Assembly: GCA_947474435.1 (NCBI GenBank)
Contig: CANJII010000004.1
Location: forward strand, 62,001-126,000
Source: Chitinophagaceae bacterium
GTDB lineage: Bacteria; Bacteroidota; Bacteroidia; Chitinophagales; UBA10324
Reading direction: 5' to 3'
Length of the DNA stretch: 64,000 bases
Position 1 is the stretch's first letter. Every line of letters begins with the position of its first letter. The translations under genes and the position numbers were made by a program. The notes beneath the pieces were generated by a model. That model saw nothing but the letters and a program-made list of their open reading frames with translations. It was not told where the DNA came from and searched no databases. Shown here one piece after another: positions 1 to 64,000 of this stretch.

Positions 1-645
1 AGATAAAATTTTATCAGCAGAAATTTTGTTTGAGTCAAATAAATTTAAATCAACACAACAGGGAATTACATCTATGATTAATGGTTTACCAGAATTGATT
101 TTCCAGGTTAGAATTTCTTGCTTCGCATTTTCGGTCAATGAAATAATACTATCCGCCTCAGCTAAAAAATGTTTTTCTTTTTTCTTGAAGTAGTTAAAAA
201 TTATTTTGAACAACGGATTTTTCAAATTCCATAATCCGCCTTCCACCCGTTCATCAGCCCAAAATCCTCGCATGTCGAAAATGAATTTCAGTCCGAATTT
301 TTTTTTCAACCGCAATCCAACTAAAGCCGGTATGTAACTACGGCAATGAACTGCTTCAATTTTTCTTTCTTTCAATACGCGAACAGAAAGTTTATAAATT
401 GTACGGATATCCTGAATGGTAGATAATACAGGAGGCTTTTTTGTATAACTGACCGGGTACCAATCGATGCCCGATTCACTCAAGATATTTTGAATTTTGG
501 ATTGATCGTTTTTCCGTTCCGGTTTTTCACAACTGATAATTGAAATGCTGTGACCAAGTTTTGATAATCCCTGTAAATATGGAATCACCTGACTTTGCCC
601 GAGCGGGTCGGTCATTCCATCATATGATATATACAGAACATTCAA
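1..645 (-). CDS. Glycosyltransferase family 4, N-terminal part (cut by window edge)
   Basis: Reading the minus strand from 645 gives 215 open codons that run off the left edge, so only the acceptor-side Rossmann domain is present. It begins with a Leu codon followed by NVLYISYDGMTDPLGQSQ, a typical start for GT-B glycosyltransferases of cell-surface polysaccharide pathways. Further in come SLTENAKQEI and IPCCVDLNLFD, the inter-domain region of family GT4. The only start before an in-frame TAA at 658-660 is TTG at 645; homologues normally start exactly here. The ORF track missed it because it is incomplete. Sugar donor and acceptor cannot be told. The next gene on this strand is also a glycosyltransferase. 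Confidence 0.85.
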   Translation of the reverse strand, partial: MNVLYISYDGMTDPLGQSQVIPYLQGLSKLGHSISIISCEKPERKNDQSKIQNILSESGIDWYPVSYTKKPPVLSTIQDIRTIYKLSVRVLKERKIEAVHCRSYIPALVGLRLKKKFGLKFIFDMRGFWADERVEGGLWNLKNPLFKIIFNYFKKKEKHFLAEADSIISLTENAKQEILTWKINSGKPLIIDVIPCCVDLNLFDSNKISADKILS

Positions 646-765
646 GGTTGTAGTGAATTAGTTTTTGCATTATGGAACAGGAAAAAACAAACGGAGGATA
701 AACAGGAAAATGAATAAAGGACAATAAAAAATGTTTTTTGATTTTTCTGAAACATTAATTTATAG

Positions 766-2193
766 TTAAACAAGATTCCTTTTAAGCAAATATTTTTCAA
801 TCAGAAAACTTAAAAAATAAGCTGCCGGAATCAGCAATAAAATATCCGCGGGTAATAAAAATCGCATCTCAATATTTCTATAAACAAAAGACAGCGATAA
901 ATAAGAAAAAATAAAATAGAAAAGAATCAGGTTAAACAGAACTGGAATTTTTTTATTTCTTTGAAAATACAGCAACACTCCCGCAAACCCAATTAAAATA
1001 AGTATTGATCGATAACCAAATAATAAAGTAGAAAACAGATTTACCAATCTGCTGGATGGATTATATAAACCACTTTTAAATAAACATTTTTTTAGATTGC
1101 TTAATGGAACCCACACATAAAAATTCAGTTGATTATATTGTTTTTGGTTTTGAGTAAGCTCATTAAATAAAATTGAAATTTCTTGTGAGCAACTGCTGTC
1201 TTCAGGTAAATAACCGTTTCTGTAGCCAGCATTTTTCATAAAGGCATTAAACCCGAATCCACAATCATGACACATTTGTGCGACTTTATTCAACTTGACT
1301 GAATCTTCAGGTATTAAAAATGATGCTTTTGGCCACTCTGCTTTTTCCCCTTTCATTATTTGTGTCATCTGCGGATCCCAGTCGGTTTTAACTGAAAAAA
1401 TATAATCCCGAAATCCCATAATATCCTTATCCCAACAACCAACAGCGCTTAAATCCTGAGAAAACATTATAGTATCATGTAAAACAAAATTTCTTACTGG
1501 CCATAATCCATAAGAAAGAATAAAGGCAAAAGAAAATGGAAGGGCAAATTTTATAAACGCATAAACCGAGTTTCGATAATGAAATAACATGGCCAGTAAG
1601 GCTGCCGGAAAAAAGAAAATAATTTGCAATCTGGTAAGCGTTGCAATACCTATGAATAATCCGCTAAAAAAATAATGTGCTTTTAATTTATCGTTTACAA
1701 AAAACCAGGTACCCGCTAACAAGAAAAAAACACTGGTTGTTTCGGCATAAATTATTGGAGCCCAAACTATGCTGAATGGATAAAAGGTATAAAGAATTGC
1801 TGCGCTGATTGAAAAAATTTTATTAAAGAAAACGCGGTTAACAATTTTATAAATAAGATAAATGCTTGCTGTATCTAATAATAATTGTGCCCAGACAATT
1901 AACTTATAGGCAAGCAAAATATTTTTTCCTGAAAGCAAATAAAACAATCCAATAAAAAATGAGTAACCCGGCGGTCGGAAAAAATATCCGGTTGGTTCAT
2001 TTAAATCAACGGAATAAGTTCCATGTTCAATTAAATTGATAATGCTTGTCACCCAGGTTGTTGTGTCGCCGCCAATACTGAACTCGGCTTTTCCATAATA
2101 AACTTTGCCCCCAAAAAAATAAAATAACACGCGAATCAAAAAGCCGAAAAGAATAATTATTGATAAGTGATTGTTTTTAAAAAACTGTTTCAT
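766..2193 (-). CDS. GT39-like (ArnT/PMT-type) membrane glycosyltransferase
   Basis: A 475-residue polytopic membrane protein with roughly ten or more hydrophobic segments. The N-terminal part has the layout of lipid-linked-sugar transferases of the dolichyl-phosphate-mannose/ArnT class: a first membrane helix, a periplasmic loop with GGDTTTW, then RPPGYSFFIGLFY, the hallmark RPPGYP-like motif of GT39/GT83-type enzymes. A Cys-containing periplasmic loop lies near residues 230-330. It probably moves a sugar from a polyprenyl-phosphate carrier to a lipid or protein acceptor on the outer face of the inner membrane. The acceptor is unknown. It is separated by 120 bases from the downstream GT4 gene, so co-transcription is possible. 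ATG start at 2193. Confidence 0.75.
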   Translation of the reverse strand: MKQFFKNNHLSIIILFGFLIRVLFYFFGGKVYYGKAEFSIGGDTTTWVTSIINLIEHGTYSVDLNEPTGYFFRPPGYSFFIGLFYLLSGKNILLAYKLIVWAQLLLDTASIYLIYKIVNRVFFNKIFSISAAILYTFYPFSIVWAPIIYAETTSVFFLLAGTWFFVNDKLKAHYFFSGLFIGIATLTRLQIIFFFPAALLAMLFHYRNSVYAFIKFALPFSFAFILSYGLWPVRNFVLHDTIMFSQDLSAVGCWDKDIMGFRDYIFSVKTDWDPQMTQIMKGEKAEWPKASFLIPEDSVKLNKVAQMCHDCGFGFNAFMKNAGYRNGYLPEDSSCSQEISILFNELTQNQKQYNQLNFYVWVPLSNLKKCLFKSGLYNPSSRLVNLFSTLLFGYRSILILIGFAGVLLYFQRNKKIPVLFNLILFYFIFSYLSLSFVYRNIEMRFLLPADILLLIPAAYFLSFLIEKYLLKRNLV

Positions 2194-2259
2194 CTGTGAT
2201 AAATAATTTTTGAGCCGAGTTCAAATGTCGTAAAGAATTTATTTCAATTTGTATTTCCA

Positions 2260-2988
2260 TTAATCATAAATTTCCTGATGAATATTCTTTGAGGAATAGT
2301 CCATGGTTTTCAATCTGATTTTTGCTTCATCAATCATTCCGCGCCAGCCGCACAAATAAAAATCAGCCGGTCGTTTATCAGCAAATTCATTTTCATACAA
2401 TTGGTGAATATGGCCTTTTGCTCCTTTATATTCTGCACTTTCTTCTTTTGATAAAACAAACCGATAATTGAAATGGGGAAATGCTTTTTGAAGTTGTTCC
2501 ATTTCTTCTCTGAACAAAACATCTTTCATAAATCGGGTTCCGAAAAAGAGAAAAATATTTTTATGTTGTTGATTGGTTTTTTCAAGATGTTGCAGCATGC
2601 TTCTGAAAGGAGTGATTCCGGTGCCGGTGCAAACAAAACAAATATCACTTTCAATTTTTTCAGGGAGCAGAAATTTCCCATGTGGCCCTTTGAAATTTAT
2701 CAGGTCGCCTTCTATAATTTCATTAAATAAATATTCTGAAGCTCTGCCACCCTTCAAATGCATAATCACTAATTCAAAAACATAATTGCCATTTGGCGAA
2801 GAGGCGATTGAATAACTTCGTAATCGGTCTTTCGGGTGTTCACCAATTGGTAAATCGAGTGTTACAAATTGACCGGCTTTAAAATCAAATGAATTCCCAT
2901 CTTGCACCTGTAACCAAAAATGTTTTATATCGGCAGTGAGTTCTGCAATTTTTATCACCTTTGCTTCGTGCCGGTTTTCATTTTTCAT
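2260..2988 (-). CDS. Ferredoxin-NADP reductase-type FAD/NAD(P) oxidoreductase
   Basis: A 242-residue two-domain flavin reductase. The N-terminal half is a beta-barrel FAD domain with RLRSYSIASSPN (the RxYS flavin motif). The C-terminal half is the pyridine-nucleotide domain with GTGITPFRSML, LFFGTR and YLCGWRGMIDEA. No [2Fe-2S] domain is attached, so it needs a separate electron partner, ferredoxin or flavodoxin. The family moves electrons between NAD(P)H and soluble carriers; the true partner cannot be read from the sequence. It is divergent from the YdcF-like gene, only 21 bases away, so the two share a regulatory gap. ATG start at 2988. Confidence 0.85.
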   Translation of the reverse strand: MKNENRHEAKVIKIAELTADIKHFWLQVQDGNSFDFKAGQFVTLDLPIGEHPKDRLRSYSIASSPNGNYVFELVIMHLKGGRASEYLFNEIIEGDLINFKGPHGKFLLPEKIESDICFVCTGTGITPFRSMLQHLEKTNQQHKNIFLFFGTRFMKDVLFREEMEQLQKAFPHFNYRFVLSKEESAEYKGAKGHIHQLYENEFADKRPADFYLCGWRGMIDEAKIRLKTMDYSSKNIHQEIYD

Positions 2989-3009
2989 TCCACAAATTCA
3001 ATCGCATAA

Positions 3010-3621
3010 ATGTATAAAAAGCTGTTACTCTTCATAGGCATCCCTGTTTTTGTTTTGCTGTTGCTTTTTCTTTTTCGGTTTTCATTGATGCGTGGAGCCG
3101 CAAATTTTTTAATCTGCGAAGATTCAACAGCTCCATCACAAATGCTTTTTGTTTTATCAGGTGCACCTACCGAGCGATCTGCCAAAGCAACTGAAATTTA
3201 TAAAAATGGTTTCTGCAAAAAATTGGTTTGCACGGGAGCTAATCATCCTCAGGATTTTGCCGCTTTAGGAATTGATTTAACTGAAGCTCAGTTAACCAAA
3301 AATGCATTGATTAAATTGACTGTTCCTGATTCCGCAATAACTTTATTAGAAGAAGGAACAAGCACAATGGAAGAATCAGATGCTATATTGAAATATTGTA
3401 CAGATAAAAAATTGAACAGCATTCAAATCGTTTCGTCAAAATTTCACACGCGAAGAGTGCGAAGTGTTTTCAAAGAAAAGTTCGCTGAAAAAAATATTGA
3501 AGTAAAAATTATTGGCGCACCTTCAACCGGATATGAAGAAAATAAATGGTGGGAAAGCGAGTATGGATTAATTGCATTGAACAATGAGTATGTTAAACTG
3601 ATATACTATTTGTTTAAGTAA
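3010..3621 (+). CDS. YdcF/SanA-like DUF218 membrane-anchored protein
   Basis: A 203-residue protein with one N-terminal membrane helix (about residues 4-25) and a DUF218 domain. Visible family signatures are MLFVLSGAPTERSAKATEIYKNG at the start of the domain, the acidic EEGTSTMEESDAI segment, and IVSSKFHTRRVRSVF near the end. Members such as E. coli SanA and YdcF act in envelope integrity, but their chemistry is not settled. The protein probably faces the periplasm. It starts 21 bases from the divergent FNR-like gene and is followed by the LemA operon after a 110-base gap. Confidence 0.75.
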   Translation: MYKKLLLFIGIPVFVLLLLFLFRFSLMRGAANFLICEDSTAPSQMLFVLSGAPTERSAKATEIYKNGFCKKLVCTGANHPQDFAALGIDLTEAQLTKNALIKLTVPDSAITLLEEGTSTMEESDAILKYCTDKKLNSIQIVSSKFHTRRVRSVFKEKFAEKNIEVKIIGAPSTGYEENKWWESEYGLIALNNEYVKLIYYLFK

Positions 3622-3731
3622 GCATCTTAATTTTTGGAAATTGAAAGCCACAGATTCATTCCGCCCTATAAACAATAAACAAAGATTCATTTCGTCTGCT
3701 TACTTTTAACCCAATAAAAAAATAAAAACAA

Positions 3732-4322
3732 ATGAACAGAACACTCATTACAGTTGGAATTATTGTCGCCATTATCCTGGTTATTTTTCTATGGATTCGC
3801 GGATTTAATAACACCATGGTTGTAAAGAATGAAAACACAGCTAAAATGTGGAGCAATGTGGAAAGCCAGTACCAGCGCCGCATGGATTTATTTACCAATG
3901 TGGTAAACACCATTAAAGGATCTGCAGATTTTGAAAAGTCAACACTTGAAGCTGTTATTGAAGCTCGCAGTCAGGCCACAAAAATTACTGTTGACCCGAC
4001 TAAATTGACTCCTGAATCTATTGAGCAATTTCAACAGGCGCAAAACAGTTTGAACTCATCGTTCAGCAAATTATTATTAGTAGTGGAACAATATCCTGTA
4101 CTTAAAACCACAGATGCATTCCGCGATTTTCAGGTGCAGATTGAAGGAACCGAAAACCGTATTAACAAAGCGCGCGACGATTTCAACGCCACTATACAGG
4201 AATACAATACTTATATCAAGTTGTTTCCCAACAGTTTTTTTGCAAAGATGTTTGGTTACAGCGAGAAAGGATATTTCAAAGCTGCTGCCGGAAGCGAGAA
4301 AGCGCCTGAAGTAAAATTCTGA
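3732..4322 (+). CDS. lemA: LemA family protein
   Basis: A 196-residue LemA protein: an N-terminal membrane helix (about residues 6-25), then a long helical bundle containing NTAKMWSNVESQYQRRMDLF and VVNTIKG, and the conserved end NSFFAKMFGYSEKGYF. LemA proteins are membrane-anchored helical-hairpin proteins of uncertain function that are very often encoded beside TPM-domain proteins. That is the case here: the stop TGA overlaps the ATG of the next gene, with a second TPM gene after it. The three form one operon. I infer a shared job in membrane or envelope maintenance, without direct evidence. Confidence 0.92.
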   Translation: MNRTLITVGIIVAIILVIFLWIRGFNNTMVVKNENTAKMWSNVESQYQRRMDLFTNVVNTIKGSADFEKSTLEAVIEARSQATKITVDPTKLTPESIEQFQQAQNSLNSSFSKLLLVVEQYPVLKTTDAFRDFQVQIEGTENRINKARDDFNATIQEYNTYIKLFPNSFFAKMFGYSEKGYFKAAAGSEKAPEVKF

Positions 4323-4774
4323 TGAGCGCAATTCCTTTTTTCAAGAAAAATATTTTCAGTAAGGCAGAAATTCAGCAGATTGCTGATGCGATAGCTGTTG
4401 CCGAGAAAAAAACTTCGGGAGAAATACGCTTGTATCTTGAACCAAAATGCAAAGTGGAGCCATTGCATCGTGCCGAAATTATTTTTCATGAATTGGGAAT
4501 GAATAAAACGGAAGCACATAATGGTGTGCTTATTTATTTAGCATACACCGATAAAAAATTTGCCATCTGCGGCGATCAGGCGATTTATGAAAAGTGCGGA
4601 CAATCGTTCTGGGATAATGTGAAGGAAGAAATGCAAAAACATTTTTTGAAAAAAGAAATATTGAAAGGGGTGTTGATAGCCATTGAAATGGCGGGTGATA
4701 AACTGCAAACTTATTTTCCTTACGACGGAAAGACGGACAAGAATGAATTATCAGATGCTCCAATTATAAAATGA
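4322..4774 (+). CDS. TPM-domain protein (cytosolic/short form)
   Basis: A 150-residue TPM (YgcG-type) domain protein without a signal peptide or membrane segment. The domain begins with IADAIAVAEKKTSGEIRLYLEP and continues with HNGVLIYLAYTDKKFAICGDQAIYEKCG, the usual core. TPM domains are alpha/beta folds found in bacterial and plastid proteins; the Arabidopsis member TLP18.3 acts in photosystem repair, while the bacterial role is poorly known. The start overlaps the lemA stop and the end overlaps the next TPM gene by 4 bases, so translation is likely coupled. This short soluble form presumably works on the inner side of the membrane, opposite the exported paralogue that follows. Confidence 0.85.
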   Translation: MSAIPFFKKNIFSKAEIQQIADAIAVAEKKTSGEIRLYLEPKCKVEPLHRAEIIFHELGMNKTEAHNGVLIYLAYTDKKFAICGDQAIYEKCGQSFWDNVKEEMQKHFLKKEILKGVLIAIEMAGDKLQTYFPYDGKTDKNELSDAPIIK

Positions 4775-5622
4775 TGAAGAAACTCAGTCTCACCCTGCCC
4801 TCTCCCAAGGAGAGGGTAATACAGATGCGAAAATATTTCGCGACTGTTTCTCTTCCCTTTGGGAAGAGATTAAGAGATGGGCTGTTGTTTGTTTTAGTTT
4901 TCTTCAGTGCAACAGTTCAGGCGCAGATACCTGAACGACCATCGCCTCCGCGATTAGTAAATGATTTTGCCGGAATGCTGAGTGCCGATGAAGTGGCATC
5001 GCTCGAAAAAAAAGTAGTGGATTATGATGACAGCACCAGCACACAAATTGCAATTGTAATTGTCAATAATTTAGACGGCGATGAAGCAGGCAACTATGCT
5101 TTTAAGTTAGGCGACAAGTGGGGAATTGGCCGGGCGCAAAAAAGTAACGGTATGTTGATTCTGATTTCGAAGGAAGACCGTAAAGCATTTATTGCCACCG
5201 GAAAAGGAATGGAAGGAGCCATTACCGATATACACTGCGATAGAATTGTAGAAAATATTATTGTCCCGAATTTTAAAAACAAAAATTATTACGAAGGACT
5301 GAATGGGGCGGTGGATGCCATAATAAAACTGGCGGCCGGTGAATTTGTAAACGATGTAACCAAGGAAAAGAAGCCACCCATTGGATTAATTATTCCAATC
5401 ATTATTATCATCATCATTGCAATAGCTGCACGAAATAATCGCAACAACAGAGGAGGTGGAGTAGTTGGCGGCGGCGGATGGATGGGCCCATTAATTTTAG
5501 GTAGCCTGATGAATAGTGGTCGCGGAGGTGGTGGATGGAGCAGCGGCGGAGGTGGAGGTGGTGGCTTCGGCGGTTTCGGTGGTGGTGGATTTGGCGGCGG
5601 TGGAGCGGGAGGCAGTTGGTGA
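4771..5622 (+). CDS. Exported TPM-domain protein with Gly-rich tail (YgcG-like)
   Basis: A 283-residue exported TPM protein. Layout: an unusually long N-terminal region, a hydrophobic core GLLFVLVFFSATVQA ending in a likely signal-peptidase site, the TPM domain (LVNDFAGMLSADEVASLEKK through GKGMEGAITD), a membrane helix PIGLIIPIIIIIIIAIAARN, and a C-terminal Gly/Ser-rich low-complexity tail that is common in this family. The first 35 or so residues are odd: they encode SLTLPSPKERV and VSLPFGKRLRDG, which correspond to palindromic DNA at 4798-4869. An internal ATG at 4825 also falls inside that element. Third gene of the lemA operon, followed by a terminator. Confidence 0.85.
   Translation: MMKKLSLTLPSPKERVIQMRKYFATVSLPFGKRLRDGLLFVLVFFSATVQAQIPERPSPPRLVNDFAGMLSADEVASLEKKVVDYDDSTSTQIAIVIVNNLDGDEAGNYAFKLGDKWGIGRAQKSNGMLILISKEDRKAFIATGKGMEGAITDIHCDRIVENIIVPNFKNKNYYEGLNGAVDAIIKLAAGEFVNDVTKEKKPPIGLIIPIIIIIIIAIAARNNRNNRGGGVVGGGGWMGPLILGSLMNSGRGGGGWSSGGGGGGGFGGFGGGGFGGGGAGGSW
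4798..4869. repeat. Cluster of three perfect hairpins inside the TPM signal-peptide region
   Basis: Three inverted repeats lie in 72 bases: 4798-4816 (8-bp arms, 3-base loop, CCCTCTCC/GGAGAGGG), 4827-4841 (6-bp arms, GCGAAA/TTTCGC) and 4849-4869 (9-bp arms, TCTCTTCCC/GGGAAGAGA). They are read in frame as part of the exported TPM protein. The translated words LTLPSPKER and LPFGK resemble peptides that I recall from palindromic mini-elements scattered through bacterial genomes. Insertion into the gene is an inference from the abnormal N-terminus. Confidence 0.65.
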
Positions 5623-5654
5623 GATGGAAATGAAAAACTAAAATATTGAAATTG

Positions 5655-5684
5655 AAAAGGCGGAAAATTTTTTCCGCCTTTTTT
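5655..5684 (+). terminator. Rho-independent terminator of the lemA-TPM operon
   Basis: An almost perfect inverted repeat AAAAGGCGGAAAA / TTTTCCGCCTTTT with a two-base loop is followed by a T run, 32 bases after the TPM stop codon. It ends just before the left end of the insertion sequence, so the element did not disturb the operon. Confidence 0.8.
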
Positions 5685-5692
5685 CATTTGAA

Positions 5693-5716
5693 TGTCTCAT
5701 CCTGAAATAAGTTGAC
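5693..5716 (+). repeat. Left terminal inverted repeat of the IS3 element
   Basis: TGTCTCATCCTGAAATAAGTTGAC pairs with the right end at 19 of 24 positions. The three bases before it are GAA, the left copy of the target duplication. Confidence 0.8.
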
Positions 5717-5734
5717 ACAAAAACAACTTATCAA

Positions 5735-6130
5735 ATGGAACTGAAAGAGAATCAACAACAAAGACGAAGTCAACGCGACTACACAATGGGCTTTAAATTA
5801 GCAGTGGTTGACGAAGTCGAAAAAGGCGAGCTAACTTACAAGCGAGTTCAAAGCAAGTATGGTATTCAAGGTCGCAGTACTGTATTGGTATGGCTCAGAA
5901 AATTAGGTACTTTAGATTGGTCAAAACCTAAAGCACACTTTGTGTCAACACCAAAACAAAAAACACCGGACCAGCGAATCAAAGAGTTGGAGGCAGCTCT
6001 GCAGCAAGAGCGCGATAAAAATTTATTGCTCAACACGATTGTAGAAATTGCAGAGAAGCAATACGGAATCAGTATCCGAAAAAAATCTTTCCCCAGGCAG
6101 CCACGCAACTCCATCAAACAGGAAAACTAA
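5735..6130 (+). CDS. IS3-family transposase OrfA (HTH protein)
   Basis: A 131-residue OrfA with a basic helix-turn-helix (RDYTMGFKLAVVDEVEKGEL, then a recognition region around GIQGRSTVLVWLRK) and a C-terminal heptad-rich coiled coil (RIKELEAALQQERDKNLLL). In IS3 elements OrfA binds the terminal repeats and, when fused to OrfB by -1 frameshifting, forms the transposase. The slippery sequence is 45 bases before its stop codon. ATG start 18 bases after the left inverted repeat. Confidence 0.9.
   Translation: MELKENQQQRRSQRDYTMGFKLAVVDEVEKGELTYKRVQSKYGIQGRSTVLVWLRKLGTLDWSKPKAHFVSTPKQKTPDQRIKELEAALQQERDKNLLLNTIVEIAEKQYGISIRKKSFPRQPRNSIKQEN
6079..6085 (+). promoter_or_regulatory. -1 programmed frameshift site (A7) joining OrfA and OrfB
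   Basis: A run of seven A lies in the phase A_AAA_AAA relative to the orfA frame, the classic slippery heptamer. After a -1 slip, translation continues IFPQAATQLHQTGKL and then SKSCQLFGLSRQSHY without a stop into the catalytic part of OrfB. Confidence 0.8.
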
Positions 6131-6870
6131 GTCTGAGTAAATCCTGTCAGCTGTTTGGGTTAAGCAGACAATCGCATTATCAAAAACGAAAACGACAATG
6201 CGCGCAAATAGAAATTTGTGCAGAAGTAAAACAACTGGTGCTGAACAAACGAAAGTTCATGCCTCGGTTAGGCACAAGAAAACTTTACTATCTGTTGGAA
6301 AAAGAATTCAAACAACAACAACTCAAAGTCGGGCGCGATAAACTCTTCAGTTTCCTTCGACACGAACACTTACTGATAAAACCATTGAAGAACTATACGA
6401 AAACAACTTTCTCCAAGCACTGGTTGCACAAGCATCCCAACTTGGTAAAAGGCAGACATGCGCAAGCAGTCGAACGCTTGTGGGTGAGCGACATTACTTA
6501 TTTGAAAACCAAACAAGGCAATAGTTATCTGTCGTTAGTAACGGATGCAGCGAGCAGAAAAATAATGGGCTATCATTTAAGTTCAGATTTAAAAACAGAA
6601 GGAGTTATGCGCGCATTGCAAATGGCATTGCGAAACAGAACTTATCAGCATCCGCTCATCCATCATTCGGACCGTGGACTACAATACTGTGCAGATGAAT
6701 ACCAGCAATTACTTCAAAGAAATAATTTAATTACCAGTATGACTGATGGATACGACTGCTATCAAAATGCATTAGCAGAAAGAATCAATGGCATCTTAAA
6801 AACTGAATTCCTGCTGCACACTTATGAGGATATCCATCAGGCAGAAAAAGTAATTGCACAAAGCATATGA
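6085..6870 (+). CDS. IS3-family transposase OrfB (DDE integrase domain), C-terminally truncated
   Basis: The frame is open from the slippery site and encodes SKSCQLFGLSRQSHY, then an rve integrase core with WVSDITY (first Asp), HHSDRGLQY (second Asp) and ALAERINGILKTEF (Glu), the DDE triad. OrfB is made as part of an OrfAB fusion and cuts and joins the element's ends. The last part is damaged: a TGA at 6868 is followed in frame by IYNSMRPHTSL, a TAA, then MKTPNQVHAQ, which is the normal end of such proteins. Both stops could come from C-to-T changes. The ORF track starts it at a GTG (6238), but upstream sequence is clearly homologous. Probably non-functional or reduced. Confidence 0.8.
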   Translation: MFPQAATQLHQTGKLSLSKSCQLFGLSRQSHYQKRKRQCAQIEICAEVKQLVLNKRKFMPRLGTRKLYYLLEKEFKQQQLKVGRDKLFSFLRHEHLLIKPLKNYTKTTFSKHWLHKHPNLVKGRHAQAVERLWVSDITYLKTKQGNSYLSLVTDAASRKIMGYHLSSDLKTEGVMRALQMALRNRTYQHPLIHHSDRGLQYCADEYQQLLQRNNLITSMTDGYDCYQNALAERINGILKTEFLLHTYEDIHQAEKVIAQSI

Positions 6871-6949
6871 ATTTATAATTCCATGCGTCCGCACACTTCA
6901 CTATAAATGAAAACACCTAATCAAGTTCACGCACAAAATAATCGAACAG

Positions 6950-6994
6950 AAAAAAAATCCTCCAAACCTTTGGAGGGTTTGGAGGATTTTTTTT
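6950..6994. terminator. Strong bidirectional terminator hairpin inside the IS right end
   Basis: A perfect 19-bp stem (A8-TCCTCCAAACC / GGTTTGGAGGA-T8) with a seven-base loop. The A and T runs make it work as an intrinsic terminator on either strand, insulating the IS from neighbouring transcription. Confidence 0.8.
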
Positions 6995-7017
6995 CTTCGC
7001 ACTTGCTTTAAATAACA

Positions 7018-7041
7018 GTCAACTTATTTTAGGGCGACTCA
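7018..7041 (-). repeat. Right terminal inverted repeat of the IS3 element
   Basis: Read on the minus strand this is TGAGTCGCCCTAAAATAAGTTGAC. The following three bases are GAA, the right copy of the target duplication. Confidence 0.8.
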
Positions 7042-7082
7042 GAAAGTAAAATTTACAATTCACTATTTACAATTCACATTAT

Positions 7083-9245
7083 TTATTTTACAAAAGTCAT
7101 TTCATCAATTAACCGTTGTGCACCCGCATACTTATCAATGATGAACATTACATATCGAATGTCAACCGAAATGGTGCGCTTTAATATCGGGTCAAATTCA
7201 AAATCGCCGGTCATGGCTTCAGAGTTTCCATCAAATGCAATTCCGAGCAATTCGCCATTGCCGTTTAACACCGGGCTGCCGCTGTTTCCGCCGGTAATGT
7301 CGTTGTCGGTTAAAAATGCAACCGGCACATCTCCGTTGTAAGCATACTGTCCGAAATCTTTTTTCTCATACAAGTCTTTCAGTTTTTTCGGCACAATGAA
7401 CTCCTCGTTTTTCGGATCTTCTTTTTGCATAATACCGGTAAGTGTGGAATACCAGCTGTAATGAACTGCATCGCGCGGATCGTAATCCATCACTTTACCG
7501 TAAGTCATTCTGATGGTGCTGTTGGCATCGGGATAGTATGCCGTGTTGCTGTTCATCATTCGCATTCCCTGAATGTAAGATCGGTTATCAGCCTTCACTG
7601 CGCTACCCAACGACATGGCCGATGGAAACTGCGCTGTGAATGCCATCACTTTTTTAGCAAATAAAAATCCGGGGTCTTTATCGAGTGTTTTAGCTGATGG
7701 TTTTGCAAGAAACGCATTCACCTTATCGGCTGAAATGAAAATGCTTTTTGTAAAAATATCAGCAGCAAAACTTTTAAACGATGCATCCAATGTGGCTCCC
7801 TTGTATTTTGCAGTAATGTCGGTAATAAATGTTCCCTGCTTTTCGGCCGGCACACCTTTGCTGAATGCATGCAGGTAAGCAACTAAAACTTCCTGATCGG
7901 CAGGCGCAAAATAATTGGTGAACTGATCAATAGTGTTGTTTTTTAATTTGGCTACCAACTCATCGCGCTTGGTTGCATCAATGGGTTCAGTAGTCAATAC
8001 ATTATAAAGATCAGCAAAGCGGCTTGCAAAACCTGCAACACCAACCGACAATAAATTGCTGCCATAAATAGTTGGTAAATTATTTGGGCGGAATTCATCG
8101 TACTTTTTCTTTAATGCAGGCAACACTTTGCTGTACACGCTTTTCAAACTGTCGTTGGTTAATCCATTAATCCAATTGGTGAAAGCAGCTTCTTCTTTTT
8201 GTTTTTTATTATAGAGTGGTTCTGAAATGGCAAACCCGATTTGCCCTTTAAATAATTTCCATACATTGGCCACACTTGCATATTCACTCGCCAACATCAA
8301 ACGGGTTTTATCATCAGCATCCATGTATTTTTTCATGATGGCTAATTTCTCTTCCCACATGCCTACTAATGCAGGATAAGTTTCTTTCAATGTTAAATCA
8401 ATGGCATAACTGCTGAGGTAGCGATTGGTGCGACCGGGAAATCCAACAATCATTGCGAAATCATTTTTATTATATCCTTTCAACGAAATTTTCAAAAACT
8501 TTTTTGGATGATACGGAACATTCTCAGCATTGTACTCGGCAGGCTTGTTATCCTTATCACAATAAATACGGAACATGCTGAAGTCGCCGGTGTGGCGCGG
8601 CCACATCCAGTTATCAGTATCTCCACCAAATTTTCCGATGGATGATGGTGGTGCACCAACCAAACGAATGTCTTTAAAAGTTTCGAAGACAAACAGATAG
8701 TATTCAGAACCACGATACATTTCTTTTACATCAGCATTATAATGAGTTCCTTCAATTGCTTTTGTCGAAATTTCTTTCATGGCTTTTGAAGCGGCAGTTT
8801 CACGCGCTTGTCCATCCAATCCTTTAATGGCTGCTAAAACTTTATCGGTTACATTTTCCATTCTTACTAAAATGGAAATGAACATTCCCGGATTTGGTAA
8901 TTCATCTTTTCGTGTGGCTGACCAAAAACCATCAGTAAGGTAATCGTGTTCCACAGTGCTGTGATCGGTGATTGAGCCATAACCGCAGTGGTGGTTGGTT
9001 AATATCAATCCATCGGGTGATACAATTTCACCGGTGCATCCGCCATTGAACCAAACAATGGCATCTTTTAACGAAGCAGTATTTTCATTATAAATTTCGT
9101 CGGCAGTTAAATGCAAGCCGAGCAGTTGCATGGCTTCCATGTTGTATTGTTTCACCATCGATAACAGCCACATGCCTTCATCAGCACGAAGGAATGCGGG
9201 TGATAGGCCAAGAAAAATAAGGAGAGTGAGAACGGATTTCTTCAT
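7083..9245 (-). CDS. S46 family dipeptidyl peptidase, DPP7-like
   Basis: A 720-residue exported protease with signal peptide MKKSVLTLLIFLGLSPAFLRA. Chymotrypsin-like clan PA motifs: catalytic His in ILTNHHCGYGSI (about residue 85), GGDTDNWMWPRHTGDF with the likely catalytic Asp, and Ser655 in TGGNSGSPV. S46 enzymes remove dipeptides from peptide N-termini in the periplasm and feed amino-acid catabolism. From memory of the family, residue 673 separates DPP7 (Gly; hydrophobic P1) from DPP11 (Arg; acidic P1). Here residue 673 is Gly in AFDGNSEA, so I favour DPP7-type specificity. Length fits the family. It converges on the IS element. Confidence 0.92.
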   Translation of the reverse strand: MKKSVLTLLIFLGLSPAFLRADEGMWLLSMVKQYNMEAMQLLGLHLTADEIYNENTASLKDAIVWFNGGCTGEIVSPDGLILTNHHCGYGSITDHSTVEHDYLTDGFWSATRKDELPNPGMFISILVRMENVTDKVLAAIKGLDGQARETAASKAMKEISTKAIEGTHYNADVKEMYRGSEYYLFVFETFKDIRLVGAPPSSIGKFGGDTDNWMWPRHTGDFSMFRIYCDKDNKPAEYNAENVPYHPKKFLKISLKGYNKNDFAMIVGFPGRTNRYLSSYAIDLTLKETYPALVGMWEEKLAIMKKYMDADDKTRLMLASEYASVANVWKLFKGQIGFAISEPLYNKKQKEEAAFTNWINGLTNDSLKSVYSKVLPALKKKYDEFRPNNLPTIYGSNLLSVGVAGFASRFADLYNVLTTEPIDATKRDELVAKLKNNTIDQFTNYFAPADQEVLVAYLHAFSKGVPAEKQGTFITDITAKYKGATLDASFKSFAADIFTKSIFISADKVNAFLAKPSAKTLDKDPGFLFAKKVMAFTAQFPSAMSLGSAVKADNRSYIQGMRMMNSNTAYYPDANSTIRMTYGKVMDYDPRDAVHYSWYSTLTGIMQKEDPKNEEFIVPKKLKDLYEKKDFGQYAYNGDVPVAFLTDNDITGGNSGSPVLNGNGELLGIAFDGNSEAMTGDFEFDPILKRTISVDIRYVMFIIDKYAGAQRLIDEMTFVK

Positions 9246-9273
9246 GTGTGTTTTATCTTTTTTTAGAGTGGCG

Positions 9274-9281
9274 CAAATGTA
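9274..9281 (-). promoter_or_regulatory. Possible -7 box of the S46 peptidase gene
   Basis: The minus strand reads TACATTTG, a full match to the Bacteroidota -7 consensus TAnnTTTG, 28 bases before the ATG. No clear TTG box lies at the expected distance, so this is tentative. Confidence 0.4.
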
Positions 9282-9444
9282 AACAGGCAGTTTACTTTTT
9301 AAATTAAAAGTGAAAATTAAAAGCTGAATTAATCACCATCATCAAAATAATTTCCTGTTTCTGAGAATCGATTTTCATTCCGGTTCAAAATGACCAATGA
9401 CTTTTACAGAACCTATCTTGTGATTGATTCTTTTATTTGTAACT

Positions 9445-10866
9445 ATGAAAATCAGGTTTTCATTTAATGGATTGATGTGGTTACTGGCAATAACTGCTTT
9501 TACATGGTTAATTGTTTTCCCATTATTTCAGTTAGGAATGTTTACTGATGGATTGTTGTATGCATCCATCGCCCGGAATTTTTATACAAGTCAGGGAACC
9601 TGGTGGAACATTTACAGTCATGAACCAACCGGAATAATTTTTCATGAACAGCCGCCGCTTGTTTTCTGGTTGCAGTCTTTTTTCTTCAGCTTGTTTGGAG
9701 ATACCGTTTACCCTGAGCGGATTTATTCTTTTGTATTAATTGTACTATCAGCATTTACAATTATAACATTATGGAAAGAACTGAATCATGAAATTAAAAA
9801 AGCATGGCTACCGGTTATTTTATGGCTGAGTATTTATGCTGTTCAGTTTTCAGCAATAAATAATGTAATAGAAAACACATTGCAGTTTTTCGATTTGCTT
9901 TCAGTGTTGTTTTTATTCAAAGCAATGAGAAATAAAAATATGTTTCTTAATATATTTCTCGGATTGTTTTTTTTATTTCTTGCTTCCATGTCAAAAGGAA
10001 TTCAGGGATTGTTTCCAATTGCTGTTCCGGTTTGTTATTGGATTGCTTTCAGAATTTCTTCTGCTAAAAAATCAATTGCCATTACTTTTTTTCTGATAGC
10101 AGCGATGACCGGAATTTATTTTTTAATGATTCAATCACCGGAAATTCTGGAAAGTTATAAAGCGTATTTCGCCAGTCGTTTTCCCGGATTCCCGAATACA
10201 CCGCATGCGAATACTCATTACCGGGTTCAATTATTTTTTGAATTACTGGTTGAATTGCTTCCTCCGATAATTTTATGCATTGCAGTTTTCCTTTTCATAA
10301 AAAGGAAACTGAGAATTAATATTCCAGTTGCTTCCGAACAAAAAAGAATTTCGTTTTTCTTTTTATTAACTGGCTTATGTGCTTCGCTTCCACTGATGAT
10401 TTCGTATGAGCAAAGGTTTTTTTACCTCACTACTTCAATGCCCTACTTTGTTCTGGCGCTTTCCGTTTTGATTGAAAAATATTTCTATCAACTTTCCATT
10501 TACGCTCAAACTAAAATTCAAAGCGTAAAAAAAATCAGTTTCATTTTATTGATTGGAATAGTTTCAGGAATAACTGCAACATTTTTATTTGCCGGAAAAA
10601 TTACACGAGATAAGGAATTGCTTTCTGATGTTTTTAAAATCGGAAATAAAATAAAAGATGAAAACCTGATTGATATTTCTTCAGGCGGATGGAATAACTG
10701 GGCCGCTCACATGTATTTCCGCAGGTATTTTAACATTGAATTTGTAGCCGGAACCAGCGGTCACACTTTTTATCTTCATCCAAAAAAAGAAGGAGCATTC
10801 AATTCACCCTATTATAAAAAAGTAGAATGGGATTCTGAGTATTATGATGTGTATGAAAGAAAATAA
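9445..10866 (+). CDS. GT39-like polytopic membrane glycosyltransferase
   Basis: A 473-residue polytopic protein from the ATG at 9445; the ORF track's TTG at 9424 adds seven unlikely residues. It has about 10-12 membrane helices, the first-loop acidic motif MFTDGLLYASIARNF and HEQPPLVFWLQSFFFSLFGDT, the PPL-type motif of PMT/ArnT transferases. The C-terminal portion is a periplasmic domain (YFRRYFNIEFVAG). It is likely to use a polyprenyl-phosphate sugar on the periplasmic face. It is flanked by unrelated genes, so its acceptor cannot be inferred. Confidence 0.75.
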   Translation: MKIRFSFNGLMWLLAITAFTWLIVFPLFQLGMFTDGLLYASIARNFYTSQGTWWNIYSHEPTGIIFHEQPPLVFWLQSFFFSLFGDTVYPERIYSFVLIVLSAFTIITLWKELNHEIKKAWLPVILWLSIYAVQFSAINNVIENTLQFFDLLSVLFLFKAMRNKNMFLNIFLGLFFLFLASMSKGIQGLFPIAVPVCYWIAFRISSAKKSIAITFFLIAAMTGIYFLMIQSPEILESYKAYFASRFPGFPNTPHANTHYRVQLFFELLVELLPPIILCIAVFLFIKRKLRINIPVASEQKRISFFFLLTGLCASLPLMISYEQRFFYLTTSMPYFVLALSVLIEKYFYQLSIYAQTKIQSVKKISFILLIGIVSGITATFLFAGKITRDKELLSDVFKIGNKIKDENLIDISSGGWNNWAAHMYFRRYFNIEFVAGTSGHTFYLHPKKEGAFNSPYYKKVEWDSEYYDVYERK

Positions 10867-10869
10867 TTT

Positions 10870-11709
10870 CTAATAATCTTCTTTATAAAGGAACGGACAC
10901 TTATAGCTGTTGATAGTAAATGAGAATCCGAGACCGAAGAAAAAATAATTATCTTTTTTAATGTCTCCTCTGTATTTATTGGTTGCACCAACCGGTTGCC
11001 CGCCTAATTCCAAAGAGCGGTCAGATAAATTTACAGTAAGCGGCCCCGATTCATTTTGCAAAATCAATTTGTCGGGATATACGGTTGATACATCATCAAG
11101 GTAATCAGTAAATGTTTTTCGAACTGCGCCTTCGCCAAACAAACTTAAATTTTTTGAAACCCTCCACTTGAACCCACCGCCTATAACCCAGAATGGTTTA
11201 GTGAGTTTGTAGGGATCATTTGCACTGTATTCCGGATATCCCTGCCCTTCAGTTCCAACAGGTTGCAAATGAAAAACAGTGTTCCCGTACTTTGTTTTCG
11301 GGTCAAATCCGAACAAACCAAAGCCCAATAAAAAATAAGGAGAGTACTTCATTTTCGGATTGCGTGATGAATAATTCATAAAATTAAATTCTCCCTGAAT
11401 TTCTGCTTCCCAAATAGATGAATAGAAACTTAAATTCCGTCGTTGTTCAAAATAGAAATTCGATGCAGAGTCCATTCCTTTCACACCTCCATATGAAAAT
11501 GAAAGTTTTGCAGCCAAACGCGAATCAAAATTATATCGGGTGTAAACTCCTGCTACCGGCTGAGTATATCTAAAACTGGTGTTGGTATTAAGGTCGCCGA
11601 AATAAGTGCTGCCACCTATCCATGTTCCAAACTCATATCGCTGAGCATGAGACAACAATGGAATAAGGCAAATGCCGAAAACTATTTTTAAAAGAAACCT
11701 GAATTGCAA
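10870..11709 (-). CDS. DUF6089-like outer-membrane beta-barrel protein
   Basis: A 279-residue protein with a signal peptide (FRFLLKIVFGICLIPLLSHAQ) and then RYEFGTWIGGSTYFGDLN, the N-terminal signature of the DUF6089 family found across Bacteroidota. Alternating hydrophobic strands, aromatic strand ends and GLGFSF near the C-terminus point to an 8- to 10-stranded outer-membrane barrel. Function unknown for the family. The start is TTG at 11709: no ATG exists between it and the upstream in-frame stop, and the signal peptide begins here. It converges on the GT39-like gene with a 3-base gap. Confidence 0.75.
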   Translation of the reverse strand: MQFRFLLKIVFGICLIPLLSHAQRYEFGTWIGGSTYFGDLNTNTSFRYTQPVAGVYTRYNFDSRLAAKLSFSYGGVKGMDSASNFYFEQRRNLSFYSSIWEAEIQGEFNFMNYSSRNPKMKYSPYFLLGFGLFGFDPKTKYGNTVFHLQPVGTEGQGYPEYSANDPYKLTKPFWVIGGGFKWRVSKNLSLFGEGAVRKTFTDYLDDVSTVYPDKLILQNESGPLTVNLSDRSLELGGQPVGATNKYRGDIKKDNYFFFGLGFSFTINSYKCPFLYKEDY

Positions 11710-12010
11710 AAAATGTAAATTTTCTTGTAGAAGTGTTCAATAACGAAGTTGTTTAACGAATATTTTCTGAAGAGGTTCACTACAAATATAGGTTTCATTT
11801 TTTACTAAACCGTTTCAACCTTACTGTTTTTTATTTCGTGATTATTTCTTTACATCATTTTTTTTGATTTTAAGAGAGAAAATAAAATAACAACAGATTT
11901 TCAATCATGACGCTTTTTCATATGCCGGGAATAACAGTAAGTTTCTCCGGTAATAAGTTATTTAATGCGATTCAACAGATAGAACAATTTCAAATTGTAA
12001 CAAGAATGGT
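11710..12010. other. Intergenic region, 301 bp
   Basis: AT-rich gap between two minus-strand genes. It holds one candidate -7 box for the DUF6089 gene (TATATTTG on the minus strand at 11783-11790) with no well-spaced TTG box. I see no gene, RNA or strong hairpin in it. Confidence 0.5.
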
Positions 12011-13789
12011 TTATTTCTGATTTTTAATCCATTGTTGAATATTAGATTCAAGAATTGCCAATGGCAAACATCCGTTTTTTAAAACCTGATTATGAAATTC
12101 AGCATAACTGAATTTTTCGCCCAATTGTTTTTGTGCTTCGTTGCGCAAGGCAATAATTTTTAATTGTCCTATCTTGTAAGCAAGGGCTTGTGCCGGAATT
12201 GCCATGTATCGTTCCACCTCACTTGTTACATCTGCTTCACTCTCTGCTTCGTTTTCCAGACTGTAAGCAATAGCCTGTTCTCTTGTCCAGCCTTTTAAGT
12301 GCATGCCAACATCAACTACCAATCTTAATGCGCGATGCATTTCTTCACTAAGATTTCCGAATTTCTGAATCGGGTCGGTGTATAAACCAACTTCTTTTCC
12401 TAACGATTCGCTGTATAATGCCCAACCTTCGCCATATGCACCATACCAAATAAATCGCCTGAAATCAGGGAGGTCTTTGTTTTCCTGCTGTATTGAAATC
12501 TGAAAATGATGGCCGGGTATGGCTTCGTGTAAAAACAAAGTTTCCATAGCAATTGAATTAAATTTGGTCGCATCTACAATAGGCACATAAAATATTCCGG
12601 GACGGCTACCATCAGCAGAACCCTGCTGGTATTCAGCACTGGAAGAAGCAGCACGGAATTTTTCAGTCTCCTGAATTCGAAACGGAGATTTTGGTTGCAC
12701 ACTGAACATTTTATTAACCATTGGTTTCTCGGTTTCATAAATTTTCCGGAAGCCCTGAATTACTTCAGAATCCGTTTTGAACGGGAAATATTTTTTATCG
12801 GAGTTTACAAAATGAAAAAACTCTTTTAGTGTTCCTTTAAACCCCAGTTCATTTTTTATGTTCTCCATTTCATCCCGGATTCTTGCCACTTCTTTTAGTC
12901 CAAGGTTGAATATTGAATCAGCTGTTAAAGTTGTGGTTGTCCATTGCTTCGCTAAAAAATTATAATAATCTTTTCCAAATGAAAGTGCATTGATACCGGT
13001 TGATGCTCTGCATGCAGGAATATAGGTTGTATTAAAAAAGTCATACAATTTTTTATACGCCGGAATTAATTCTTCCGAAATTGTTTTTTCATATTCAGCA
13101 GTCAGTTTGTTTTTATCAGTTTCAGAAAACGAAGTTGGAAATTTATCAACCGGTAAATGGAAAATACTTTTATGAATATCACTCACAATCATATCTTGTA
13201 ACTGAGGTAAAACTTTTTTTGCAAGTACTTGGGGCAGTGTAATATTTTGTTGTATGCCTCGCTTCATATTTTCAATTGCAGTGTCGCACCACGGTACAAA
13301 ACGATGGGCGCGCATCAAAAAATTTTCGTAATCTTTAACTGTTTCAAAAGGCTGTATTCCACTCCCTGCTCCCAATTGCCCCATGGTAATTGATAAACTC
13401 CAGAACTGATTTACAGGCATTAAGTGATCCGGAAATTTCAATGCTATAATATTCATTTTCAAATCCCACTGAAGAATATCGAAACTGGTTTGATTGTTTT
13501 CGTTTAAAGAATTCCTGTCAAATAAATTCAATGAATCAAGAGTGGAGGCATAAAAATGATTTAGAGTGTCGCGAAAAGATTCGGTTATATTATTCGGCAA
13601 TAGATCATCAAACCGGTGATCACCATTCGAAGTCGCCTCCAAAGGAAAAAAATGAAGTCTGTGTTCATAATAACTGCTGAATAATTTTTGAATACCTGCA
13701 TCTGAATTATTTTGTTTTGTGTTTTCTTCAATACCAGAAGAACAGGAAATAAAAAAAGAGAGTATTAAAAAAAGCAGAATGTTTTTCAT
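12011..13789 (-). CDS. DUF885 family lipoprotein, putative metallopeptidase
   Basis: A 592-residue lipoprotein: MKNILLFLILSFFISC ends in a lipobox Cys at residue 16. The rest is a DUF885 domain with the zinc-binding-like motif HEAIPGHHFQI (His421, Glu422, His427) and downstream AYGEGWALYSESLG, the second conserved block. Members are predicted zinc carboxypeptidase-like or dipeptidase-like enzymes, but few are characterised. It is probably anchored in the outer or inner membrane facing the periplasm, where it could cleave peptides together with the S46 enzyme nearby. ATG start at 13789. Confidence 0.85.
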   Translation of the reverse strand: MKNILLFLILSFFISCSSGIEENTKQNNSDAGIQKLFSSYYEHRLHFFPLEATSNGDHRFDDLLPNNITESFRDTLNHFYASTLDSLNLFDRNSLNENNQTSFDILQWDLKMNIIALKFPDHLMPVNQFWSLSITMGQLGAGSGIQPFETVKDYENFLMRAHRFVPWCDTAIENMKRGIQQNITLPQVLAKKVLPQLQDMIVSDIHKSIFHLPVDKFPTSFSETDKNKLTAEYEKTISEELIPAYKKLYDFFNTTYIPACRASTGINALSFGKDYYNFLAKQWTTTTLTADSIFNLGLKEVARIRDEMENIKNELGFKGTLKEFFHFVNSDKKYFPFKTDSEVIQGFRKIYETEKPMVNKMFSVQPKSPFRIQETEKFRAASSSAEYQQGSADGSRPGIFYVPIVDATKFNSIAMETLFLHEAIPGHHFQISIQQENKDLPDFRRFIWYGAYGEGWALYSESLGKEVGLYTDPIQKFGNLSEEMHRALRLVVDVGMHLKGWTREQAIAYSLENEAESEADVTSEVERYMAIPAQALAYKIGQLKIIALRNEAQKQLGEKFSYAEFHNQVLKNGCLPLAILESNIQQWIKNQK

Positions 13790-13960
13790 ATTGCATTTTG
13801 ATTGGAAACAATATTATAAACTTCTGTTCTGGTTTTTAATAAAATGATATCACCAACTGAAAATTCATTTGAAACGGTAAGAATATTTCAAACTAAGCGG
13901 AGCAAATACAGCTACCCGTAAATTTGTTGCTTACCTTTAGCAGGTCAAATTTTAATTATA

Positions 13961-16357
13961 ATGAAAACTGTTTTTAGAAAAAGTTTAATCAGCATTTTGT
14001 TATTGTTCGCGGTTCAATGCAACTTCGTGTATTCGCAAATAAATGTAACTTCGAGTGTAACTGCATTACAACTTGCTCAGGCTTTAGTTGGTCCCGGCGC
14101 GATTGTGCTAAATCCTCAGGTTAATGGCAATCCATTGGCATATGGGGTGTTTAATAATGCTTTAACAACAGGCATCGGCTTTGATCAAGGCATTATCTTA
14201 ACATCAGGATGGGCTAATATCCCAAGCACAAATACAACTTCTGCGTTTAGCCATAATCTTGGCCTACCTGCTGATCCACTATTAACTTGGGCTGGGACCG
14301 GTTATGATGCATGCCGATTTGAATTTGATGTTGTAGCTTATGATTCAACCCTCAGTTTTCAATATGTTTTTGCCTCTGATGAATACAATACTTTTGTCAG
14401 CCCTTTTTCTGCTATAAATGATGCATTTGGTTTTTATATAAGTGGTCCTGGAATAGTTGGGCAACAAAACATTGCCTTACTGCCTAATGGTGTTCAGGTA
14501 ACGATGCAAAATGTAAATTGTGGAGCAAATCCAACTTATTATATATGCAATGATCCATATGCTCCAAACAGTGGTGGTTGTAGTGGTTCACCGCAATGTC
14601 CTGCTTCTGCCGCATCAACAATTTTTGAATACAATGGTTATACAACCCTTTTAACTGCACATGCAGATGTTACACCTTGTGATACCTTTCATTTGGTTTT
14701 AGTTATTTCTGATATGGGTGATGGAGCTTGGGATTCAGGAGTTTTAATTTCAAACCTGGTTGCCGGCACCGAAGTTTTTACTACGGTAAGTGATTCACTT
14801 CCTGGCTTCGAAACAAATTCATTATTGGAAGGATGTACAACCGGACAAATAACTTTAAAAAAACAATCGATATCTAACGGTGGAACCTGTTCAATTATTG
14901 ATACTTCAAATTGCGCCACTGATTCACTCTGTTATCAGGTTATCACAAGTGGAAATGCAATAGAGGGAATAGACTATGTTGCGTTAGATGATACCCTATG
15001 TTTTGGAACTGATTCAGTTTTGTATATTGATATAATTCCGATAGCAGATGGAATTTTTGAACCGGGAATTGATACTATTATTATTGATTTTATTCCAATT
15101 GCAGATACAACCAACTGTCCGGGAGCTGCATTGCTTCAGTCAATACGGGTAAAATTCTTTTTAATAGATCAACAATTATTTACTGTTCCTTCTACTATTC
15201 TGTGTTTTGGACAATCGTATGATTTAATCACAAATTCAAATTTGCCTGATATAAATTGGTCTCCTCCAACAGGGTTATCCTGCACCAATTGCTTATCTCC
15301 AACTGCAACTCCTGCAACATCAACTCTCTATACAGTTACAGCCGCTCTTGGAAATTGCATGCTTTCGCAAAGCGTAATGATAGATGTAGATTTTCCACAG
15401 CAAATTGTTGCAAGAAACGATACAGCAATGTGCTTGAATGACACGGTTCAATTAAATGTATCTGGAGTTACAAATTATATATGGGCACCTGCAAATTCAT
15501 TATCAAATGCGAACATCTCAAATCCGCTTGCGTTCCCAACTGCAACAACCACTTACACAGTTACAGGTATCAGTCCTTGCGGCATCTCTTATGATTCTGT
15601 TATAGTAACCGTTCATCCACTTCCGGTAGCCGATGCATATCCTGATACTTTTGTTTGTCCGCTTGACTGCACAACACTTTATGCAAGCGGAGGAGTGAGT
15701 TATTTCTGGGTTGGGTTTGGAGATATTACTCCGAACACCGGAACTCAGGTTGTAGTGTGTCCACCTGCAGACTCTACTATTTATATGGTTATTGTAACCA
15801 ATGAGTTTGGATGCCTCGATACTGCCTATACAGCAGTTGAATTTTATCCTTATCCTCAAGCATATGCAGGACTTGATGTTACAATTCATTTGTATGATAG
15901 CATTCAGCTCTATGCTTCAGGCGGCGTCACTTATTCATGGGATCCATCATATGGATTAAGCGATACAACTATCGCCAATCCGTGGGCTAACCCCGAAGTG
16001 TCAACGCAATATCATGTTGTTACAACCAATGCCAATGGCTGCGTAAACGAAGATTCAATCTGGGTTTATGTTGACGATGAACCTTATTGCTATCTGCCAA
16101 ATGCATTTTCACCGAATGGTGATGGGATTAATGATTTGCTGAAAATTATTTATCAGGGAGTGTTTTTTCTTGACGACTTCAGAATTTACAATCGTTGGGG
16201 AGAAATGGTTTTTCAGACAAGCGATTTGAAAAAAGGTTGGAACGGACTGTATAAAAATGAATTTGCACCTATTGGCGTTTATGTTTATTACATTGCCGGT
16301 CATGGACATCGAAATCAAAAAGTCTCGATGAGAGGAAATGTAACTTTAGTTAAATAG
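13961..16357 (+). CDS. T9SS-exported choice-of-anchor L protein, type B sorting domain
   Basis: A 798-residue secreted protein with signal peptide (to about residue 25). The N-terminal choice-of-anchor L domain begins SVTALQLAQALVGPGA and includes GIILTSGWANIP, FEFDVVAYDSTLSFQYVFAS and NDAFGFYISGPG. Several PKD/Ig-like modules rich in Cys pairs follow. The C-terminus is a gliding-motility-associated (CHU_C, T9SS type B) sorting domain: PNAFSPNGDGINDLLKI, IYNRWGEMVFQT, GWNG, PIGVYVYYI. Type IX secretion would place it on the surface or in the medium, probably as an adhesin or matrix protein. It is followed by a paralogue in the same direction. Confidence 0.88.
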   Translation: MKTVFRKSLISILLLFAVQCNFVYSQINVTSSVTALQLAQALVGPGAIVLNPQVNGNPLAYGVFNNALTTGIGFDQGIILTSGWANIPSTNTTSAFSHNLGLPADPLLTWAGTGYDACRFEFDVVAYDSTLSFQYVFASDEYNTFVSPFSAINDAFGFYISGPGIVGQQNIALLPNGVQVTMQNVNCGANPTYYICNDPYAPNSGGCSGSPQCPASAASTIFEYNGYTTLLTAHADVTPCDTFHLVLVISDMGDGAWDSGVLISNLVAGTEVFTTVSDSLPGFETNSLLEGCTTGQITLKKQSISNGGTCSIIDTSNCATDSLCYQVITSGNAIEGIDYVALDDTLCFGTDSVLYIDIIPIADGIFEPGIDTIIIDFIPIADTTNCPGAALLQSIRVKFFLIDQQLFTVPSTILCFGQSYDLITNSNLPDINWSPPTGLSCTNCLSPTATPATSTLYTVTAALGNCMLSQSVMIDVDFPQQIVARNDTAMCLNDTVQLNVSGVTNYIWAPANSLSNANISNPLAFPTATTTYTVTGISPCGISYDSVIVTVHPLPVADAYPDTFVCPLDCTTLYASGGVSYFWVGFGDITPNTGTQVVVCPPADSTIYMVIVTNEFGCLDTAYTAVEFYPYPQAYAGLDVTIHLYDSIQLYASGGVTYSWDPSYGLSDTTIANPWANPEVSTQYHVVTTNANGCVNEDSIWVYVDDEPYCYLPNAFSPNGDGINDLLKIIYQGVFFLDDFRIYNRWGEMVFQTSDLKKGWNGLYKNEFAPIGVYVYYIAGHGHRNQKVSMRGNVTLVK

Positions 16358-16467
16358 CAAACATTCAATTAAAAATTCTTTTCATTTTTTAATTTCAGTT
16401 TATGCTTTGATAGTTGATTTTTGCACTTGATTTTAAAAAATAATGATTGTTGAAAAAAAAATCTAAA

Positions 16468-18867
16468 ATGAAATTGAAGAATAACATCAAATCTTATTTG
16501 ATAATAACATTAATGATTGCGAACTGTTTTAAATCAACAGCTCAGATAAATACAAATACAAGTGTAACAGCCCTGCAATTAGCTCAGGCTCTGGTTGGTC
16601 CAGGCGCTACCGTTTTAAATCCGGTAATTACAGGTGCATTTGGTTCTTATGGAACTTTTGCAAACGGGAGTTCTACTAATATTGGAATTGATCATGGAAT
16701 AATTTTAACTTCCGGTACAGCTACGCTTCCAAATACTAATACTATGGCAAGTTTTGGGGCAAGCAACGGAGCTCCTGGTGACCCTCTTCTTGCTTTTGCC
16801 GGAACCACTAATGATGCATGTCGTTTTGAATTTGATGTTGTTGCTTATGATTCAATTTTAACTTTCAATTATGTTTTTGCCTCGGATGAATACAATGATT
16901 ATGTAAATTCTATAAATGATGCATTTGGGTTTTTTATTAGTGGTCCAGGTATTGTTGGGCAACAAAATATTGCTGTTGTTCCCGGAACTTCAACTCAAAT
17001 TACTATCAATAATGTGAATTGCGGGTTAAATGGTTCGTACTATGTTTGTAATGATCCATGGGATCCATTAGGTGGTGGTTGCACAACCCAATGTCCGACT
17101 AATGCAGCTCAAACTACTGTTGAATATGACGGATTTACTACCTTGCTGACAGCACAGGCAAATGTTATGGCTTGTGATACTTATCACTTGGTTTTAGTTA
17201 TTGCCGATGTAAGTGATTTTATTTTTGATTCAGGCGTTATGATTGCGAATCTATTAGCAGGTACGGTTGTCTATCAAAATGTTAGCACACCAATTCCAAA
17301 TTACCCGACCAATTCTATTGTTGAAGGATGTACCACAGGTGAAATACAAGTAAAGAAAATATCGAATAGCGGTCCATGTGGAGTTATTGATACATCCGGC
17401 ACCTGCCAACTTGATACTGTATGCTATCATATTGTAACAAGCGGAAATGCCATAGAAGGAATTGACTATATAAGCTTACCCGATACTGTTTGTATTTCAG
17501 CATTGGATAGTGTTTTTTATCTGAACATTGTTCCAATTTCCGATGGAGTTTTTGAACCACCTTTTGACACTATTATAGTTGACTTATATCCAATTCTTGA
17601 TTCATTAGATACTGCAAACTGTTCGGGCGCTGCTTCACTTATTGCACTGCATGCCATGTTTTTATTAATGGATCCCGTTTTACAAGCATCACCAGATGAC
17701 ACAATATGTGAAACCCAGTCAACTACTTTAAGTGCGGTTACAAATCTTCCGAATATGATTTGGACACCTGCTGGTTCTTTATCCTGTTCGAATTGTTCAT
17801 CACCCGTTGCTTCTCCACCTAATACCATGCAATATACAGTTCAGGCAAGTTTAGGCTCCTGTACTTTATCTGACAATGTATTAATAACTGTTTCAACCGT
17901 TCCAATAGTTAATGCAGGAGCTGATGTGTCTATTTGTCCAGGTAAATCAATTGGACTTAATGCTACAAACGCAACTACTTTTATTTGGCTTAATCCGGGT
18001 GCTTCTTCGTTAAGCGATCCGAATATTCCCAATCCAATTGCTACTCCAACTGTTCAAACAACTTATATTGTTCAAGGCAGCGATAATTTATGTGGTACAA
18101 CAACTGATACTGTTGTTGTTTCAATTTATCCTGAACCAACCATTATAGCCGGTCCTGATACTTCAATTTGCCCAAATAATTTTGTTCAGCTTTTTGTTTA
18201 CGGAGGTGTAAGTTATAATTGGTCAGGAACCGGATTAAATAATAACGACATACAATTTCCTCTTGCCTTACCTGTATCGTCAACAGAAATTTATGTTGTT
18301 ACTGCAACTGATATAAATGGATGTATTGATACTGCGCAGGTTACTGTTCATGTTTATGATGAGCCAATGGCCAATGCCGGTATTGATGTTGAAATATTTT
18401 TATTCGACAGTACTCAGTTAAATGCAAGTGGTGGTGGGTTTTATTCCTGGTCTCCAACAACCGGATTAAACAATCCCAATGTTTCCAATCCGGTTGCCAA
18501 TCCAACTGTAACAACCATGTATATTTTGACTATGACAACAGCAGATGGATGTGTGGATATGGACACAGTTTTTGTTTTGGTAAATGATGAACCTATTGTT
18601 AAAGTGCCCAATGCTTTCTCTCCAAATGGTGATGGGCATAATGATTATTTAAGAATAATTCGGTTGGGTGTTTTCGATTTAACTTATTTGAAAATATTTA
18701 ATCGCTGGGGTGAAATTGTTTTTGAAACACGAACACTTTCAGGTTGGTGGGATGGAAATTATAAAGGGCAGCCTTGCGAAGTAGGTGTTTATTCATTTAT
18801 TTTAGTTGGAGAAGGCTATGGCAACAACCATATTGAAAGAAAAGGAAATATTACTTTGGTGAGATAA
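16468..18867 (+). CDS. T9SS-exported choice-of-anchor L protein, tandem paralogue
   Basis: A 799-residue paralogue of the preceding protein with the same domain order: signal peptide, choice-of-anchor L domain (SVTALQLAQALVGPGATVL, NDAFGFFISGPG), PKD/Ig-like modules, and the type B sorting domain (PNAFSPNGDGHNDYLRII, FNRWGEIVFET). The ATG at 16468 starts a proper signal peptide; the track's TTG at 16447 adds seven lysine-rich residues and is less likely. The gap between the two paralogues is 110 bases without a terminator, so they may be co-transcribed. A terminator follows. A tandem duplication with divergence in the middle modules is the simplest origin. Confidence 0.88.
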   Translation: MKLKNNIKSYLIITLMIANCFKSTAQINTNTSVTALQLAQALVGPGATVLNPVITGAFGSYGTFANGSSTNIGIDHGIILTSGTATLPNTNTMASFGASNGAPGDPLLAFAGTTNDACRFEFDVVAYDSILTFNYVFASDEYNDYVNSINDAFGFFISGPGIVGQQNIAVVPGTSTQITINNVNCGLNGSYYVCNDPWDPLGGGCTTQCPTNAAQTTVEYDGFTTLLTAQANVMACDTYHLVLVIADVSDFIFDSGVMIANLLAGTVVYQNVSTPIPNYPTNSIVEGCTTGEIQVKKISNSGPCGVIDTSGTCQLDTVCYHIVTSGNAIEGIDYISLPDTVCISALDSVFYLNIVPISDGVFEPPFDTIIVDLYPILDSLDTANCSGAASLIALHAMFLLMDPVLQASPDDTICETQSTTLSAVTNLPNMIWTPAGSLSCSNCSSPVASPPNTMQYTVQASLGSCTLSDNVLITVSTVPIVNAGADVSICPGKSIGLNATNATTFIWLNPGASSLSDPNIPNPIATPTVQTTYIVQGSDNLCGTTTDTVVVSIYPEPTIIAGPDTSICPNNFVQLFVYGGVSYNWSGTGLNNNDIQFPLALPVSSTEIYVVTATDINGCIDTAQVTVHVYDEPMANAGIDVEIFLFDSTQLNASGGGFYSWSPTTGLNNPNVSNPVANPTVTTMYILTMTTADGCVDMDTVFVLVNDEPIVKVPNAFSPNGDGHNDYLRIIRLGVFDLTYLKIFNRWGEIVFETRTLSGWWDGNYKGQPCEVGVYSFILVGEGYGNNHIERKGNITLVR

Positions 18868-18887
18868 TTTTTATCTTCTGATAAATT

Positions 18888-18929
18888 TAAAAAAGGCGTT
18901 AGAAAATTTCTAACGCCTTTTTTTTATCT
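18888..18929. terminator. Bidirectional terminator between convergent genes
   Basis: AAAAAGGCGTTAGAAA / TTTCTAACGCCTTTTT forms a long stem, A-rich on the left and T-rich on the right. It serves the choice-of-anchor L gene and the polysaccharide operon, whose last codons overlap the T run. Confidence 0.85.
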
Positions 18930-19895
18930 CCTTTGATTTAAATATTTAAACATATCAATAACAGTTTCTTGCAAAGAATATTTTTGTATCCATCTTGTTT
19001 CGGTTTTCAGTTTTGTTGAGTCGCCATAAATTATTGGCTCATCGGTAGGTCGAAAAAGAGTTGAATCCGAATCGAGAATAAATTTTCTATCGCATACTTG
19101 TTCAATTATTTCTATTACCAATTGCATGGAGTAAACTTTTTCGCCGCTTATGTTATATGCTTCGCCTGCAATTCCCTTTTCAGATAATAAAACCAATGCC
19201 GAAACCAAATCGCGCACATCGGTAATGGCACGAAGCGAAGAAAGATTTCCTACTCTGAGTTTTTCTGTTTTGCCATGAATGATGTCAAATGCGCGTTGTA
19301 CAAAATCGCTTACTGCATCATTGGTTTTTCGCGCACCAGTTGTGTTAAATATGCGGGCGCGAATGCCTGAAATTCCATGCCCCTTATAGTATTGATAAGT
19401 AAGTAAGTCTTGTGCAACCTTGCTTACACCATACGGATGCAATGGCAGAAGTTCAGCATTTTCTTTTATCGGAACATTTTCAGGAGTAAGTGAAGCACCA
19501 TACTCAGCACTGCTGCATGCAACTACTACTGTTGGATTGTATGCAGCATCAAGTTTTCGGGCCGAGATAATTGCTTCAAATAAGTTAATGGTTCCATTGG
19601 CATTTATATCCATGGTTTCAACAGGGCGAAGCCAACTGACCGTTGGAAAACTTTGTGCCGCAAGGTGAAATACTTTTGTTGGTTTGAATTCATGAATTAT
19701 TTTTTCAACCGCTTCGGCATGCCGAACATCAAGTTCAATTGGAAGACACAAATCAACTATGTCGTTCAAATTTATTGTTGGATTAAAATAGGTGCCAATC
19801 AAAAATTCTTTTTTCACTTTGCCTGAATAATATTCGAGCAAATGCGATCCAACCATGCCGGCAGTACCGGTAATTAAAATGTGTTCGTTACTCAT
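18924..19895 (-). CDS. SDR nucleotide-sugar epimerase/dehydratase (GDP-mannose 4,6-dehydratase / RMD-like)
   Basis: A 323-residue extended short-chain dehydrogenase: NAD(P)-binding GTAGMVGSHL at the start, FHLAAQSFPTVSWLRPVETM, an active-site Ser block VACSSAEYG, the catalytic YGVSK, and a C-terminal substrate domain with RAITDVRDLVSAL. The wording is closest to GDP-mannose 4,6-dehydratase and GDP-4-keto-6-deoxymannose reductase, which give GDP-deoxyhexoses such as rhamnose. The exact product cannot be decided by reading. It is the last gene of the polysaccharide operon and overlaps the previous gene by 8 bases. Confidence 0.82.
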   Translation of the reverse strand: MSNEHILITGTAGMVGSHLLEYYSGKVKKEFLIGTYFNPTINLNDIVDLCLPIELDVRHAEAVEKIIHEFKPTKVFHLAAQSFPTVSWLRPVETMDINANGTINLFEAIISARKLDAAYNPTVVVACSSAEYGASLTPENVPIKENAELLPLHPYGVSKVAQDLLTYQYYKGHGISGIRARIFNTTGARKTNDAVSDFVQRAFDIIHGKTEKLRVGNLSSLRAITDVRDLVSALVLLSEKGIAGEAYNISGEKVYSMQLVIEIIEQVCDRKFILDSDSTLFRPTDEPIIYGDSTKLKTETRWIQKYSLQETVIDMFKYLNQRR

Positions 19896-21063
19896 TCAAT
19901 GATAATGTATATACCTCTTTAATTTTTTCACCGATCAGTTTCCAGGAAAATTGTTCGTCGGCCGTTTTTTTTGCAGCGAGTCTTAATTTTTCTGCTCCTA
20001 AATTGTCTGATAATAATGTTAACATTTTACTGCAAAGGTCTTCATGATTTTCTGTTTGAAACAATATTCCATTTTCGCTATCAATAATAATGTCTTTAAA
20101 AACAGCTAAGTCACTGGCAATAATTGCGGCGCCATAATCCAGAGAACGAATTAAAACTCCACTCGAATATATTTTTCGATAAGGAAGCACCACCACATCG
20201 GTGGCTTTAAAATAATAGGGTATGCTATCATTAGGAATGTATTCTAACCTTAAAATACAATCGTCTTCCATTTTATTTTCTTTGATAATGGCAAGAAATT
20301 CCTCTTCTTCCATCTTCCAGGTTTGTCCGGCTATCAACAATTGAACATTTGCATTTTTTTTTCGAAGTAATGCAAATGCTTTTAACAACACATCCAATCC
20401 CTTCACCTTTTTAATTTGACCAAAAAAAAGAATCAATTGCTTCTCTGCCGGAAGGTTTAGTTTTTTCCGTGCCTCTGAAACCGAACATTTGGCTGAATAT
20501 AAAAAATCAGAATCGCCATGGGGTACTTTATGAATATGATCCGGCGGAAAATGTTTAAAATATTTTTCGAGTGATTTTTTTGCAAAATCAGAGTGCACAA
20601 TAATGCGGTCAATGAGTTTCTCAAATTTTAAATACTTAGTTGAATTGATAGTTGCCCCGTATTTCTGAAAATCTTCGACATCGTGTATAGTGGTAATAAT
20701 TTTAAAACCATTGCGCTTAAACAATTGAAGAATTAATAATTCAAGTCGAGAGAAGTGATAAATATTTGCGTGAAGCACATTGTACTTTTTTGCTTTTGCA
20801 TCGCGCAATGAATTAAAGATTGCTTTGACAAACCTGATTCCCCGGATGAGTTTAAAATCATTTCCATAAATCCGATGAAAGCTTTTTACTGTTGGAAATG
20901 TAAAAGGGAATTTTTCATCCATGTGTGTTTCATCGCATGTATAAAATGTTAATTCAACGCCGGCATCAGTTGCGGCTTTGCACAATCCGAAATCATAAAA
21001 TTCATTTCCACGATGACCGCCAATCGGTTCAACAAATGCAACTTTTATTTCTAAGTCATTCAT
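19888..21063 (-). CDS. Glycosyltransferase family 4
   Basis: A 391-residue GT-B enzyme. The N-terminal domain has VEPIGGHRGNEFYDFGLCKA and a TIHDVEDF acceptor-side segment. The C-terminal GT4 domain has LILFFGQIKKVKGLDVLLKAF, LLIAGQTWK, the donor-binding region DVVVLPYRKIYSSGVLIRSLDYG and ENGILF. It would add one sugar to a lipid-linked repeat unit at the cytoplasmic face. It overlaps the preceding sulfotransferase by 8 bases and the following SDR gene by 8 bases, showing translational coupling in the operon. Confidence 0.87.
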   Translation of the reverse strand: MNDLEIKVAFVEPIGGHRGNEFYDFGLCKAATDAGVELTFYTCDETHMDEKFPFTFPTVKSFHRIYGNDFKLIRGIRFVKAIFNSLRDAKAKKYNVLHANIYHFSRLELLILQLFKRNGFKIITTIHDVEDFQKYGATINSTKYLKFEKLIDRIIVHSDFAKKSLEKYFKHFPPDHIHKVPHGDSDFLYSAKCSVSEARKKLNLPAEKQLILFFGQIKKVKGLDVLLKAFALLRKKNANVQLLIAGQTWKMEEEEFLAIIKENKMEDDCILRLEYIPNDSIPYYFKATDVVVLPYRKIYSSGVLIRSLDYGAAIIASDLAVFKDIIIDSENGILFQTENHEDLCSKMLTLLSDNLGAEKLRLAAKKTADEQFSWKLIGEKIKEVYTLSLNE

Positions 21064-21949
21064 GCCATTTGCTTAAATTCCGGTTCAATAATTTTTCCAG
21101 TTTCATTATATCAGGTTTATAAAATTCATTTAAAAATTTTATTGTTTTTTCTTCAACAGGCGCTTTCTTTTTTGTTAAAATAATTTCAAGAATATACAAT
21201 TGTATTTTTTTCGGTAATAAATTTTTCATCATCAATCTGACTTTTTTAAAACGATAAATAAACCTGAACACACTGTTTCGCGGCGTGGCAAATGGGTTGT
21301 GGGTTTTATCGAGATTTAATTTTACTGTTTCATCAATTTCTAAAAACCGATAAAGCCGGTTAATTTCTTTTTCTGTAGTATTCTTAAAATCATCAAATAA
21401 AATTACCAGCACTTTTTCAGTTCCAAAAACATCCATGTATCTTTTCACCTGTTCATAATACAATCCTAATAAAATGAACTGCTGATAAAATAAATTTTCC
21501 AGAGGGGTTCTGTTTTTATTGAAAATTATTTTCTCAAAAGATGTATTTACATATCCCAGTTTACAATCCATTTGATAGTGTGAATATGCCCGCTCTACAG
21601 GATTGCGCAGCAGGATGATGATGCGTGCATCGTGAATTTTATTTTTTATTAATTGAGGAACTGCTTCGTAAAAAAGATACGAAACACTTGCTTCGCCAAC
21701 CGCTTTTTTGCCGTCGCTATTTTCAAATAATTTTTTGTAATCGTTCCAGTTGCTGATGCCCCGTTCTTTATAATACAAATCCTGTTTTACGGCTGATTCA
21801 TATGAAAAATAATTGGTTTCCTTAATAGGCGACATAAATACATCGGGGTGTGCATCCAGATAGTGATAAAGCGAGGTGGTTCCGGCCTTTGGTGCACCAA
21901 CTATAAAAAAATTCGGCAGCATTAATGGTTCCGGTTGTTCAGTTTGCAT
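21056..21949 (-). CDS. Sulfotransferase (PAPS-dependent), polysaccharide operon
   Basis: A 297-residue cytosolic sulfotransferase. The 5'-phosphosulfate loop is GAPKAGTTSLYHYLD (about residues 18-32), followed by MSPIKETNYFS. The 3'-phosphate-binding block is IILLRNPVERAYSHYQM. These are the two PAPS-binding motifs of the heparan/chondroitin-type sulfotransferase superfamily. It would sulfate a sugar hydroxyl of the growing repeat unit. It overlaps the upstream glycosidase gene by 11 bases and the downstream GT4 by 8. A second sulfotransferase in the same operon shares the motif order, which suggests two sulfation positions. Confidence 0.87.
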   Translation of the reverse strand: MQTEQPEPLMLPNFFIVGAPKAGTTSLYHYLDAHPDVFMSPIKETNYFSYESAVKQDLYYKERGISNWNDYKKLFENSDGKKAVGEASVSYLFYEAVPQLIKNKIHDARIIILLRNPVERAYSHYQMDCKLGYVNTSFEKIIFNKNRTPLENLFYQQFILLGLYYEQVKRYMDVFGTEKVLVILFDDFKNTTEKEINRLYRFLEIDETVKLNLDKTHNPFATPRNSVFRFIYRFKKVRLMMKNLLPKKIQLYILEIILTKKKAPVEEKTIKFLNEFYKPDIMKLEKLLNRNLSKWHE

Positions 21950-23543
21950 TTAGTTTTATATATCCCACACTAAAGCCGGGCAATATCAACTGCTCATTAC
22001 AGGTTTTTTCTGCCTGCCAGAAACACGACACGGCAATTTTATATTGTTTAAAGAAATTTGTTTTACCAAATCCGGCATAAGTTTTTTCACCGGATAAATA
22101 ACAAATTTTGAAGTCGGTATTTTTTATTGATTTATCATTCAGAAAAGTTTTGGAAACATTCAATTCTCTGCCTGACTTATTAATGAAATAAATAAATAAT
22201 TCGTTGCTTGCTTTTGAATAATAAGATTCAAAATGAATGTTGCGGTCTGTTTCAATCACATTATTATCCTTCACAATGATTTCAGTTTTCTGTTGGTCTA
22301 AAGAGTACATTTCTTTAATTAACAGATGAGCAAAAAAGCTTGTCCGCCTGATTAAAGTATCACTTTCAGGATCGCGGTAAGATTCACTTGGTTGATTGGT
22401 GGTTAGCAAAGCTGCAGCTAAATATCCGCCATCAAGGTTATGATATGTGGCAATATCAATCATGTTATTATGCTTATAATTCAGATCATTTAATTTCAGA
22501 TAATATTCAACAATAAACATTGCCTGAAACAAAGTGTTGCCGTAAATTCCTTTTGTTCCTCCAATAGCAATATTCCATTCGGTGATCCACATTTTGCGGT
22601 TTGAACCAAAAGTTTTTAAATAATAGTCAGCTGATTCACTCATAAATTTATCAATGTTGGAATTAAATTCATCACCGGCGCAGTTGAATATTGCATCCAG
22701 ACCTGATTGTGTATTTTGGCAAGAAAAGGGGAGGTAATAATGAACAATAATTGCATCGTACCATTTCTGGTTTTTTAATTCTTGATTCCAGTTAGAAAAA
22801 AAATTATCGAAACCGTTGCTTTCATTGTCGTCATAAATTTTTCCATACGGTGCAGCGCAGGCTCCAACAGGAATTTCAGGAAAATATTTTTTAATCGAAT
22901 CAGAATATGGAATGCATATAGAAGAATATTTTCCAACGGTAGGAAAAACAGCTCTTAGTTGTTTCAAGTATGGTTCTCCTCCTAATTCAATGCCGATAAC
23001 TTTTACTCCGTTTTTTTTAAAGAATCTAATTTGATCGAGCATTTCACGGGGCGATGCTGTTAAAATATTACCAACTAATAACACATCTGAATTTGTTCGT
23101 TTTGCAAGCTCCACTAATTGATCAATGTAGCGAACCTTTAACTGACTTTGAATTTTAAACCGTCCTTGCTTTTCGTATTTATCAGCTGCTATTTTGTTAA
23201 CAGAGGCAACTTCTGATTTTATGTATCCATAACCTTTTGCATCCCAATGGCAATAGGCCCATTCGCCTCCGCCGGGCCATCTGAGTATATTAGGGTTTAA
23301 TTGCTTTTCATATTTTATAAAGAATGGGTTTAACACATTCATTCTATCAAAAAGATTTGAAACAGCCATTCCGTACAATCGCGAAACAACGGGTGGTTTT
23401 AATTGATCTGTTTTTATTTCAAGTGAAATAAATTTTTGTTCCTTTTTTTCATGTCCGCTTTTAGTGTTTTTTCTGGGAAGAGTAAATAACCCGAGGCATA
23501 AAAAAACAAGTGAAATGAACAGTAATCTTTTAACCAAGTTCAT
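21939..23543 (-). CDS. Exported clan GH-A-like glycoside hydrolase
   Basis: A 534-residue protein with an N-terminal membrane/signal segment (residues 5-22). I do not recognise a precise family. The fold signals are those of clan GH-A: LRWPGGGEW (residues 88-96), as in arabinofuranosidase/heparanase-type enzymes; a probable acid/base Glu190 in IELGGEPYL at the end of a strand; and a probable nucleophile Glu322 in MWITEWNIAIGG. The residue before Glu190 is Gly where many GH-A enzymes have Asn. A C-terminal beta domain (about 430-534) follows. Lying between the polymerase and a sulfotransferase, with 14- and 11-base overlaps, it may trim or set the length of the polymer in the periplasm. Confidence 0.65.
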   Translation of the reverse strand: MNLVKRLLFISLVFLCLGLFTLPRKNTKSGHEKKEQKFISLEIKTDQLKPPVVSRLYGMAVSNLFDRMNVLNPFFIKYEKQLNPNILRWPGGGEWAYCHWDAKGYGYIKSEVASVNKIAADKYEKQGRFKIQSQLKVRYIDQLVELAKRTNSDVLLVGNILTASPREMLDQIRFFKKNGVKVIGIELGGEPYLKQLRAVFPTVGKYSSICIPYSDSIKKYFPEIPVGACAAPYGKIYDDNESNGFDNFFSNWNQELKNQKWYDAIIVHYYLPFSCQNTQSGLDAIFNCAGDEFNSNIDKFMSESADYYLKTFGSNRKMWITEWNIAIGGTKGIYGNTLFQAMFIVEYYLKLNDLNYKHNNMIDIATYHNLDGGYLAAALLTTNQPSESYRDPESDTLIRRTSFFAHLLIKEMYSLDQQKTEIIVKDNNVIETDRNIHFESYYSKASNELFIYFINKSGRELNVSKTFLNDKSIKNTDFKICYLSGEKTYAGFGKTNFFKQYKIAVSCFWQAEKTCNEQLILPGFSVGYIKLNAN

Positions 23544-24873
23544 AATTTTTCTCAGGTTGATTTTCGATGTAGTAGTAAAAGTAGATTAATGCAATCAATG
23601 TAAATGTTACACCCGGCCCGGGTGGAAAATAAGTACCCCCGGTAGGAATAGAACGAATCCAATAAAACAACATGTAATATTTACAGGCTTGAAAAAAAAC
23701 ATCATTTCTATTTGTTTTAATTTTTCTAATCCAGGTAATTAATTTAATGAAAACAAGCTGAATGGCGGTTACACCTATAATACCATATAAAAAAACTGAA
23801 CCAACAATACCTATATCTGATGGAAAAAACCGCCCGTAATAAGTTTGCGGGTTTCCTGCCCAGTGATTGCTCCAGTTGCCATTTCCAAAAATTATGGTTA
23901 TTGGTTTCCGAATCCAAAACAAACCTGAAATTATAATCTGCTTAATTCTGGCATCGGCCGATGATTCGCCTACTTTTTCTCCCTGAATCACCTCAAATAC
24001 ATTGGTATACATTTCATTTAACCTGAAAATAATATCGGGGCGAATTAAATAAATTAATATAAAAGCCATTGCCAAAGTGCTGGTTAATGATATGAAATAG
24101 AAAAATTGTTTTTTACTCGAAAGATTTAAAAAAAAATACAAGCCTGCTGTACCTAATAATGAAAGTGTTAATGCCCGTTTCTGAAAAATTAAAAATATAT
24201 AACTGAAAAATATTATCGAAAACAAAAGATACTTCCATGAATTTGTTTTAAAAAAAATAAATAAATAAAATAAAAATGCAAACGCTAAAAAAGCTATATC
24301 GAATGTAAAAGTACAGCCGCCCTTAGCTGTATTGCAGGTGACAAAAACAGCTTCTTTAAAATGATTGGGATTAAATAAAATATCTGCCAGTAAATATATA
24401 GTCAATTGTATCCACGCTAAGTTCAGCATCACATCCCTGATCATGTGAAGTGATATGTTTCGCGTTTTTAATTGATAGAAAATAAATATTCCTGCAATTA
24501 TAAAAAGCCATGAACGATCGGTGCCTAAACCATATAACAGTGGTTGCTTCCAAAATATGAACGAAACAATGGCAGAGTATACTGGCATTAAAAAAGCAAA
24601 CCCAAGTGAAATTCTTTCAAAGGCATTAAATTTTTTTCCGCTTGAAAGTTTATCGATAATATAAAAAATGATAAACAGCAGCAGAAAAACTAGCAATACC
24701 ATTTCATAATATACAACTGTAAACATTAATGGTGAACGACCTAATGATTGAAATATCGCAAGTAAAAAAAATCCCAGCCACCATTGTTTTAATGCAACAT
24801 TTACTTTGAATTTTGGCAATCGTAATTCAGTATAATCAGTCTGTTTTATTAAGCTGTTGTTTTCAATATTCAA
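23530..24873 (-). CDS. O-antigen polymerase/ligase-like membrane protein (Wzy-type)
   Basis: A 447-residue polytopic protein with about ten or more helices and a large extracytoplasmic loop near residues 280-350 containing GESSADARIKQIIISGLFW and FGNGNWSNHWAG, the arrangement of the Wzy/WaaL O-antigen polymerase-ligase superfamily. In a Wzx-containing operon, a Wzy polymerase is the natural reading. The start is TTG at 24873: a TAA lies in frame just upstream and no ATG is available before the first helix. It is 67 bases downstream of the GT2 gene and overlaps the glycosidase gene by 14. Confidence 0.78.
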   Translation of the reverse strand: MNIENNSLIKQTDYTELRLPKFKVNVALKQWWLGFFLLAIFQSLGRSPLMFTVVYYEMVLLVFLLLFIIFYIIDKLSSGKKFNAFERISLGFAFLMPVYSAIVSFIFWKQPLLYGLGTDRSWLFIIAGIFIFYQLKTRNISLHMIRDVMLNLAWIQLTIYLLADILFNPNHFKEAVFVTCNTAKGGCTFTFDIAFLAFAFLFYLFIFFKTNSWKYLLFSIIFFSYIFLIFQKRALTLSLLGTAGLYFFLNLSSKKQFFYFISLTSTLAMAFILIYLIRPDIIFRLNEMYTNVFEVIQGEKVGESSADARIKQIIISGLFWIRKPITIIFGNGNWSNHWAGNPQTYYGRFFPSDIGIVGSVFLYGIIGVTAIQLVFIKLITWIRKIKTNRNDVFFQACKYYMLFYWIRSIPTGGTYFPPGPGVTFTLIALIYFYYYIENQPEKNYELG

Positions 24874-24940
24874 TTCCTGATTTTTTTAAAAAATTATTGA
24901 TGGGCAAAAATCTATTTTCTTTCCTGAAGTTTTTTATGAA

Positions 24941-25987
24941 TTAAGTTTTTTGCTGTACCAAAAAACAATTTTTAAATCCGAATAAAACCTTCATTATAAT
25001 TTTTGCTTCTGAAAAATCTTTTTTTGTAAAAGCTCTGAATGCATTCAGGAGCAAACGAAACCATGCAATCGGCAGCAACGCAAAATAATGTTGCCTGTAA
25101 AACAAAAGAAGGTTTCTGCTTTTCAAACAGGCATTAAATGGGCTTCTTGCTTTGTTCATTTTTTTTCCGGTTGAATTTCCTTGCTTATGAAATACTTTGC
25201 TTTCAAAGCAAAATTTAGTTTCAAACCCTTTTCGTTTTGCTCTTATGGCCCAATCGAGTTCTTCGAAATAGAGAAAATACTTTTCATTCATCAGCCCGAC
25301 TTCATTTAAAAAATTAGCAGTAAAGAAAATGGAGGCTCCATATGGATAATCAATTTTAACATCTGGGTAATCGTATTGACCTTTATCATTTTCATTCAAT
25401 CCTTTATGATATTGCCGAGATGTAAATGGATTAAAAATCCCCCCAATTGTTTGAATACGGTTATCGCTGTTATAATAAAGTATTTTGCTTCCGATTAATC
25501 CCGGTTTTTGTTTTTTTTCTTTGAGTTTATTCGAAAAATGAATTAATGAATTTAATGATTGTTTTTCGATAACCGTATCATTATTCAGTAACCAATAATA
25601 TTCAGATTTTAATTTTTGTGCCAATTGAATGCATGCATTATTTGCGGCTGCAAAACCGGTATTATTTTCATTAAATAACAAAATCAAATTCTGAGAATCA
25701 TTTGATATATCATGAAATTCGTTCAAATTATAAACAGGATCGAAATGTTTTTTTATTAATAAAGTTCTTGCAGAATCCGCTTGATTGGAAATTGCATAAA
25801 TCCTGTTGAAGTTTTTTCCAGTGGTTTTTATTTTAAGTAAATACTCTTCAAAATTCTCGAGAGCCGAACCATTATCTATCAGGAATACATTATACTGCTT
25901 ATATGTTGATGAATTCAAGCTAAGCAGGCACTCAACGGTATCATTTGTACCGTTATAATTTACCAGAATTATACTTGTTGTATTCAT
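24941..25987 (-). CDS. Glycosyltransferase family 2
   Basis: A 348-residue GT-A enzyme resembling rhamnosyltransferases. It begins SIILVNYNGTNDTVECLLSL (nucleotide-binding loop), has ENNTGFAAANNACIQ, then WLLNNDTVIEK (the DxD-type position), PYGASIFFTANFLNEVG and YFLYFEELDWAIRAKRKG with the catalytic base region ED. A hydrophobic stretch near the C-terminus may attach it to the membrane. It would add a sugar to the lipid-linked repeat unit. It follows a sulfotransferase gene after 86 bases. Confidence 0.87.
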   Translation of the reverse strand: MNTTSIILVNYNGTNDTVECLLSLNSSTYKQYNVFLIDNGSALENFEEYLLKIKTTGKNFNRIYAISNQADSARTLLIKKHFDPVYNLNEFHDISNDSQNLILLFNENNTGFAAANNACIQLAQKLKSEYYWLLNNDTVIEKQSLNSLIHFSNKLKEKKQKPGLIGSKILYYNSDNRIQTIGGIFNPFTSRQYHKGLNENDKGQYDYPDVKIDYPYGASIFFTANFLNEVGLMNEKYFLYFEELDWAIRAKRKGFETKFCFESKVFHKQGNSTGKKMNKARSPFNACLKSRNLLLFYRQHYFALLPIAWFRLLLNAFRAFTKKDFSEAKIIMKVLFGFKNCFLVQQKT

Positions 25988-26073
25988 TATTAAAGGCTAA
26001 AAATGCAACGATAAATATTAACAAAGCCGTAACAATTTTAAGTTTCTAAAAAATTTGAAACTTCCTGCTTTAG

Positions 26074-26994
26074 TTACAGTTTGCTTTCTTTTTTTATTCC
26101 TTCTTTCCATACTCCTAAATCAATATCAATTAATTTTTCAAGATGAATAATACTATCGTGAAAATATTTATTGTATAAAGAAACTCTTAATTCAGCGGCA
26201 ATCGGAATATTTTCAGCTTGTTGTTGATTCCATTTCAAAATGGCTCGTTTTATTTTTTTACGCCATTCTTTATTCGGCAATATGTACGAAAGCACTCCGC
26301 TAACCGAGTTGTTTTTAATGAATTTTGTTAAGTTTTCGTATTTCACTTTTGTGGCACTGTTGAGTTTTAAATCTGTTTTTAAATCAACTTTATCTATGCC
26401 TAAAAACACACAAATTCTTTTTATTGCTTCCGATAAATTTTCTTTAAATTCATTTTCATAATTGATAAAAAGAAAATTCTCTTTTGGAAAGTACTTAAAG
26501 TATCTTTCTATTTGTTCATCATAATTCCCCCGGCTGATATAACTGAAATTATTTATTTCTTCTCTTGTTCCTGATTTTAATCGGGCATTTTCTTGTTGAA
26601 TGGCTTCTTCAAAACTTAATTTTTCAAATCCTTTTTTTACACTCATCAGATATTGTGAATATGCGCGGTCAATTGGATTGCGAAGTAGTACGATGAATTT
26701 TATGTTTTTACCCAAATCTTTAACTATTCTGGAAGGTATATAATCAAAAAATAAATAGTCCGGATCAAATTCGCCAATAGCTTTTTTGGGAGGGGCATAA
26801 GAAAAAAATTTTGAATAATAATCGAGTCCGAGCCCGTATTCTTCATCACGATAAAAATATTTAGTTTCTTTTCTTGGATGGCTGACTGTAATTTCAGGAT
26901 GATCTTTAAGAATGTGATAAAGTGTTGTCGTACCTGTTTTTTGTGCGCCAATACATATAAAATTCGGAAGTATTAATGGTTTTTTGGGGCTCAT
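26074..26994 (-). CDS. Sulfotransferase (PAPS-dependent), second copy in operon
   Basis: A 306-residue sulfotransferase with PAPS motifs GAQKTGTTTLYHILK (about residues 16-30), RKETKYF, and FIVLLRNPIDRAYSQYLMS. It shares overall layout with the enzyme at 21056-21949 but differs in much of the sequence, as in two enzymes for different positions. Its ATG overlaps the flippase stop (TGATG). PAPS must come from genes outside this window. Confidence 0.87.
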   Translation of the reverse strand: MSPKKPLILPNFICIGAQKTGTTTLYHILKDHPEITVSHPRKETKYFYRDEEYGLGLDYYSKFFSYAPPKKAIGEFDPDYLFFDYIPSRIVKDLGKNIKFIVLLRNPIDRAYSQYLMSVKKGFEKLSFEEAIQQENARLKSGTREEINNFSYISRGNYDEQIERYFKYFPKENFLFINYENEFKENLSEAIKRICVFLGIDKVDLKTDLKLNSATKVKYENLTKFIKNNSVSGVLSYILPNKEWRKKIKRAILKWNQQQAENIPIAAELRVSLYNKYFHDSIIHLEKLIDIDLGVWKEGIKKESKL

Positions 26995-28361
26995 CAGGTT
27001 TGCTTTAGAAATCCTTTTCTGCGAAATGAAAAAATGTGTTTTATATCAAAAGTATAAAAGCCAAAATAACGCTTCACCAGTATATAAGGAATGACATTGT
27101 ACAATACGATTCCAATAACATTGACAACGGCAGCCCCGGTTATACCGTAAATTGGAATAACAAACGCATTAAGCATTACAGTGAAAATGGTTGTAAAGAT
27201 GACAATGTTGCGGTTTACATCTTGCCTGCCGGTCATCATTAATAAATTTCCAACCGGCCCTGTTGCTGCATTAATAAATTGACCGATAGATAATATCATT
27301 AATACAGTTGCTCCGGTTAAAAAATCACCACCAAAAATTCCCATGAAAAATTTTGGAAATAAAATGAAGAAAATCAATATCGGAGCTGAGGTCCAGAAAA
27401 TTAATTTAGTGGTATTTTGAACTACTGCTGCCAATCTTTTCATTTCGCCTTTTGCATTTAACTCTGCAATTTTTGGTGCTACAGTTAGTAGAAATGCGGT
27501 GAGTGTTAGCGAAGTGATGGTTGCAATTCGAAAGGCAACTTTATAAACGCCAACATCTGCTTCAGTATAATATCTTCCTAAAAATATGGTATCGGTCCAC
27601 CCGCGAACAACCTGCAGCAATGCGGTTAAAAATAAACTGAAGGCAACTTTGGTTTTTTCACTCAAAATAATTTTTTCTCCTTCGCCGCCTCCAAGTATGG
27701 GCGATTTTTTTAGCCAGTACCAGCCAGAAATTATGGAGGAAATTGTTATGGAAATTACGAAAACAGCAACAGGAACCCTTCGGTCATTTATAATAAAATA
27801 AGACACACATAAAAGAATTCCGGTAATTGCGATTGTGCTCACATTCTGAAAAAAAGAATAGATCAATATTTTTTTCATCCCCCTGAAACAATCAGCGTGC
27901 ATGGCATGCAAAACCACCGGCAGAATACCAAGCGCGCCTAACTGAAAATATTTACTCAATGTGGGTTTTAGAAAAACGGTTGTGGCAATCCAATCGGCAC
28001 TGAAATATAAAACCAGTGAACAAATAATTGAGGCAATAATATTTACCCTGATTACTTTGAAATATAATTCTTTTATGGAGCCCCACTGATTTTTTGCATT
28101 GTATTGCGCTATTTCACGCACCATTAAAATATCATATCCCAGCTTACCGAAATTGGCAAAAAACTGAAACACGGTTTGAAAAATGGAGTAAATTCCGCTG
28201 CCGGTTGCACCATACATTCTTGCTAATACAAAAACAAAAACATAGTTGAACCCCATACCGGTTATCTTCATCATAAAGGCAAAAGCTCCGCCTTTAACAA
28301 GCTCTTTGTTATCCTTTCCTTTTACTTTTCCTGATAATAGTCTGCGTAGTTTTTTTATCAA
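26994..28361 (-). CDS. Polysaccharide flippase (Wzx-type, MOP superfamily)
   Basis: A 455-residue protein with about 12-14 membrane helices. The N-terminal segment ELVKGGAFAFMMKITGMGFNYVFVFVLARMYGATGSGIYS is the usual opening of Wzx-type lipid-linked oligosaccharide flippases. It would move the undecaprenyl-linked repeat unit across the inner membrane. The start is TTG at 28361, 15 bases after the upstream stop; no ATG occurs before the conserved region. The short gap before it reads CGCTATCGCTACGC, a small repeat. Confidence 0.88.
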   Translation of the reverse strand: MIKKLRRLLSGKVKGKDNKELVKGGAFAFMMKITGMGFNYVFVFVLARMYGATGSGIYSIFQTVFQFFANFGKLGYDILMVREIAQYNAKNQWGSIKELYFKVIRVNIIASIICSLVLYFSADWIATTVFLKPTLSKYFQLGALGILPVVLHAMHADCFRGMKKILIYSFFQNVSTIAITGILLCVSYFIINDRRVPVAVFVISITISSIISGWYWLKKSPILGGGEGEKIILSEKTKVAFSLFLTALLQVVRGWTDTIFLGRYYTEADVGVYKVAFRIATITSLTLTAFLLTVAPKIAELNAKGEMKRLAAVVQNTTKLIFWTSAPILIFFILFPKFFMGIFGGDFLTGATVLMILSIGQFINAATGPVGNLLMMTGRQDVNRNIVIFTTIFTVMLNAFVIPIYGITGAAVVNVIGIVLYNVIPYILVKRYFGFYTFDIKHIFSFRRKGFLKQT

Positions 28362-28376
28362 GGCGTAGCGATAGCG

Positions 28377-29384
28377 TTAGGGTTTTTGGGCAATAACAAT
28401 TTTTAATTTTTGTGCAAGTATGGAAGAAAAATAGGTTGAACCTGTTTTGTTCATATGGTTGTCGGCAAAGTATTTAAAGGATTTGAATCGGTCATCACCC
28501 GTAAAGTCGAATAAGGATATATGATGGCTGAGCGCGATAGAATCAACCAACTGATAAACCTTATCATCGCTATATCTTTTTAAAACCGGCGACATAACCA
28601 AAACCACTTTTACATTTTTTTGTTTACACAGGGTAATAATTCCAACAAGTGATTTCACTTTATTAGCATCAATGTGCCGGTTGCGTTCGCGTGATTTTGT
28701 TAATTCAAATTCATCTATGTACTGCTGCTTTTCCTTTTCAGTTATTGTTTTGTTTAATGGAAGGTAACCACTTTCAGTTTTTTGTTTTTTAAAAATTCCT
28801 TTCAACAAATCCAGCCACATTGAATTGTATCGATACGATTGCGACAGTAATTTTACTTTTTCAATATTGAATGGATACAGTTTATAAAAAACAGAAGAAG
28901 TATCAACATCTCTTGTTCCGCGCCAATCAGCCACTTCGCGAATTTCGTTATAATCAGCATAGTATGGCAGTAACACATTCAACCGATCATAATGCACCTC
29001 TTTGTAATACAATTCTTCCGGGAACATTTCAACCACAATCATTTTCGGCGTGTGATGAGATAATAACATCTTAGTCATTGCATAACTGAACAACAAAGAC
29101 TGTCCATCGTGCCCAGCATTGTAACAAGAAAGTTGAAGTGAATCAGCAATTAAAGGGGTGTTATAATTTCGCCTTGCTTTTGACGAACCTGTAAATATTA
29201 CATCAGCATCAGCTTTAGTAAATGCAAAAGTAGTTTCAAACTCAACACCCGAAGTTGCACCGAAATATAATTTGTGCATGACTAATCCAATCGACTGATC
29301 AAGCACTATTAAAAGCACGAGCAGCAGCAAACTCCTTTTCAGGAATTTCGTTTTAGAATTGGAAATAAATGAATTGGCTGGCAT
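28377..29384 (-). CDS. SGNH-like membrane-anchored partner of the MBOAT acyltransferase
   Basis: A 335-residue protein with one N-terminal helix (about residues 16-36) and a periplasmic SGNH-hydrolase-like domain. Block I reads VIFTGSSKARRNYNTPL, where GSS replaces GDS. Then come CYNAGHDGQSLLFSYAM and the C-terminal block DNHMNKTGSTYFS with the Asp/His pair. Proteins of this kind (AlgJ/AlgX, DltD, PatB types) work with MBOAT proteins to place O-acetyl groups on exported polysaccharides. It overlaps the MBOAT gene by 32 bases, strong evidence for a functional pair. Confidence 0.78.
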   Translation of the reverse strand: MPANSFISNSKTKFLKRSLLLLVLLIVLDQSIGLVMHKLYFGATSGVEFETTFAFTKADADVIFTGSSKARRNYNTPLIADSLQLSCYNAGHDGQSLLFSYAMTKMLLSHHTPKMIVVEMFPEELYYKEVHYDRLNVLLPYYADYNEIREVADWRGTRDVDTSSVFYKLYPFNIEKVKLLSQSYRYNSMWLDLLKGIFKKQKTESGYLPLNKTITEKEKQQYIDEFELTKSRERNRHIDANKVKSLVGIITLCKQKNVKVVLVMSPVLKRYSDDKVYQLVDSIALSHHISLFDFTGDDRFKSFKYFADNHMNKTGSTYFSSILAQKLKIVIAQKP

Positions 29385-30792
29385 CGAAAACTCCGGTTAG
29401 TAAAATGTAAATGATAACTGAACTGTAAAAAACAAATTTCAATCCCGTTGATTTTGGTTCGGGCAATGCATCGCTCTTGCTGTAATACTCCTGATAAATT
29501 TCAACTGTGTAAAGAATCAAAACACCAATCACTGCATAAATAAAGGTGCTCGAATTTCCAATGTTCAAAGCTCCTGTTCCGAAATTGAACAACGATTTCA
29601 ATATAAATAATGCATCGGGCAAATTATTCGCTCTGAAAAATGCAAACGGAATACAAATCATAATGAACGCAACCGCTGTATGTAAAATATTATTCCATCG
29701 CTTGTTGCGCTTTGAACCCAAATGGTCGAACAGCCAACCAATTTGTTTTTTAAAATACAACCTGAAAACCAACTGTGCTCCGAAAATAAAAAAGCAAATA
29801 ACAAAAGTCCATGCAGCGCCATGCCACAAGCCAGATAGAAAATAAACTATTAATAAATTAACCGCACCTCTGTCTCTTCCTTTTCGATATCCACCAAGCG
29901 GACGAAACACATAATCCATAAACCATGATGTGAGCGAAATATGCCATCGCTGCCATATTTCTCCAATAGATTTTGACAAATAAGGGCGTTTAAAATTGGT
30001 CATTAATTTTATTCCCATCACTTGAGCCGCACCAATGGCCATATCACTGTAACCCGAAAAATCACAATACAACTGCCAGGCAAAAAAGAAAAGTCCGCAC
30101 CAGAAAGTAAGCGTTTCGCCTGTGTGCTGATAAGGGTAATCAAACACATTGCTCACATAAGCACCGCAACGGTCGGCTATCACTACTTTTTTAAACAAAC
30201 CCCACAACATCAGTTTTAATCCGCCAACAATTCTGTTGTAATCAAACAAATGTTCTTCTTTAAACTGATGCAATAAATTTTGCGGGCGCTCAATAGGGCC
30301 TGCCACCAACTGCGGATAAAACATCACATATAGCGCATACAACAAAATATTTTTCTCCGGTTTCTGATTACCACGATACACCTCAATCGTATAACTCATT
30401 GCCTGAAAAGTGTGAAAGCTCAAACCAATTGGCAATACCATATTCAGTAGCGGAATATCAGGGTGCCATCCCAAGAGACCTGCGAGGCCTTCAATGTTTC
30501 CAACAAAAAAATTATAATATTTAAAAACCGACAACACACCAATGTTGGCTATGATGCTGATAATTAAAAACAATTTCCTGTTCCTGCCTTTGGCATTTTC
30601 AATCCACAGCCCTGCGAAATAATCAATGACAACAGTGAATAATAAAATGATAATGTAGGATGGAATAAAAAACATATAAAACACGCAACTTGCTGTAAGC
30701 AGCATGGTCCATCTGAAATTTTTTGGCAACAGGAAGTATAAAAAAGTAACGACCGGAAAAAAAATAATAAAAGCGAACGAGTTAAACAGCAT
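29353..30792 (-). CDS. MBOAT family O-acyltransferase (AlgI-like)
   Basis: A 479-residue polytopic MBOAT protein. Conserved blocks: YPQLVAGPIERPQNLLHQF, LYCDFSGYSDMAIG (about 242-254), KRPYLSKSIGEIWQRWHISLT and the invariant active-site His324 in SGLWHGAAWTF. AlgI-type MBOATs carry acyl groups, usually acetyl, across the inner membrane for O-acylation of exported glycans. This is the first gene of the ten-gene minus-strand operon and overlaps its SGNH partner. ATG at 30792. Confidence 0.9.
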   Translation of the reverse strand: MLFNSFAFIIFFPVVTFLYFLLPKNFRWTMLLTASCVFYMFFIPSYIIILLFTVVIDYFAGLWIENAKGRNRKLFLIISIIANIGVLSVFKYYNFFVGNIEGLAGLLGWHPDIPLLNMVLPIGLSFHTFQAMSYTIEVYRGNQKPEKNILLYALYVMFYPQLVAGPIERPQNLLHQFKEEHLFDYNRIVGGLKLMLWGLFKKVVIADRCGAYVSNVFDYPYQHTGETLTFWCGLFFFAWQLYCDFSGYSDMAIGAAQVMGIKLMTNFKRPYLSKSIGEIWQRWHISLTSWFMDYVFRPLGGYRKGRDRGAVNLLIVYFLSGLWHGAAWTFVICFFIFGAQLVFRLYFKKQIGWLFDHLGSKRNKRWNNILHTAVAFIMICIPFAFFRANNLPDALFILKSLFNFGTGALNIGNSSTFIYAVIGVLILYTVEIYQEYYSKSDALPEPKSTGLKFVFYSSVIIYILLTGVFDASQFIYFQF

Positions 30793-30953
30793 ACCGGTAT
30801 GTTACTGACTTTGTGTTTTTGTTTTTGAGGTGGCGAAAATAGTTTTTCGTTTTTCGATATTTAGGTTTACCTGCGTGTATTTTATTTGTGGGCAATGAAT
30901 TAATTAATACACCCAATTAAGCAGGAGGGATTTATTTTTTGCTTAAATAATAG

Positions 30954-32030
30954 TTAACACTTTTCAAGAAAATTCTTAACTGCTCCTTCAAACTGATTAT
31001 CGGAATCCTTCACAGGCAATCCCGAAAAATTTTCAATTTCACTCAGTGCATTTCTTAAATTGAATGAAGATTGCGGCACAGAATAAAAAAATTTTTTAGC
31101 ATGAAAATTCTCGCCAAGGTATTCTTGTTCCGTTTGTCCGGGAGTAGGAATAAGCATCGCCTTTTTTCCGGTGGCTGCTAAATCCATAATAGTGCTGTAA
31201 CCACTGCGGCTAACAATATATTTTGACTCCATCATCGCCTTGTTCAATTCAACAGCATTCAAATGTGAAACCGAATTAATGTGATCCGGAGTTATTAATT
31301 CATTTTCATTTCCGGGTGTGCCTCTCACAATTAATATTTTCAGTTTCATCTCTCGCATTTGCTGTAACAATTTTTCTTCCAATACAGATCGCTGTGGCTC
31401 AGGACCGGAAAGGATCACGAGTAAATCATTTTTTATTTCAAATCCGTCCAGTTTTTTAAACCGCGAAAGCGGACCAATGAAAGTTGTTTGTTTCGGCAGT
31501 GAATATTTATGCGAAAGAATTCCGGACAAATTATCGTCACCGGCATAATCCGGAATCCAACAACAATCATATTTATTCATGATGCGATAATTCAACCGGT
31601 AAACTTGTTTTTCTGCCCATTTAAAAATATCCGGCATAATAATTCCGACCTGGTGAGTCATAAATACACAAGGCACATTGTAGTTAAATAATCCGAAACG
31701 ATTATCAGAAATCACTCCGTTCAGTTTTAGATCTTTCACTAATTGTTTTAGCTTTTTGTGTTCTGCAAAACCCGAATTAATCAGTTTTGGAATCTGTGGA
31801 ATTATTGCCGTGGCAAACGAACCCGATCGGCGATACTTAATATCGTATCCATCAATCACACAACTTTCCAGTTCCGGAAATTCCTGTTGTAGAATTTTTA
31901 GTGGCTTGCCATTACTGCCAATTATTACTTCGGCATTTTGTTTTTGCAATTCACGAATAACGGGAATGCACCGCGTAGCATGACCTAATCCCCAATCCAA
32001 CGGCGCAACCAATATTCGTTTTCTGCTCAT
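30954..32030 (-). CDS. Glycosyltransferase, MurG/YjiC-like GT-B fold
   Basis: A 358-residue GT-B protein starting at the ATG at 32030 (the track's TTG is one codon earlier). It begins RILVAPLDWGLGHATRCIPVI, a Bacteroidota signature for this group, and has a C-terminal GT28-like domain with YIVSRSGYSTIMDLAATGKKAMLIPTPGQTEQEYLG, the donor-sugar pocket of MurG-type enzymes. Substrate unknown. It is separated from the MBOAT gene by 161 bases, so it may be transcribed on its own. Confidence 0.75.
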   Translation of the reverse strand: MSRKRILVAPLDWGLGHATRCIPVIRELQKQNAEVIIGSNGKPLKILQQEFPELESCVIDGYDIKYRRSGSFATAIIPQIPKLINSGFAEHKKLKQLVKDLKLNGVISDNRFGLFNYNVPCVFMTHQVGIIMPDIFKWAEKQVYRLNYRIMNKYDCCWIPDYAGDDNLSGILSHKYSLPKQTTFIGPLSRFKKLDGFEIKNDLLVILSGPEPQRSVLEEKLLQQMREMKLKILIVRGTPGNENELITPDHINSVSHLNAVELNKAMMESKYIVSRSGYSTIMDLAATGKKAMLIPTPGQTEQEYLGENFHAKKFFYSVPQSSFNLRNALSEIENFSGLPVKDSDNQFEGAVKNFLEKC

Positions 32031-32142
32031 CAATTATTTATCGGAGTGCAAATAAGAAAAAACAAATTTCATCGTTTGAAAATAATTGCAGCCATTTAAC
32101 GGCGATTGCTCAAATTTACATTCACAAAAAATTCAAATCCGG

Positions 32143-32316
32143 ATGTTTCGTAACAAAAAATTATTCAACCGCATAGTTTTACTACTCAGTTTTGGATTAT
32201 TGTTTAATGGCTGTTTTCTATTTAAAAAATGCGGGGATTGTCCATCATTTTCTCAAAAAAAATCTAATAATCAAATTGTAATTACCAGCAATTCTTTATT
32301 AAACACAAATCAGTAA
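32143..32316 (+). CDS. Small lipoprotein, 57 aa
   Basis: Starting at the ATG at 32143 (the ORF track begins further upstream at 32086), this encodes MFRNKKLFNRIVLLLSFGLLFNGC, a clear signal peptide ending in a lipobox Cys, followed by FLFKKCGDCPSFS and a short polar tail. A CxxCP pair sits just after the lipid anchor. Similar very small lipoproteins with a C-x-C/CPSF pattern occur in Bacteroidota, but I know no function. A terminator follows at once, so it is a monocistronic unit. Confidence 0.7.
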   Translation: MFRNKKLFNRIVLLLSFGLLFNGCFLFKKCGDCPSFSQKKSNNQIVITSNSLLNTNQ

Positions 32317-32332
32317 AATATTTTAAAAATAA

Positions 32333-32365
32333 AAAACCGGCAAGAAAAAATCCTTGCCGGTTTTT
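32333..32365. terminator. Bidirectional terminator after the small lipoprotein
   Basis: AAAAACCGGCAAG / CTTGCCGGTTTTT, 13-bp stem with a short A-rich loop, A run to the left and T run to the right. It lies between convergent genes. Confidence 0.85.
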
Positions 32366-32388
32366 ATTTTAGTAACCTTAATTTTTAA

Positions 32389-33444
32389 TTAATAAACTTT
32401 ATATCCGGAAAGATTTGTTCCATAAGACACAATATTCTGAGTGGTTCCGGTAAATTGGTAAATTCTAAATTGCACAACATCTCCAGCATTCAATTTTATA
32501 TTGTTGGTTGAATGTGAATTGGTATACGACAGTCCACCAAGTAATCCATTTAGGCTTTCTTCATAAAATACGCCATTTAAATATAACTCAATAGTAGTCC
32601 ATCCATTAGCAGAAAAAACAAACCAATCAACATTTACATCAAAATGATACAATCCTGCGCTTGGAGCTGTAAAGTTACTGTTGGCATCAAAATTATTACC
32701 ACCATCATCATATACTTCATTGGAAAAAATTAAAGTTGTTTCAGTAGCATCAGTAACAGATAAACCATTACTTGTGGCCTTAAATCCAATTTGAGGAGCT
32801 GATGCACCAGCGGGTCCTTGTGGGCCGGTTGCACCTGTTGGTCCGGCTGGACCCTGTGGGCCTTGAGAACCGGTTGCACCTGTTGCTCCGGCAGGTCCTT
32901 GTGGACCTTGAGCTCCAGTTGTACCAGTTGGTCCGGCAGGCCCTTGTGGACCTTGAGAACCTGTTGCACCTGTTGCTCCCGTAGCACCACTTGGTCCATC
33001 TGCTCCCTGAGGACCTTGCGGGCCTTGTGGACCTTGAGGGCCAGGAGTTCCATTAACAGCATACAAAGCATAAGGAACACTTAATAATTCTGAGGTTCCC
33101 ATGGTTTGAAATCCGGCTCCAAAATTTATTTCCTGTTGTAAAAATTTATTTCCGGTTGACCAATCAATGCTATTGAAAGTTCCTGAAATAACTGTTCCTG
33201 AACCAATGTTAATGGAGAATAATCCAAATGCATTAGTAGTAACATTGTGTGATTCTGAATAAACTACGGTGCCTGAAGCAGAACCATCATGAATAGATGC
33301 ACGAACTGTTAGAGTTGCGTTTGTTAATTCAGCTCCTGCATTGTCTCTTGCAACAGCCTGGTACTTGAATAATTGCGGAGTTTGGGCAAAAGCACCGATA
33401 CCTGCAGAAATCATAATCAAAGTAATAAGTAAAATCTTTTTCAT
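32389..33444 (-). CDS. Secreted collagen-like protein with C-terminal C1q-like domain
   Basis: A 351-residue exported protein. Order: signal peptide to about residue 20; an N-terminal domain starting [18 protein letters not shown], common in Bacteroidota surface proteins; about 27 Gly-X-Y triplets (residues 132-213) rich in GPQ, GPA and GAT; and a C-terminal beta domain with [21 protein letters not shown] and [11 protein letters not shown], the pattern of C1q/TNF-like trimeric heads. Collagen stalks with C1q-like heads form trimers in animals. No T9SS sorting domain is visible, so how it leaves the cell is unclear. It lies 40 bases downstream of a T9SS protein gene, probably one operon. Confidence 0.82.
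32806..33051 (-). repeat. Collagen-like Gly-X-Y coding repeat
   Basis: About 27 consecutive Gly-X-Y triplets, with longer units such as [13 protein letters not shown] repeated. The 9-bp and larger DNA repeats make the length of this tract prone to change by slippage. Confidence 0.9.
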
Positions 33445-33484
33445 GTTTTTTGTATGGGGGATTGATTTGTTAATTAATTAATTA

Positions 33485-33985
33485 TTAGTTGGTTTTAAAA
33501 ATTTTAATGTTGTTTTTATAATTTGACTTGCTGTTATTTATTACCAGCAGATAAGTTCCGGAAGCATAATTTTGAAATGATAAATGAATTACATTTTCAT
33601 TTGCTCCTCCAGAAAAAGTTTTTGTTGATATTAAATTTCCTGCAATATCAATAACTGTTAATTGATATTCTCCGGCTTTCATTTTACTTAAATCGATTAC
33701 CACATCATCCATTGTAGGGTTTGGATAAACCGACAAAATATTGCCGTCAATTTCTTTTACATAAATACCGGTTCTTAAATCAGGCTGTTGAAATCCCTGA
33801 GTTAATCCATTTCCTGAAGTGATTAAAGTTTCAGTAACAATTTCTCCCAGAGTCCATGAAACAGTTCCGGACGAGGAAGTAAAATAATCGCCCTGTGTTG
33901 AAATTACAGTTGGCGTAATTGATGATTGTGCTAATAAAACATCAGAAGCACAACAGGCAAATAAAAGGAGTAATATTTTTTTCAT
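33485..33985 (-). CDS. T9SS type A sorting-domain protein, 166 aa
   Basis: From the ATG at 33985 (nine residues inside the track's ORF) this starts MKKILLLLFACCASDVLLAQ, a signal peptide. The mature part has SSSGTVSWTLGEIVTETLI and GLTQGFQQP, a short repeat-like module seen in many Bacteroidota secreted proteins. A type A T9SS sorting domain follows: VYPNPTMDDVVIDL, YQLTVIDIAGNLI, SGTYLLVI. The mature protein is little more than the module plus its sorting signal. It precedes the collagen-like gene on the same strand by 40 bases. Confidence 0.85.
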   Translation of the reverse strand: MKKILLLLFACCASDVLLAQSSITPTVISTQGDYFTSSSGTVSWTLGEIVTETLITSGNGLTQGFQQPDLRTGIYVKEIDGNILSVYPNPTMDDVVIDLSKMKAGEYQLTVIDIAGNLISTKTFSGGANENVIHLSFQNYASGTYLLVINNSKSNYKNNIKIFKTN

Positions 33986-34224
33986 GTTTTTTTGAATTTT
34001 AATTGCGCGCAAAATAATATTTTGTTTTTAAAAAAAAACACTTCATCAGAACAGAAAAATTCCATGAAAAATATTTATTTCTTAAGAATTTTTTTTACTC
34101 CTGTAAAGATTGCTTTCAGGAAGCAGCCACTTAAAGAACCCAGGTTGTTAATTTTCGATCATATAATTTTTCATAAAAAATAAACAGTTTTATGTACGCA
34201 CGCTATTTACTTTGCAGCCCCGAT

Positions 34225-34461
34225 ATGAACAAAACCGTTATTCCACTTTCCTGGTTGAGAAAAGGCGACAAAGCCATTATTGTTTCGCTCGATAATTCTG
34301 CACTCGGAATAAAACTGATGGAAATGGGTTGCATGCCCGGCGAACATTTAGAAGTAGATTACATTGCTCCGCTCGGCGACCCGATTTCAGTTCGAATCGG
34401 AAATTATTTATTGGGATTACGAATAGATGAAGCAGTGGCCATTAAAGTAATGAAGCAGTGA
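34225..34461 (+). CDS. feoA: FeoA-domain ferrous iron transport protein
   Basis: A 78-residue SH3-like FeoA protein: IPLSWLRKGDKAIIVSLD, LGIKLMEMGCMPGEHLEV, DPISVRIGNYLLGLRIDEA. It supports FeoB-mediated Fe(II) uptake. I prefer the ATG at 34225 to the one at 34192, because the sequence TTACTTTG at 34207-34214 resembles a promoter -7 box and the extra eleven residues have no counterpart in the family. It overlaps feoB by four bases (GTGA). Confidence 0.88.
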   Translation: MNKTVIPLSWLRKGDKAIIVSLDNSALGIKLMEMGCMPGEHLEVDYIAPLGDPISVRIGNYLLGLRIDEAVAIKVMKQ

Positions 34462-36578
34462 GTGAACCAAAGAAAATAAAAATTGCCCTTGCCGGAAATC
34501 CGAACTGCGGAAAAACATCGCTGTTCAATGCGCTCACGGGCATGCGGCAGAAGGTTGGAAATTTTGCCGGTGTTACGGTAGATAAAAAAACCGGAATTCT
34601 TTTTCTTGATAATAAAGTGGAGGCGCTCGTAGTTGATTTGCCCGGCACTTACAGCATTTATCCGCGCCGCATTGATGAGATGGTCACCTTTGATGTGCTC
34701 GCCAATCCCGACAATGTTTCGCATCCCGATGTGATTGTTTTGTTAGCCGATGCATCGAACCTGAAACGGAATTTATTATTCTGCACACAGATAATTGATA
34801 TGGGAATTCCAACAGTGATTGCACTGAACATGATGGATGTGGCAGAGAAAAACAACATCCGAATTGATGTAGCAAAGCTGGAAGAAGAGTTGGGAGTACC
34901 TGTGGTTCCAATGAATGCGCGCGAAGGAAAAGGCGTGGACAAACTATTAAAGTTGTTATCATCAGCTATTGCAAAACCAAAGCGCAGTTTTATTGACATG
35001 CAGAAATTATATGGCGATGCAAAAGAGTTGAGCAATAAAATTCCGTACTCCAATGAATATGTTGCAGCGTTGCTTGCAGTGTTGCATAAAGAGTTAAATG
35101 ATTTTCCGGAGGAGAAACATCAACTGATTGATGAATGGGTGGCAGCAAAAAATTTTGTGGCAGCTCGTTTTCAGGGCGAAGAAGTTTTACAGCGATACAA
35201 TTCAATCAACCGTCTGGTGCGCGATTGTGTGAATGAAGAACAGAAAGAAAATAAAAGTTTAGAAACTACTTCGCGCATTGACAAAATATTGTTGCATCCG
35301 TTGTGGGGTTACTTGATTTTTCTTGGAGTTTTCTTTTTAGTATTCCAGGCAATTTTTGCATGGGCGCAGTACCCGATGGATTTAATCAGTTCCGGTTTTT
35401 CTACCGCTGGAAATTACCTGCATAATTTATTACCTGCCGGAATGATAAGCGATTTATTAATTCAGGGAGTGTGGGCCGGTGCAGGAGGAGTAGTTATTTT
35501 TATTCCGCAAATCATGTTGCTGTTTGGTTTCATTACAATATTAGAAGACACAGGTTACATGGCGCGTGTAAGTTTTCTCATGGATAAATTAATGCGTACA
35601 ACAGGGCTCAGCGGAAAATCAACGGTACCACTCATCAGCGGAATGGCATGCGCTATTCCTGCAATCATGAGCACACGCAATATTGAAAGTTGGAAAGACC
35701 GCATCATCACCATCATGGTGGTTCCGTTCATGAGTTGCTCTGCGCGGTTACCTGTTTATACTTTGCTTGTAAGTTTTGCAGTTCCGAGCCAAACTGTTTT
35801 CGGAATTTTTAATATGCGGGGCATGTGGATGCTCGGTTTGTATCTGTTCGGTTTCATATCAGCAATTGTTGCTGCATTTATAATGAAACTCATTATTAAA
35901 ACCAGAGAGAAAAGTTTATTCCTGATGGAGTTACCGATTTATCGATGGCCTCGTTGGGGAAATGTGGGTGTCACCATGTTTGAAAAAGCAAAAGTATTTG
36001 TGACCGATGCCGGAAAAATAATTGTTGCCATTTCAGTGGTGCTTTGGTTTCTCGCGAGCTACGGACCCGGTGATGAAATAAAAACGGTAGAGAAAAAATT
36101 TGAAGACACTTCATTTACTTCTCAGTATAATTCAATTGATTTAGATGCCATGCGGCAGAGTGAAAAACTAACTCATTCGTATGCCGGACACATTGGGCAT
36201 TTTATTGAACCTGCAATTATGCCCCTTGGTTTCGATTGGAAAATCGGTATCTCGCTCATCACCGCATTTGCGGCACGCGAAGTTTTTGTAGGAACCATTG
36301 CAACCATTTACAGTGTGGGTTCAACCGGTGATATGGACATGAATAAACTGCGCGCACGAATGCACAGCGAAATAAATCCGCAAACAGGAGAGCAGGTTTT
36401 TTCATTTGCAACAGTTGTTTCACTAATGATATTTTTTGCACTCGCCATGCAGTGCATGAGTACGATAGCAGTTGTGCGCCGCGAAACTAAAAGCTGGAAA
36501 TGGCCAATGATTCAACTTTTCTACATGACTGGTATAGCTTACTTAGCAAGTTTTATAACTTATATGTTGCTGAGGTAA
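34458..36578 (+). CDS. feoB: Ferrous iron transporter FeoB
   Basis: A 706-residue FeoB. The N-terminal G protein has GNPNCGKTSLFNAL (G1), GNFAGVTVDKK (switch I), VDLPGTYSIYP (G3) and ALNMMD (G4). A helical GDI-like spacer follows, then two gate regions, the first with DTGYMARVSFLMDKLM and the Cys-containing SGMACAIPAIMSTR, the second around GFDWKIGISLITAFAAREVFVG. It imports Fe(II) across the inner membrane. GTG start overlapping feoA, so translation is coupled. No feoC-like gene follows. Confidence 0.96.
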   Translation: MSEPKKIKIALAGNPNCGKTSLFNALTGMRQKVGNFAGVTVDKKTGILFLDNKVEALVVDLPGTYSIYPRRIDEMVTFDVLANPDNVSHPDVIVLLADASNLKRNLLFCTQIIDMGIPTVIALNMMDVAEKNNIRIDVAKLEEELGVPVVPMNAREGKGVDKLLKLLSSAIAKPKRSFIDMQKLYGDAKELSNKIPYSNEYVAALLAVLHKELNDFPEEKHQLIDEWVAAKNFVAARFQGEEVLQRYNSINRLVRDCVNEEQKENKSLETTSRIDKILLHPLWGYLIFLGVFFLVFQAIFAWAQYPMDLISSGFSTAGNYLHNLLPAGMISDLLIQGVWAGAGGVVIFIPQIMLLFGFITILEDTGYMARVSFLMDKLMRTTGLSGKSTVPLISGMACAIPAIMSTRNIESWKDRIITIMVVPFMSCSARLPVYTLLVSFAVPSQTVFGIFNMRGMWMLGLYLFGFISAIVAAFIMKLIIKTREKSLFLMELPIYRWPRWGNVGVTMFEKAKVFVTDAGKIIVAISVVLWFLASYGPGDEIKTVEKKFEDTSFTSQYNSIDLDAMRQSEKLTHSYAGHIGHFIEPAIMPLGFDWKIGISLITAFAAREVFVGTIATIYSVGSTGDMDMNKLRARMHSEINPQTGEQVFSFATVVSLMIFFALAMQCMSTIAVVRRETKSWKWPMIQLFYMTGIAYLASFITYMLLR

Positions 36579-36705
36579 TGAGCTGTTAAAAGTTGATTCG
36601 TTATTCTAATAACTGTGTTTTAAGTTTTAGTTGTTGGGTTTTTGTTCTCTGATTTATATCAATACAGAAGTTTCTACAAATTACGAATCAACAAATAACA
36701 TATAA

Positions 36706-37149
36706 CTACTTCGTAAGGTAAGTCAAACCCCAAGGGCCTTCGCAATTGAGTTGAAGAATAGCTCCTTCATTTTTTGTATAAACAAAGTGATGCGATTGAG
36801 CTGGGTTGATATAAAAATCTCCTGCTTTAAATTCTGTTCCTTTAGAAGTATCAGCCAGTTCTCCGAAACCGATAAAAACACTTCCGCTTATAACAGTCAC
36901 CCGTTCGTCTTTCGGATGAAAGTGCGCAGGTAAAATATAGTTGGGTGGAAACTGAACACGAATGGTAAACAATCCATCCTGCTTCGAACTGCCTTCCATT
37001 GAAACAATTTTAGCCCCTGCTGGAAATGGTGCCGGGGCATCTTTCCATTGTAAATCATTTTCATGAATGCGGATAGTATCTGAAGAAATTTTTTGAGCGA
37101 ATGTGATGAATGGAATAATGGTGAAGAGCAGAATGAAAAAGTATTTCAT
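36706..37149 (-). CDS. Exported cupin-domain protein
   Basis: A 147-residue protein with signal peptide MKYFFILLFTIIPFITFAQ and a single cupin barrel. Motif 1 reads PAHFHPKDERVTVISGSVFIGFG, motif 2 FYINPAQSHHFVYTKNEG. Metal-binding His and Glu residues are present. Its periplasmic location suggests a small-molecule-binding or quality role, but no substrate can be inferred. It stands alone, divergent from the M4 protease gene, with a possible promoter TTG-N17-CATCTTTG at 37168-37195. Confidence 0.8.
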   Translation of the reverse strand: MKYFFILLFTIIPFITFAQKISSDTIRIHENDLQWKDAPAPFPAGAKIVSMEGSSKQDGLFTIRVQFPPNYILPAHFHPKDERVTVISGSVFIGFGELADTSKGTEFKAGDFYINPAQSHHFVYTKNEGAILQLNCEGPWGLTYLTK

Positions 37150-37447
37150 GATTTTTATTTATTGAATCAAAGATGAAAAAAAATTTAAACAACAATTGGC
37201 GACTTTTTTCATTTCATTGAATCGATAATTAAATTATCATGTAAGTTCAGGGGGCATTTTCAATTTTATTTGAATCTATCAACTGACTTCTTCTGATATT
37301 AACGGATATTAGATGATAAATTTTTAAACCTCTTTTTGGTCTATACTTTTCCTTATGATACTGAAAATTTAACACTTAATCAATTCTGTATTTCATATTC
37401 CATTTTCATTTACATTAGCCATCCTTAAAAAATTAAAATCAGCCTTT

Positions 37448-40400
37448 ATGAAATTGAAATTCAGCTTTTCACTTTTTGTTTTTCTTATCAGCAGTGCATT
37501 AATCTCCTTCGCCGGAGAATCAATTCGATTTGATGGCCGAATGCAAATGATTTCCTATCATGTTTCTGAACAACCAACCATTGATCAGTTGTTTTCATTA
37601 ATGAAGGAATCCGGATTACCAGAAAATTATTCGCTTCAATTAATAAGAAAAGAAAATGATTTATCGGGAATGATTCATTACCGTTACCAGCAAACTTTTA
37701 AAGAAAATGCCATTGACGGGACAATGTGGATTGTGCACACATTAAACGGAAAAATCCAAAGCATGAATGGTGTATTGCAAAACAATCTGCCATTATCCAC
37801 TCAAATAAATACAGAGCCTGAAGCTGCATATTCAACCGCTTTTCAATATGTCATAAGTGCTTTACATGAAGATGAACAAGCAACTAAATCGCTTACTGAT
37901 TATTCTGCCACAACACCTGAATTATTTTGGGCATCGGCAAACAATGATTTACAAAATTTAAGATTGTGTTACAGGTTCGATATTTTTCTGAGAGATGTGC
38001 CGGCCAGAAAATTGGTTTTTGTGGATGTTGAAACCGGAAAAATTATTTCTCATCACGAGCGCATACAAAACATTAATGCTCCCGGCACAGCCATAACCGG
38101 TTACAGTGGAACACAATCAATAACTACTGATTCAAATGCAGGGACTTTCCGTTTGCGCGAAACCGGCAGAGGACTTGGGGTTGAAACTTATAATCTGAAT
38201 CACGGAACAAATTATGGTTCAGCCGTTGACTTTACCGATACCGACAATACCTGGAATAATGTTAATGCCAATGAAGATCAATATGCAACCGATGCACATT
38301 GGGGCGCTGAAAAAACTTATGATTATTATTTTATCGCTTTCGGAAGAAGCAGCGTGGACAATGCCGGATTGAAATTGAAAAGTTATGTTCACTATTCTAC
38401 CAACTATTACAATGCATTCTGGGATGGAGTGGAAATGACTTATGGTGATGGAGATGCAACTGTAAATCCATTAACCACTCTTGATATTGCAGGACATGAA
38501 ATTTCTCATGGTGTAACAGAGTTCACTTCAAATTTAAATTACTCATATGAAAGTGGTGCATTGAATGAATCATTCAGCGATTGCATTGGAACGGCCATTG
38601 AGTTTTACGGCAAACCAGGTACTGCAAACTGGCTGGTTGGAAGTGAAATTGGTGAAACATTCAGAAGCATGAGTAATCCGAATGCTTATGGCCAACCCGA
38701 TACTTATCTTGGAACCAACTGGTACACCGGAGCCGGCGATAACGGAGGAGTACATTACAACAGTGGTGTTATGAATTACTGGTTTTATCTTTTATCGCAG
38801 GGTGGAAGCGGAGCCAATGACAATGGAAATTCTTTTTCGGTTTCAGCACAGGGGTTGGCAAAAGCGGCTGCAATAACTTATCGCATGAATGCAGTTTACC
38901 TGACTCCTACTTCGCAATATGCCGATGCAAGAACTTATGCAATTCAAGCGGCTATTGATTTGTATGGCGCTTGTTCCAATGAAGTGATTGCAACAACCAA
39001 TGCCTGGTATGCTGTTGGTGTAGGAGCTGCATTTGTTTCAGTTCCTGTGACTGCAAGTTTCACTGTTAACTCAACCAGTTCTTGTACTGTTCCATTCACT
39101 GTTCAATTTACCAATACATCAACCGGCGGTGGTTCATATAGTTGGAATTTTGGTGATGGCGGAACAAGCACTTCAATCAATCCGTCACACACTTATTCTG
39201 TATTCGGAAATTACACTGTTGTACTTACAAATAATGGTGGAACCTGCGGAACAAACACAAATACCCAAACCAATTTAATTTCATTGCAACCATCAACAGC
39301 TCCGACTGCAACCAATCAATCAAGCTGTGGGGCTACAAGTTTTACTTTGAATGCAAGTGGCAACGGAACTTTGAACTGGTACAGTGCTCCAACCGGTGGA
39401 ACATTTTTAGGAACCGGAGCATCTTATTCCACAGGGGTTATAAGCACCACCACAAATTATTATGTTGAATCAAACACTACTCCTTCACCAATTTTCGGAG
39501 GCATTCCAAATAACACAGTAGGTACAGGCGGAAATTTTTCAAACAGCAGCGACCGTTACCTGATTTTCAATTGCACATCACCTGTTACTTTAGTTTCTGT
39601 GGTGGTGTATGCGCAAGGCGCTGGCAACCGAACTGTTCAATTAAGAAATTCTGCAAATACAGTTCTTCAATCTACTGTTGTAAATCTTGCTGATGGAGTA
39701 AATACTGTTACGCTGAATTATTCATTACCTGTTGAAAACGATATGCGATTGGCCATTGGCGGAACTTCCAATCTCTATCGCAATAATTCGGGAGCGGTTT
39801 ACCCTTACAACATTGGTTCATCAGTTTCCATCACCAATTCCAATTCAGGAACTCCGGGATACTATTATTATTTTTATAACTGGCAAATTCAAGAACCCGG
39901 ATGTATTAGTAACCGAACATTAGTTACTGCCACCATTACACCTGTTCCAGCATCAGTAATAGTTGCCGGAGGAGCCACCACTTTTTGTCAGGGTTCAAGC
40001 GTTGTATTAAATAATACAGTTTCCGGCATGAATTATCAATGGAAAAAAGGAACCGCCACCATTGCAGGTGCAACCAATAGTAGTTACACCGCATTAACAA
40101 CAGGTATTTATACTTGTGTCGCAACCAATACATGTGGAACAGCAACATCAAATAGTATTTCTGTAGTCAGAAATGCTACTCCAGCCGCTACAGAAACCTT
40201 AACAGGCAATAATCCATTTTGTAAAAACACAACTGTAACACTAACTGCAAATAGCGGAGCAAATCTTTCTTATCAGTGGGTGAGAAACAGTGTTTCCATT
40301 AACGGCGCAACAGCCATTTCTTATACAGCTACCACTTCCGGAAATTATCGTGTGTTAGTAACAAAGACCACAACAGGTTGCTCGAAACTTTCTTCCAGCC

Positions 40401-40687
40401 TTGCTTTAACAACCGTTGTATGCAGGAACGAAAATGAATATGCAATTGAAGAAATTTCAATTTACCCTAATCCTTTCAGTCGGGATTTCACAATTGAATT
40501 CGGAACATTAAATCCGGATTATTTTGAAGTGATTGATATAACCGGTAGAATATTGGAAACAAAAAATATTAAAGAAGTTTCGAGTATTAAAACGGGCGAA
40601 AATTTAGCTGTTGGGATCTATTTGATCAGATTATGGAAGGAAAATGAAATTATTTCAACTTTCAAAATGGTAAAAACAGAAGAATAA
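37448..40687 (+). CDS. T9SS-exported M4 (thermolysin-family) metalloprotease
   Basis: A 1079-residue secreted protease. Order: signal peptide (to about 22); FTP/PepSY-like propeptide (30-210); the M4 catalytic domain with HEISH (His350, Glu351, His354) and the third zinc ligand Glu374 in GALNESFSD, plus NGGVHYNSGVMNYWFYLL; a PKD module (YSWNFGDGGTSTSINPSHTY, about 555); Ig-like modules; and a type A T9SS sorting domain (ISIYPNPFSRDFTIEF to FKMVKTEE). It digests extracellular protein. It stands alone; the 298-base gap before it shows no clear promoter. Confidence 0.93.
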   Translation: MKLKFSFSLFVFLISSALISFAGESIRFDGRMQMISYHVSEQPTIDQLFSLMKESGLPENYSLQLIRKENDLSGMIHYRYQQTFKENAIDGTMWIVHTLNGKIQSMNGVLQNNLPLSTQINTEPEAAYSTAFQYVISALHEDEQATKSLTDYSATTPELFWASANNDLQNLRLCYRFDIFLRDVPARKLVFVDVETGKIISHHERIQNINAPGTAITGYSGTQSITTDSNAGTFRLRETGRGLGVETYNLNHGTNYGSAVDFTDTDNTWNNVNANEDQYATDAHWGAEKTYDYYFIAFGRSSVDNAGLKLKSYVHYSTNYYNAFWDGVEMTYGDGDATVNPLTTLDIAGHEISHGVTEFTSNLNYSYESGALNESFSDCIGTAIEFYGKPGTANWLVGSEIGETFRSMSNPNAYGQPDTYLGTNWYTGAGDNGGVHYNSGVMNYWFYLLSQGGSGANDNGNSFSVSAQGLAKAAAITYRMNAVYLTPTSQYADARTYAIQAAIDLYGACSNEVIATTNAWYAVGVGAAFVSVPVTASFTVNSTSSCTVPFTVQFTNTSTGGGSYSWNFGDGGTSTSINPSHTYSVFGNYTVVLTNNGGTCGTNTNTQTNLISLQPSTAPTATNQSSCGATSFTLNASGNGTLNWYSAPTGGTFLGTGASYSTGVISTTTNYYVESNTTPSPIFGGIPNNTVGTGGNFSNSSDRYLIFNCTSPVTLVSVVVYAQGAGNRTVQLRNSANTVLQSTVVNLADGVNTVTLNYSLPVENDMRLAIGGTSNLYRNNSGAVYPYNIGSSVSITNSNSGTPGYYYYFYNWQIQEPGCISNRTLVTATITPVPASVIVAGGATTFCQGSSVVLNNTVSGMNYQWKKGTATIAGATNSSYTALTTGIYTCVATNTCGTATSNSISVVRNATPAATETLTGNNPFCKNTTVTLTANSGANLSYQWVRNSVSINGATAISYTATTSGNYRVLVTKTTTGCSKLSSSLALTTVVCRNENEYAIEEISIYPNPFSRDFTIEFGTLNPDYFEVIDITGRILETKNIKEVSSIKTGENLAVGIYLIRLWKENEIISTFKMVKTEE

Positions 40688-40805
40688 TTTTTTTTAATAA
40701 AAATTATTCGATGGAATTACAACTGATTTTGAGAAAAGGTTGAATATTAATTTTTAGTTGAAAGGCAGGCTGATTCATTGCCAATAATGGAGATTTATTC
40801 TTAAT

Positions 40806-40836
40806 TTGGATATTCAACCGAATAAATTTTTCTTTG
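40806..40836 (+). promoter_or_regulatory. Candidate promoter of the SurA/PpiD-like gene
   Basis: TTG (40806-40808), a 20-base spacer, then TTTCTTTG (40829-40836), seven of eight bases of TAnnTTTG. It lies 33 bases before the ATG. Confidence 0.45.
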
Positions 40837-40869
40837 CACTCCTTCAAAAAAAAGTGAAGCTCTATTTAA

Positions 40870-42993
40870 ATGGCAATGATTCAGATTATCAGAAATAAAT
40901 TAGGACCAGCTATTGTAATTATTATTGGTCTTAGTCTTGGTCTTTTTGTATTACAAACCGCACTGGATTCGAACACCGGTTTGTTAAGCGGAAAAAGCGA
41001 TTCGGTTGGAACTATTGATGGAAAAAAAATAGGCATTCGTGAATTTCAAGCTAAGGTTGATACTTCAGTTGAGGCGTATAAAATTAACAGCAACAATAAG
41101 AATATTGACGACAATACAATGTTTTCGTTGCGCGACCAGGCCTGGAATGAATTGATTAATAATTATCTGAACCAGCGTGAGTTTACTGCTTTGGGAATCA
41201 CACTTCCGAAAGATCAGTTGCAGGATTTATTTTTTGGTGCCGACCCATATCCTGAATTGAAAAAATCTTTTACCAATCCAAATACCGGTCAATTTGACCC
41301 AATGGCGGTAAAAAATTATTTAGATAATTTAGATAAAAGCGTGCAGGGTGAAGATGTAGTGGAAAAGCAAACCCGCTGGGCAAATTTTCAGAAATATGTT
41401 TTGAATGATGTAATAACCGGTAAATACAAAACGCTTTTAAAGAATGCGGTATATGTTCCGAAATGGCAAGCTGAAATGGAGTACAACGACAAAGAAACCA
41501 AGTATACCCTGCAATATGTGAAAATTCCGTTTTCTGATATGACTGATTCAAGCATTAAGGTAACCGATGCAAATATTCAGGAATACATTAACAAGCACAA
41601 AGAACAATACAAGCAAGACGAAACCCGTAAAATCGAATATGTGATTTTCACGGTTCAGCCATCTTCAGCCGATTCTGCAAAAGCATTGAAATTTGTTGAT
41701 GATTCTTACCAGCATTTTGTTGCAACTCCAAATGATACGGATTATTTCCGCAGGTATGGTGATCGTGCTTATGATAAAATGTTTTACAGCCCATCGAAAT
41801 TAGGCAGCAAACTTTTGCAGGATACAATTGGAAAAGTTTCGATTGGAACTGTGTTGCCTGTATATTTTGAAGATGGATCGTATAAAACTGCTGTGTTGGT
41901 TGATCGTAAAATGATGCCTGATTCAGTGAAGGCAAGTCACATACTTTTCTCTACTCAAAATGGTGTTGATAGTGTAAAGGTTTTGGCGAAAGCCGATAGT
42001 GTTTACAATGCCATAAAGCAAGGAGCTGCTTTTGAGGAATTGGCTGCAAAGTACAGCGATGATAAAGGTTCTGGAGCAAAGGGCGGAGATCTTGGATATA
42101 TAAAATATGGAATGACAGTTAAAAAATTCAACAACTATTTATTTGAAACCGGAAAAGTGGGAGATGTATCAATGATAAAAACCGAATTTGGTTATCACAT
42201 TATCCGGATGACGGAAGCACCGGCTCCTACCGTTCAGGTTCAGTTAACTACTGTAACCCGTCGTGTTGATTATAGCAGTGCAACCACAAATGGTATTTAC
42301 GATAAAGCCACAAAATTTTTAAATGAACATGCTTCTCCTGAGTTATTTACAAAGGGAATGGCTGATCCGAATCTGAATAAGCAAACCAACGAGCAAACCA
42401 AGAAAAACGATTTTCAGATTCCGGGATTAAACTCTGCGCGTGAAGTGGTGAAGTGGGCTTATGGAGCCGAAAAAGATGCAATATCATCAGTATTTACATT
42501 GGGAGATAACTATGCAGTTGCCCATTTAGTTTCAATCTCTCCTGAAGGAACAGGAACTGTTGAAGCTTTGCGCACACAGATTGAGCCATTGGTTCGCAAT
42601 GAATTAAAGGGTGCTGCAATAGCAGGTCAAGTAAATGCTTCGGTTGCGTTGAATGCAACATTGGAATCACTTGCACAGAAATTTAATAAAGAAGTAAGCA
42701 ATGGCGACAACATGGCTTTTGCCGATGGATATTTTAACAATATCGGTTTTGAACCGAAATTTAATGGCAAACTTTCTACATTGAAAGAAGGTGTAATGTC
42801 GTCCCCGATTGTTGGTCGCAATGCAGTGTTTGTTATAAAATTGACTGCTGTTACTAAACCAGCAGCCATTGCAGATTACAATCAATACAAACAACAGATT
42901 TCACAGGCTGTTGCCCCGAGGTTTGAATATGGTTTTACAGAAGCATTGAAAAAAACCATAACCATAGTTGACGACCGCTACATGTTCTTCTGA
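40870..42993 (+). CDS. Membrane-anchored peptidyl-prolyl isomerase (PpiD/SurA-like)
   Basis: A 707-residue periplasmic foldase: one membrane helix near the N-terminus (about residues 12-30), a SurA_N/PpiD-type chaperone region (VGTIDGKKIGIREFQAKVD), a parvulin domain around 350-450 (VKASHILFSTQ, AAKYSDDKGSGAKGGDLGYIKYG, TEFGYHIIRMTE) and a C-terminal region resembling a second, degenerate parvulin domain. PpiD-type proteins help newly exported proteins fold as they leave the Sec translocon, relevant here given the many exported proteins. Confidence 0.9.
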   Translation: MAMIQIIRNKLGPAIVIIIGLSLGLFVLQTALDSNTGLLSGKSDSVGTIDGKKIGIREFQAKVDTSVEAYKINSNNKNIDDNTMFSLRDQAWNELINNYLNQREFTALGITLPKDQLQDLFFGADPYPELKKSFTNPNTGQFDPMAVKNYLDNLDKSVQGEDVVEKQTRWANFQKYVLNDVITGKYKTLLKNAVYVPKWQAEMEYNDKETKYTLQYVKIPFSDMTDSSIKVTDANIQEYINKHKEQYKQDETRKIEYVIFTVQPSSADSAKALKFVDDSYQHFVATPNDTDYFRRYGDRAYDKMFYSPSKLGSKLLQDTIGKVSIGTVLPVYFEDGSYKTAVLVDRKMMPDSVKASHILFSTQNGVDSVKVLAKADSVYNAIKQGAAFEELAAKYSDDKGSGAKGGDLGYIKYGMTVKKFNNYLFETGKVGDVSMIKTEFGYHIIRMTEAPAPTVQVQLTTVTRRVDYSSATTNGIYDKATKFLNEHASPELFTKGMADPNLNKQTNEQTKKNDFQIPGLNSAREVVKWAYGAEKDAISSVFTLGDNYAVAHLVSISPEGTGTVEALRTQIEPLVRNELKGAAIAGQVNASVALNATLESLAQKFNKEVSNGDNMAFADGYFNNIGFEPKFNGKLSTLKEGVMSSPIVGRNAVFVIKLTAVTKPAAIADYNQYKQQISQAVAPRFEYGFTEALKKTITIVDDRYMFF

Positions 42994-43041
42994 TTGTGAA
43001 CTGAAAACTTTTCGTTGTGTTTGAATAATGCAGCGATAAAA

Positions 43042-43554
43042 ATGGAAAATACAAATCCCATCATCAATAAGGTCGCCTCGAGCGACCTTATTACTTTAGA
43101 CCTCGAAGCGTTTTATCCTTCGGGTGAAACGGCAGTATTTGACCTGAAAGATTTTCTTTTTAAAGGATTGGTATTAAAAGAAAAAGATTTTCGAGAAGCA
43201 CTTAAATCGTTTGACTGGGAACAGTACCGGAATAAAAATGTAGCCATCACCTGCAGTGCCGATGCCATTGTGCCCATGTGGGCTTTTATGATGGTGAGTG
43301 TGAACCTCGATGGAGTAGCGGCTTACTACCGCTTCGGAACCGAAGCGGAACTGATTGAAGATTTATTTTTTCAATCATTGAAAAAGATTGATGCCGAAGA
43401 CTACCGCGATAAAAAATTATTGGTGAAAGGTTGCAGTGATAAAGAAGTGGCTGCATCGGTTTATGTTGAAGTGGCAAGGATATTATTGCCCGTGGTGAAA
43501 AGCCTGATGTATGGTGAGGCATGCTCCAATGTGCCGCTGATGAAGCGGAAGTAA
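43042..43554 (+). CDS. DUF2480 family protein
   Basis: A 170-residue cytosolic protein from the ATG at 43042. It matches the Bacteroidota-restricted DUF2480 family as I know it: INKVASSDLITLDLEAFYPSGE, FDLKDFLFKGLVLKEKDFREAL, NVAITCSADAIVPMWAFMMV and a C-terminal KGCSDKEVAASVYVE. Cys and His positions are suggestive of metal binding, but no function is established. The ORF track's earlier start adds nine residues that the family lacks. Confidence 0.85.
   Translation: MENTNPIINKVASSDLITLDLEAFYPSGETAVFDLKDFLFKGLVLKEKDFREALKSFDWEQYRNKNVAITCSADAIVPMWAFMMVSVNLDGVAAYYRFGTEAELIEDLFFQSLKKIDAEDYRDKKLLVKGCSDKEVAASVYVEVARILLPVVKSLMYGEACSNVPLMKRK
43066..43092. repeat. 11-bp perfect hairpin within DUF2480 coding start
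   Basis: AATAAGGTCGC, a five-base loop CTCGA, then GCGACCTTATT, beginning eight codons after the ATG. It encodes NKVASSDLI, which fits the family consensus without an insertion, so chance or translational control are both possible. Confidence 0.6.
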
Positions 43555-43610
43555 GTTAGATTGATATTTATCATTGAATGAGCGAAGCAGTATTTGCTTA
43601 GTTTTAAACC

Positions 43611-44567
43611 ATGAAAAAAATCAGTCTGTTTTTTTTATTAATATCGGTAATTAAATATTCAAATCTATCTGCTCAAACTTATCATCCTTTTGTATCTAAC
43701 GACAAAAAATGGGATTATGAAGATCATCATAATAATCCATGTGCTTTAGGAGGGGCAAGTTTTTATGGATATGAATTTCAAATGCATGGTGATACCATCA
43801 TTCAAGGAACATTATATAAATTGTTAGTTAGAAAAGAAGGATTTAATTGTCAGTTTCCATGTGGTTCAAGTAGTATTGAAAATAATTATAATTATCATCT
43901 GACTATTATTAATGCAATTCGGGAAGATTCATTCAAAAAAATTTGGTGTTATTATTTTGAGCAACAAACCGATTCGCTGATTTATGATTTTGGAATTCAG
44001 ATAGGCGATACAATTACATGGACTGAATATCCATACATTGTTGTAGGAATTGATTCAATACAATTATTGAATGGTGAATGGAGAAAAAGATTTATGCTAA
44101 CAACTAATTCGGTTGCTGGAATTAAGTATTGGATTGAAGGAATTGGTTCGGATGAAAATTTTTTTCAGGCTTATTTTAATTATTCATCGGATGTGTTTTT
44201 GCATCCACATCTATCATGTGTACTTGATTCGACAATTCAATATTATGAACAACATTATTCATGTGCAACCGAATGTAATTTTATTCCCGGAGCACAAATT
44301 GTTTCAGTTGGTGAAAATATTCGTAAACAGAATACATTTTTAATCAGCAATTCCTTAAATGAAATTGATGTTTCATTTAATAACTCAAATAAATACAAAG
44401 CAAAATTTAAATTGATTAATCTGAACGGAATTTTAGTTTTTGAAAAGGAAATATATTCTGGACAGGTTCTGAAAATTTCCTCAGATCAGCTTTCTCCCTC
44501 AGTTTATTTTGGGGAAATAATTTACGCTGATGGAAGCATGGAGGTAAAGAAGTTTGTGAAGGAGTGA
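43611..44567 (+). CDS. T9SS type A exported protein of unknown function
   Basis: A 318-residue protein with a signal peptide (ISLFFLLISVIKYSNLSAQ). The mature part begins YHPFVSNDKKWDYEDHHNN and contains several Cys residues, GDTIIQGTLYKLLVRKEG and GDTITWTEYPYIVVGIDSI, a layout I have seen in uncharacterised Bacteroidota secreted proteins. The final 75 residues form a type A sorting domain (FKLINLNGILVFEKEI, LSPSVYFGEIIYADGS). No catalytic motif is visible. Confidence 0.7.
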   Translation: MKKISLFFLLISVIKYSNLSAQTYHPFVSNDKKWDYEDHHNNPCALGGASFYGYEFQMHGDTIIQGTLYKLLVRKEGFNCQFPCGSSSIENNYNYHLTIINAIREDSFKKIWCYYFEQQTDSLIYDFGIQIGDTITWTEYPYIVVGIDSIQLLNGEWRKRFMLTTNSVAGIKYWIEGIGSDENFFQAYFNYSSDVFLHPHLSCVLDSTIQYYEQHYSCATECNFIPGAQIVSVGENIRKQNTFLISNSLNEIDVSFNNSNKYKAKFKLINLNGILVFEKEIYSGQVLKISSDQLSPSVYFGEIIYADGSMEVKKFVKE

Positions 44568-44571
44568 ACAA

Positions 44572-44603
44572 TTGATAATTAATTTTTACAAATACTATCT
44601 TTG
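44572..44603 (+). promoter_or_regulatory. Promoter of the toxin-antitoxin pair
   Basis: TTG (44572-44574), a 21-base spacer and TATCTTTG (44596-44603), a full match to the Bacteroidota TTG/TAnnTTTG promoter. The antitoxin ATG lies 14 bases after the -7 box, so the leader is very short. Confidence 0.65.
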
Positions 44604-44617
44604 AAAAAAATTAAGCG

Positions 44618-44812
44618 ATGAAGGGACTTACCATAATGACTGATGAAAAGAGCGGAAAAAGAATTGCGCAGGTCGATTTAACTCACCTCAGCAAGCACAG
44701 TGAAGAAACAGAAGATTTGCTTGATGTACTTGTTTCAGAGGCGCGCAAAAACGAAAAGAATATTTCGTGGGACGAAATGAAAAAAGATATGAAGAAAAAA
44801 GGGAAGTTGTAG
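44618..44812 (+). CDS. Antitoxin-like protein of a RelE/ParE pair
   Basis: A 64-residue acidic and basic mixed protein with RIAQVDLTHLSKHSEETEDLLDVLVSEARK and a C-terminal ISWDEMKKDMKKKGKL. This matches the small antitoxin-like partners commonly found upstream of RelE/ParE toxins in Bacteroidota. The C-terminal helix probably wraps the toxin. It is first in a two-gene operon, with nine bases between the genes. Confidence 0.78.
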   Translation: MKGLTIMTDEKSGKRIAQVDLTHLSKHSEETEDLLDVLVSEARKNEKNISWDEMKKDMKKKGKL

Positions 44813-44821
44813 TTCATTTCT

Positions 44822-45079
44822 ATGTATAAAATTTCATTTAAAGAATCAGCGCGAAAAGAATTCTATTCATTGCCTAAAAAAGCCGTGCAAAAAATTTCAA
44901 TTGCTATTGATGCTCTTCAGAATGACCCTCGACCTATAGGAGTAAAGAAATTAAAAGGTCAAAGCCATCCATTATGGAGAATCAGAATTGGTGATTACAG
45001 AGTTGTTTATTCAATTGATGATGCTATTTATATTGTGAACATCACACGGGTTGGTCACAGAAAAGATATTTATGAGTAA
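44822..45079 (+). CDS. RelE/ParE family toxin
   Basis: An 85-residue RelE-fold toxin: YKISFKESARKEFYSLPKKA, a central ALQNDPRPIGVKKLKG, then WRIRIGDYRVVYSIDDAIYIVNITRVGHRKDIYE, which has the conserved Arg and the C-terminal RxGHRKDIY signature. RelE-type proteins cut mRNA in the ribosome; ParE-type proteins poison gyrase. The RxGHRKxxY ending leans towards RelE. It is intact, unlike the broken zeta system further along. Confidence 0.9.
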   Translation: MYKISFKESARKEFYSLPKKAVQKISIAIDALQNDPRPIGVKKLKGQSHPLWRIRIGDYRVVYSIDDAIYIVNITRVGHRKDIYE

Positions 45080-45180
45080 AGACTCTTAGTGCAAATTCAT
45101 GTAATTCGTGGCTCAATACTTTTTATTTTCTTAACCCGTATTTCTATTCATTTTTCAATTCGTTGATTTACTTTGCAGCA

Positions 45181-46668
45181 GTGAATAAAATTTTTCTTTC
45201 AGCGCTTATTATTTTTTCCATCATCATCATTTTCTTTTCGTGCAAAACCGGATTGAAAGGAAACCTGAAGGACAATCTTGCTCCCGACACGCACACCATT
45301 ATTGATACCATCATTCGCATTGGTGCTGATAGAATGAACGCACAAGTTGAATTAACATGGTGGGGCGACGATGCCGATGGATTTATTAAAGGATATGAAT
45401 TCACTTTTGATAGTGTGATTACTGCTTCAACAATCTGGAATTTTACCACCAAGCAAGACAGCACTTTTATTCTTTCAATTCCTCCCGGCAAAGACACAGT
45501 TGATTTTACTTATTATGTAAGAGCCATTGACAATTTAAATGTGCCTGACCCGACTCCTGCACGGTTAGGATTGCCGGTAAAAAATTCGGCTCCGTCCATT
45601 GCTTTTGTTTCGGGTACAAACAATCCGGTCATTTCATTTCCTGTAGTGAAATTTTATTGGAAAGGAACCGACCCTGATGGCGAAGAAAATTTACTGCGCT
45701 ATGAATTGTGCTGGAACGATACATTGCAATCACCTTATTCATTGGATGTTTCAGTTAGCAGCGGAACTTTTATGGCAACAACATTTTCAATTAACAATCC
45801 AACATCTTCAGTTTTTGCAAACAACGATTTGATTGCACAAGCAACCTTGATGAATGGAATGTTATTGAATGATACCAACAGATTATTCATTCGTGCAATA
45901 GATAAATCAGAGGCGAAATCGGCTTACATTTCTTCATATAAAATATTTATTAAGAAACCATCATCAACCACTTTGTTAGTTGAAGGTTATACATCACCTG
46001 CGCAAAGCGCAACAGCACTTGCTTTCTATTCGCAGAACATGAGTGCCGCCGGGGTTACTGCTTTTGATACGCTGAATATTTTTCAGCAGCAGGCAGGAGT
46101 TTACACCCAACTTGCTCCGGATAATTTAACACAGGCGAGAATTTTTTCATTGTTCGATGCTATTATCTGGTTCAGTAATGATGCATCAAAATCACTATCG
46201 ATCGGACAACGGACACTGGATAATTTTTTTAATGCCGATGGAAAACTTTTTATGGCGCTCTATGTACCATCTGCATTCGACGATCAATCTACTTTTTTAG
46301 ATTTTACTCCTGTTCAATCGCTCATTACTTTTCAGGATACATCATTTATTCTGTATGATACCACAAGTATTTTCCCTCAGCAAAGTGGATATCCGGTTTT
46401 AGAAAATACAGTGCTTACTTCGAATGCAAAACCATTTAATTTATATCCCGGTGCTACTGCAATTTATAATGCGAACATTACCGCTCGGAATGATATTTCT
46501 TTGGTTACTTTCCCATGGACCGGCACTTCAACTGTGATGGCTTCAAAAACAAATCAAAGCGGACAAGTGAATTTTATTTTCTCATCCATTGAATTGCAAA
46601 AGCTAAATGGGTTGAGTAACGCCACTCAATTGTTTCAACGATTATTTGTTCAGGAATTCGGGTTGTAA
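45181..46668 (+). CDS. Lipoprotein of unknown function with fibronectin-like modules
   Basis: A 495-residue lipoprotein starting at GTG 45181 (MNKIFLSALIIFSIIIIFFSC, lipobox Cys at 21); the track's TTG at 45163 overlaps a possible -7 box TTACTTTG. The middle has two beta-sandwich modules (VELTWWGDDADGFIKGYEF and VKFYWKGTDPDGEENLLRYE). The C-terminal half looks like an alpha/beta Rossmann-like domain (TLLVEGYTSPAQSATALAFY, LFDAIIWFSNDASKSLSIGQ). I do not recognise a family. It ends two bases before purN. Confidence 0.65.
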   Translation: MNKIFLSALIIFSIIIIFFSCKTGLKGNLKDNLAPDTHTIIDTIIRIGADRMNAQVELTWWGDDADGFIKGYEFTFDSVITASTIWNFTTKQDSTFILSIPPGKDTVDFTYYVRAIDNLNVPDPTPARLGLPVKNSAPSIAFVSGTNNPVISFPVVKFYWKGTDPDGEENLLRYELCWNDTLQSPYSLDVSVSSGTFMATTFSINNPTSSVFANNDLIAQATLMNGMLLNDTNRLFIRAIDKSEAKSAYISSYKIFIKKPSSTTLLVEGYTSPAQSATALAFYSQNMSAAGVTAFDTLNIFQQQAGVYTQLAPDNLTQARIFSLFDAIIWFSNDASKSLSIGQRTLDNFFNADGKLFMALYVPSAFDDQSTFLDFTPVQSLITFQDTSFILYDTTSIFPQQSGYPVLENTVLTSNAKPFNLYPGATAIYNANITARNDISLVTFPWTGTSTVMASKTNQSGQVNFIFSSIELQKLNGLSNATQLFQRLFVQEFGL

Positions 46669-46670
46669 CA

Positions 46671-47237
46671 ATGAAACACATCTCCATTTTCGCTTCGGGC
46701 AAAGGAAGCAATGCACAAAAAATTAAACAACATTTCAGCAATCACCCTGAAATAAAAGTGGAGTTGATTGTTTGTAATAATCCGAAAGCCGGAATAATTG
46801 AATTGGCTGCCGAATGGAAAATTCCATTGTTGATGATTACAAAAGAGGACCAGAAAAATCCGCAACATTTATTAAATGAATTACTAAAATATAAAATTGA
46901 CTGGATTGTCCTCGCCGGGTATTTATGGCTGATACCTGAATTACTGATAAAAAAATTTCCTAATCAAATTATAAATATTCATCCTGCCCTGCTTCCGAAA
47001 TATGGAGGCAAAGGAATGTATGGAATGAAAGTGCACGAAGCAGTAAAGAGTGCAAACGAAAAGCAAACCGGAATCACGATTCATTTAATAGATGAAGAGT
47101 TCGACAAAGGGGAAATAATTTTTCAGGCAAGTGTGTTGCTCAATGAAAACGATACTCCTGATTCCATTGCTGAAAAAGTTCATCAACTTGAGCACAAACA
47201 TTTTGCTCAGGAAATTGAAAAAATAATTTCGAAATAG
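46671..47237 (+). CDS. purN: Phosphoribosylglycinamide formyltransferase (GAR transformylase)
   Basis: A 188-residue PurN: IFASGKGSNAQKI (phosphate loop), VLAGYLWLIPELLIKKFPNQIINIHPALLPKYGGKGMYGMKVHEAV with the catalytic NIHPALLP block, then QTGITIHLIDEEFDKGEIIFQ with the conserved Asp. It adds formyl from 10-formyl-THF to GAR in purine synthesis. purD, the enzyme that makes GAR, is about 2 kb downstream on the same strand, and gcvT supplies one-carbon units. Confidence 0.95.
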   Translation: MKHISIFASGKGSNAQKIKQHFSNHPEIKVELIVCNNPKAGIIELAAEWKIPLLMITKEDQKNPQHLLNELLKYKIDWIVLAGYLWLIPELLIKKFPNQIINIHPALLPKYGGKGMYGMKVHEAVKSANEKQTGITIHLIDEEFDKGEIIFQASVLLNENDTPDSIAEKVHQLEHKHFAQEIEKIISK

Positions 47238-47317
47238 TAGTTATGCAAACTGTAATAACAAATAACCTTTCTCGAATAACGAATAACTAACTAACCCAAT
47301 TATCTTCGCCGCCACTT

Positions 47318-48403
47318 ATGATTAAAGATACACCGTTCACACATTTTCATCTGGCACTCGGAGCCAAGATGGCTGCATTTGCAGGATACAACATGCCCAT
47401 TTCATACACCGGCATTAACGATGAGCACTTGGCTGTTCGCACCCGCACCGGAGTTTTTGATGTATCGCACATGGGAGAATTTATTTTAAAAGGAGAAAAG
47501 GCGCTCGATTTAATTCAGCGTGTTACATCAAATGATGCAGCAAAATTGACTCCCGAAAAAATTCAGTACTCGTGTTTGCCAAATGATAAAGGTGGAATTG
47601 TTGATGACCTGTTGGTATATCGCCTCGGCGAAAAGGAATGGATGCTGGTGGTGAACGCAAGCAACATTGAAAAAGACTGGAACTGGATTTCGAAATTCAA
47701 TACTGATAATGTGGAGATGCACAACATCAGCGATAAAACTGCATTGCTCGCAGTTCAAGGTCCTGATGCAATTAAGGCATTGCAAAAATTAACCAACATA
47801 AATCTGTCTGAAATTCCATACTACACTTTTAAGAAAGGAATTTTTGCAGGAATAGAAAATGTATTGATATCGAATACCGGATACACCGGTGCAGGTGGTT
47901 TCGAAATTTATTTTGAAGATTCAAATGCAGATTTAATCTGGAATAAAATTTTTGAAGCCGGAAAAGAATTTAACTTGCAGCCAATTGGTTTAGCTGCGCG
48001 AGATACACTGCGATTGGAAATGGGATTTTGTTTATATGGAAATGACATTGATGATTCTACTTCACCCATTGAAGCGGGACTTGGTTGGATAACTAAATTC
48101 ACAAAAGATTTTACGAACCGTTCACAAATTGAAGAGCAAAAGAAAAACGGTGTTACAAAAAAATTAGTCGGCTTTGAACTAATTGACCGTGGAATTCCGC
48201 GTCACGATTATTTAATTGTGAATGAAGCCGGTGAAACAATAGGCAAAGTAACCAGCGGAACACAATCACCTTCACTCAACAAAGCAATTGGAATGGGATA
48301 TGTGAAAACTGAATACGCAAAAGAAGGAAGCAAAATTTTTATTTCAATAAGAGATAATAAAATTGCTGCTCAGGTAGTGAAATTGCCTTTCTATAAAAAT
48401 TAA
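47318..48403 (+). CDS. gcvT: Glycine cleavage system T protein (aminomethyltransferase)
   Basis: A 361-residue Gcv[50 protein letters not shown]-like [27 protein letters not shown] and the C-terminal barrel [38 protein letters not shown]. It releases methylene-THF and ammonia from the aminomethyl-H protein. The other gcv genes are not in this window. A possible -7 box TATCTTCG sits 17 bases before the ATG. Confidence 0.96.
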
Positions 48404-48420
48404 TTTCAGCCGGAAATAAA

Positions 48421-48448
48421 TTTCACCATTCACATTTCACCATTCACA
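48421..48448. repeat. 14-bp perfect tandem duplication
   Basis: TTTCACCATTCACA occurs twice in direct succession in the gap between gcvT and the next gene. Related short repeats occur at 7051-7077, 9301-9323 and 49197-49223. Confidence 0.8.
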
Positions 48449-48460
48449 AATTAATTTTCT

Positions 48461-49198
48461 GTGCCCGATAAATCATCACTCGAAGTAATACTTACTCCCA
48501 ATCTTCTTCCGCTTTATCCATTACAGGGAAAGGTTGTGGTGGTGATTGATGTGTTGCGTGCAACTACTACAATGACTGTTGCATTGGATCAAGGTGCAAC
48601 GAAAGTTATTCCGGTTGAGAGTATTGAAGAATGTCTTTCATACAAAGACAAACCCGATCACATACTTGCGGGCGAGCGTGGCGGACAAAAAGTGGAAGGT
48701 TTCTCCTATGGAAATTCTCCGTTTGAATACATGGATGGTGTGGTGAAAGGAAAAACATTAGTGCTCACAACCACCAACGGAACACGCGCAATAAAAATGT
48801 CGAGTGATGCAAAAGAAATTTTAATCGGAGGCTTTTTAAATTTTTCGGCATTGACGCGATGGTTGTTAAATGAAAGCACCGATACTGTATTATTGTGTAG
48901 TGGCTGGCGCGATAAGTTCAATTTGGAAGACACCATTTTTGCCGGAGCAATAATCAATCACCTGAAAGAATATTTTTTGGTGGATAGTGATTCAGCATTT
49001 GCTGCCGAAAAATTGTATCTCAATTCGCGTCGAAATATGTTGCATTACATGAAACAATCTTCTCACTACAAACGATTGGCAAAATTTGGTGTGGTGAATG
49101 ATATTAAATATTGTTTGCGTCCCGACTTAACCAATGTGGTTCCGATTTTAAAAGATGGCGCGCTCGTGCGAGCCGATATTTCTAAGGATATGATTTAA
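48461..49198 (+). CDS. comB: 2-phosphosulfolactate phosphatase (ComB family)
   Basis: A 245-residue ComB-type phosphatase with GTG start: LYPLQGKVVVVIDVLRATTTMTVALDQGATKVIPV, GERGGQKVEGFSYGNSPFEY, VLTTTNGTRAIK and LLCSGWRDKFNLEDTIFAG. These are the family's conserved acidic metal-binding and substrate blocks. In methanogens ComB acts in coenzyme M synthesis; in bacteria it is linked to sulfolactate. In Bacteroidota a link to sulfonolipid precursors is conceivable but unproven. It lies between gcvT and purD. Confidence 0.88.
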   Translation: MPDKSSLEVILTPNLLPLYPLQGKVVVVIDVLRATTTMTVALDQGATKVIPVESIEECLSYKDKPDHILAGERGGQKVEGFSYGNSPFEYMDGVVKGKTLVLTTTNGTRAIKMSSDAKEILIGGFLNFSALTRWLLNESTDTVLLCSGWRDKFNLEDTIFAGAIINHLKEYFLVDSDSAFAAEKLYLNSRRNMLHYMKQSSHYKRLAKFGVVNDIKYCLRPDLTNVVPILKDGALVRADISKDMI

Positions 49199-49256
49199 TT
49201 GAAAGATTAAAAATTGAAAGATTGAAAAAATTTATTCGACCAAATAATATTTCTGG

Positions 49257-50540
49257 ATGAACATTTTATTACTTGGCAGCGGTGGTCGTGAACATGCTTT
49301 TGCGAGAAGTATTGTTCAAAGTAAATTGTGTTCACAATTGTTTATTGTTCCCGGAAATCCGGGTACAGCCGAATGCGGAAAAAATATTTCGATAAGTTCA
49401 ACTGATTTTGAAGCAATAAAAAAATGTTGTCTCGAAAATAAAATTGAATTAGTGGTTGTTGGGCCAGAAGATCCGCTGGTAAATGGTATTTATGATTTTT
49501 TTATTGTTGATACTGAACTGAAAAACATTCCGGTCATAGGCCCATCAAAAGATGCAGCACAGTTAGAAGGAAGCAAAGCATTTGCAAAAGAATTTATGCT
49601 GAAACATAAAATTCCCACAGCGGCCTATCAGTCATTCGATATAAATAGTTTGGAGCAAGGTGTTGATTTTATAAGAACACTGCTGACTCCTGTGGTTTTA
49701 AAAGCCGATGGGTTGGCTGCCGGAAAAGGAGTGTTGATTTGTCAAACACTTGAAGAGGCAGAAGAAGAATTTCAAAATATGCTTCATGGAAAATTCGGAA
49801 CCGCAAGTGAGAGAGTGGTAGTTGAAGAGTTTTTACATGGAATTGAAATGAGTGTTTTCATTCTTACAGATGGAATTAATTATTTATTACTTCCAACTGC
49901 AAAAGATTATAAAAAAGTTGGCGAAGGTGACACTGGATTAAATACCGGAGGCATGGGGGCGATTTCTCCTGTTCCGTTTGCAGATTATGTGTTGATGAAA
50001 AAAATTGTAGAACGAATGATTCAGCCAACCATTGATGGATTGCAGCAAGACAAGCTTGTGTATAAAGGGTTTATTTATTTCGGGTTAATGATTGTGAACA
50101 GCGAACCATTTATGATTGAATACAATTGCCGCATGGGCGATCCTGAAACAGAGGCAGTATTTCCAAGAATTGAAAGTGATCTGGTGGAATTATTTATTGC
50201 TGTAGCCAGTGAAAAACTGAATGAGAAAAAAATTGTCATCTCCTCAAAACATTGCGCAACCATTGTGCTTACATCCGGTGGGTATCCAGAGCTTTATGAA
50301 AAAGGAAAAAACATTTCCGGAATTGATTCAATAAAAAATTCAATTGTTTTTCATGCAGGAACTGCAATGAAGAATGGCGCTTTGCAAACTTCAGGCGGTA
50401 GAGTACTGGCAATAACATCACTTGGAAATACTTTGGAAGAAGCATTGAAAATTTCCAGATACAATGCTGAAAAAATTCAGTTCGAAGAAAAATATTTCCG
50501 TCACGACATCGGATTCGATGTACTAAATCTTAAAAACTAA
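49257..50540 (+). CDS. purD: Phosphoribosylamine-glycine ligase
   Basis: A 427-residue PurD with ATP-grasp fold: MNILLLGSGGREHAFARSI, VVGPEDPLVNGI, FAKEFMLKHKIPTAAY, VLKADGLAAGKGVLIC, DYKKVGEGDTGLNTGGMGAISP, MIEYNCRMGDPETEAVFPRIESDL. It makes GAR from phosphoribosylamine and glycine. The product is the substrate of PurN encoded upstream. Only two bases separate it from the DedA gene. Confidence 0.97.
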   Translation: MNILLLGSGGREHAFARSIVQSKLCSQLFIVPGNPGTAECGKNISISSTDFEAIKKCCLENKIELVVVGPEDPLVNGIYDFFIVDTELKNIPVIGPSKDAAQLEGSKAFAKEFMLKHKIPTAAYQSFDINSLEQGVDFIRTLLTPVVLKADGLAAGKGVLICQTLEEAEEEFQNMLHGKFGTASERVVVEEFLHGIEMSVFILTDGINYLLLPTAKDYKKVGEGDTGLNTGGMGAISPVPFADYVLMKKIVERMIQPTIDGLQQDKLVYKGFIYFGLMIVNSEPFMIEYNCRMGDPETEAVFPRIESDLVELFIAVASEKLNEKKIVISSKHCATIVLTSGGYPELYEKGKNISGIDSIKNSIVFHAGTAMKNGALQTSGGRVLAITSLGNTLEEALKISRYNAEKIQFEEKYFRHDIGFDVLNLKN

Positions 50541-50542
50541 AA

Positions 50543-51187
50543 ATGGAACTCATACATTTTCTCATTGATTTTGTTTTGCATATTGATAAGCACCTTGCAG
50601 AAATTATTGCACAATACGGAGCACTCACTTATGTGATTCTATTTCTTATTATTTTTTGCGAAACAGGGTTTGTGGTTACTCCGTTTCTACCCGGCGATTC
50701 ATTGTTGTTTGCTGCCGGTGCTCTTGCGGCCAATGATGCAACCGGTTTAAATATTTTTTTGCTCGCTGCATTAATGATTGTTGCAGCCATTACCGGCAAT
50801 ATGACCAATTATCAAATCGGCCGGTGGATTGGGCCAAAAGCATTTGAAATGGACAAGTGGTTTCTGAAGAAAAAAAACCTGGAGCGCACTCAGGAGTTTT
50901 TTGATAAGCATGGCAATCTTGCAATTGTTCTCAGTCGCTTTATGCCCATCATCAGAACCTTCGCGCCGTTTGTGGCCGGTGTTGGAAAAATGAAGTACAA
51001 GCGATTCTCGTTTTACAATATTCTTGGCGGAGTTAGCTGGGTGATGTTATTCTTGTTAGTTGGATATTTATTCGGCAACATTCCGTTTGTGAAAGAACAT
51101 TTCAGTTACATTGTTATCTGCATCATCATCGTTTCATTTATACCGGTTGTAATTGCATTAATGAAAGGAAGAAGAGTCAGAGTTTGA
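50543..51187 (+). CDS. DedA family membrane protein
   Basis: A 214-residue DedA/VTT protein with re-entrant hydrophobic hairpins: FCETGFVVTPFLPGDSLLFAAGALAA, GNMTNYQIGRWIGPKAF, and FFDKHGNLAIVLSRFMPIIRTFAPFVAGVGKM, the motif with the essential Arg residues. DedA proteins recycle undecaprenyl phosphate or other lipids across the inner membrane. Such a carrier is also used by the polysaccharide operon in this window, though the two are not linked in position. Confidence 0.92.
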   Translation: MELIHFLIDFVLHIDKHLAEIIAQYGALTYVILFLIIFCETGFVVTPFLPGDSLLFAAGALAANDATGLNIFLLAALMIVAAITGNMTNYQIGRWIGPKAFEMDKWFLKKKNLERTQEFFDKHGNLAIVLSRFMPIIRTFAPFVAGVGKMKYKRFSFYNILGGVSWVMLFLLVGYLFGNIPFVKEHFSYIVICIIIVSFIPVVIALMKGRRVRV

Positions 51188-51208
51188 CTTTAAAATAAAC
51201 ATCGAAAA

Positions 51209-51805
51209 ATGAAAAACTTAAAATTCAATTTTCTTTTTGTGGCCACTATGGTTTTTTCAGCTTTAAATTCTTCTTGTCAGAATGAAGCAAATAAAACAGC
51301 GGATAAAACAGCAACTGTTTCCGCGACAACCGGAATTCATGAAGATATTGATACAACAGTTCAAATGCCATCAAGCTTGGTAAATGACTTTGAACATCTT
51401 TTAGATAATCGTTCAATTGATACGCTCACAGCAATTGTAAATGACTTTCAGGATAAAACAGCTATACAAATTGCAGTAGTTACCACTTCATCCTTTTATC
51501 CAAAAACTACTATTGCTGAATATTCTGTATGGCTTGGAGACAAATGGGGAATCGGATTAAAAAAAATTAATAATGGAATAATGGTTGTTATTTCTGCAAC
51601 GCAACATCAATGCAGAATAAGTACAGGGCTTGGCATGGAACAGTTGCTATCAGATGAAGATTGTCAGAAAATTGTTACTGAAAAAATGCTGCCGTATTTT
51701 CAGCAAGAGAATTATCCTGAAGGAATTTCGCAAGGAGTAAAAGAAATTATGCGCGTTTTATTGTTGCAGGGAAGGCCAATGGAAATGGAAGATATTCAAA
51801 AATAG
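51209..51805 (+). CDS. TPM-domain lipoprotein
   Basis: A 198-residue lipoprotein: signal ending VFSALNSSC, with the lipid Cys at about residue 25, a linker of Thr/Ala/Asp, then a TPM domain (SLVNDFEHLLDNRSIDTL, IQIAVVTTSSFYPKTT, GDKWGIGLKKINNGIMVVIS, STGLGMEQLLSDEDCQKIV). Compared with the exported TPM protein at 4771, it lacks the membrane helix and the Gly-rich tail. It is the third TPM protein in the window, and the only one that is lipid-anchored. Confidence 0.85.
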   Translation: MKNLKFNFLFVATMVFSALNSSCQNEANKTADKTATVSATTGIHEDIDTTVQMPSSLVNDFEHLLDNRSIDTLTAIVNDFQDKTAIQIAVVTTSSFYPKTTIAEYSVWLGDKWGIGLKKINNGIMVVISATQHQCRISTGLGMEQLLSDEDCQKIVTEKMLPYFQQENYPEGISQGVKEIMRVLLLQGRPMEMEDIQK

Positions 51806-51858
51806 CCTGTGACAAAAGTCATTCATGCAAATGAAATTATTGCAGTGATTTGCCCTCT

Positions 51859-52302
51859 ATGTTTTCAAAAGCCTGTGAATATGCAATACGAGCAATAGTT
51901 TTTATTGCCACTCAAAGTAAGAATGGAAGAAAAGCGGGCATCAAAGAAATTTGTGATGAAATTGATGCACCAAAGCATTTCACCGCCAAAATTTTACAAT
52001 CACTTTCTCACAAAGGAATTATCAGTTCGCAAAAAGGACCATCAGGAGGATTTTATTTGAATGCCTCGCAGACAAACACAAAATTGATAGATTTGGTGCA
52101 TGCTGTTGATGGCGATAAAATTTTTACAGGGTGTGGGTTGGGTTTATTAAATTGTTCTGATAAAAAACCGTGTGCCATTCATTTTCAATTTAAAATTGTG
52201 AGAGACCAATTGCTGAATATGCTTTCGAATACTTATGTAACGATGTTGGCCGATGAGATAGAAAGCGGCTCCGCAGTTTTAGGGAATATAATTGGAAGAT
52301 AG
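51859..52302 (+). CDS. Rrf2 family transcriptional regulator
   Basis: A 147-residue Rrf2 winged-helix regulator from the ATG at 51859 (the track's TTG adds three residues). FSKACEYAIRAIVFIA and GIKEICDEIDAPKHFTAKILQSLSHKGIISSQKGPSGGFYL form the DNA-binding domain. Three cysteines in the pattern C-x6-C-x5-C (CGLGLLNCSDKKPC) would bind an iron-sulfur cluster, as in IscR or NsrR, so it may sense iron, redox state or nitric oxide. Its target genes cannot be told; the neighbours are not obvious Fe-S or NO genes. Confidence 0.9.
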   Translation: MFSKACEYAIRAIVFIATQSKNGRKAGIKEICDEIDAPKHFTAKILQSLSHKGIISSQKGPSGGFYLNASQTNTKLIDLVHAVDGDKIFTGCGLGLLNCSDKKPCAIHFQFKIVRDQLLNMLSNTYVTMLADEIESGSAVLGNIIGR

Positions 52303-52340
52303 ATTTCTTTGCCGGTTGAAAAAATCAACTTATCTGATTT

Positions 52341-53042
52341 TTATTTTTTTGTTTCACCAAAATAAAATGGTTTGATGTAGTTGGGTTCGAAATAAGCCAC
52401 ATCAACAAAATTTTTTTCATTGAATTTTTTTATGGCAGTTGATTGTAAATATTTGGCTGATGATTTAAAGCCGGTATGATATTCATGTTTTATACTGAAT
52501 AAAAAATCTTTTATTTTCTCAGCACCGTTTCCAACAAAAACAATTGGTGAATCAATTGAATTGATGATGGAAAGAAATTCATCATTCAAAATTGCAGAAC
52601 GACTGCAGACTATTGTTTCAGATTTATCATTCCATATTCCAAAATAAATTTCATCCCGCCGTGCATCAAACGCAGCGCAAATTATTCCTGTGTATTTTTT
52701 TTCTTCTGCAAATCCTGTTGCCAATGCCTGCAATGAATCAATTGCTATTAATGGAAGTTGTGCGCCAAAACAAATTCCTTTTGCGGCGCTAACTCCAATT
52801 CGTAAACCAGTGTATGAACCAGGGCCCGCACTCACAACAACTGCATCAATAGTTTCATTGTCACTTTGAGCTTGTCGAAAAGTTAAATCTGATTCTTTCA
52901 TCACTTCATCAACAAACACTGTGATGAGCGTTGCGTGTTGCTGTCCCTCATCGTTTTCACGAATTGCAATAATGTTTTTTTCATTAGCTGTTGCAACCGA
53001 ACAAGCTGATGCTGCAGTTTCAATTAAAAGAAAATTCGGCAT
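52341..53042 (-). CDS. tsaB: tRNA threonylcarbamoyladenosine biosynthesis protein TsaB
   Basis: A 233-residue TsaB: LLIETAASACSVA, an ATPase-like N-terminus, and VVVSAGPGSYTGLRIGVSAAKGICFG, the family signature. It supports TsaD in making the t6A base of ANN-reading tRNAs. Between MKESDLTF and ETIDAV lies RQAQSDN, which the E. coli protein lacks; it derives from an in-frame DNA element at 52861-52883. Its ATG overlaps the stop of the M28 peptidase gene by one base (TGATG). Confidence 0.92.
   Translation of the reverse strand: MPNFLLIETAASACSVATANEKNIIAIRENDEGQQHATLITVFVDEVMKESDLTFRQAQSDNETIDAVVVSAGPGSYTGLRIGVSAAKGICFGAQLPLIAIDSLQALATGFAEEKKYTGIICAAFDARRDEIYFGIWNDKSETIVCSRSAILNDEFLSIINSIDSPIVFVGNGAEKIKDFLFSIKHEYHTGFKSSAKYLQSTAIKKFNEKNFVDVAYFEPNYIKPFYFGETKK
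52861..52883. repeat. In-frame short repeat element (CTTTGAGCTTGTCGAAAAG) inside tsaB
   Basis: The sequence TTTGAGCTTGTCGAAAAG, or TTTTCGACAAGCTCAAA on the coding strand, resembles a short partly palindromic element that I recall as widely dispersed in bacterial genomes, read here as FRQAQSDN. It adds about seven residues to a loop compared with E. coli TsaB. Confidence 0.55.
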
Positions 53043-54730
53043 CAGAAAGTTGCTGATATTTTTTTTTCTTCATCACCTCGCTTCACAATGATTATTACAG
53101 TGTCGCCCTTAGTTATTGAACCAAGTGCTTTCATATAAACATGAATATCAGAAATGGTAAAGTCGCCCATTTTAAGAATGATATCACCTTTTTGTATTCC
53201 GGCTTTTGCAGCAACCAATCCATCACTCACACCATCTACCCGCACACCAACACCTTCATACATGTAGTCGGGAATAATTCCAAGTTTCACCTTATAAGTT
53301 GGCGCGCCGGTGCTTTCTGATTCCTTGGTTCTTGCAAATGTGAGTGTGCCTTTATAGTTGAGTGAATCAATAATTCGTAATTCGAGTTCAAGAATTTCTG
53401 CTTCTTTTTTATAATTCAATTTGTCAGCATCGTCGGTTGGTTTGTGATAATCTTCATGCACGCCTGTGAAAAAATTCAACACCGGAACATTAATGTGGTA
53501 GAACGAAGTAAAGTCTGTTGGGCCTGTTCCGCTTTCACCCAATTTCCATTTCAAACTATCATCAGCCATTGTGCGGATGAAATCAAATTGCGGCGAGGTT
53601 CCCATGCCACCAATCTCCATTCCTTTCTCCGGATTGTATCTGCCAATCATGTCCATGTTAATCATGTAATTCAAAGTGCTGGTGTCAATTGTTGAATGTT
53701 CAGCAAAATATTTTGAACCAATTAAACCTAATTCCTCCCCTGAAAAATTAATGAAGAGGTAATTGTTGTTTGCATTTTTCTGAGTTGAAAGCACAGTTGC
53801 TAAAGCCATTACTCCGGCAGTTCCGCTTGCATTATCATCGGCACCATTGTGAACTCCCGTTCCTTCACCTTTATGCAGTGAGCCTCCGAATTCATTGTGT
53901 CCGAGGTGATCGTAATGCGCGCCAATCACCACAGTGGTTTTTGCTCCGTTGTCTTTGTAAGCAATTACATTGTGTCCGGTTATCGAAATTTTTTCAAGAC
54001 CCACACTTAACTGTATTCGTATTTTATTTCCTGTAAAATATTTTTCGTAAGCAGCTTTCTTCACAAATACCACAGGAATGGAAACAGCAGTTAAATATTT
54101 AGAAAAATTACCCGCAGGATCGTCAGCATCGGTATGCGTGTTAATAATAATCACCGCTGTAGCTCCGCTTTTTATTGCGCTCTGAATTTTTGATTGCATA
54201 TCCAGATAAGGATAATATTTTGAATGCGGACTTTCACCATCCAGTGATGATGATTCAATTAAAAAAACAGTACCTGATTCTTTATTTATTTTTTCATAAT
54301 CATTTACTTCAATCTGTGGGGCATTAATTCCGTAGCCGGCATTTTGTAAATACCCGGTCACTGTTCCGCTTGCCGAAAAATTCAGCGCATAATAATCTGA
54401 ATCAGCTTTGAGCATTGCACGATTCACACTCAAATAATTTTCGCCTGAATATTTTATTCCAACATTGGTTTCAAATGCCTGAAGGAAAGTTCCGTTATCG
54501 CCCATTGGTTTTAAGCCGAGCAATTTGTATTGCGTAATGATATAATCAGAAGCCAGTTGCTCGCCCTTGCTTCCGGTTTGTCTTCCGTTCAAACTATCGG
54601 ATGCGAGGTAGTACACATCTTTTTTCAATGCATCTGCCGAAATAATTTGCGCAGAAACTAAATTGGTTGAAATAATAATTACACCTGCAATGCTGCTGAG
54701 CAAATGGAATAAATTGATTTTGATTTTCAT
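53042..54730 (-). CDS. M28 family metallopeptidase with PA and PDZ domains
   Basis: A 562-residue exported aminopeptidase-like protein: signal peptide to about residue 27; an N-terminal region with a PA-type insert (about 120-230); the M28 zinc catalytic core GAHYDHLGHNEFGG, GADDNASGTAGVMALA, NFSGEELGLIGSKYFAEHS, NMDMIGRYNPEK and the last ligand region FTGVHEDYHKPTDDADKL; and a C-terminal PDZ domain (GVGVRVDGVSDGLVAAKAGIQKGDIILKMGD). It cleaves amino acids from exported peptides. It is coupled with tsaB by a one-base overlap. Confidence 0.93.
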   Translation of the reverse strand: MKIKINLFHLLSSIAGVIIISTNLVSAQIISADALKKDVYYLASDSLNGRQTGSKGEQLASDYIITQYKLLGLKPMGDNGTFLQAFETNVGIKYSGENYLSVNRAMLKADSDYYALNFSASGTVTGYLQNAGYGINAPQIEVNDYEKINKESGTVFLIESSSLDGESPHSKYYPYLDMQSKIQSAIKSGATAVIIINTHTDADDPAGNFSKYLTAVSIPVVFVKKAAYEKYFTGNKIRIQLSVGLEKISITGHNVIAYKDNGAKTTVVIGAHYDHLGHNEFGGSLHKGEGTGVHNGADDNASGTAGVMALATVLSTQKNANNNYLFINFSGEELGLIGSKYFAEHSTIDTSTLNYMINMDMIGRYNPEKGMEIGGMGTSPQFDFIRTMADDSLKWKLGESGTGPTDFTSFYHINVPVLNFFTGVHEDYHKPTDDADKLNYKKEAEILELELRIIDSLNYKGTLTFARTKESESTGAPTYKVKLGIIPDYMYEGVGVRVDGVSDGLVAAKAGIQKGDIILKMGDFTISDIHVYMKALGSITKGDTVIIIVKRGDEEKKISATF

Positions 54731-54867
54731 GAAATGAAATTGAGTGTGCGAATTTAATGGAACATGATGAAGTATAACTTAAACTATACCAAAGGATTTT
54801 TTTTGTTGAAAATTTTTAGAATCCAAAAAATAGTAATTGTATTTTTCAGAATAGAAAATATAAGGAA

Positions 54868-55179
54868 ATGAAGGAAGAAAAACTTTTTACTGAAATCGGA
54901 ACTTCGATAATGGGAACAGAAGTGAGTCAGCTATTTGGTAAGCCTGCCTTGAAACTGAAAGGAAAAGCAGTCGCATGTTTCTTCGAAAATGAAATGGCAT
55001 TTAAAATTTCAGGTGATGAACATGCACACGCAATTTCGTTAAGCGACGCAAAATTATTTGATCCATCAGGAAAAGGGCGCGCCATGAAGGAGTGAGTGCA
55101 GGTTCCATACAAGCAAAATAAAGAATGGAAAAATTTAGTACAGGCAGCTTTTGAGTATGTAAAGAAAAACGCCAAATAA
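54868..55179 (+). pseudogene. TfoX N-terminal domain-like protein broken by a TGA codon
   Basis: The first 75 codons encode MKEEKLFTEIG, FGKPALKLKGKAVACFFENEMAFKI and LFDPSGKGRAMKE, then TGA (55093-55095). The same frame continues VQVPYKQNKEWKNLVQAAFEYVKKNAK to a TAA at 55177-55179. In TfoX/YjbR-like relatives a Trp is expected after MKE, followed by a xVxVP stretch, so TGG has become TGA. The 103-codon gene is otherwise complete. TGA is used as a normal stop elsewhere in the window, so recoding is unlikely. Confidence 0.75.
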
Positions 55180-55250
55180 TTTTTGGGAGGTGTGAATGAT
55201 TAATTGTGAACTTTCTTAACTCAAATAAGTAATTGAAAAAAAAATTCAAA

Positions 55251-55598
55251 ATGAAAATCAACGAGTCAAACATCACCATCATGGTGAAAAATATGGACAA
55301 GACAATTTCATTTTACAAGATGCTTGGATTGAAACTGAAAAAAAGATGGGAGAATTATTATGCAATGTTGGCCGCGCCCGGTGTAGTGATTGGCCTGCAT
55401 TCAAGTGATAGCAAACCAAAAGGCAGTGGTGATGCTTCAATCGGATTTATGATTGACAATATTAGAGCTGATGAAAAACTGCTGACAAAAAATAAAGAGA
55501 AATACAAGGTCGATGAGGGCGGTTCAGGCAGCTATGGTCACTTCAAAGACCTGAACGGAACAATTTTGTATTTCACACAACCGAAATGGAACTATTGA
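55251..55598 (+). CDS. VOC (glyoxalase/bleomycin-resistance fold) family protein
   Basis: A 115-residue protein from the ATG at 55251. NITIMVKNMDKTISFYKMLGLKLKKRWENYYAML is the start of a VOC domain; SIGFMIDNIRADEKLLTKN and GHFKDLNGTILYFTQP are the second half. A glyoxalase-type metal site is only partly visible, and the substrate is unknown. The track's TTG start at 55233 adds six lysine-rich residues and is less likely. Confidence 0.8.
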   Translation: MKINESNITIMVKNMDKTISFYKMLGLKLKKRWENYYAMLAAPGVVIGLHSSDSKPKGSGDASIGFMIDNIRADEKLLTKNKEKYKVDEGGSGSYGHFKDLNGTILYFTQPKWNY

Positions 55599-55650
55599 TT
55601 GAAGAAAGAAAAACAAAAATTGAACTGTTCAGGCAAAAAAATGAAAAAAA

Positions 55651-56373
55651 TTAATTTTTATTTTTCATATATTCTGTCAGATAGTTTTCGTTCTTAAGAT
55701 TAATAACCAACTGGCGGTTCGCATCCAGAAATTCATAACTCAGCGTTTCGTAAATTGACTCAGGCTTTAGATTGTTTAACATTGAAACTGAAAAATTCTT
55801 TTTCGGAAACACAATACCCAATCCATAATCGCAATTCAATACAAAAATATCAAGAGCATTAAATTCATTGTTCCATTCAATTAAATGATGAATCGCTTTC
55901 CACGAATCACCACACCATCCACCTGTAAAGCCGGGGATATTCATAGTTTCAGCATGTTCTTTTGAATTGGCCGGCCATCCATGCGCCTTTGATGGTGGAC
56001 TGCAATCATGCATTACAATTCCGCCGTTCGGGTTGAGGTAAGTCAAAACATTTTTTACATCAATCAGCGTTTGCTCGTAAGTATGCAAGCCATCAATAAA
56101 CGAAACATCAATTTTTTTTTGCTCTAATTTTTTTTTCTGTTGTTCAAAATATGCATCGCTTGTAATATTGAAATATTTGTTAAACAGATTACGCGTATCG
56201 TGCAGAATTGAATGTAACTTATACCGGCTTGTAATTTTCAAAACAGGATCAACCGCATGTTTAATCGGGGCATGTACCTCCAAAAAATTACTTCCGTTAA
56301 ACACCCCTATCTCAAGGTAGTTTTTTGCTTTTGTATGATTTATGAGTAATTGAATTGCCTCCAAACGGTTCAT
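55651..56373 (-). CDS. Class I SAM-dependent methyltransferase (Methyltransf_24-like)
   Basis: A 240-residue cytosolic methyltransferase: KNYLEIGVFNGSNFLEV (SAM-binding motif I), IDVSFIDGLHTYEQTLIDVKNVL (motif with acidic residue and DGxH) and GGIVMHDCSPPS. This resembles macrocin- or mycinamicin-type O-methyltransferases and glycan methyltransferases in surface polysaccharide clusters. The substrate is not known. It is transcribed alone with a possible -7 box TACATTTG at 56397-56404 on the minus strand. Confidence 0.8.
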   Translation of the reverse strand: MNRLEAIQLLINHTKAKNYLEIGVFNGSNFLEVHAPIKHAVDPVLKITSRYKLHSILHDTRNLFNKYFNITSDAYFEQQKKKLEQKKIDVSFIDGLHTYEQTLIDVKNVLTYLNPNGGIVMHDCSPPSKAHGWPANSKEHAETMNIPGFTGGWCGDSWKAIHHLIEWNNEFNALDIFVLNCDYGLGIVFPKKNFSVSMLNNLKPESIYETLSYEFLDANRQLVINLKNENYLTEYMKNKN

Positions 56374-56688
56374 GAGTTATCTGGTTTTATCAAAGACAAA
56401 TGTAATTTTTGAACCGGATTTTTTTTGAACTGAATAGGTTAAAATGAATCAGTGATGTTTATTGTTGCATCATCCAGATACTAAAATCAAAATTCCAGAT
56501 TTATCCTGCGGCAAATTACTTTTACACCAAAAATATTTTTTTTACCGAATGTGAATTAATAATGAATACAGTAATGATTATATCAATGGGTTTTATAAGA
56601 ATGAATAAAATGAAGTAATAAGATTTGTCAAATTAATTTGACAGGAGGAAATAAATTTGCAGTTTGTAAATCGTTTATAAAAAAAAGA
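56374..56688. other. Intergenic region, 315 bp, with palindrome and plus-strand promoter-like sequence
   Basis: This gap between two minus-strand genes holds the -7-like TACATTTG for the methyltransferase and, at its far end, an 18-bp palindrome and a TAAATTTG box on the plus strand that faces the 3' end of the potassium transporter gene. I see no ORF of note in it. Confidence 0.55.
56626..56659 (+). promoter_or_regulatory. 18-bp palindrome followed by a plus-strand -7 box
   Basis: TGTCAAATTAATTTGACA (56626-56643) is a perfect palindrome, the form of a dimeric repressor site. Eight bases further, TAAATTTG (56652-56659) matches TAnnTTTG, with TTG at 56625-56627, 24 bases upstream. No plus-strand gene follows; transcription would run antisense into the kup 3' end. 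Confidence 0.4.
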
Positions 56689-58626
56689 CTATTCATATAC
56701 CCTTTTCAGGTTCACCTCCTTCGGCGGAATTAATATCAACGGGAATTTTTCGATTGCTACCGAGCTGGTATCTAATCCAAATTCGCGTCCTTCTTTTAGT
56801 GAAACTTTTTTCAGTAGGAAATACCCATCCATGATTAACTTCTCGATAAACGGAAGTTCGTTTTCAAAACTCAAAAACTTTTCAATCACCACAAACCTGA
56901 AATCGCCTGATACATTTTGTTTGTTCAGTGATTCATAACGGCTTACAGTGTCCACTTCATTATTGGCAGCCATATTCTCAACCACTTTCTTAAAATATAA
57001 ATTAATACGAGGAGCCATTCTGAATCCCAACATAAAATCAACCCTGAATACATCACCGGGTATTAATGGAGTAACTACATATTCCAATGTAAATGGTTCG
57101 TCCACCACATCAACATGCACAAACCAATATACATCGGCACGCTTTGGTTGCTTGTTGAAAATGGAATAAAAAATTTTCGATTCCATTTGCGAGGGATAAT
57201 CTGCACTGGTCAGGTAAATCAAATGCGAACAATATTTTGGAACAGTTACATCATCACTCAGCGCTTTTAGCGGAGGCAAAAAATCTTTCACATTCACAAA
57301 TTCCAGATAACGGTTTTTGATTTTGCGTGCATTGAACCACACATACATGACCAGAAAAAATATGGTACCCAGCATCATAGTTACATAACCGCCATGAGCA
57401 AATTTGGTGAGGTTGGCAAATAGAAAACCCAATTCAAGTGTAAGAAACACCAAGGCCAAGGTTACTACCAATGTTATGGAACCACGCCGCACATATAAAA
57501 ATGTTCCGAATAAAATGGTGTCCATCAGCATTCCGAAATTGATGGTTAACCCATACGCGGCTTCCATGTTTCTTGATTCTTGAAAAAACAAAACCATGGC
57601 AATGCATCCGAAAAATAAAATTCCATTAATGCTTGGTACAAAAATTTGTCCGCGTAAATCGGTAGGATGAATTACACGAACCTTTGGCCACAAATTCAAT
57701 CGCATGGCTTCATTAATCAATGTAAAACTTCCGGTAATTAATGCCTGACTCGCAATAACAGAAGCTGTTGTTGCTATAATGATTCCGATAATGACAAACC
57801 AATCAGGCATCACCGCAAAAAATATTTGTGTATCTATTATTTCTCCCTGATGCGACATGAGCCACGCACCCTGTCCAAAATAATTTAACAGCAAACATAT
57901 TTTTACAAATATCCAACTCACCCGTATGTTCAGTTTACCGCAATGACCGAGGTCAGAGTACAATGCTTCGGCTCCGGTGGTGCATAAAAACACTGCACCA
58001 AGCAGCCAGATTCCTTTCGGGTAATGCACTAATAAATCATACGCATATTTTGGGTTAATAGCATTCAGTATTCCAAGGTGATCATTCAGATTAAAAATAC
58101 CAATAGCACCAAGCATGGTGAACCACACAAACATGATTGGACCGAAATAACTTCCAACAGCTTTTGTTCCTAATCGTTGAAAAAGAAAAAGCACACATAA
58201 AATTCCAATAACAATGGGAACAACCGGAATATCGGGGTCATATAATTTTAATCCCTCAATGGCCGATGTTACAGTAATGGCCGGTGTAATCATTCCATCG
58301 GCCAGCAATGCTGCTCCACCAATAATTGCCGGAAACACTAACCACTTTGCGCGCTTACGAACCAATGCATACAATGCAAACACGCCGCCTTCTCCTTTAT
58401 TATCGGCACGAAGTATAAGTATGATGTACTTAATCGTTGTTTGTAAAGTCAATGTCCAGAACACGCAACTCAATCCGCCATAAACCAGTAGCTCACTTAC
58501 CGGTCTGTCACCTAAAATTGCCTGCATTACATAGAGCGGAGATGTTCCGATATCACCATAAATGATTCCGAGCGTAACTAATAATCCGGCAAGTGTGAGC
58601 TTGTTAAGCCCGTGAGATTTTTCCAA
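56689..58626 (-). CDS. kup: KUP-type potassium uptake protein
   Basis: A 645-residue KUP/HAK transporter: LTLAGLLVTLGIIYGDIGTSPLYVMQAI, DNKGEGGVFALYALVR, GMITPAITVTSAIEGL, LCTTGAEALYSDLGHCG, and a C-terminal cytosolic domain of about 200 residues. It couples K+ entry to protons. The start is TTG at 58626: an in-frame TAG lies nine bases upstream and no ATG precedes the first helix. A promoter matching the Bacteroidota consensus sits just upstream. Confidence 0.93.
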   Translation of the reverse strand: MEKSHGLNKLTLAGLLVTLGIIYGDIGTSPLYVMQAILGDRPVSELLVYGGLSCVFWTLTLQTTIKYIILILRADNKGEGGVFALYALVRKRAKWLVFPAIIGGAALLADGMITPAITVTSAIEGLKLYDPDIPVVPIVIGILCVLFLFQRLGTKAVGSYFGPIMFVWFTMLGAIGIFNLNDHLGILNAINPKYAYDLLVHYPKGIWLLGAVFLCTTGAEALYSDLGHCGKLNIRVSWIFVKICLLLNYFGQGAWLMSHQGEIIDTQIFFAVMPDWFVIIGIIIATTASVIASQALITGSFTLINEAMRLNLWPKVRVIHPTDLRGQIFVPSINGILFFGCIAMVLFFQESRNMEAAYGLTINFGMLMDTILFGTFLYVRRGSITLVVTLALVFLTLELGFLFANLTKFAHGGYVTMMLGTIFFLVMYVWFNARKIKNRYLEFVNVKDFLPPLKALSDDVTVPKYCSHLIYLTSADYPSQMESKIFYSIFNKQPKRADVYWFVHVDVVDEPFTLEYVVTPLIPGDVFRVDFMLGFRMAPRINLYFKKVVENMAANNEVDTVSRYESLNKQNVSGDFRFVVIEKFLSFENELPFIEKLIMDGYFLLKKVSLKEGREFGLDTSSVAIEKFPLILIPPKEVNLKRVYE

Positions 58627-58648
58627 GTAGTGCTATAATAAGCGGCGG

Positions 58649-58680
58649 CAAATATATACTTGTGTTTATTCAACATTCAA
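58649..58680 (-). promoter_or_regulatory. Promoter of kup
   Basis: On the minus strand: TTG (58680-58678), 21-base spacer, TATATTTG (58656-58649), a full match to TTG-N17-23-TAnnTTTG. The TTG start codon at 58626 lies 22 bases after the -7 box. Confidence 0.6.
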
Positions 58681-58749
58681 ATAAGTAGCATCTTTAATTT
58701 TAAGAGAACAGTTTTTCGTTCTTTAGATTTGACGCTATTCAAAAAAAGC

Positions 58750-60021
58750 ATGTCATACACTATTCTCGTTGTCTTATTTATTGTTGGTTATGCAGTTATT
58801 GCATTGGAACATCCGTTGCGTGTAAGCAAAACCGCAACTGCATTATTATTAGCGGTGGTTAGTTGGGTGATACTGATAATGCTGCCTAACGAAACTGCAA
58901 ACGAATTACTGCCCCAGCTTTCACATCATCTTTCTGATATTTCTGAAATTGTATTTTTTCTCATGGGTGCCATGACTATCGTGGAGCTGATTGATACACA
59001 CCGCGGATTCAGAGTGGTAAGCAATTTAGTAAAAACAAAAAATAAAGTTTCGCTGCTGTGGATTAATTGCTTTATCACTTTTTTTCTTTCAGCCATTCTC
59101 GATAACCTTACTAGTTCTATTGTAATGGTATCTATTCTTCGTAAAATGATTGACGATAAAAAAGACAGAATGATTTTCGCATCAATGGTAATTGTTGCCG
59201 CAAATGCCGGAGGAGCCTGGTCGCCGATTGGTGATGTAACAACAACGATGCTTTGGATTGGCGGACAAATTTCTGCAATGAATATTATTGAAACACTTTT
59301 TATTCCGAGTTTGGTTTCAATGTTGTTGCCGCTTATTTATTTCAGTTTTAAAATGAAGGGAGAAAAAATTATTGAAACTGAAAACGATAATGAAGTTCCA
59401 CAACCATATTCAACATACATTTTTGTTCTTGGAATTTTGAGTTTGATTTCGGTTCCGGTTTTTAAACAACTCATTCACCTTCCGCCTTACATGGGAATTT
59501 TATTAGGGCTTTCAGTAATGTGGGTGATAACAGAAATACTTCATTCAAAGCGCGAGCGAAAAGATTTGCAAGTGGCAAGCGTGTTGGGTAAAATTGATTT
59601 GAGTTCCATCTTATTTTTTGTTGGAATATTGTTAGCTGTTGCTGCCTTGCAAACTGCCGGCATGCTTGAACTTACTGCGAATTGGCTGGATACAACTATT
59701 CCGAATAAAGACATTGTTGTTACAATGCTTGGAGTTGCTTCTTCCATTATTGATAATGTGCCATTAGTTGCTGCCACCATCGGAATGTATCCGTTGCATC
59801 TTTTTCCAATGGATGATAAATTGTGGGAGATGATTGCTTTCTGCGCCGGCACTGGCGGAAGTTTATTAATCATAGGTTCAGCAGCAGGAGTGGTGGTAAT
59901 GGGAATGGAAAATATTTCGTTCGGTTGGTACCTGAAAAAGATTTCGCTGCCTGTGTTGATTGGTTATCTCGTTGGTGTGGGTTGTTATTTGGGGATTTAT
60001 GCAATGATGAACGGAGGATAA
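58750..60021 (+). CDS. nhaD: NhaD-type Na+/H+ antiporter
   Basis: A 423-residue polytopic antiporter of the ion-transporter superfamily. Motifs: FFLGAMTIVE-like FFLMGAMTIVELIDTHRGF, FLSAILDNLTSSIVM, VVAANAGGAWSPIGDVTTTMLWIGGQ, and the second repeat with SSIIDNVPLVAATIGMY and AGTGGSLLIIGSAAGVVVMGM. It exchanges Na+ for H+ at the inner membrane. I chose the ATG at 58750; the track's start 30 codons earlier (58660) adds a non-conserved tail overlapping the kup promoter. It diverges from kup, giving a K+/Na+ homeostasis pair. Confidence 0.9.
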   Translation: MSYTILVVLFIVGYAVIALEHPLRVSKTATALLLAVVSWVILIMLPNETANELLPQLSHHLSDISEIVFFLMGAMTIVELIDTHRGFRVVSNLVKTKNKVSLLWINCFITFFLSAILDNLTSSIVMVSILRKMIDDKKDRMIFASMVIVAANAGGAWSPIGDVTTTMLWIGGQISAMNIIETLFIPSLVSMLLPLIYFSFKMKGEKIIETENDNEVPQPYSTYIFVLGILSLISVPVFKQLIHLPPYMGILLGLSVMWVITEILHSKRERKDLQVASVLGKIDLSSILFFVGILLAVAALQTAGMLELTANWLDTTIPNKDIVVTMLGVASSIIDNVPLVAATIGMYPLHLFPMDDKLWEMIAFCAGTGGSLLIIGSAAGVVVMGMENISFGWYLKKISLPVLIGYLVGVGCYLGIYAMMNGG

Positions 60022-60041
60022 AAATTTTAGAATTTGTTAAA

Positions 60042-60629
60042 TTGAAATCAAAAGAACAGGTGCCAACATTTTATATCATAGCGGGGCCGAATGGTGCAGG
60101 TAAAACTACTCTTGCAGGTGAATTGCTTAAAGAAATTGGCGTTATAGAATTTGTTAACGCAGACAATATTGCCAAAGGCATTTCACCATTTAACACCTCT
60201 GGAGTGGAGTTTCAGGCGGGAAGATTGATGTTACAACGAATTAACCAACTTGTATCACAGAATGAAACATTTGCTATTGAAACTACATTAAGTTCAAAAA
60301 CATAAATTGATTTATGTAAACAGTTAAAAAGAAAAAAATACAAAACCTGTTTGTTTTTTATCTCGCTTTCTGATTTTCAATTGGCGCAAAAACGAGTGCA
60401 GGAAAGAGTCAAGCGCGGAGGCCATAATATTCCTGATGACATTGTGAAGCGCAGATATAATCGAGGATTGAAAAACTTAAACGAACATTTTTTACAACTT
60501 GCAGATTATTGGATGATAATTGACAACTCAGAAAAAATTCCAGTAAATGTTTGTGAAGGTGAAAAAGAAGTTGTCAGGAAAATTTTTGATGCCGATATTT
60601 GTAAACGAATAATTAATAATAATGAGTGA
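60042..60629 (+). pseudogene. Zeta-toxin-like P-loop kinase broken by a TAA codon
   Basis: One frame holds the whole protein: TFYIIAGPNGAGKTTLAGEL (Walker A), FVNADNIAKGISPF, AIETTLSSKT, then TAA (60303-60305), then IDLCKQLKRKKYKTCLFFIS, RVKRGGHNIPDDIVKRRYNRGLKNL and ADYWMIIDNSE. This is a zeta-toxin/AAA-ATPase family protein of about 195 residues interrupted where homologues usually have Tyr. Zeta toxins phosphorylate UDP-activated amino sugars or small metabolites. The start is TTG 60042 or GTG 60060. The ORF track splits it into two; the first piece also begins falsely inside nhaD. Confidence 0.8.
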
Positions 60630-60786
60630 AGATTTTAAAAAAGAGTTGAGCAAAAAAGTTATACGGCTGTTTCGCAAAGCAGTAAAAGCTGAACTTCTTG
60701 AACATAAACGATTGGGTAATCCAATTTATATCAGGGATAAAAACGGAAGAATAAAAAAAATTTCTCCTTCTCAAATAAAATATTGA
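60622..60786 (+). CDS. Small partner protein of the zeta-toxin-like gene, 54 aa
   Basis: ATG at 60622 overlaps the end of the zeta-like gene by eight bases and runs 54 codons to TGA at 60784. It reads MSEDFKKELSKKVIRLFRK, then AELLEHKRLGNPIYIRDKNGRIKKISPSQI. The pattern of a helix followed by HKRLGNPIY-RD-NGRI matches the small proteins that accompany zeta-like kinases in many genomes and may act as antitoxins or folding partners. It was too short for the ORF track. Still intact although its partner is broken. Confidence 0.7.
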   Translation: MSEDFKKELSKKVIRLFRKAVKAELLEHKRLGNPIYIRDKNGRIKKISPSQIKY

Positions 60787-60811
60787 CTCATCTGTTTTAT
60801 TAAAATATTTC

Positions 60812-61846
60812 GTGCGCACAATTTTTATTTTTCTACTTCTCTCTGCTTTCATTTCATGTAAAGTATCAAAGAGATATTTAATACAAGCACCCTATAGCCA
60901 AAATTCTGTCCCGCCGATTCCTGATTACAGTAAAAATTCTTCTTGGGCCGCATTGCCAACAATGAAAGATGAAGCTGATGAAATGCCTGATAAGAATTTA
61001 AAATACGGACAAGACTCGGCAAAGGTGGATGTTTTTTTTATTCACCCTACCATTTTTACTGATGAACCCGAAGGAGAATTTAAATGGAATGCAGATGTGA
61101 ATGACAAAACTTTGAACAAAAAAGTAGATGAGTCTACTATCAGATTGCAGGCAAGTGTATTTAATGTATCGTGTAAAATTTATGCACCCCGCTATCGCCA
61201 GGCACACATCAGCGCATTCTATACAATAGATTTGGATGCAAAAAGAAATTCGCTGGACACTGCTTATGCCGATGTGAAACATGCATTTGAATATTACTTA
61301 CAACATTATAACAATGGTCGCCCGATAATTATTGCAGGCCACAGCCAGGGAACAAAACACGCCGCGCGATTACTGAAAGAATTTTTTGATAACCAACCAT
61401 TGCAAAAACAATTGGTGTGCGCCTACCTGATTGGTATGCCGGTTCCACGCGATTCGTTTTGTTGCATTGCACCCTGTGAAGATTCTACTCAAACCGATTG
61501 CTGGATTTCGTGGAACACTTTTGCGTATGGATATACACCAACATATTATGAATATGGATTAAATCATGCCGTGTGTACCAATCCACTTACCTGGAGAATT
61601 GATTCATTGTATGCAGATAATAAATGTAATGAAGGTGGTGTGCTGCGAAATATTCATCACATCTATCCGGGCATTTGCGATGTGCAGGTGCACAATGGAT
61701 TATTGTGGATTAACAAACCTGTTTTCCGTGGCAGCAATTTATTCGACTGGAAAATTTATCACATACTTGACTATGGTTTGTTTTACATGAACATCCGGAA
61801 AAATGTAGATGACCGTTGCACTGCCTATCTGAAAGGAAAAAAATAA
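60812..61846 (+). CDS. DUF3089 family lipoprotein, alpha/beta-hydrolase fold
   Basis: A 344-residue protein with GTG start (MRTIFIFLLLSAFISC, lipobox Cys at 16). The DUF3089 domain includes VDVFFIHPTIFTD, VFNVSCKIYAPRYRQAH, PIIIAGHSQGTKHAARLLKEFF with the nucleophile Ser in GHSQG, and YLIGMPVPRD. The family looks like lipases or esterases of the alpha/beta-hydrolase fold, but substrates are unknown. Lipid anchoring places it in the periplasm or at the surface. Confidence 0.82.
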   Translation: MRTIFIFLLLSAFISCKVSKRYLIQAPYSQNSVPPIPDYSKNSSWAALPTMKDEADEMPDKNLKYGQDSAKVDVFFIHPTIFTDEPEGEFKWNADVNDKTLNKKVDESTIRLQASVFNVSCKIYAPRYRQAHISAFYTIDLDAKRNSLDTAYADVKHAFEYYLQHYNNGRPIIIAGHSQGTKHAARLLKEFFDNQPLQKQLVCAYLIGMPVPRDSFCCIAPCEDSTQTDCWISWNTFAYGYTPTYYEYGLNHAVCTNPLTWRIDSLYADNKCNEGGVLRNIHHIYPGICDVQVHNGLLWINKPVFRGSNLFDWKIYHILDYGLFYMNIRKNVDDRCTAYLKGKK

Positions 61847-61923
61847 TATGTCTGTTAATTACTTGCGAATAACTTTTATAATTATGGAATCGTAGTGATG
61901 TTAAATTCACAAAAAAATTAAGA

Positions 61924-62427
61924 ATGAAAACTGCATTTCGATTATCAATCATTTCTGTTGTACTCTTTTCGCTTTTATCTTTTAAATATGGCGGTGGTGA
62001 TTGGGTAACATATTCGGAAAAGAAAAAAGCAAAATTTGAAGTGCTGTTTCCCGAAAAACCGAAAGCCGATAAGAAGGGCGACAATTGGTTTATATCTGCC
62101 ACATTGGACGAGCCATTGACTAACTTTTATATCAGTGTTGATTTTGGAAGTTCAGCATACACCGAACAAACTTTTCGTGACCGCATTACTTCAAATGTGA
62201 ATGTGATTGAAACTACTTTCTCAACCAAGATAACTGACATGAAAGAAATTCAATTCAACGGTGGTTTATGTATGGAATACCGATATGAAATGTTTGGATT
62301 GAAATCGTTAGTTCGGGCATTTTATAAAGACAATAAATTATTTGAACTCACCTGCAATCCGATTTTAGGTGAAGTACCAGAGGCAGAGAAAGATAAATTC
62401 TTTAACTCGTTTCATTACCTGCCATAA
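61924..62427 (+). CDS. Small exported protein of unknown function
   Basis: A 167-residue protein with signal peptide (MKTAFRLSIISVVLFSLLSF) and a mature part of beta-rich character: WVTYSEKKKAKFEVLFPEKPKAD, WFISATLDEPLTNFYISVDF, GGLCMEYRYEMFGLKSLVRAFY. The shape is that of small periplasmic proteins with a PsbP-like or Mog1-like fold. No catalytic residues are evident. It is followed by a strong terminator. Confidence 0.7.
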   Translation: MKTAFRLSIISVVLFSLLSFKYGGGDWVTYSEKKKAKFEVLFPEKPKADKKGDNWFISATLDEPLTNFYISVDFGSSAYTEQTFRDRITSNVNVIETTFSTKITDMKEIQFNGGLCMEYRYEMFGLKSLVRAFYKDNKLFELTCNPILGEVPEAEKDKFFNSFHYLP

Positions 62428-62448
62428 TAATTTTCGTTATTAAAAAAT

Positions 62449-62482
62449 AAAGATGCCATCCCTTCGAAGGGATGGCATCTTT
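62449..62482. terminator. Bidirectional terminator, 34-bp perfect palindrome
   Basis: AAAGATGCCATCCCTT joined to AAGGGATGGCATCTTT by CG makes a 34-bp perfect palindrome between convergent genes. It is GC-rich in the middle with only short T runs outside, so it may also be a protein-binding or cruciform site. Confidence 0.8.
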
Positions 62483-62508
62483 CGTTTTGAGAATAATTGT
62501 ATTGAGAT

Positions 62509-64000
62509 TTATTTTTTTGTTGCATTCATAAAATTCAACGCCTTAGCAGCCATCTCATCTTTCGGATCCAATTTTAAAGTTTGTTCAAAACAGATTCTTG
62601 CACTGTCGTACTTGTGAGTGGTGAAATAAATTCCTGCAAGATTGTACCAGGTTTTAGAATCATTGGGTCCGTATTGTACAGCTTTGCGGTAATCGTTAAT
62701 TGCTTTTGAGGTATCCCCTTTCTCATAATCTTTTTTGGCATTTGAAAGAAAACCCGCAACTAATACTTTATCAAATTCACTAAGTTTTGGATGAGAGCGT
62801 TGTAACTCACGCGCTTTATTCCAATAATACTCCGCGCTGTCAATCATTTTTTTTCGCTCATAAGCCACTCCTAAATTCAGGTAGGGGTCTGTGTACTTTG
62901 GATGAATGACTAATGCTTTTTTTAATAAATGAACCGAACTGTCGTAACACGATTTTTTAAGTAATGAATCCTGTGCTTCATCACCTAAAAAAATATACGA
63001 AGTACCTGCGCCATTATTTGTTCGTGCACTGTTTGGGTTTGTAAGTGCATCCTTTATAAAAAGCGTTTTATCATTTTTCCACTCCTTGTTCCTCGAAAAT
63101 GTTTTGTAAGAAGCAGGAAGAACAATGATGACAAGAATTGAAATCACAACTGACTTTAAAGTCTTTTGTTCAATAAAAAAATTCTGCAACAACAATGAAA
63201 TGCCTGCAACAACTGCAATTAAAAATCCGAATGATGCCTGAAATAAAAACCTTTCGCCCATTACTCCACCGGTATCTACAACAAGATTTGAAATAATAAA
63301 CACACTGAAGAAATAAAACAGAATTCCATATGCAATCAGATTCTTCTTGTTGATTTCTTTGAATGTATAAATCAATAATGCAAGTTGAATAACAATAGAA
63401 AGCAATACCTGCCAATCACCAAAATTTGTATAAGGAATTTGATTGAAGGAATAATCATAGTTGAGTTTCAGTGGGAGAAAAAGCATCTGAATATATTTTC
63501 CCAATACAAAAATCTTTGTCGCGAGTGCCTGCATGGGTGTTGCATACAGGTAAGGCGAATTCATTACCTCAGTAATTTCTTTGTGAACGAAACCGATTAT
63601 AGAGAATCGAAGAATTATATAAAGCACTGTAACGATGATAAAAGGAGAGGTTGCTAAAAAACTTTTCTTCCATTCCATTTTAGTGAAGCAGAAAAAAGTA
63701 ATTGGTAGAATGGCAATGAATGTGACTCCGTTTTCTTTTGATAACAATGCAAGAAAAAAACTAACCACACTCAGCAACAGAAAAATAGTTTTGTTTTTCT
63801 TTTTCCAGTCGAGTGCAAAAATTAAAGTGAGCAAAAGAAAAAACCACGAAAGCAATTCATCGCGACTCTTGATATTCGCCACTACTTCGGTGTGCAGCGG
63901 ATGAACAACAAACAATAAAGTGATGATGAATGAAGGCCAGATTTTTTTTGTGATGTGCTTATACAATAACTGATAAAGTAAAAATGCAATGGCGGCATAC
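62509..64000 (-). CDS. TMTC-like membrane protein with C-terminal TPR repeats (5' end cut by window edge)
   Basis: The reading frame stays open to the window end (codons for YAAIAFLLYQLLYKHITKK), so the track's TTG start at 63966 is artificial and the gene is incomplete. The present part begins VVHPLHTEVVANIKSRDELLSW, the DUF1736/TMTC signature, and has about eight membrane helices. The C-terminal part has at least three TPR units (YLNLGVAYERKKMIDSAEYYW, YRKAVQYGPNDSKTWYNLAGI, ARICFEQTLKLDPKDEMA). TMTC proteins in animals are O-mannosyltransferases; bacterial relatives are membrane glycosyltransferase-like proteins of unknown acceptor. Confidence 0.82.
   Translation of the reverse strand, partial: YAAIAFLLYQLLYKHITKKIWPSFIITLLFVVHPLHTEVVANIKSRDELLSWFFLLLTLIFALDWKKKNKTIFLLLSVVSFFLALLSKENGVTFIAILPITFFCFTKMEWKKSFLATSPFIIVTVLYIILRFSIIGFVHKEITEVMNSPYLYATPMQALATKIFVLGKYIQMLFLPLKLNYDYSFNQIPYTNFGDWQVLLSIVIQLALLIYTFKEINKKNLIAYGILFYFFSVFIISNLVVDTGGVMGERFLFQASFGFLIAVVAGISLLLQNFFIEQKTLKSVVISILVIIVLPASYKTFSRNKEWKNDKTLFIKDALTNPNSARTNNGAGTSYIFLGDEAQDSLLKKSCYDSSVHLLKKALVIHPKYTDPYLNLGVAYERKKMIDSAEYYWNKARELQRSHPKLSEFDKVLVAGFLSNAKKDYEKGDTSKAINDYRKAVQYGPNDSKTWYNLAGIYFTTHKYDSARICFEQTLKLDPKDEMAAKALNFMNATKK

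Follow-up and report, generated by a model that had tools for sequence, protein, structure and literature searches.

A conserved ten-gene block for a probable sulfated and O-acylated Wzx/Wzy-type polysaccharide in a family of Chitinophagales

Introduction

In 2021, sulfated polysaccharides were called scarcely known in bacteria outside the cyanobacteria (PMC8205485), and in sludge granules, where sulfated polymers have been found, few producers were identifiable by sulfotransferase homology (PMC10483923). Among the closest described systems is synechan (xss) of Synechocystis sp. PCC 6803, a Wzx/Wzy-type sulfated exopolysaccharide with two sulfotransferases in its cluster and an OPX gene located elsewhere, and the authors of that study stated that no other EPS cluster in bacteria was known to contain sulfotransferases (PMC8205485). 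In Vibrio sp. KMM 8419 and Cobetia marina KMM 1449, clusters for sulfated capsules likewise come with sulfotransferases and PAPS synthesis genes; that of Cobetia carries CysQ as well, and the Vibrio polymer contains O-acyl groups and rhamnose (PMC11641403, PMC11766843). The Psl locus of Pseudomonas aeruginosa is of the Wzx/Wzy type and encodes PslG, an inner-membrane/periplasmic hydrolase with two catalytic Glu residues that is active in synthesis (PMC6813494). Finally, in DltB/DltD, AlgI/AlgX and PatA/PatB, an MBOAT protein with a conserved WHG histidine is paired with an adjacent membrane-anchored SGNH-like protein carrying Ser and Asp-x-His residues.

We describe a gene block within a window of 64,000 nt (the whole stretch of DNA that was analysed) that combines features of these systems. 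The block resembles the synechan cluster in the respects listed above, but xss is cyanobacterial and plasmid-borne, has eight glycosyltransferases in one cluster, and is described without mention of an MBOAT protein or a glycosidase in the main text (PMC8205485). The Vibrio and Cobetia clusters share the sulfotransferases and PAPS genes with our genome, as well as CysQ (Cobetia) and the O-acyl groups and rhamnose proposed here (Vibrio); in contrast, they are ABC-transporter-dependent and lie in regions of 70-80 genes in marine Gammaproteobacteria, and the portions of the reports considered describe no Wzy-linked hydrolase (PMC11641403, PMC11766843). The MBOAT and SGNH-like genes are arranged as in the known pairs, although no match between the sequence of the SGNH-like protein and those of solved members was detected. 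An exported hydrolase with two catalytic Glu residues is shared with the Psl locus, for which we know of no sulfation. While bacterial sulfated polysaccharides are thought to be rare, the block is near-universal in one Chitinophagales family, and its recognizable order and position-specific sulfotransferases provide a searchable signature for producers; the block also supplies a number of candidates for polysaccharide sulfotransferases and one for a new glycosidase family.

Results and Discussion

Organization of the block

Ten open reading frames, all on the minus strand, occupy positions 18924-30792 of the window in the order (MBOAT first) MBOAT, SGNH-like, Wzx, sulfotransferase ST1, GT2, Wzy-like, glycosidase, sulfotransferase ST2, GT4 and SDR. 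From the 3' end, neighboring genes overlap by 8 nt (SDR/GT4), 8 nt (GT4/ST2), 11 nt (ST2/glycosidase) and 14 nt (glycosidase/Wzy), are separated by 67 nt (Wzy/GT2) and 86 nt (GT2/ST1), overlap by 1 nt (ST1/Wzx), are separated by 15 nt (Wzx/SGNH), and overlap by 32 nt (SGNH/MBOAT). The single-strand arrangement, coordinates and overlaps given in a preliminary description of this DNA were thus reproduced exactly. Matches above curated Pfam cut-offs were obtained for the SDR, GT4, both Sulfotransfer_1, GT2, Polysacc_synt (Wzx) and MBOAT proteins, while the glycosidase, Wzy-like and SGNH-like proteins had zero matches in Pfam or NCBIfam and were labeled from alignment, fold and position. Gene copy numbers reported below were taken from searches of the genome.

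The 3' limit of the block is marked by a bidirectional Rho-independent terminator (18890..18926, minus strand; fold -20.1 kcal/mol, z -7.0). Upstream of the MBOAT gene, a leader element (ACTATTTT[C/T]GC; 30832..30860, minus strand) is identical in five species and is a candidate for the promoter -7 region of this gene; matches to sigma-70 promoters were no better than chance level. The ten genes may be expressed as a single transcript. A GT28-like gene farther upstream (30954-32033) was dropped as a member, because in none of the relatives did its best hit fall close to the block.

Based on the evidence presented below, we consider it quite likely that the block assembles, by the Wzx/Wzy route, a heteropolysaccharide that is secreted or forms a capsule and is sulfated, O-acylated and perhaps edited by a hydrolase.

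Conservation among relatives

When the same gene order was looked for in related genomes, it was found in 15 of the 16 genomes of the same Chitinophagales family, with some blocks cut by contig ends and two to six sulfotransferases per block; the 32-nt MBOAT/SGNH overlap recurred in four sister species. The block is therefore not a chance arrangement but an inherited trait, and the preliminary view of it as an uncommon operon in Bacteroidota was misleading, since within this family it is the rule. Within the genus, mean identity is low in the center of the block (GT2 48%, glycosidase 53%, Wzy 54%) and high on its flanks (MBOAT 88%, SDR 86%), a variable center between conserved ends as is seen in capsule loci. 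Tentatively, and with somewhat less than even confidence, we suggest that a type of surface polysaccharide not described before, and spread across the class Bacteroidia, is encoded here; its recurrent parts would be two to six sulfotransferases and an unassigned Wzy-coupled clan GH-A hydrolase, and sulfate activation in the cell would feed this polymer solely.

Sulfotransferases and PAPS supply

ST1 (26074..26994, minus strand; PF00685 75.9 bits) and ST2 (21056..21949, minus strand; PF00685 75 bits) were aligned with the heparan sulfotransferases NDST and 3-OST. In ST2, the 5'-PSB loop Lys-x-Gly-Thr-Thr corresponds to K21, G23, T24 and T25, the 3'-PB residues to R115, R120 and S123, and the catalytic Glu to E86; equivalents of all of these are present in ST1. 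Among 75 block sulfotransferases, the K-GTT, R-S and Glu motif residues were retained in 64-73 sequences per column, and both window proteins have them. The preliminary description had named absence of the PAPS or catalytic residues as grounds for rejecting its reading, and the alignment shows that they are kept. The nearest characterized structures are heparan-type polysaccharide sulfotransferases (3-OST5, 3bd9, E 3e-20, for ST1; NDST, 1nst, E 7e-11, for ST2, which also matches 3rnl, E 1e-44). ST1 and ST2 are predicted to act as PAPS-dependent carbohydrate sulfotransferases, and the earlier reading of a PAPS-sulfated polymer is supported. In a tree in which two badly extracted sulfotransferases of the same genome (own_L005 and own_L006) were disregarded, ST1 and ST2 fell into separate orthologous clades (100/97 and 100/98, respectively), which fits the earlier proposal that the polymer carries two different sulfates, while the positions and acceptors of these sulfates are at the level of prediction. 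An ancestral block with both the hydrolase and the divergent Wzy-side sulfotransferase of sister genera was considered but found no support; the extra sulfotransferases on the hydrolase side in other families belong to a different, Sulfotransfer_3-like group.

Further Sulfotransfer_1 genes stand alone in the same genome, so not every one is glycan-linked, and the block enzymes might likewise act on a lipid or small molecule and merely be housed in a glycan operon. We regard this as very improbable, since positional orthologues of ST1 and ST2 lie among Wzx, Wzy and glycosyltransferase genes across genera and families, and their best characterized structural relatives act on polysaccharides. Lipid or protein glycans could also serve as acceptors. 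In the polysaccharide pathway proposed here, both enzymes would transfer sulfate from PAPS onto the repeat unit in the cytoplasm, with CysD/N/C supplying PAPS and CysQ clearing the by-product PAP.

PAPS genes, previously noted as missing from the window, are indeed absent from the block, but cysC-cysD-cysN is present elsewhere in the genome, unlinked to it. In this 99.9% complete genome, neither sulfite reductase (NIR_SIR) nor a separate PAPS reductase was found, CysD being the sole PAPS_reduct match; PAPS is therefore probably made for sulfation. Across the family, APS kinase was detected in 15/16 genomes and NIR_SIR in 0/16, while 72 of 183 other genomes in the order sample have NIR_SIR, and we predict that in family members PAPS serves sulfation, whereas cysteine synthesis does not draw on it. 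CysQ scores over its cut-off on another contig than the block; in four relatives its gene lies immediately upstream of their blocks. In a genome of another family (G403), the string Wzx-ST-ST-Wzy-GH-ST-ST-GT leads straight into CysC-CysD-CysN.

Assembly, acylation and export

The Wzx flippase (26994..28361, minus strand) matched PF01943 at 76.5 bits, over the cut-off. The putative Wzy-like polymerase (23530..24873, minus strand), a polytopic membrane protein without a Pfam match or a useful hit in the PDB profile search, forms a conserved family alignment and lies beside Wzx/GT2 in relatives, the place expected for a polymerase. The earlier reading of a Wzx/Wzy-type polysaccharide is supported. 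The repeat unit would be built on undecaprenyl phosphate by the GT2 enzyme (24941..25987, minus strand; PF00535; rhamnosyltransferase-like, TIGR01556 E 1e-13, below cut-off), the GT4 enzyme (19888..21063, minus strand; PF00534) and other glycosyltransferases. Among its sugar donors may be a GDP-6-deoxyhexose, produced by the Rmd-like SDR (18924..19895, minus strand; PF16363; best PDB match 2pk3, GDP-6-deoxy-D-lyxo-4-hexulose reductase, E 1e-44) with a Gmd partner encoded at G000:C2:31960; dTDP-rhamnose and UDP-uronic acid or derived sugars probably serve as further donors, the sugar identities being predictions. Wzx would flip the sulfated unit, followed by polymerization by Wzy.

Acylation would take place in the periplasm. 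The MBOAT protein (29353..30792, minus strand; PF03062 96 bits) is of the DltB/AlgI type (DltB 6bug, E 9e-23), and its catalytic His aligns with the WHG histidine of DltB. Its membrane-anchored SGNH-like acyl-esterase/transferase partner (28377..29384, minus strand) had no Pfam match and no useful hit in the PDB profile search; the Ser and Asp-x-His blocks, GSS and DNH, with S67/S68, D308 and H310, are invariant in 10 homologues. The O-acylation previously proposed is supported, and any identity given to the acyl group would be conjectural.

Export genes were also said to lie outside the window. The block lacks them, but OPX (Wza) and PCP (Wzz/Wzc) genes were located on contigs C39 and C18, the latter also encoding a WecA-like priming sugar-phosphate transferase (PF00953) unlinked to the block; Wza/Wzz, sugar-nucleotide genes and CysQ occur together on a contig other than that of the block. 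In three relatives (G043, G055 and G067), Wza-Wzz is contiguous with and directly ahead of the block, and in two more this position is taken by CpsB-rmlCD-CysQ, which close the Wza-Wzz locus on its downstream side. The export genes are unlinked to the block here, and a second Wza-Wzc-WecA locus occurs in the genome along with three other Wzy_C proteins, so that the exporter can be chosen only by comparison. These Wzy_C proteins could include a WaaL ligase, O-antigens too are built by Wzx/Wzy, and T9SS-type adhesins flank the block, all of which would suit a sulfated O-antigen or A-LPS-type glycan on lipid A-core (or on T9SS surface proteins) as the product. However, O-antigens need no Wza, and with Wza-Wzz or its downstream genes ahead of the block in these relatives and no ligase recognized within blocks, we find such a product unlikely compared with a free capsule or exopolysaccharide.

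The exported glycosidase

The remaining gene (21939..23543, minus strand) encodes an exported, membrane-anchored GH51/GH79-like glycosidase of clan GH-A. An AlphaFold model built from a five-sequence alignment (pLDDT 72, compared with 34 without alignment) gave Foldseek matches with probability 1.00 and TM 0.50-0.58, and predicts a TIM barrel in which two Glu residues would act as acid/base and nucleophile; the fold and Glu pair of this model resemble those of GH51 alpha-L-arabinofuranosidases and GH79 beta-glucuronidases. Unlike these enzymes, with which it shares 11-15% identity, it has no Pfam match, is exported, and is encoded with Wzy. None of 16 members matched the GH51 Pfam model, and only a distant profile match to GH51 structures was obtained (2c7f, E 6e-12); PslG was not among the named matches in the PDB profile search. 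PslG belongs to GH39, in contrast to the GH51/GH79 matches seen here. The protein is a clan GH-A enzyme outside Pfam and NCBIfam families that neighbors Wzy across several families, and it is a candidate for a new glycosidase family.

The polymer had been described as enzymatically trimmed. Export and an intact catalytic pair (E190 and E322, invariant in 16 homologues) agree with this, but trimming itself is a deduction, and the gene is absent from 10 of the 15 family blocks. We place at about even chance the possibility that the hydrolase, positioned beside Wzy, edits or limits the chain ahead of Wza/Wzz export. It could instead release or remodel the cell's own finished polymer, or be catalytically altered, its place next to Wzy reflecting co-inheritance with the type of repeat unit. 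We hold this to be somewhat less likely than not: in addition to its absence from many blocks, stand-alone relatives exist, and the Asn preceding the acid/base Glu is replaced by Gly in the window protein and by Cys in its nearest relative, while on the other side both Glu residues are invariant, in several families the gene either directly adjoins Wzy or overlaps it, and PslG sets a precedent for an inner-membrane hydrolase that can be required for synthesis (PMC6813494).

Conservation of the probable polysaccharide block

The ten ORFs that the preliminary description had placed on one strand of the window, at positions 18924-30792, were all found on the minus strand at the coordinates claimed. 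Junctions, read from SDR/GT4 to SGNH/MBOAT, measured -8, -8, -11, -14, +67, +86, -1, +15 and -32 bases. The SDR, GT4, both sulfotransferases (Sulfotransfer_1), GT2, Wzx and MBOAT scored over Pfam curated cut-offs, and no Pfam or NCBIfam match was obtained for the glycosidase, Wzy-like or SGNH-like proteins. A hairpin terminator (-20.1 kcal/mol, z -7.0) lies at the block's 3' end. At the other end, ∼40-52 nt 5' of the MBOAT start codon, the element ACTATTTT[C/T]GC is invariant in five species and is a candidate promoter, because it is similar to the Bacteroidota -7 box, TAnnTTTG. The sister species G004 carries a run of ∼17 C residues 160-177 nt 5' of the MBOAT start (L045, ∼17600-17617), possibly a phase-variation tract, or else an assembly artefact.

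A gene-order search of related genomes revealed that the genus shares with other genera of the family the arrangement MBOAT-SGNH-(ST)-Wzx-ST1-(ST-ST)-GT2-Wzy-(GH or ST)-ST2-GT4-SDR. Each block has between two and six sulfotransferases, and contig ends cut some of the loci. The Wzy protein was found as a single copy in 15 of the 16 family genomes, the exception being G009, which is 72% complete. ST2 and the glycosidase gene (GH) are exchanged in order in sister species G001 and G003, the second sulfotransferase of G004 is relocated beside ST1, and the more diverged block of G007 retains Wzx-ST-GT2-Wzy-GH-ST-GT4. G001, G003, G004 and G005 all show the same 32-nt overlap of MBOAT and SGNH. Among named relatives the closest is JAHEZG010000051.1, from a Chitinophagaceae MAG; two others are Chitinophagales MAGs. 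Within the genus, mean pairwise identity was high for the outer genes (MBOAT, 88%; SDR, 86%; GT4 and Wzx, 78%) and lower for the central ones (ST1, 62%; ST2, 57%; Wzy, 54%; GH, 53%; GT2, 48%), as would be expected if the repeat unit differed between species.

Sulfotransferases and PAPS supply

Structure matches of both ST1 and ST2 were led by the putative sulfotransferase 3rnl, followed by heparan N- and 3-O-sulfotransferases. A K-x-G-T-T loop, an R..R..S site for the 3'-phosphate and a Glu in a GE...Y motif (E75 in ST1, E86 in ST2) are conserved across 75 block sulfotransferases, and the PAPS and catalytic residues on which the proposed sulfation depends are all kept in ST1 and ST2. In a maximum-likelihood tree the two fall into distinct positional clades (support 100/97 and 100/98), which suggests that each has its own fixed acceptor. 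Two stand-alone sulfotransferase genes of the window genome (L078:9568-10509; L079:9865-10782) are not close to glycan genes, and the tree places that of L078, with weak support (93/80), beside a block sulfotransferase from other genera of the family.

PAPS synthesis genes, reported as absent from the window, are indeed absent there, but a cysC-cysD-cysN string is present elsewhere in the genome, on contig C13. CysD is its sole PAPS_reduct-domain protein, and a search of this genome for sulfite reductase found none. APS kinase is present in 15 of 16 family genomes and sulfite reductase in none, in contrast to 72/183 genomes with sulfite reductase in the remaining order sample. That PAPS would be made for sulfation is the most economical reading of this correlation, which comes from one lineage rather than from independent contrasts; outside the family, many members of the order likewise combine APS kinase with a lack of sulfite reductase.

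When the whole class was searched with the glycosidase profile, the matches led to L117-L120 and L122, loci from other families that keep the order Wzx-ST-ST-Wzy-GH-ST-ST, or as much of it as the contig holds. At L120 the string runs on, on the same strand, via a WecG-type transferase to CysC, CysD and CysN, and this contiguity ties PAPS synthesis to the Wzx-ST-Wzy-GH gene set. At L125, CysN and CysQ adjoin Wzx and sulfotransferases. The reading of the block as specifying a sulfated polysaccharide is well supported by the comparative evidence.

Export and precursor genes

Wza and Wzc are likewise lacking in the window, as had been stated, and were found on other contigs. On contig C39, a single string of genes encodes a sugar-nucleotide SDR, a nucleotide-sugar dehydrogenase, RmlB, a TviC-like epimerase, a large Wza, a Wzz-like protein, CpsB, RmlC, RmlD and CysQ (289 bits against an equivalog cut-off of 228.8). 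Relatives carry parts of this set immediately 5' of MBOAT, namely CpsB-rmlC-rmlD-CysQ in G001 and G003, CysQ in G013 and G015, and Wza-Wzz in three genomes of family f14, so the C39 locus is probably the block's exporter, split from it in this genome. A second set on C18 (GT4-Wza-Wzc-WecA) could supply priming. The block SDR most closely matches GDP-6-deoxy-D-lyxo-4-hexulose reductase and Gmd is present in the genome, over cut-off, which together suggest a GDP-6-deoxyhexose precursor, D-rhamnose for instance.

Glycosidase and acylation pair

A relevant Pfam domain reached a useful score in none of the 16 glycosidase family sequences. Against PDB, the family profile matched GH51 arabinofuranosidases (E 6e-12) and, weakly, GH79 beta-glucuronidases, and a model predicted from a five-sequence alignment (pLDDT 72, pTM 0.76) resembled structures of GH51 and GH79, with E values as low as 7e-17 and TM 0.50-0.58. 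E190 and E322, invariant across homologues, align with the acid/base and nucleophile. The clan Asn preceding the acid/base is Gly here and Cys in the nearest relative, so the -1 subsite may accept an unusual sugar. The N-termini are hydrophobic anchors, some including a Cys that could belong to a lipobox.

In most of the loci that have it, the glycosidase gene overlaps Wzy or lies directly against it, but its absence from 10 of 15 family blocks indicates that it is dispensable for some versions of the polymer. Psl synthesis depends on the hydrolytic activity of PslG and on its association with the inner membrane (PMC6813494), and on this analogy chain editing is the favored role of the glycosidase, with about an even chance of being correct. 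Blocks without the gene in genera g2, g4, g7 and g8 (L050-L056) have a long-branched sulfotransferase between Wzy and ST2 instead, and these form a clade of six (100/100). The window genome also has a second, secreted family member away from Wzy (L115:4538-5941 and L116:1-722, contigs C81 and C67), with ELGDE as acid/base motif; its fragments share a near-identical overlap and are apparently one gene split by contig ends.

The MBOAT alignment to DltB includes the WHG histidine, and GSS and DNH blocks are present in all ten SGNH-like homologues.

Relation to known systems and neighboring genes

Synechan, like the product proposed here, is a Wzx/Wzy-type sulfated polymer with two sulfotransferases, and its authors were aware of no further bacterial EPS cluster with sulfotransferases (PMC8205485). 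The later sulfated capsules of Vibrio and Cobetia are ABC-dependent (PMC11641403, PMC11766843), unlike the Wzx/Wzy block. No sulfotransferase was found in the Bacteroidetes MAGs of a Shark Bay survey (PMC9723792), and work on sludge revealed sulfated polymers but few sulfotransferases to match (PMC10483923). Our literature search, thin on subscription papers, found no account of this Bacteroidota block, which would add a new variant to the sulfated bacterial polysaccharide clusters already known.

A GT28-like glycosyltransferase gene (30954-32033, minus strand) lies 161 nt 5' of the block and is not kept beside it in relatives. The gene at 32389-33444 (minus strand) encodes an exported product that contains a collagen-like Gly-x-y repeat. 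Convergent with the block, at 13961-18867 (plus strand), are genes for two neighboring ∼800-aa paralogous cell-surface proteins with a C-terminal domain of SPNGDG type, T9SS type B-like.

Follow-up and report, generated by a model that had tools for sequence, protein, structure and literature searches.

Has a short repeat element become part of the TsaB protein at this locus, and if so, what kind of element is it and how did it come to lie there? The initial annotation had proposed that the word FRQAQSDN in this protein stems from a dispersed repeat inserted in frame. We therefore analysed the host gene, the distribution of the repeat and its orthologous sites in related genomes.

The tsaB gene contains an in-frame palindromic element

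The tsaB gene occupies positions 52341..53042 on the minus strand of the window, the whole stretch of 64,000 nt that was analysed. Its ORF of 233 codons is assigned to TsaB by NCBIfam TIGR03725 (144 bits versus a cut-off of 69.3; 6.2e-42) and also matches TsaB/YeaZ structures in the PDB. A hairpin-shaped element of 25 bp, the sole copy within the window, lies on the minus strand of this gene at 52859..52883 and reads ACTT TTCGACAAGCTCA AAGT GACA on the coding strand. The 5' arm ACTT (52880..52883) is complementary to the 3' arm AAGT (52863..52866), the two arms flank the conserved core TTCGACAAGCTCA (52867..52879), and the 3' arm is followed by the unpaired tag GACA (52859..52862; TGTC on the opposite strand), all on the minus strand. 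The core matches the repeat exactly, all four arm bases are complementary and the TGACA tag is perfect, while the pair adjoining the core, usually C-G, is replaced by T-A, as seen in 2 of the 148 genus copies. Its initial placement at 52861-52883 includes both arms and the core but only half of the four-base tag, the remaining two bases of which extend the element to 52859. In the tsaB frame, the minus strand reads ACT TTT CGA CAA GCT CAA AGT GAC AAT, encoding TFRQAQSDN.

The element is a dispersed repeat with a fixed core and covarying arms

The 3.5-Mb genome to which the window belongs contains 31 copies of the 13-base core TTCGACARGCTCA, versus 0 matches for a reversed-pattern control and a chance expectation of ~0.2 per genome (uniform bases, both strands). 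Across the genus set of six congeners (G000–G005, with G000 being the window genome), the core count is 4–66 per genome and the controls give 0. At least one core copy is present in 160 of 297 genomes of the phylum, most of the genomes counted having few or zero copies. The genome-wide count that the initial annotation called for thus supports its reading of the FRQAQSDN word as a genuine repeat copy, further reinforced by the perfect arms and tag in tsaB.

These counts bear on the alternative that the TsaB loop evolved, by chance, a sequence equal to the repeat. Chance matches do occur among the ~150 copies. The copy in ileS, considered as an insertion, was ruled out as such, since the length of the protein is unchanged and its E-L-V-E residues are homologous in relatives, and it is probably a chance match; the copy in a purM-like gene (L269) may be a second one. 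However, the core is far more frequent than expected, and the tsaB copy combines it with four complementary arm bases, the full tag and an exact seven-codon length difference, which makes chance an exceedingly improbable origin of the tsaB word.

The genome-wide consensus is RNNC TTCGACARGCTCA GNNT GACA, in which the N bases of the 3' arm complement those of the 5' arm; the core is fixed, whereas the arms are variable yet complementary. In the six congeners, each of the two inner variable arm positions forms a Watson-Crick pair in 136 of 148 copies, versus means of 39.7 and 59.1 (maxima 55 and 81) in shuffle controls, and all four pair types are present at one variable arm position. This covariation also holds in a wide set of 181 copies at loci in other Bacteroidota and in many phyla, including Eremiobacterota, Calditrichota, Neomarinimicrobiota and Nitrospirota. 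In both the genus and the wide sets, the GACA/TGTC tag is kept in more than 90% of copies at each position. The bases outside the arm are mixed, with no CCA consensus. The first stem pair is A-T or G.T and the second is any of T-A, C-G and G-C; the stem comprises 5 bp of Watson-Crick pairs, followed by two mismatches (G.A and A.G) and a single G-C pair that encloses the 5-base loop CTTGT. Copies also lie close to one another, and among the 30 pairs at most 120 bp apart the inverted arrangement is the commonest (+- 21, -+ 5, ++ 2, -- 2).

Folded as DNA, the isolated hairpin reaches -0.7 to -1.9 kcal/mol, which is not better than its shuffles and rules out a strong RNA hairpin as the function of the element. 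Given this weak folding, the covariation suggests recognition of a transient hairpin rather than a stable RNA structure. Rfam gave no match to the element, and an exact-string literature search for the core returned no relevant paper.

Seven codons are present or absent among TsaB orthologues

When 30 TsaB proteins are aligned, 27 show a clean seven-residue gap opposite RQAQSDN. The protein and codon alignments place the seven extra codons best at 52857..52877 on the minus strand, give or take a few bases. They are present in G000, G005 and G001, and absent, with a seven-codon gap, from G002, G003 and G004, as well as from all 24 more distant relatives examined; a common loop length with unrelated codons was not seen in this alignment. 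Consistent with the earlier statement that E. coli TsaB is about seven residues shorter, phmmer searches against solved TsaB/YeaZ structures gave a 7-residue gap in the Vibrio and Salmonella alignments, and the E. coli chains match the same range. The description of FRQAQSDN as a 21-bp insert has to be amended, as these residues require 24 bases; the gain of seven codons stands, and corresponds to RQAQSDN.

The insert peptides are FRQAQSDNE in G000, FRQAQSDSE in G005 and FRQTKNEHE in G001. The residues FRQAQSD are identical in G000 and G005 despite three synonymous codon changes, a pattern that fits shared descent together with selection on the peptide. By comparison, the G001 insert is too decayed for its derivation from the element to be more than uncertain.

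On the congener tree, the distribution of the insert is patchy, costing three gains, or one gain plus two to three losses. Such a pattern would also arise if the same TsaB loop were a hot spot, hit independently in G000, G005 and G001. The perfect copy in G000 next to decayed copies in G005 and G001 is in line with repeated insertion, as is a glycosyltransferase loop whose hits differ in orientation between species. Yet G000 and G005 share the position, the orientation and the unusual T-A closing pair of the element, and the divergence of the insert codons (4 of 7 the same between the two species) is near the gene-wide value (114 of 178), as shared descent predicts. Independent insertion is thus unlikely, though it retains some weight, and one shared gain is tentatively favoured, at least for G000 and G005.

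Taken together, the tsaB word is very probably a copy of a small TGTC-tagged hairpin element of the REP/RPE type that landed in frame in a TsaB loop in an ancestor of part of the genus, the resulting 21-bp, seven-residue gain being tolerated and the peptide being kept in two species, drifted in a third and absent in three. The element would have inserted between the helix and the IDA/INA beta strand, where an addition without a stop in the tsaB frame would lengthen the loop, presumably with neutral consequences for TsaB. The gene thereby illustrates cleanly, in nature, how a core tRNA-modification protein can acquire a peptide from a selfish repeat, with orthologues that carry or lack the insert in one genus. 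That selfish palindromes become parts of proteins is known but poorly understood, and tsaB is a clear case.

Copies in other genes and intergenic sites

Of the 151 genus copies, 52 overlap an ORF that is 150 codons or longer. Four of the six reading frames through the element are free of stops, and the TGA-containing frames are nearly absent from the genic copies (1 of 52), as expected. In CtaA, the element encodes CHPELVEG in G000, forms a tandem double in G002 and is decayed in G004 and G005, with nothing at this site in G001 and G003. The G002 gene (L240) carries a tandem 21-bp duplication of the element, CHPELVEGHPELVER. The glycosyltransferase loop (L234 versus L226 and L216) reads LRQAQD in G000 and G005 and, from the opposite orientation, VTLSLSK in G002, indicating separate hits at one permissive loop. 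In addition, LRQAQ or LRQAH is found in four Pfam-confirmed T9SS C-terminal sorting domains and in several similar ones, and PurL of a Flavobacterium MAG (L178:1678-5466), a further core enzyme, contains the element in frame, as TLRQAQGD, just before the glutaminase domain.

Filled and empty sites also occur between genes, at grpE-dnaJ and ridA-recX. The arms may be built from the target at insertion; orthologous intergenic copies retain the same arms. At ridA-recX of G005 (L342), the intergenic copy is split by ~24 extra bases within the core.

Recurrence of the element in signal peptides

In eight different exported proteins (L004, L013, L016, L023, L076, L273, L292 and L305), the opposite strand of the element encodes VTLSLSK, or a close variant, within the signal peptide, as judged by eye from the sequence. 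The hosts are a VWA protein, an amidohydrolase, an S8 peptidase, a DUF4271 protein, a GH2-type hydrolase, two sortilin/BNR proteins and a LolA-like protein. In seven of them LSLSK precedes the cleavage motif as LSLSK-x-x-A↓Q, with one residue more in L292. An origin of these copies as simple 21-bp additions is unsupported, as the proteins are 0 to ~+5 residues longer than their orthologues; the copies may represent insertion or replacement, which are indistinguishable by length. Outside the genus, where 27 of 189 copies lie in long ORFs, no enrichment in signal peptides was seen among these 27.

In the VWA gene, five species (L214, L237, L228, L229 and L227) share the same signal-peptide codons, CTG AGC TTG TCG AAG, whereas the remainder of the gene has drifted strongly at synonymous positions, with identity of six-fold codons in only 11 of 73 columns. 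This conservation would be expected if the element were kept, also within genes, for a function at the DNA or RNA level, such as an mRNA hairpin or a protein-binding site. Against such a function, the DNA of the amidohydrolase copy decays among orthologues, as it does in tsaB and ctaA, the hairpin is weak, and few or no copies are present in most genomes of the phylum; we consider it improbable as an account of the element. Somewhat less doubtful, though still tentative, is the idea that a single palindrome has repeatedly provided parts of proteins, with its reading frame setting the niche. The TTCGACAAG strand would supply LRQAQ-D to hydrophilic loops (TsaB, the glycosyltransferase and the T9SS sorting domains), and the other strand would supply VTLSLSK three to four residues before the cleavage site, with the element held at the DNA level in at least one signal peptide. 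Taken alone, the tsaB case is one more protein-coding palindrome, and the wider pattern is more interesting. The signal-peptide series is accordingly the more attractive lead, as well as a tractable system for asking how repeats move and become protein.

Comparison with known repeats and possible mode of mobility

REPs with a CGTC or TGTC tag and without a linked transposase were described by Di Nocera et al. 2013 (PMC3733652) from five phyla, Bacteroidetes among them. According to the same study (PMC3733652), these repeats have the tag CGTC (or TGTC/CCTC), a stem of 8–9 bp with A-T as the first and second pairs, a loop of 4–5 bases and a 3-base unpaired tail, mostly CCA; inverted dimers are frequent, Rickettsia RPE-4 and RPE-6 are included, and the intragenic hosts comprise tRNA pseudouridine synthase genes. 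Our element resembles them as a short dispersed palindrome with an unpaired TGTC tag at one end, an A-T first pair, alternative complementary stem residues, in-frame intragenic copies and no linked transposase at two Y1 loci of the window genome. It likewise forms inverted dimers, mainly of one polarity in strand order (+-). By comparison, its Watson-Crick stem is 5 bp long instead of an uninterrupted 8–9 bp, its second pair is not mainly A-T, and the CCA tail is absent. The element thus works like the CGTC REP superfamily and probably belongs near it as a variant; it may be identical to a family listed in PMC3733652. The same core recurs unaltered in many phyla, even though this superfamily has no known dedicated transposase.

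A second parallel is provided by the RPEs: they form inserts within conserved proteins of Rickettsia, and one such protein retained its activity (PMC2229807). Similar to RPEs, our element is a palindrome that lies in the reading frame of conserved protein genes, other orthologues of which lack it (tsaB, ctaA and the glycosyltransferase loop). It differs in phylum, sequence and size, with 25 bp and ~7 residues versus 105–146 bp (PMC2229807). The products of RPE hosts stay functional or expressed (PMC2229807, PMC3733652). The insert in a tRNA-modification gene, which the initial annotation had called notable, is real but has precedent: REPs and RPEs inserted in frame have been published for conserved genes, tRNA pseudouridine synthase genes among them (PMC3733652, PMC2229807).

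The label "mobile" given to the element is supported only indirectly. We infer mobility from the presence and absence of copies at orthologous sites, the opposite orientations at the glycosyltransferase loop and the decay in orthologues; transposition itself was unobserved, and a linked transposase was not found. The element may have spread by transposition via a single-stranded hairpin intermediate that a trans-acting enzyme recognises. For this role, our best guess, held with less than even confidence, is a Y1/RAYT-like enzyme. In this respect the element is like GTAG REPs, small hairpin repeats whose presumed trans-acting mobiliser is a Y1 tyrosine transposase (RAYT), but its tag is TGTC and not GTAG, and the Y1 transposase genes of the window genome are flanked by other repeats. 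PF01797 has three matches in this genome, of which the two stronger Y1 transposase loci were read. The element flanks neither gene, in departure from the RAYT-type arrangement, and the genome's own Y1 transposases were rejected as carriers on the evidence of these two loci. At the first locus (L062:1891-2030), the transposase gene is followed by other small palindromes, TTGTCCC..GGGACAA, which may be its own REPs. At the second (L063), the transposase gene lies among longer repeated blocks (AATCATAGTTCAGACAATTTGAAAAGTTAAGTTTGTGAGCGCGGGAAAACC).
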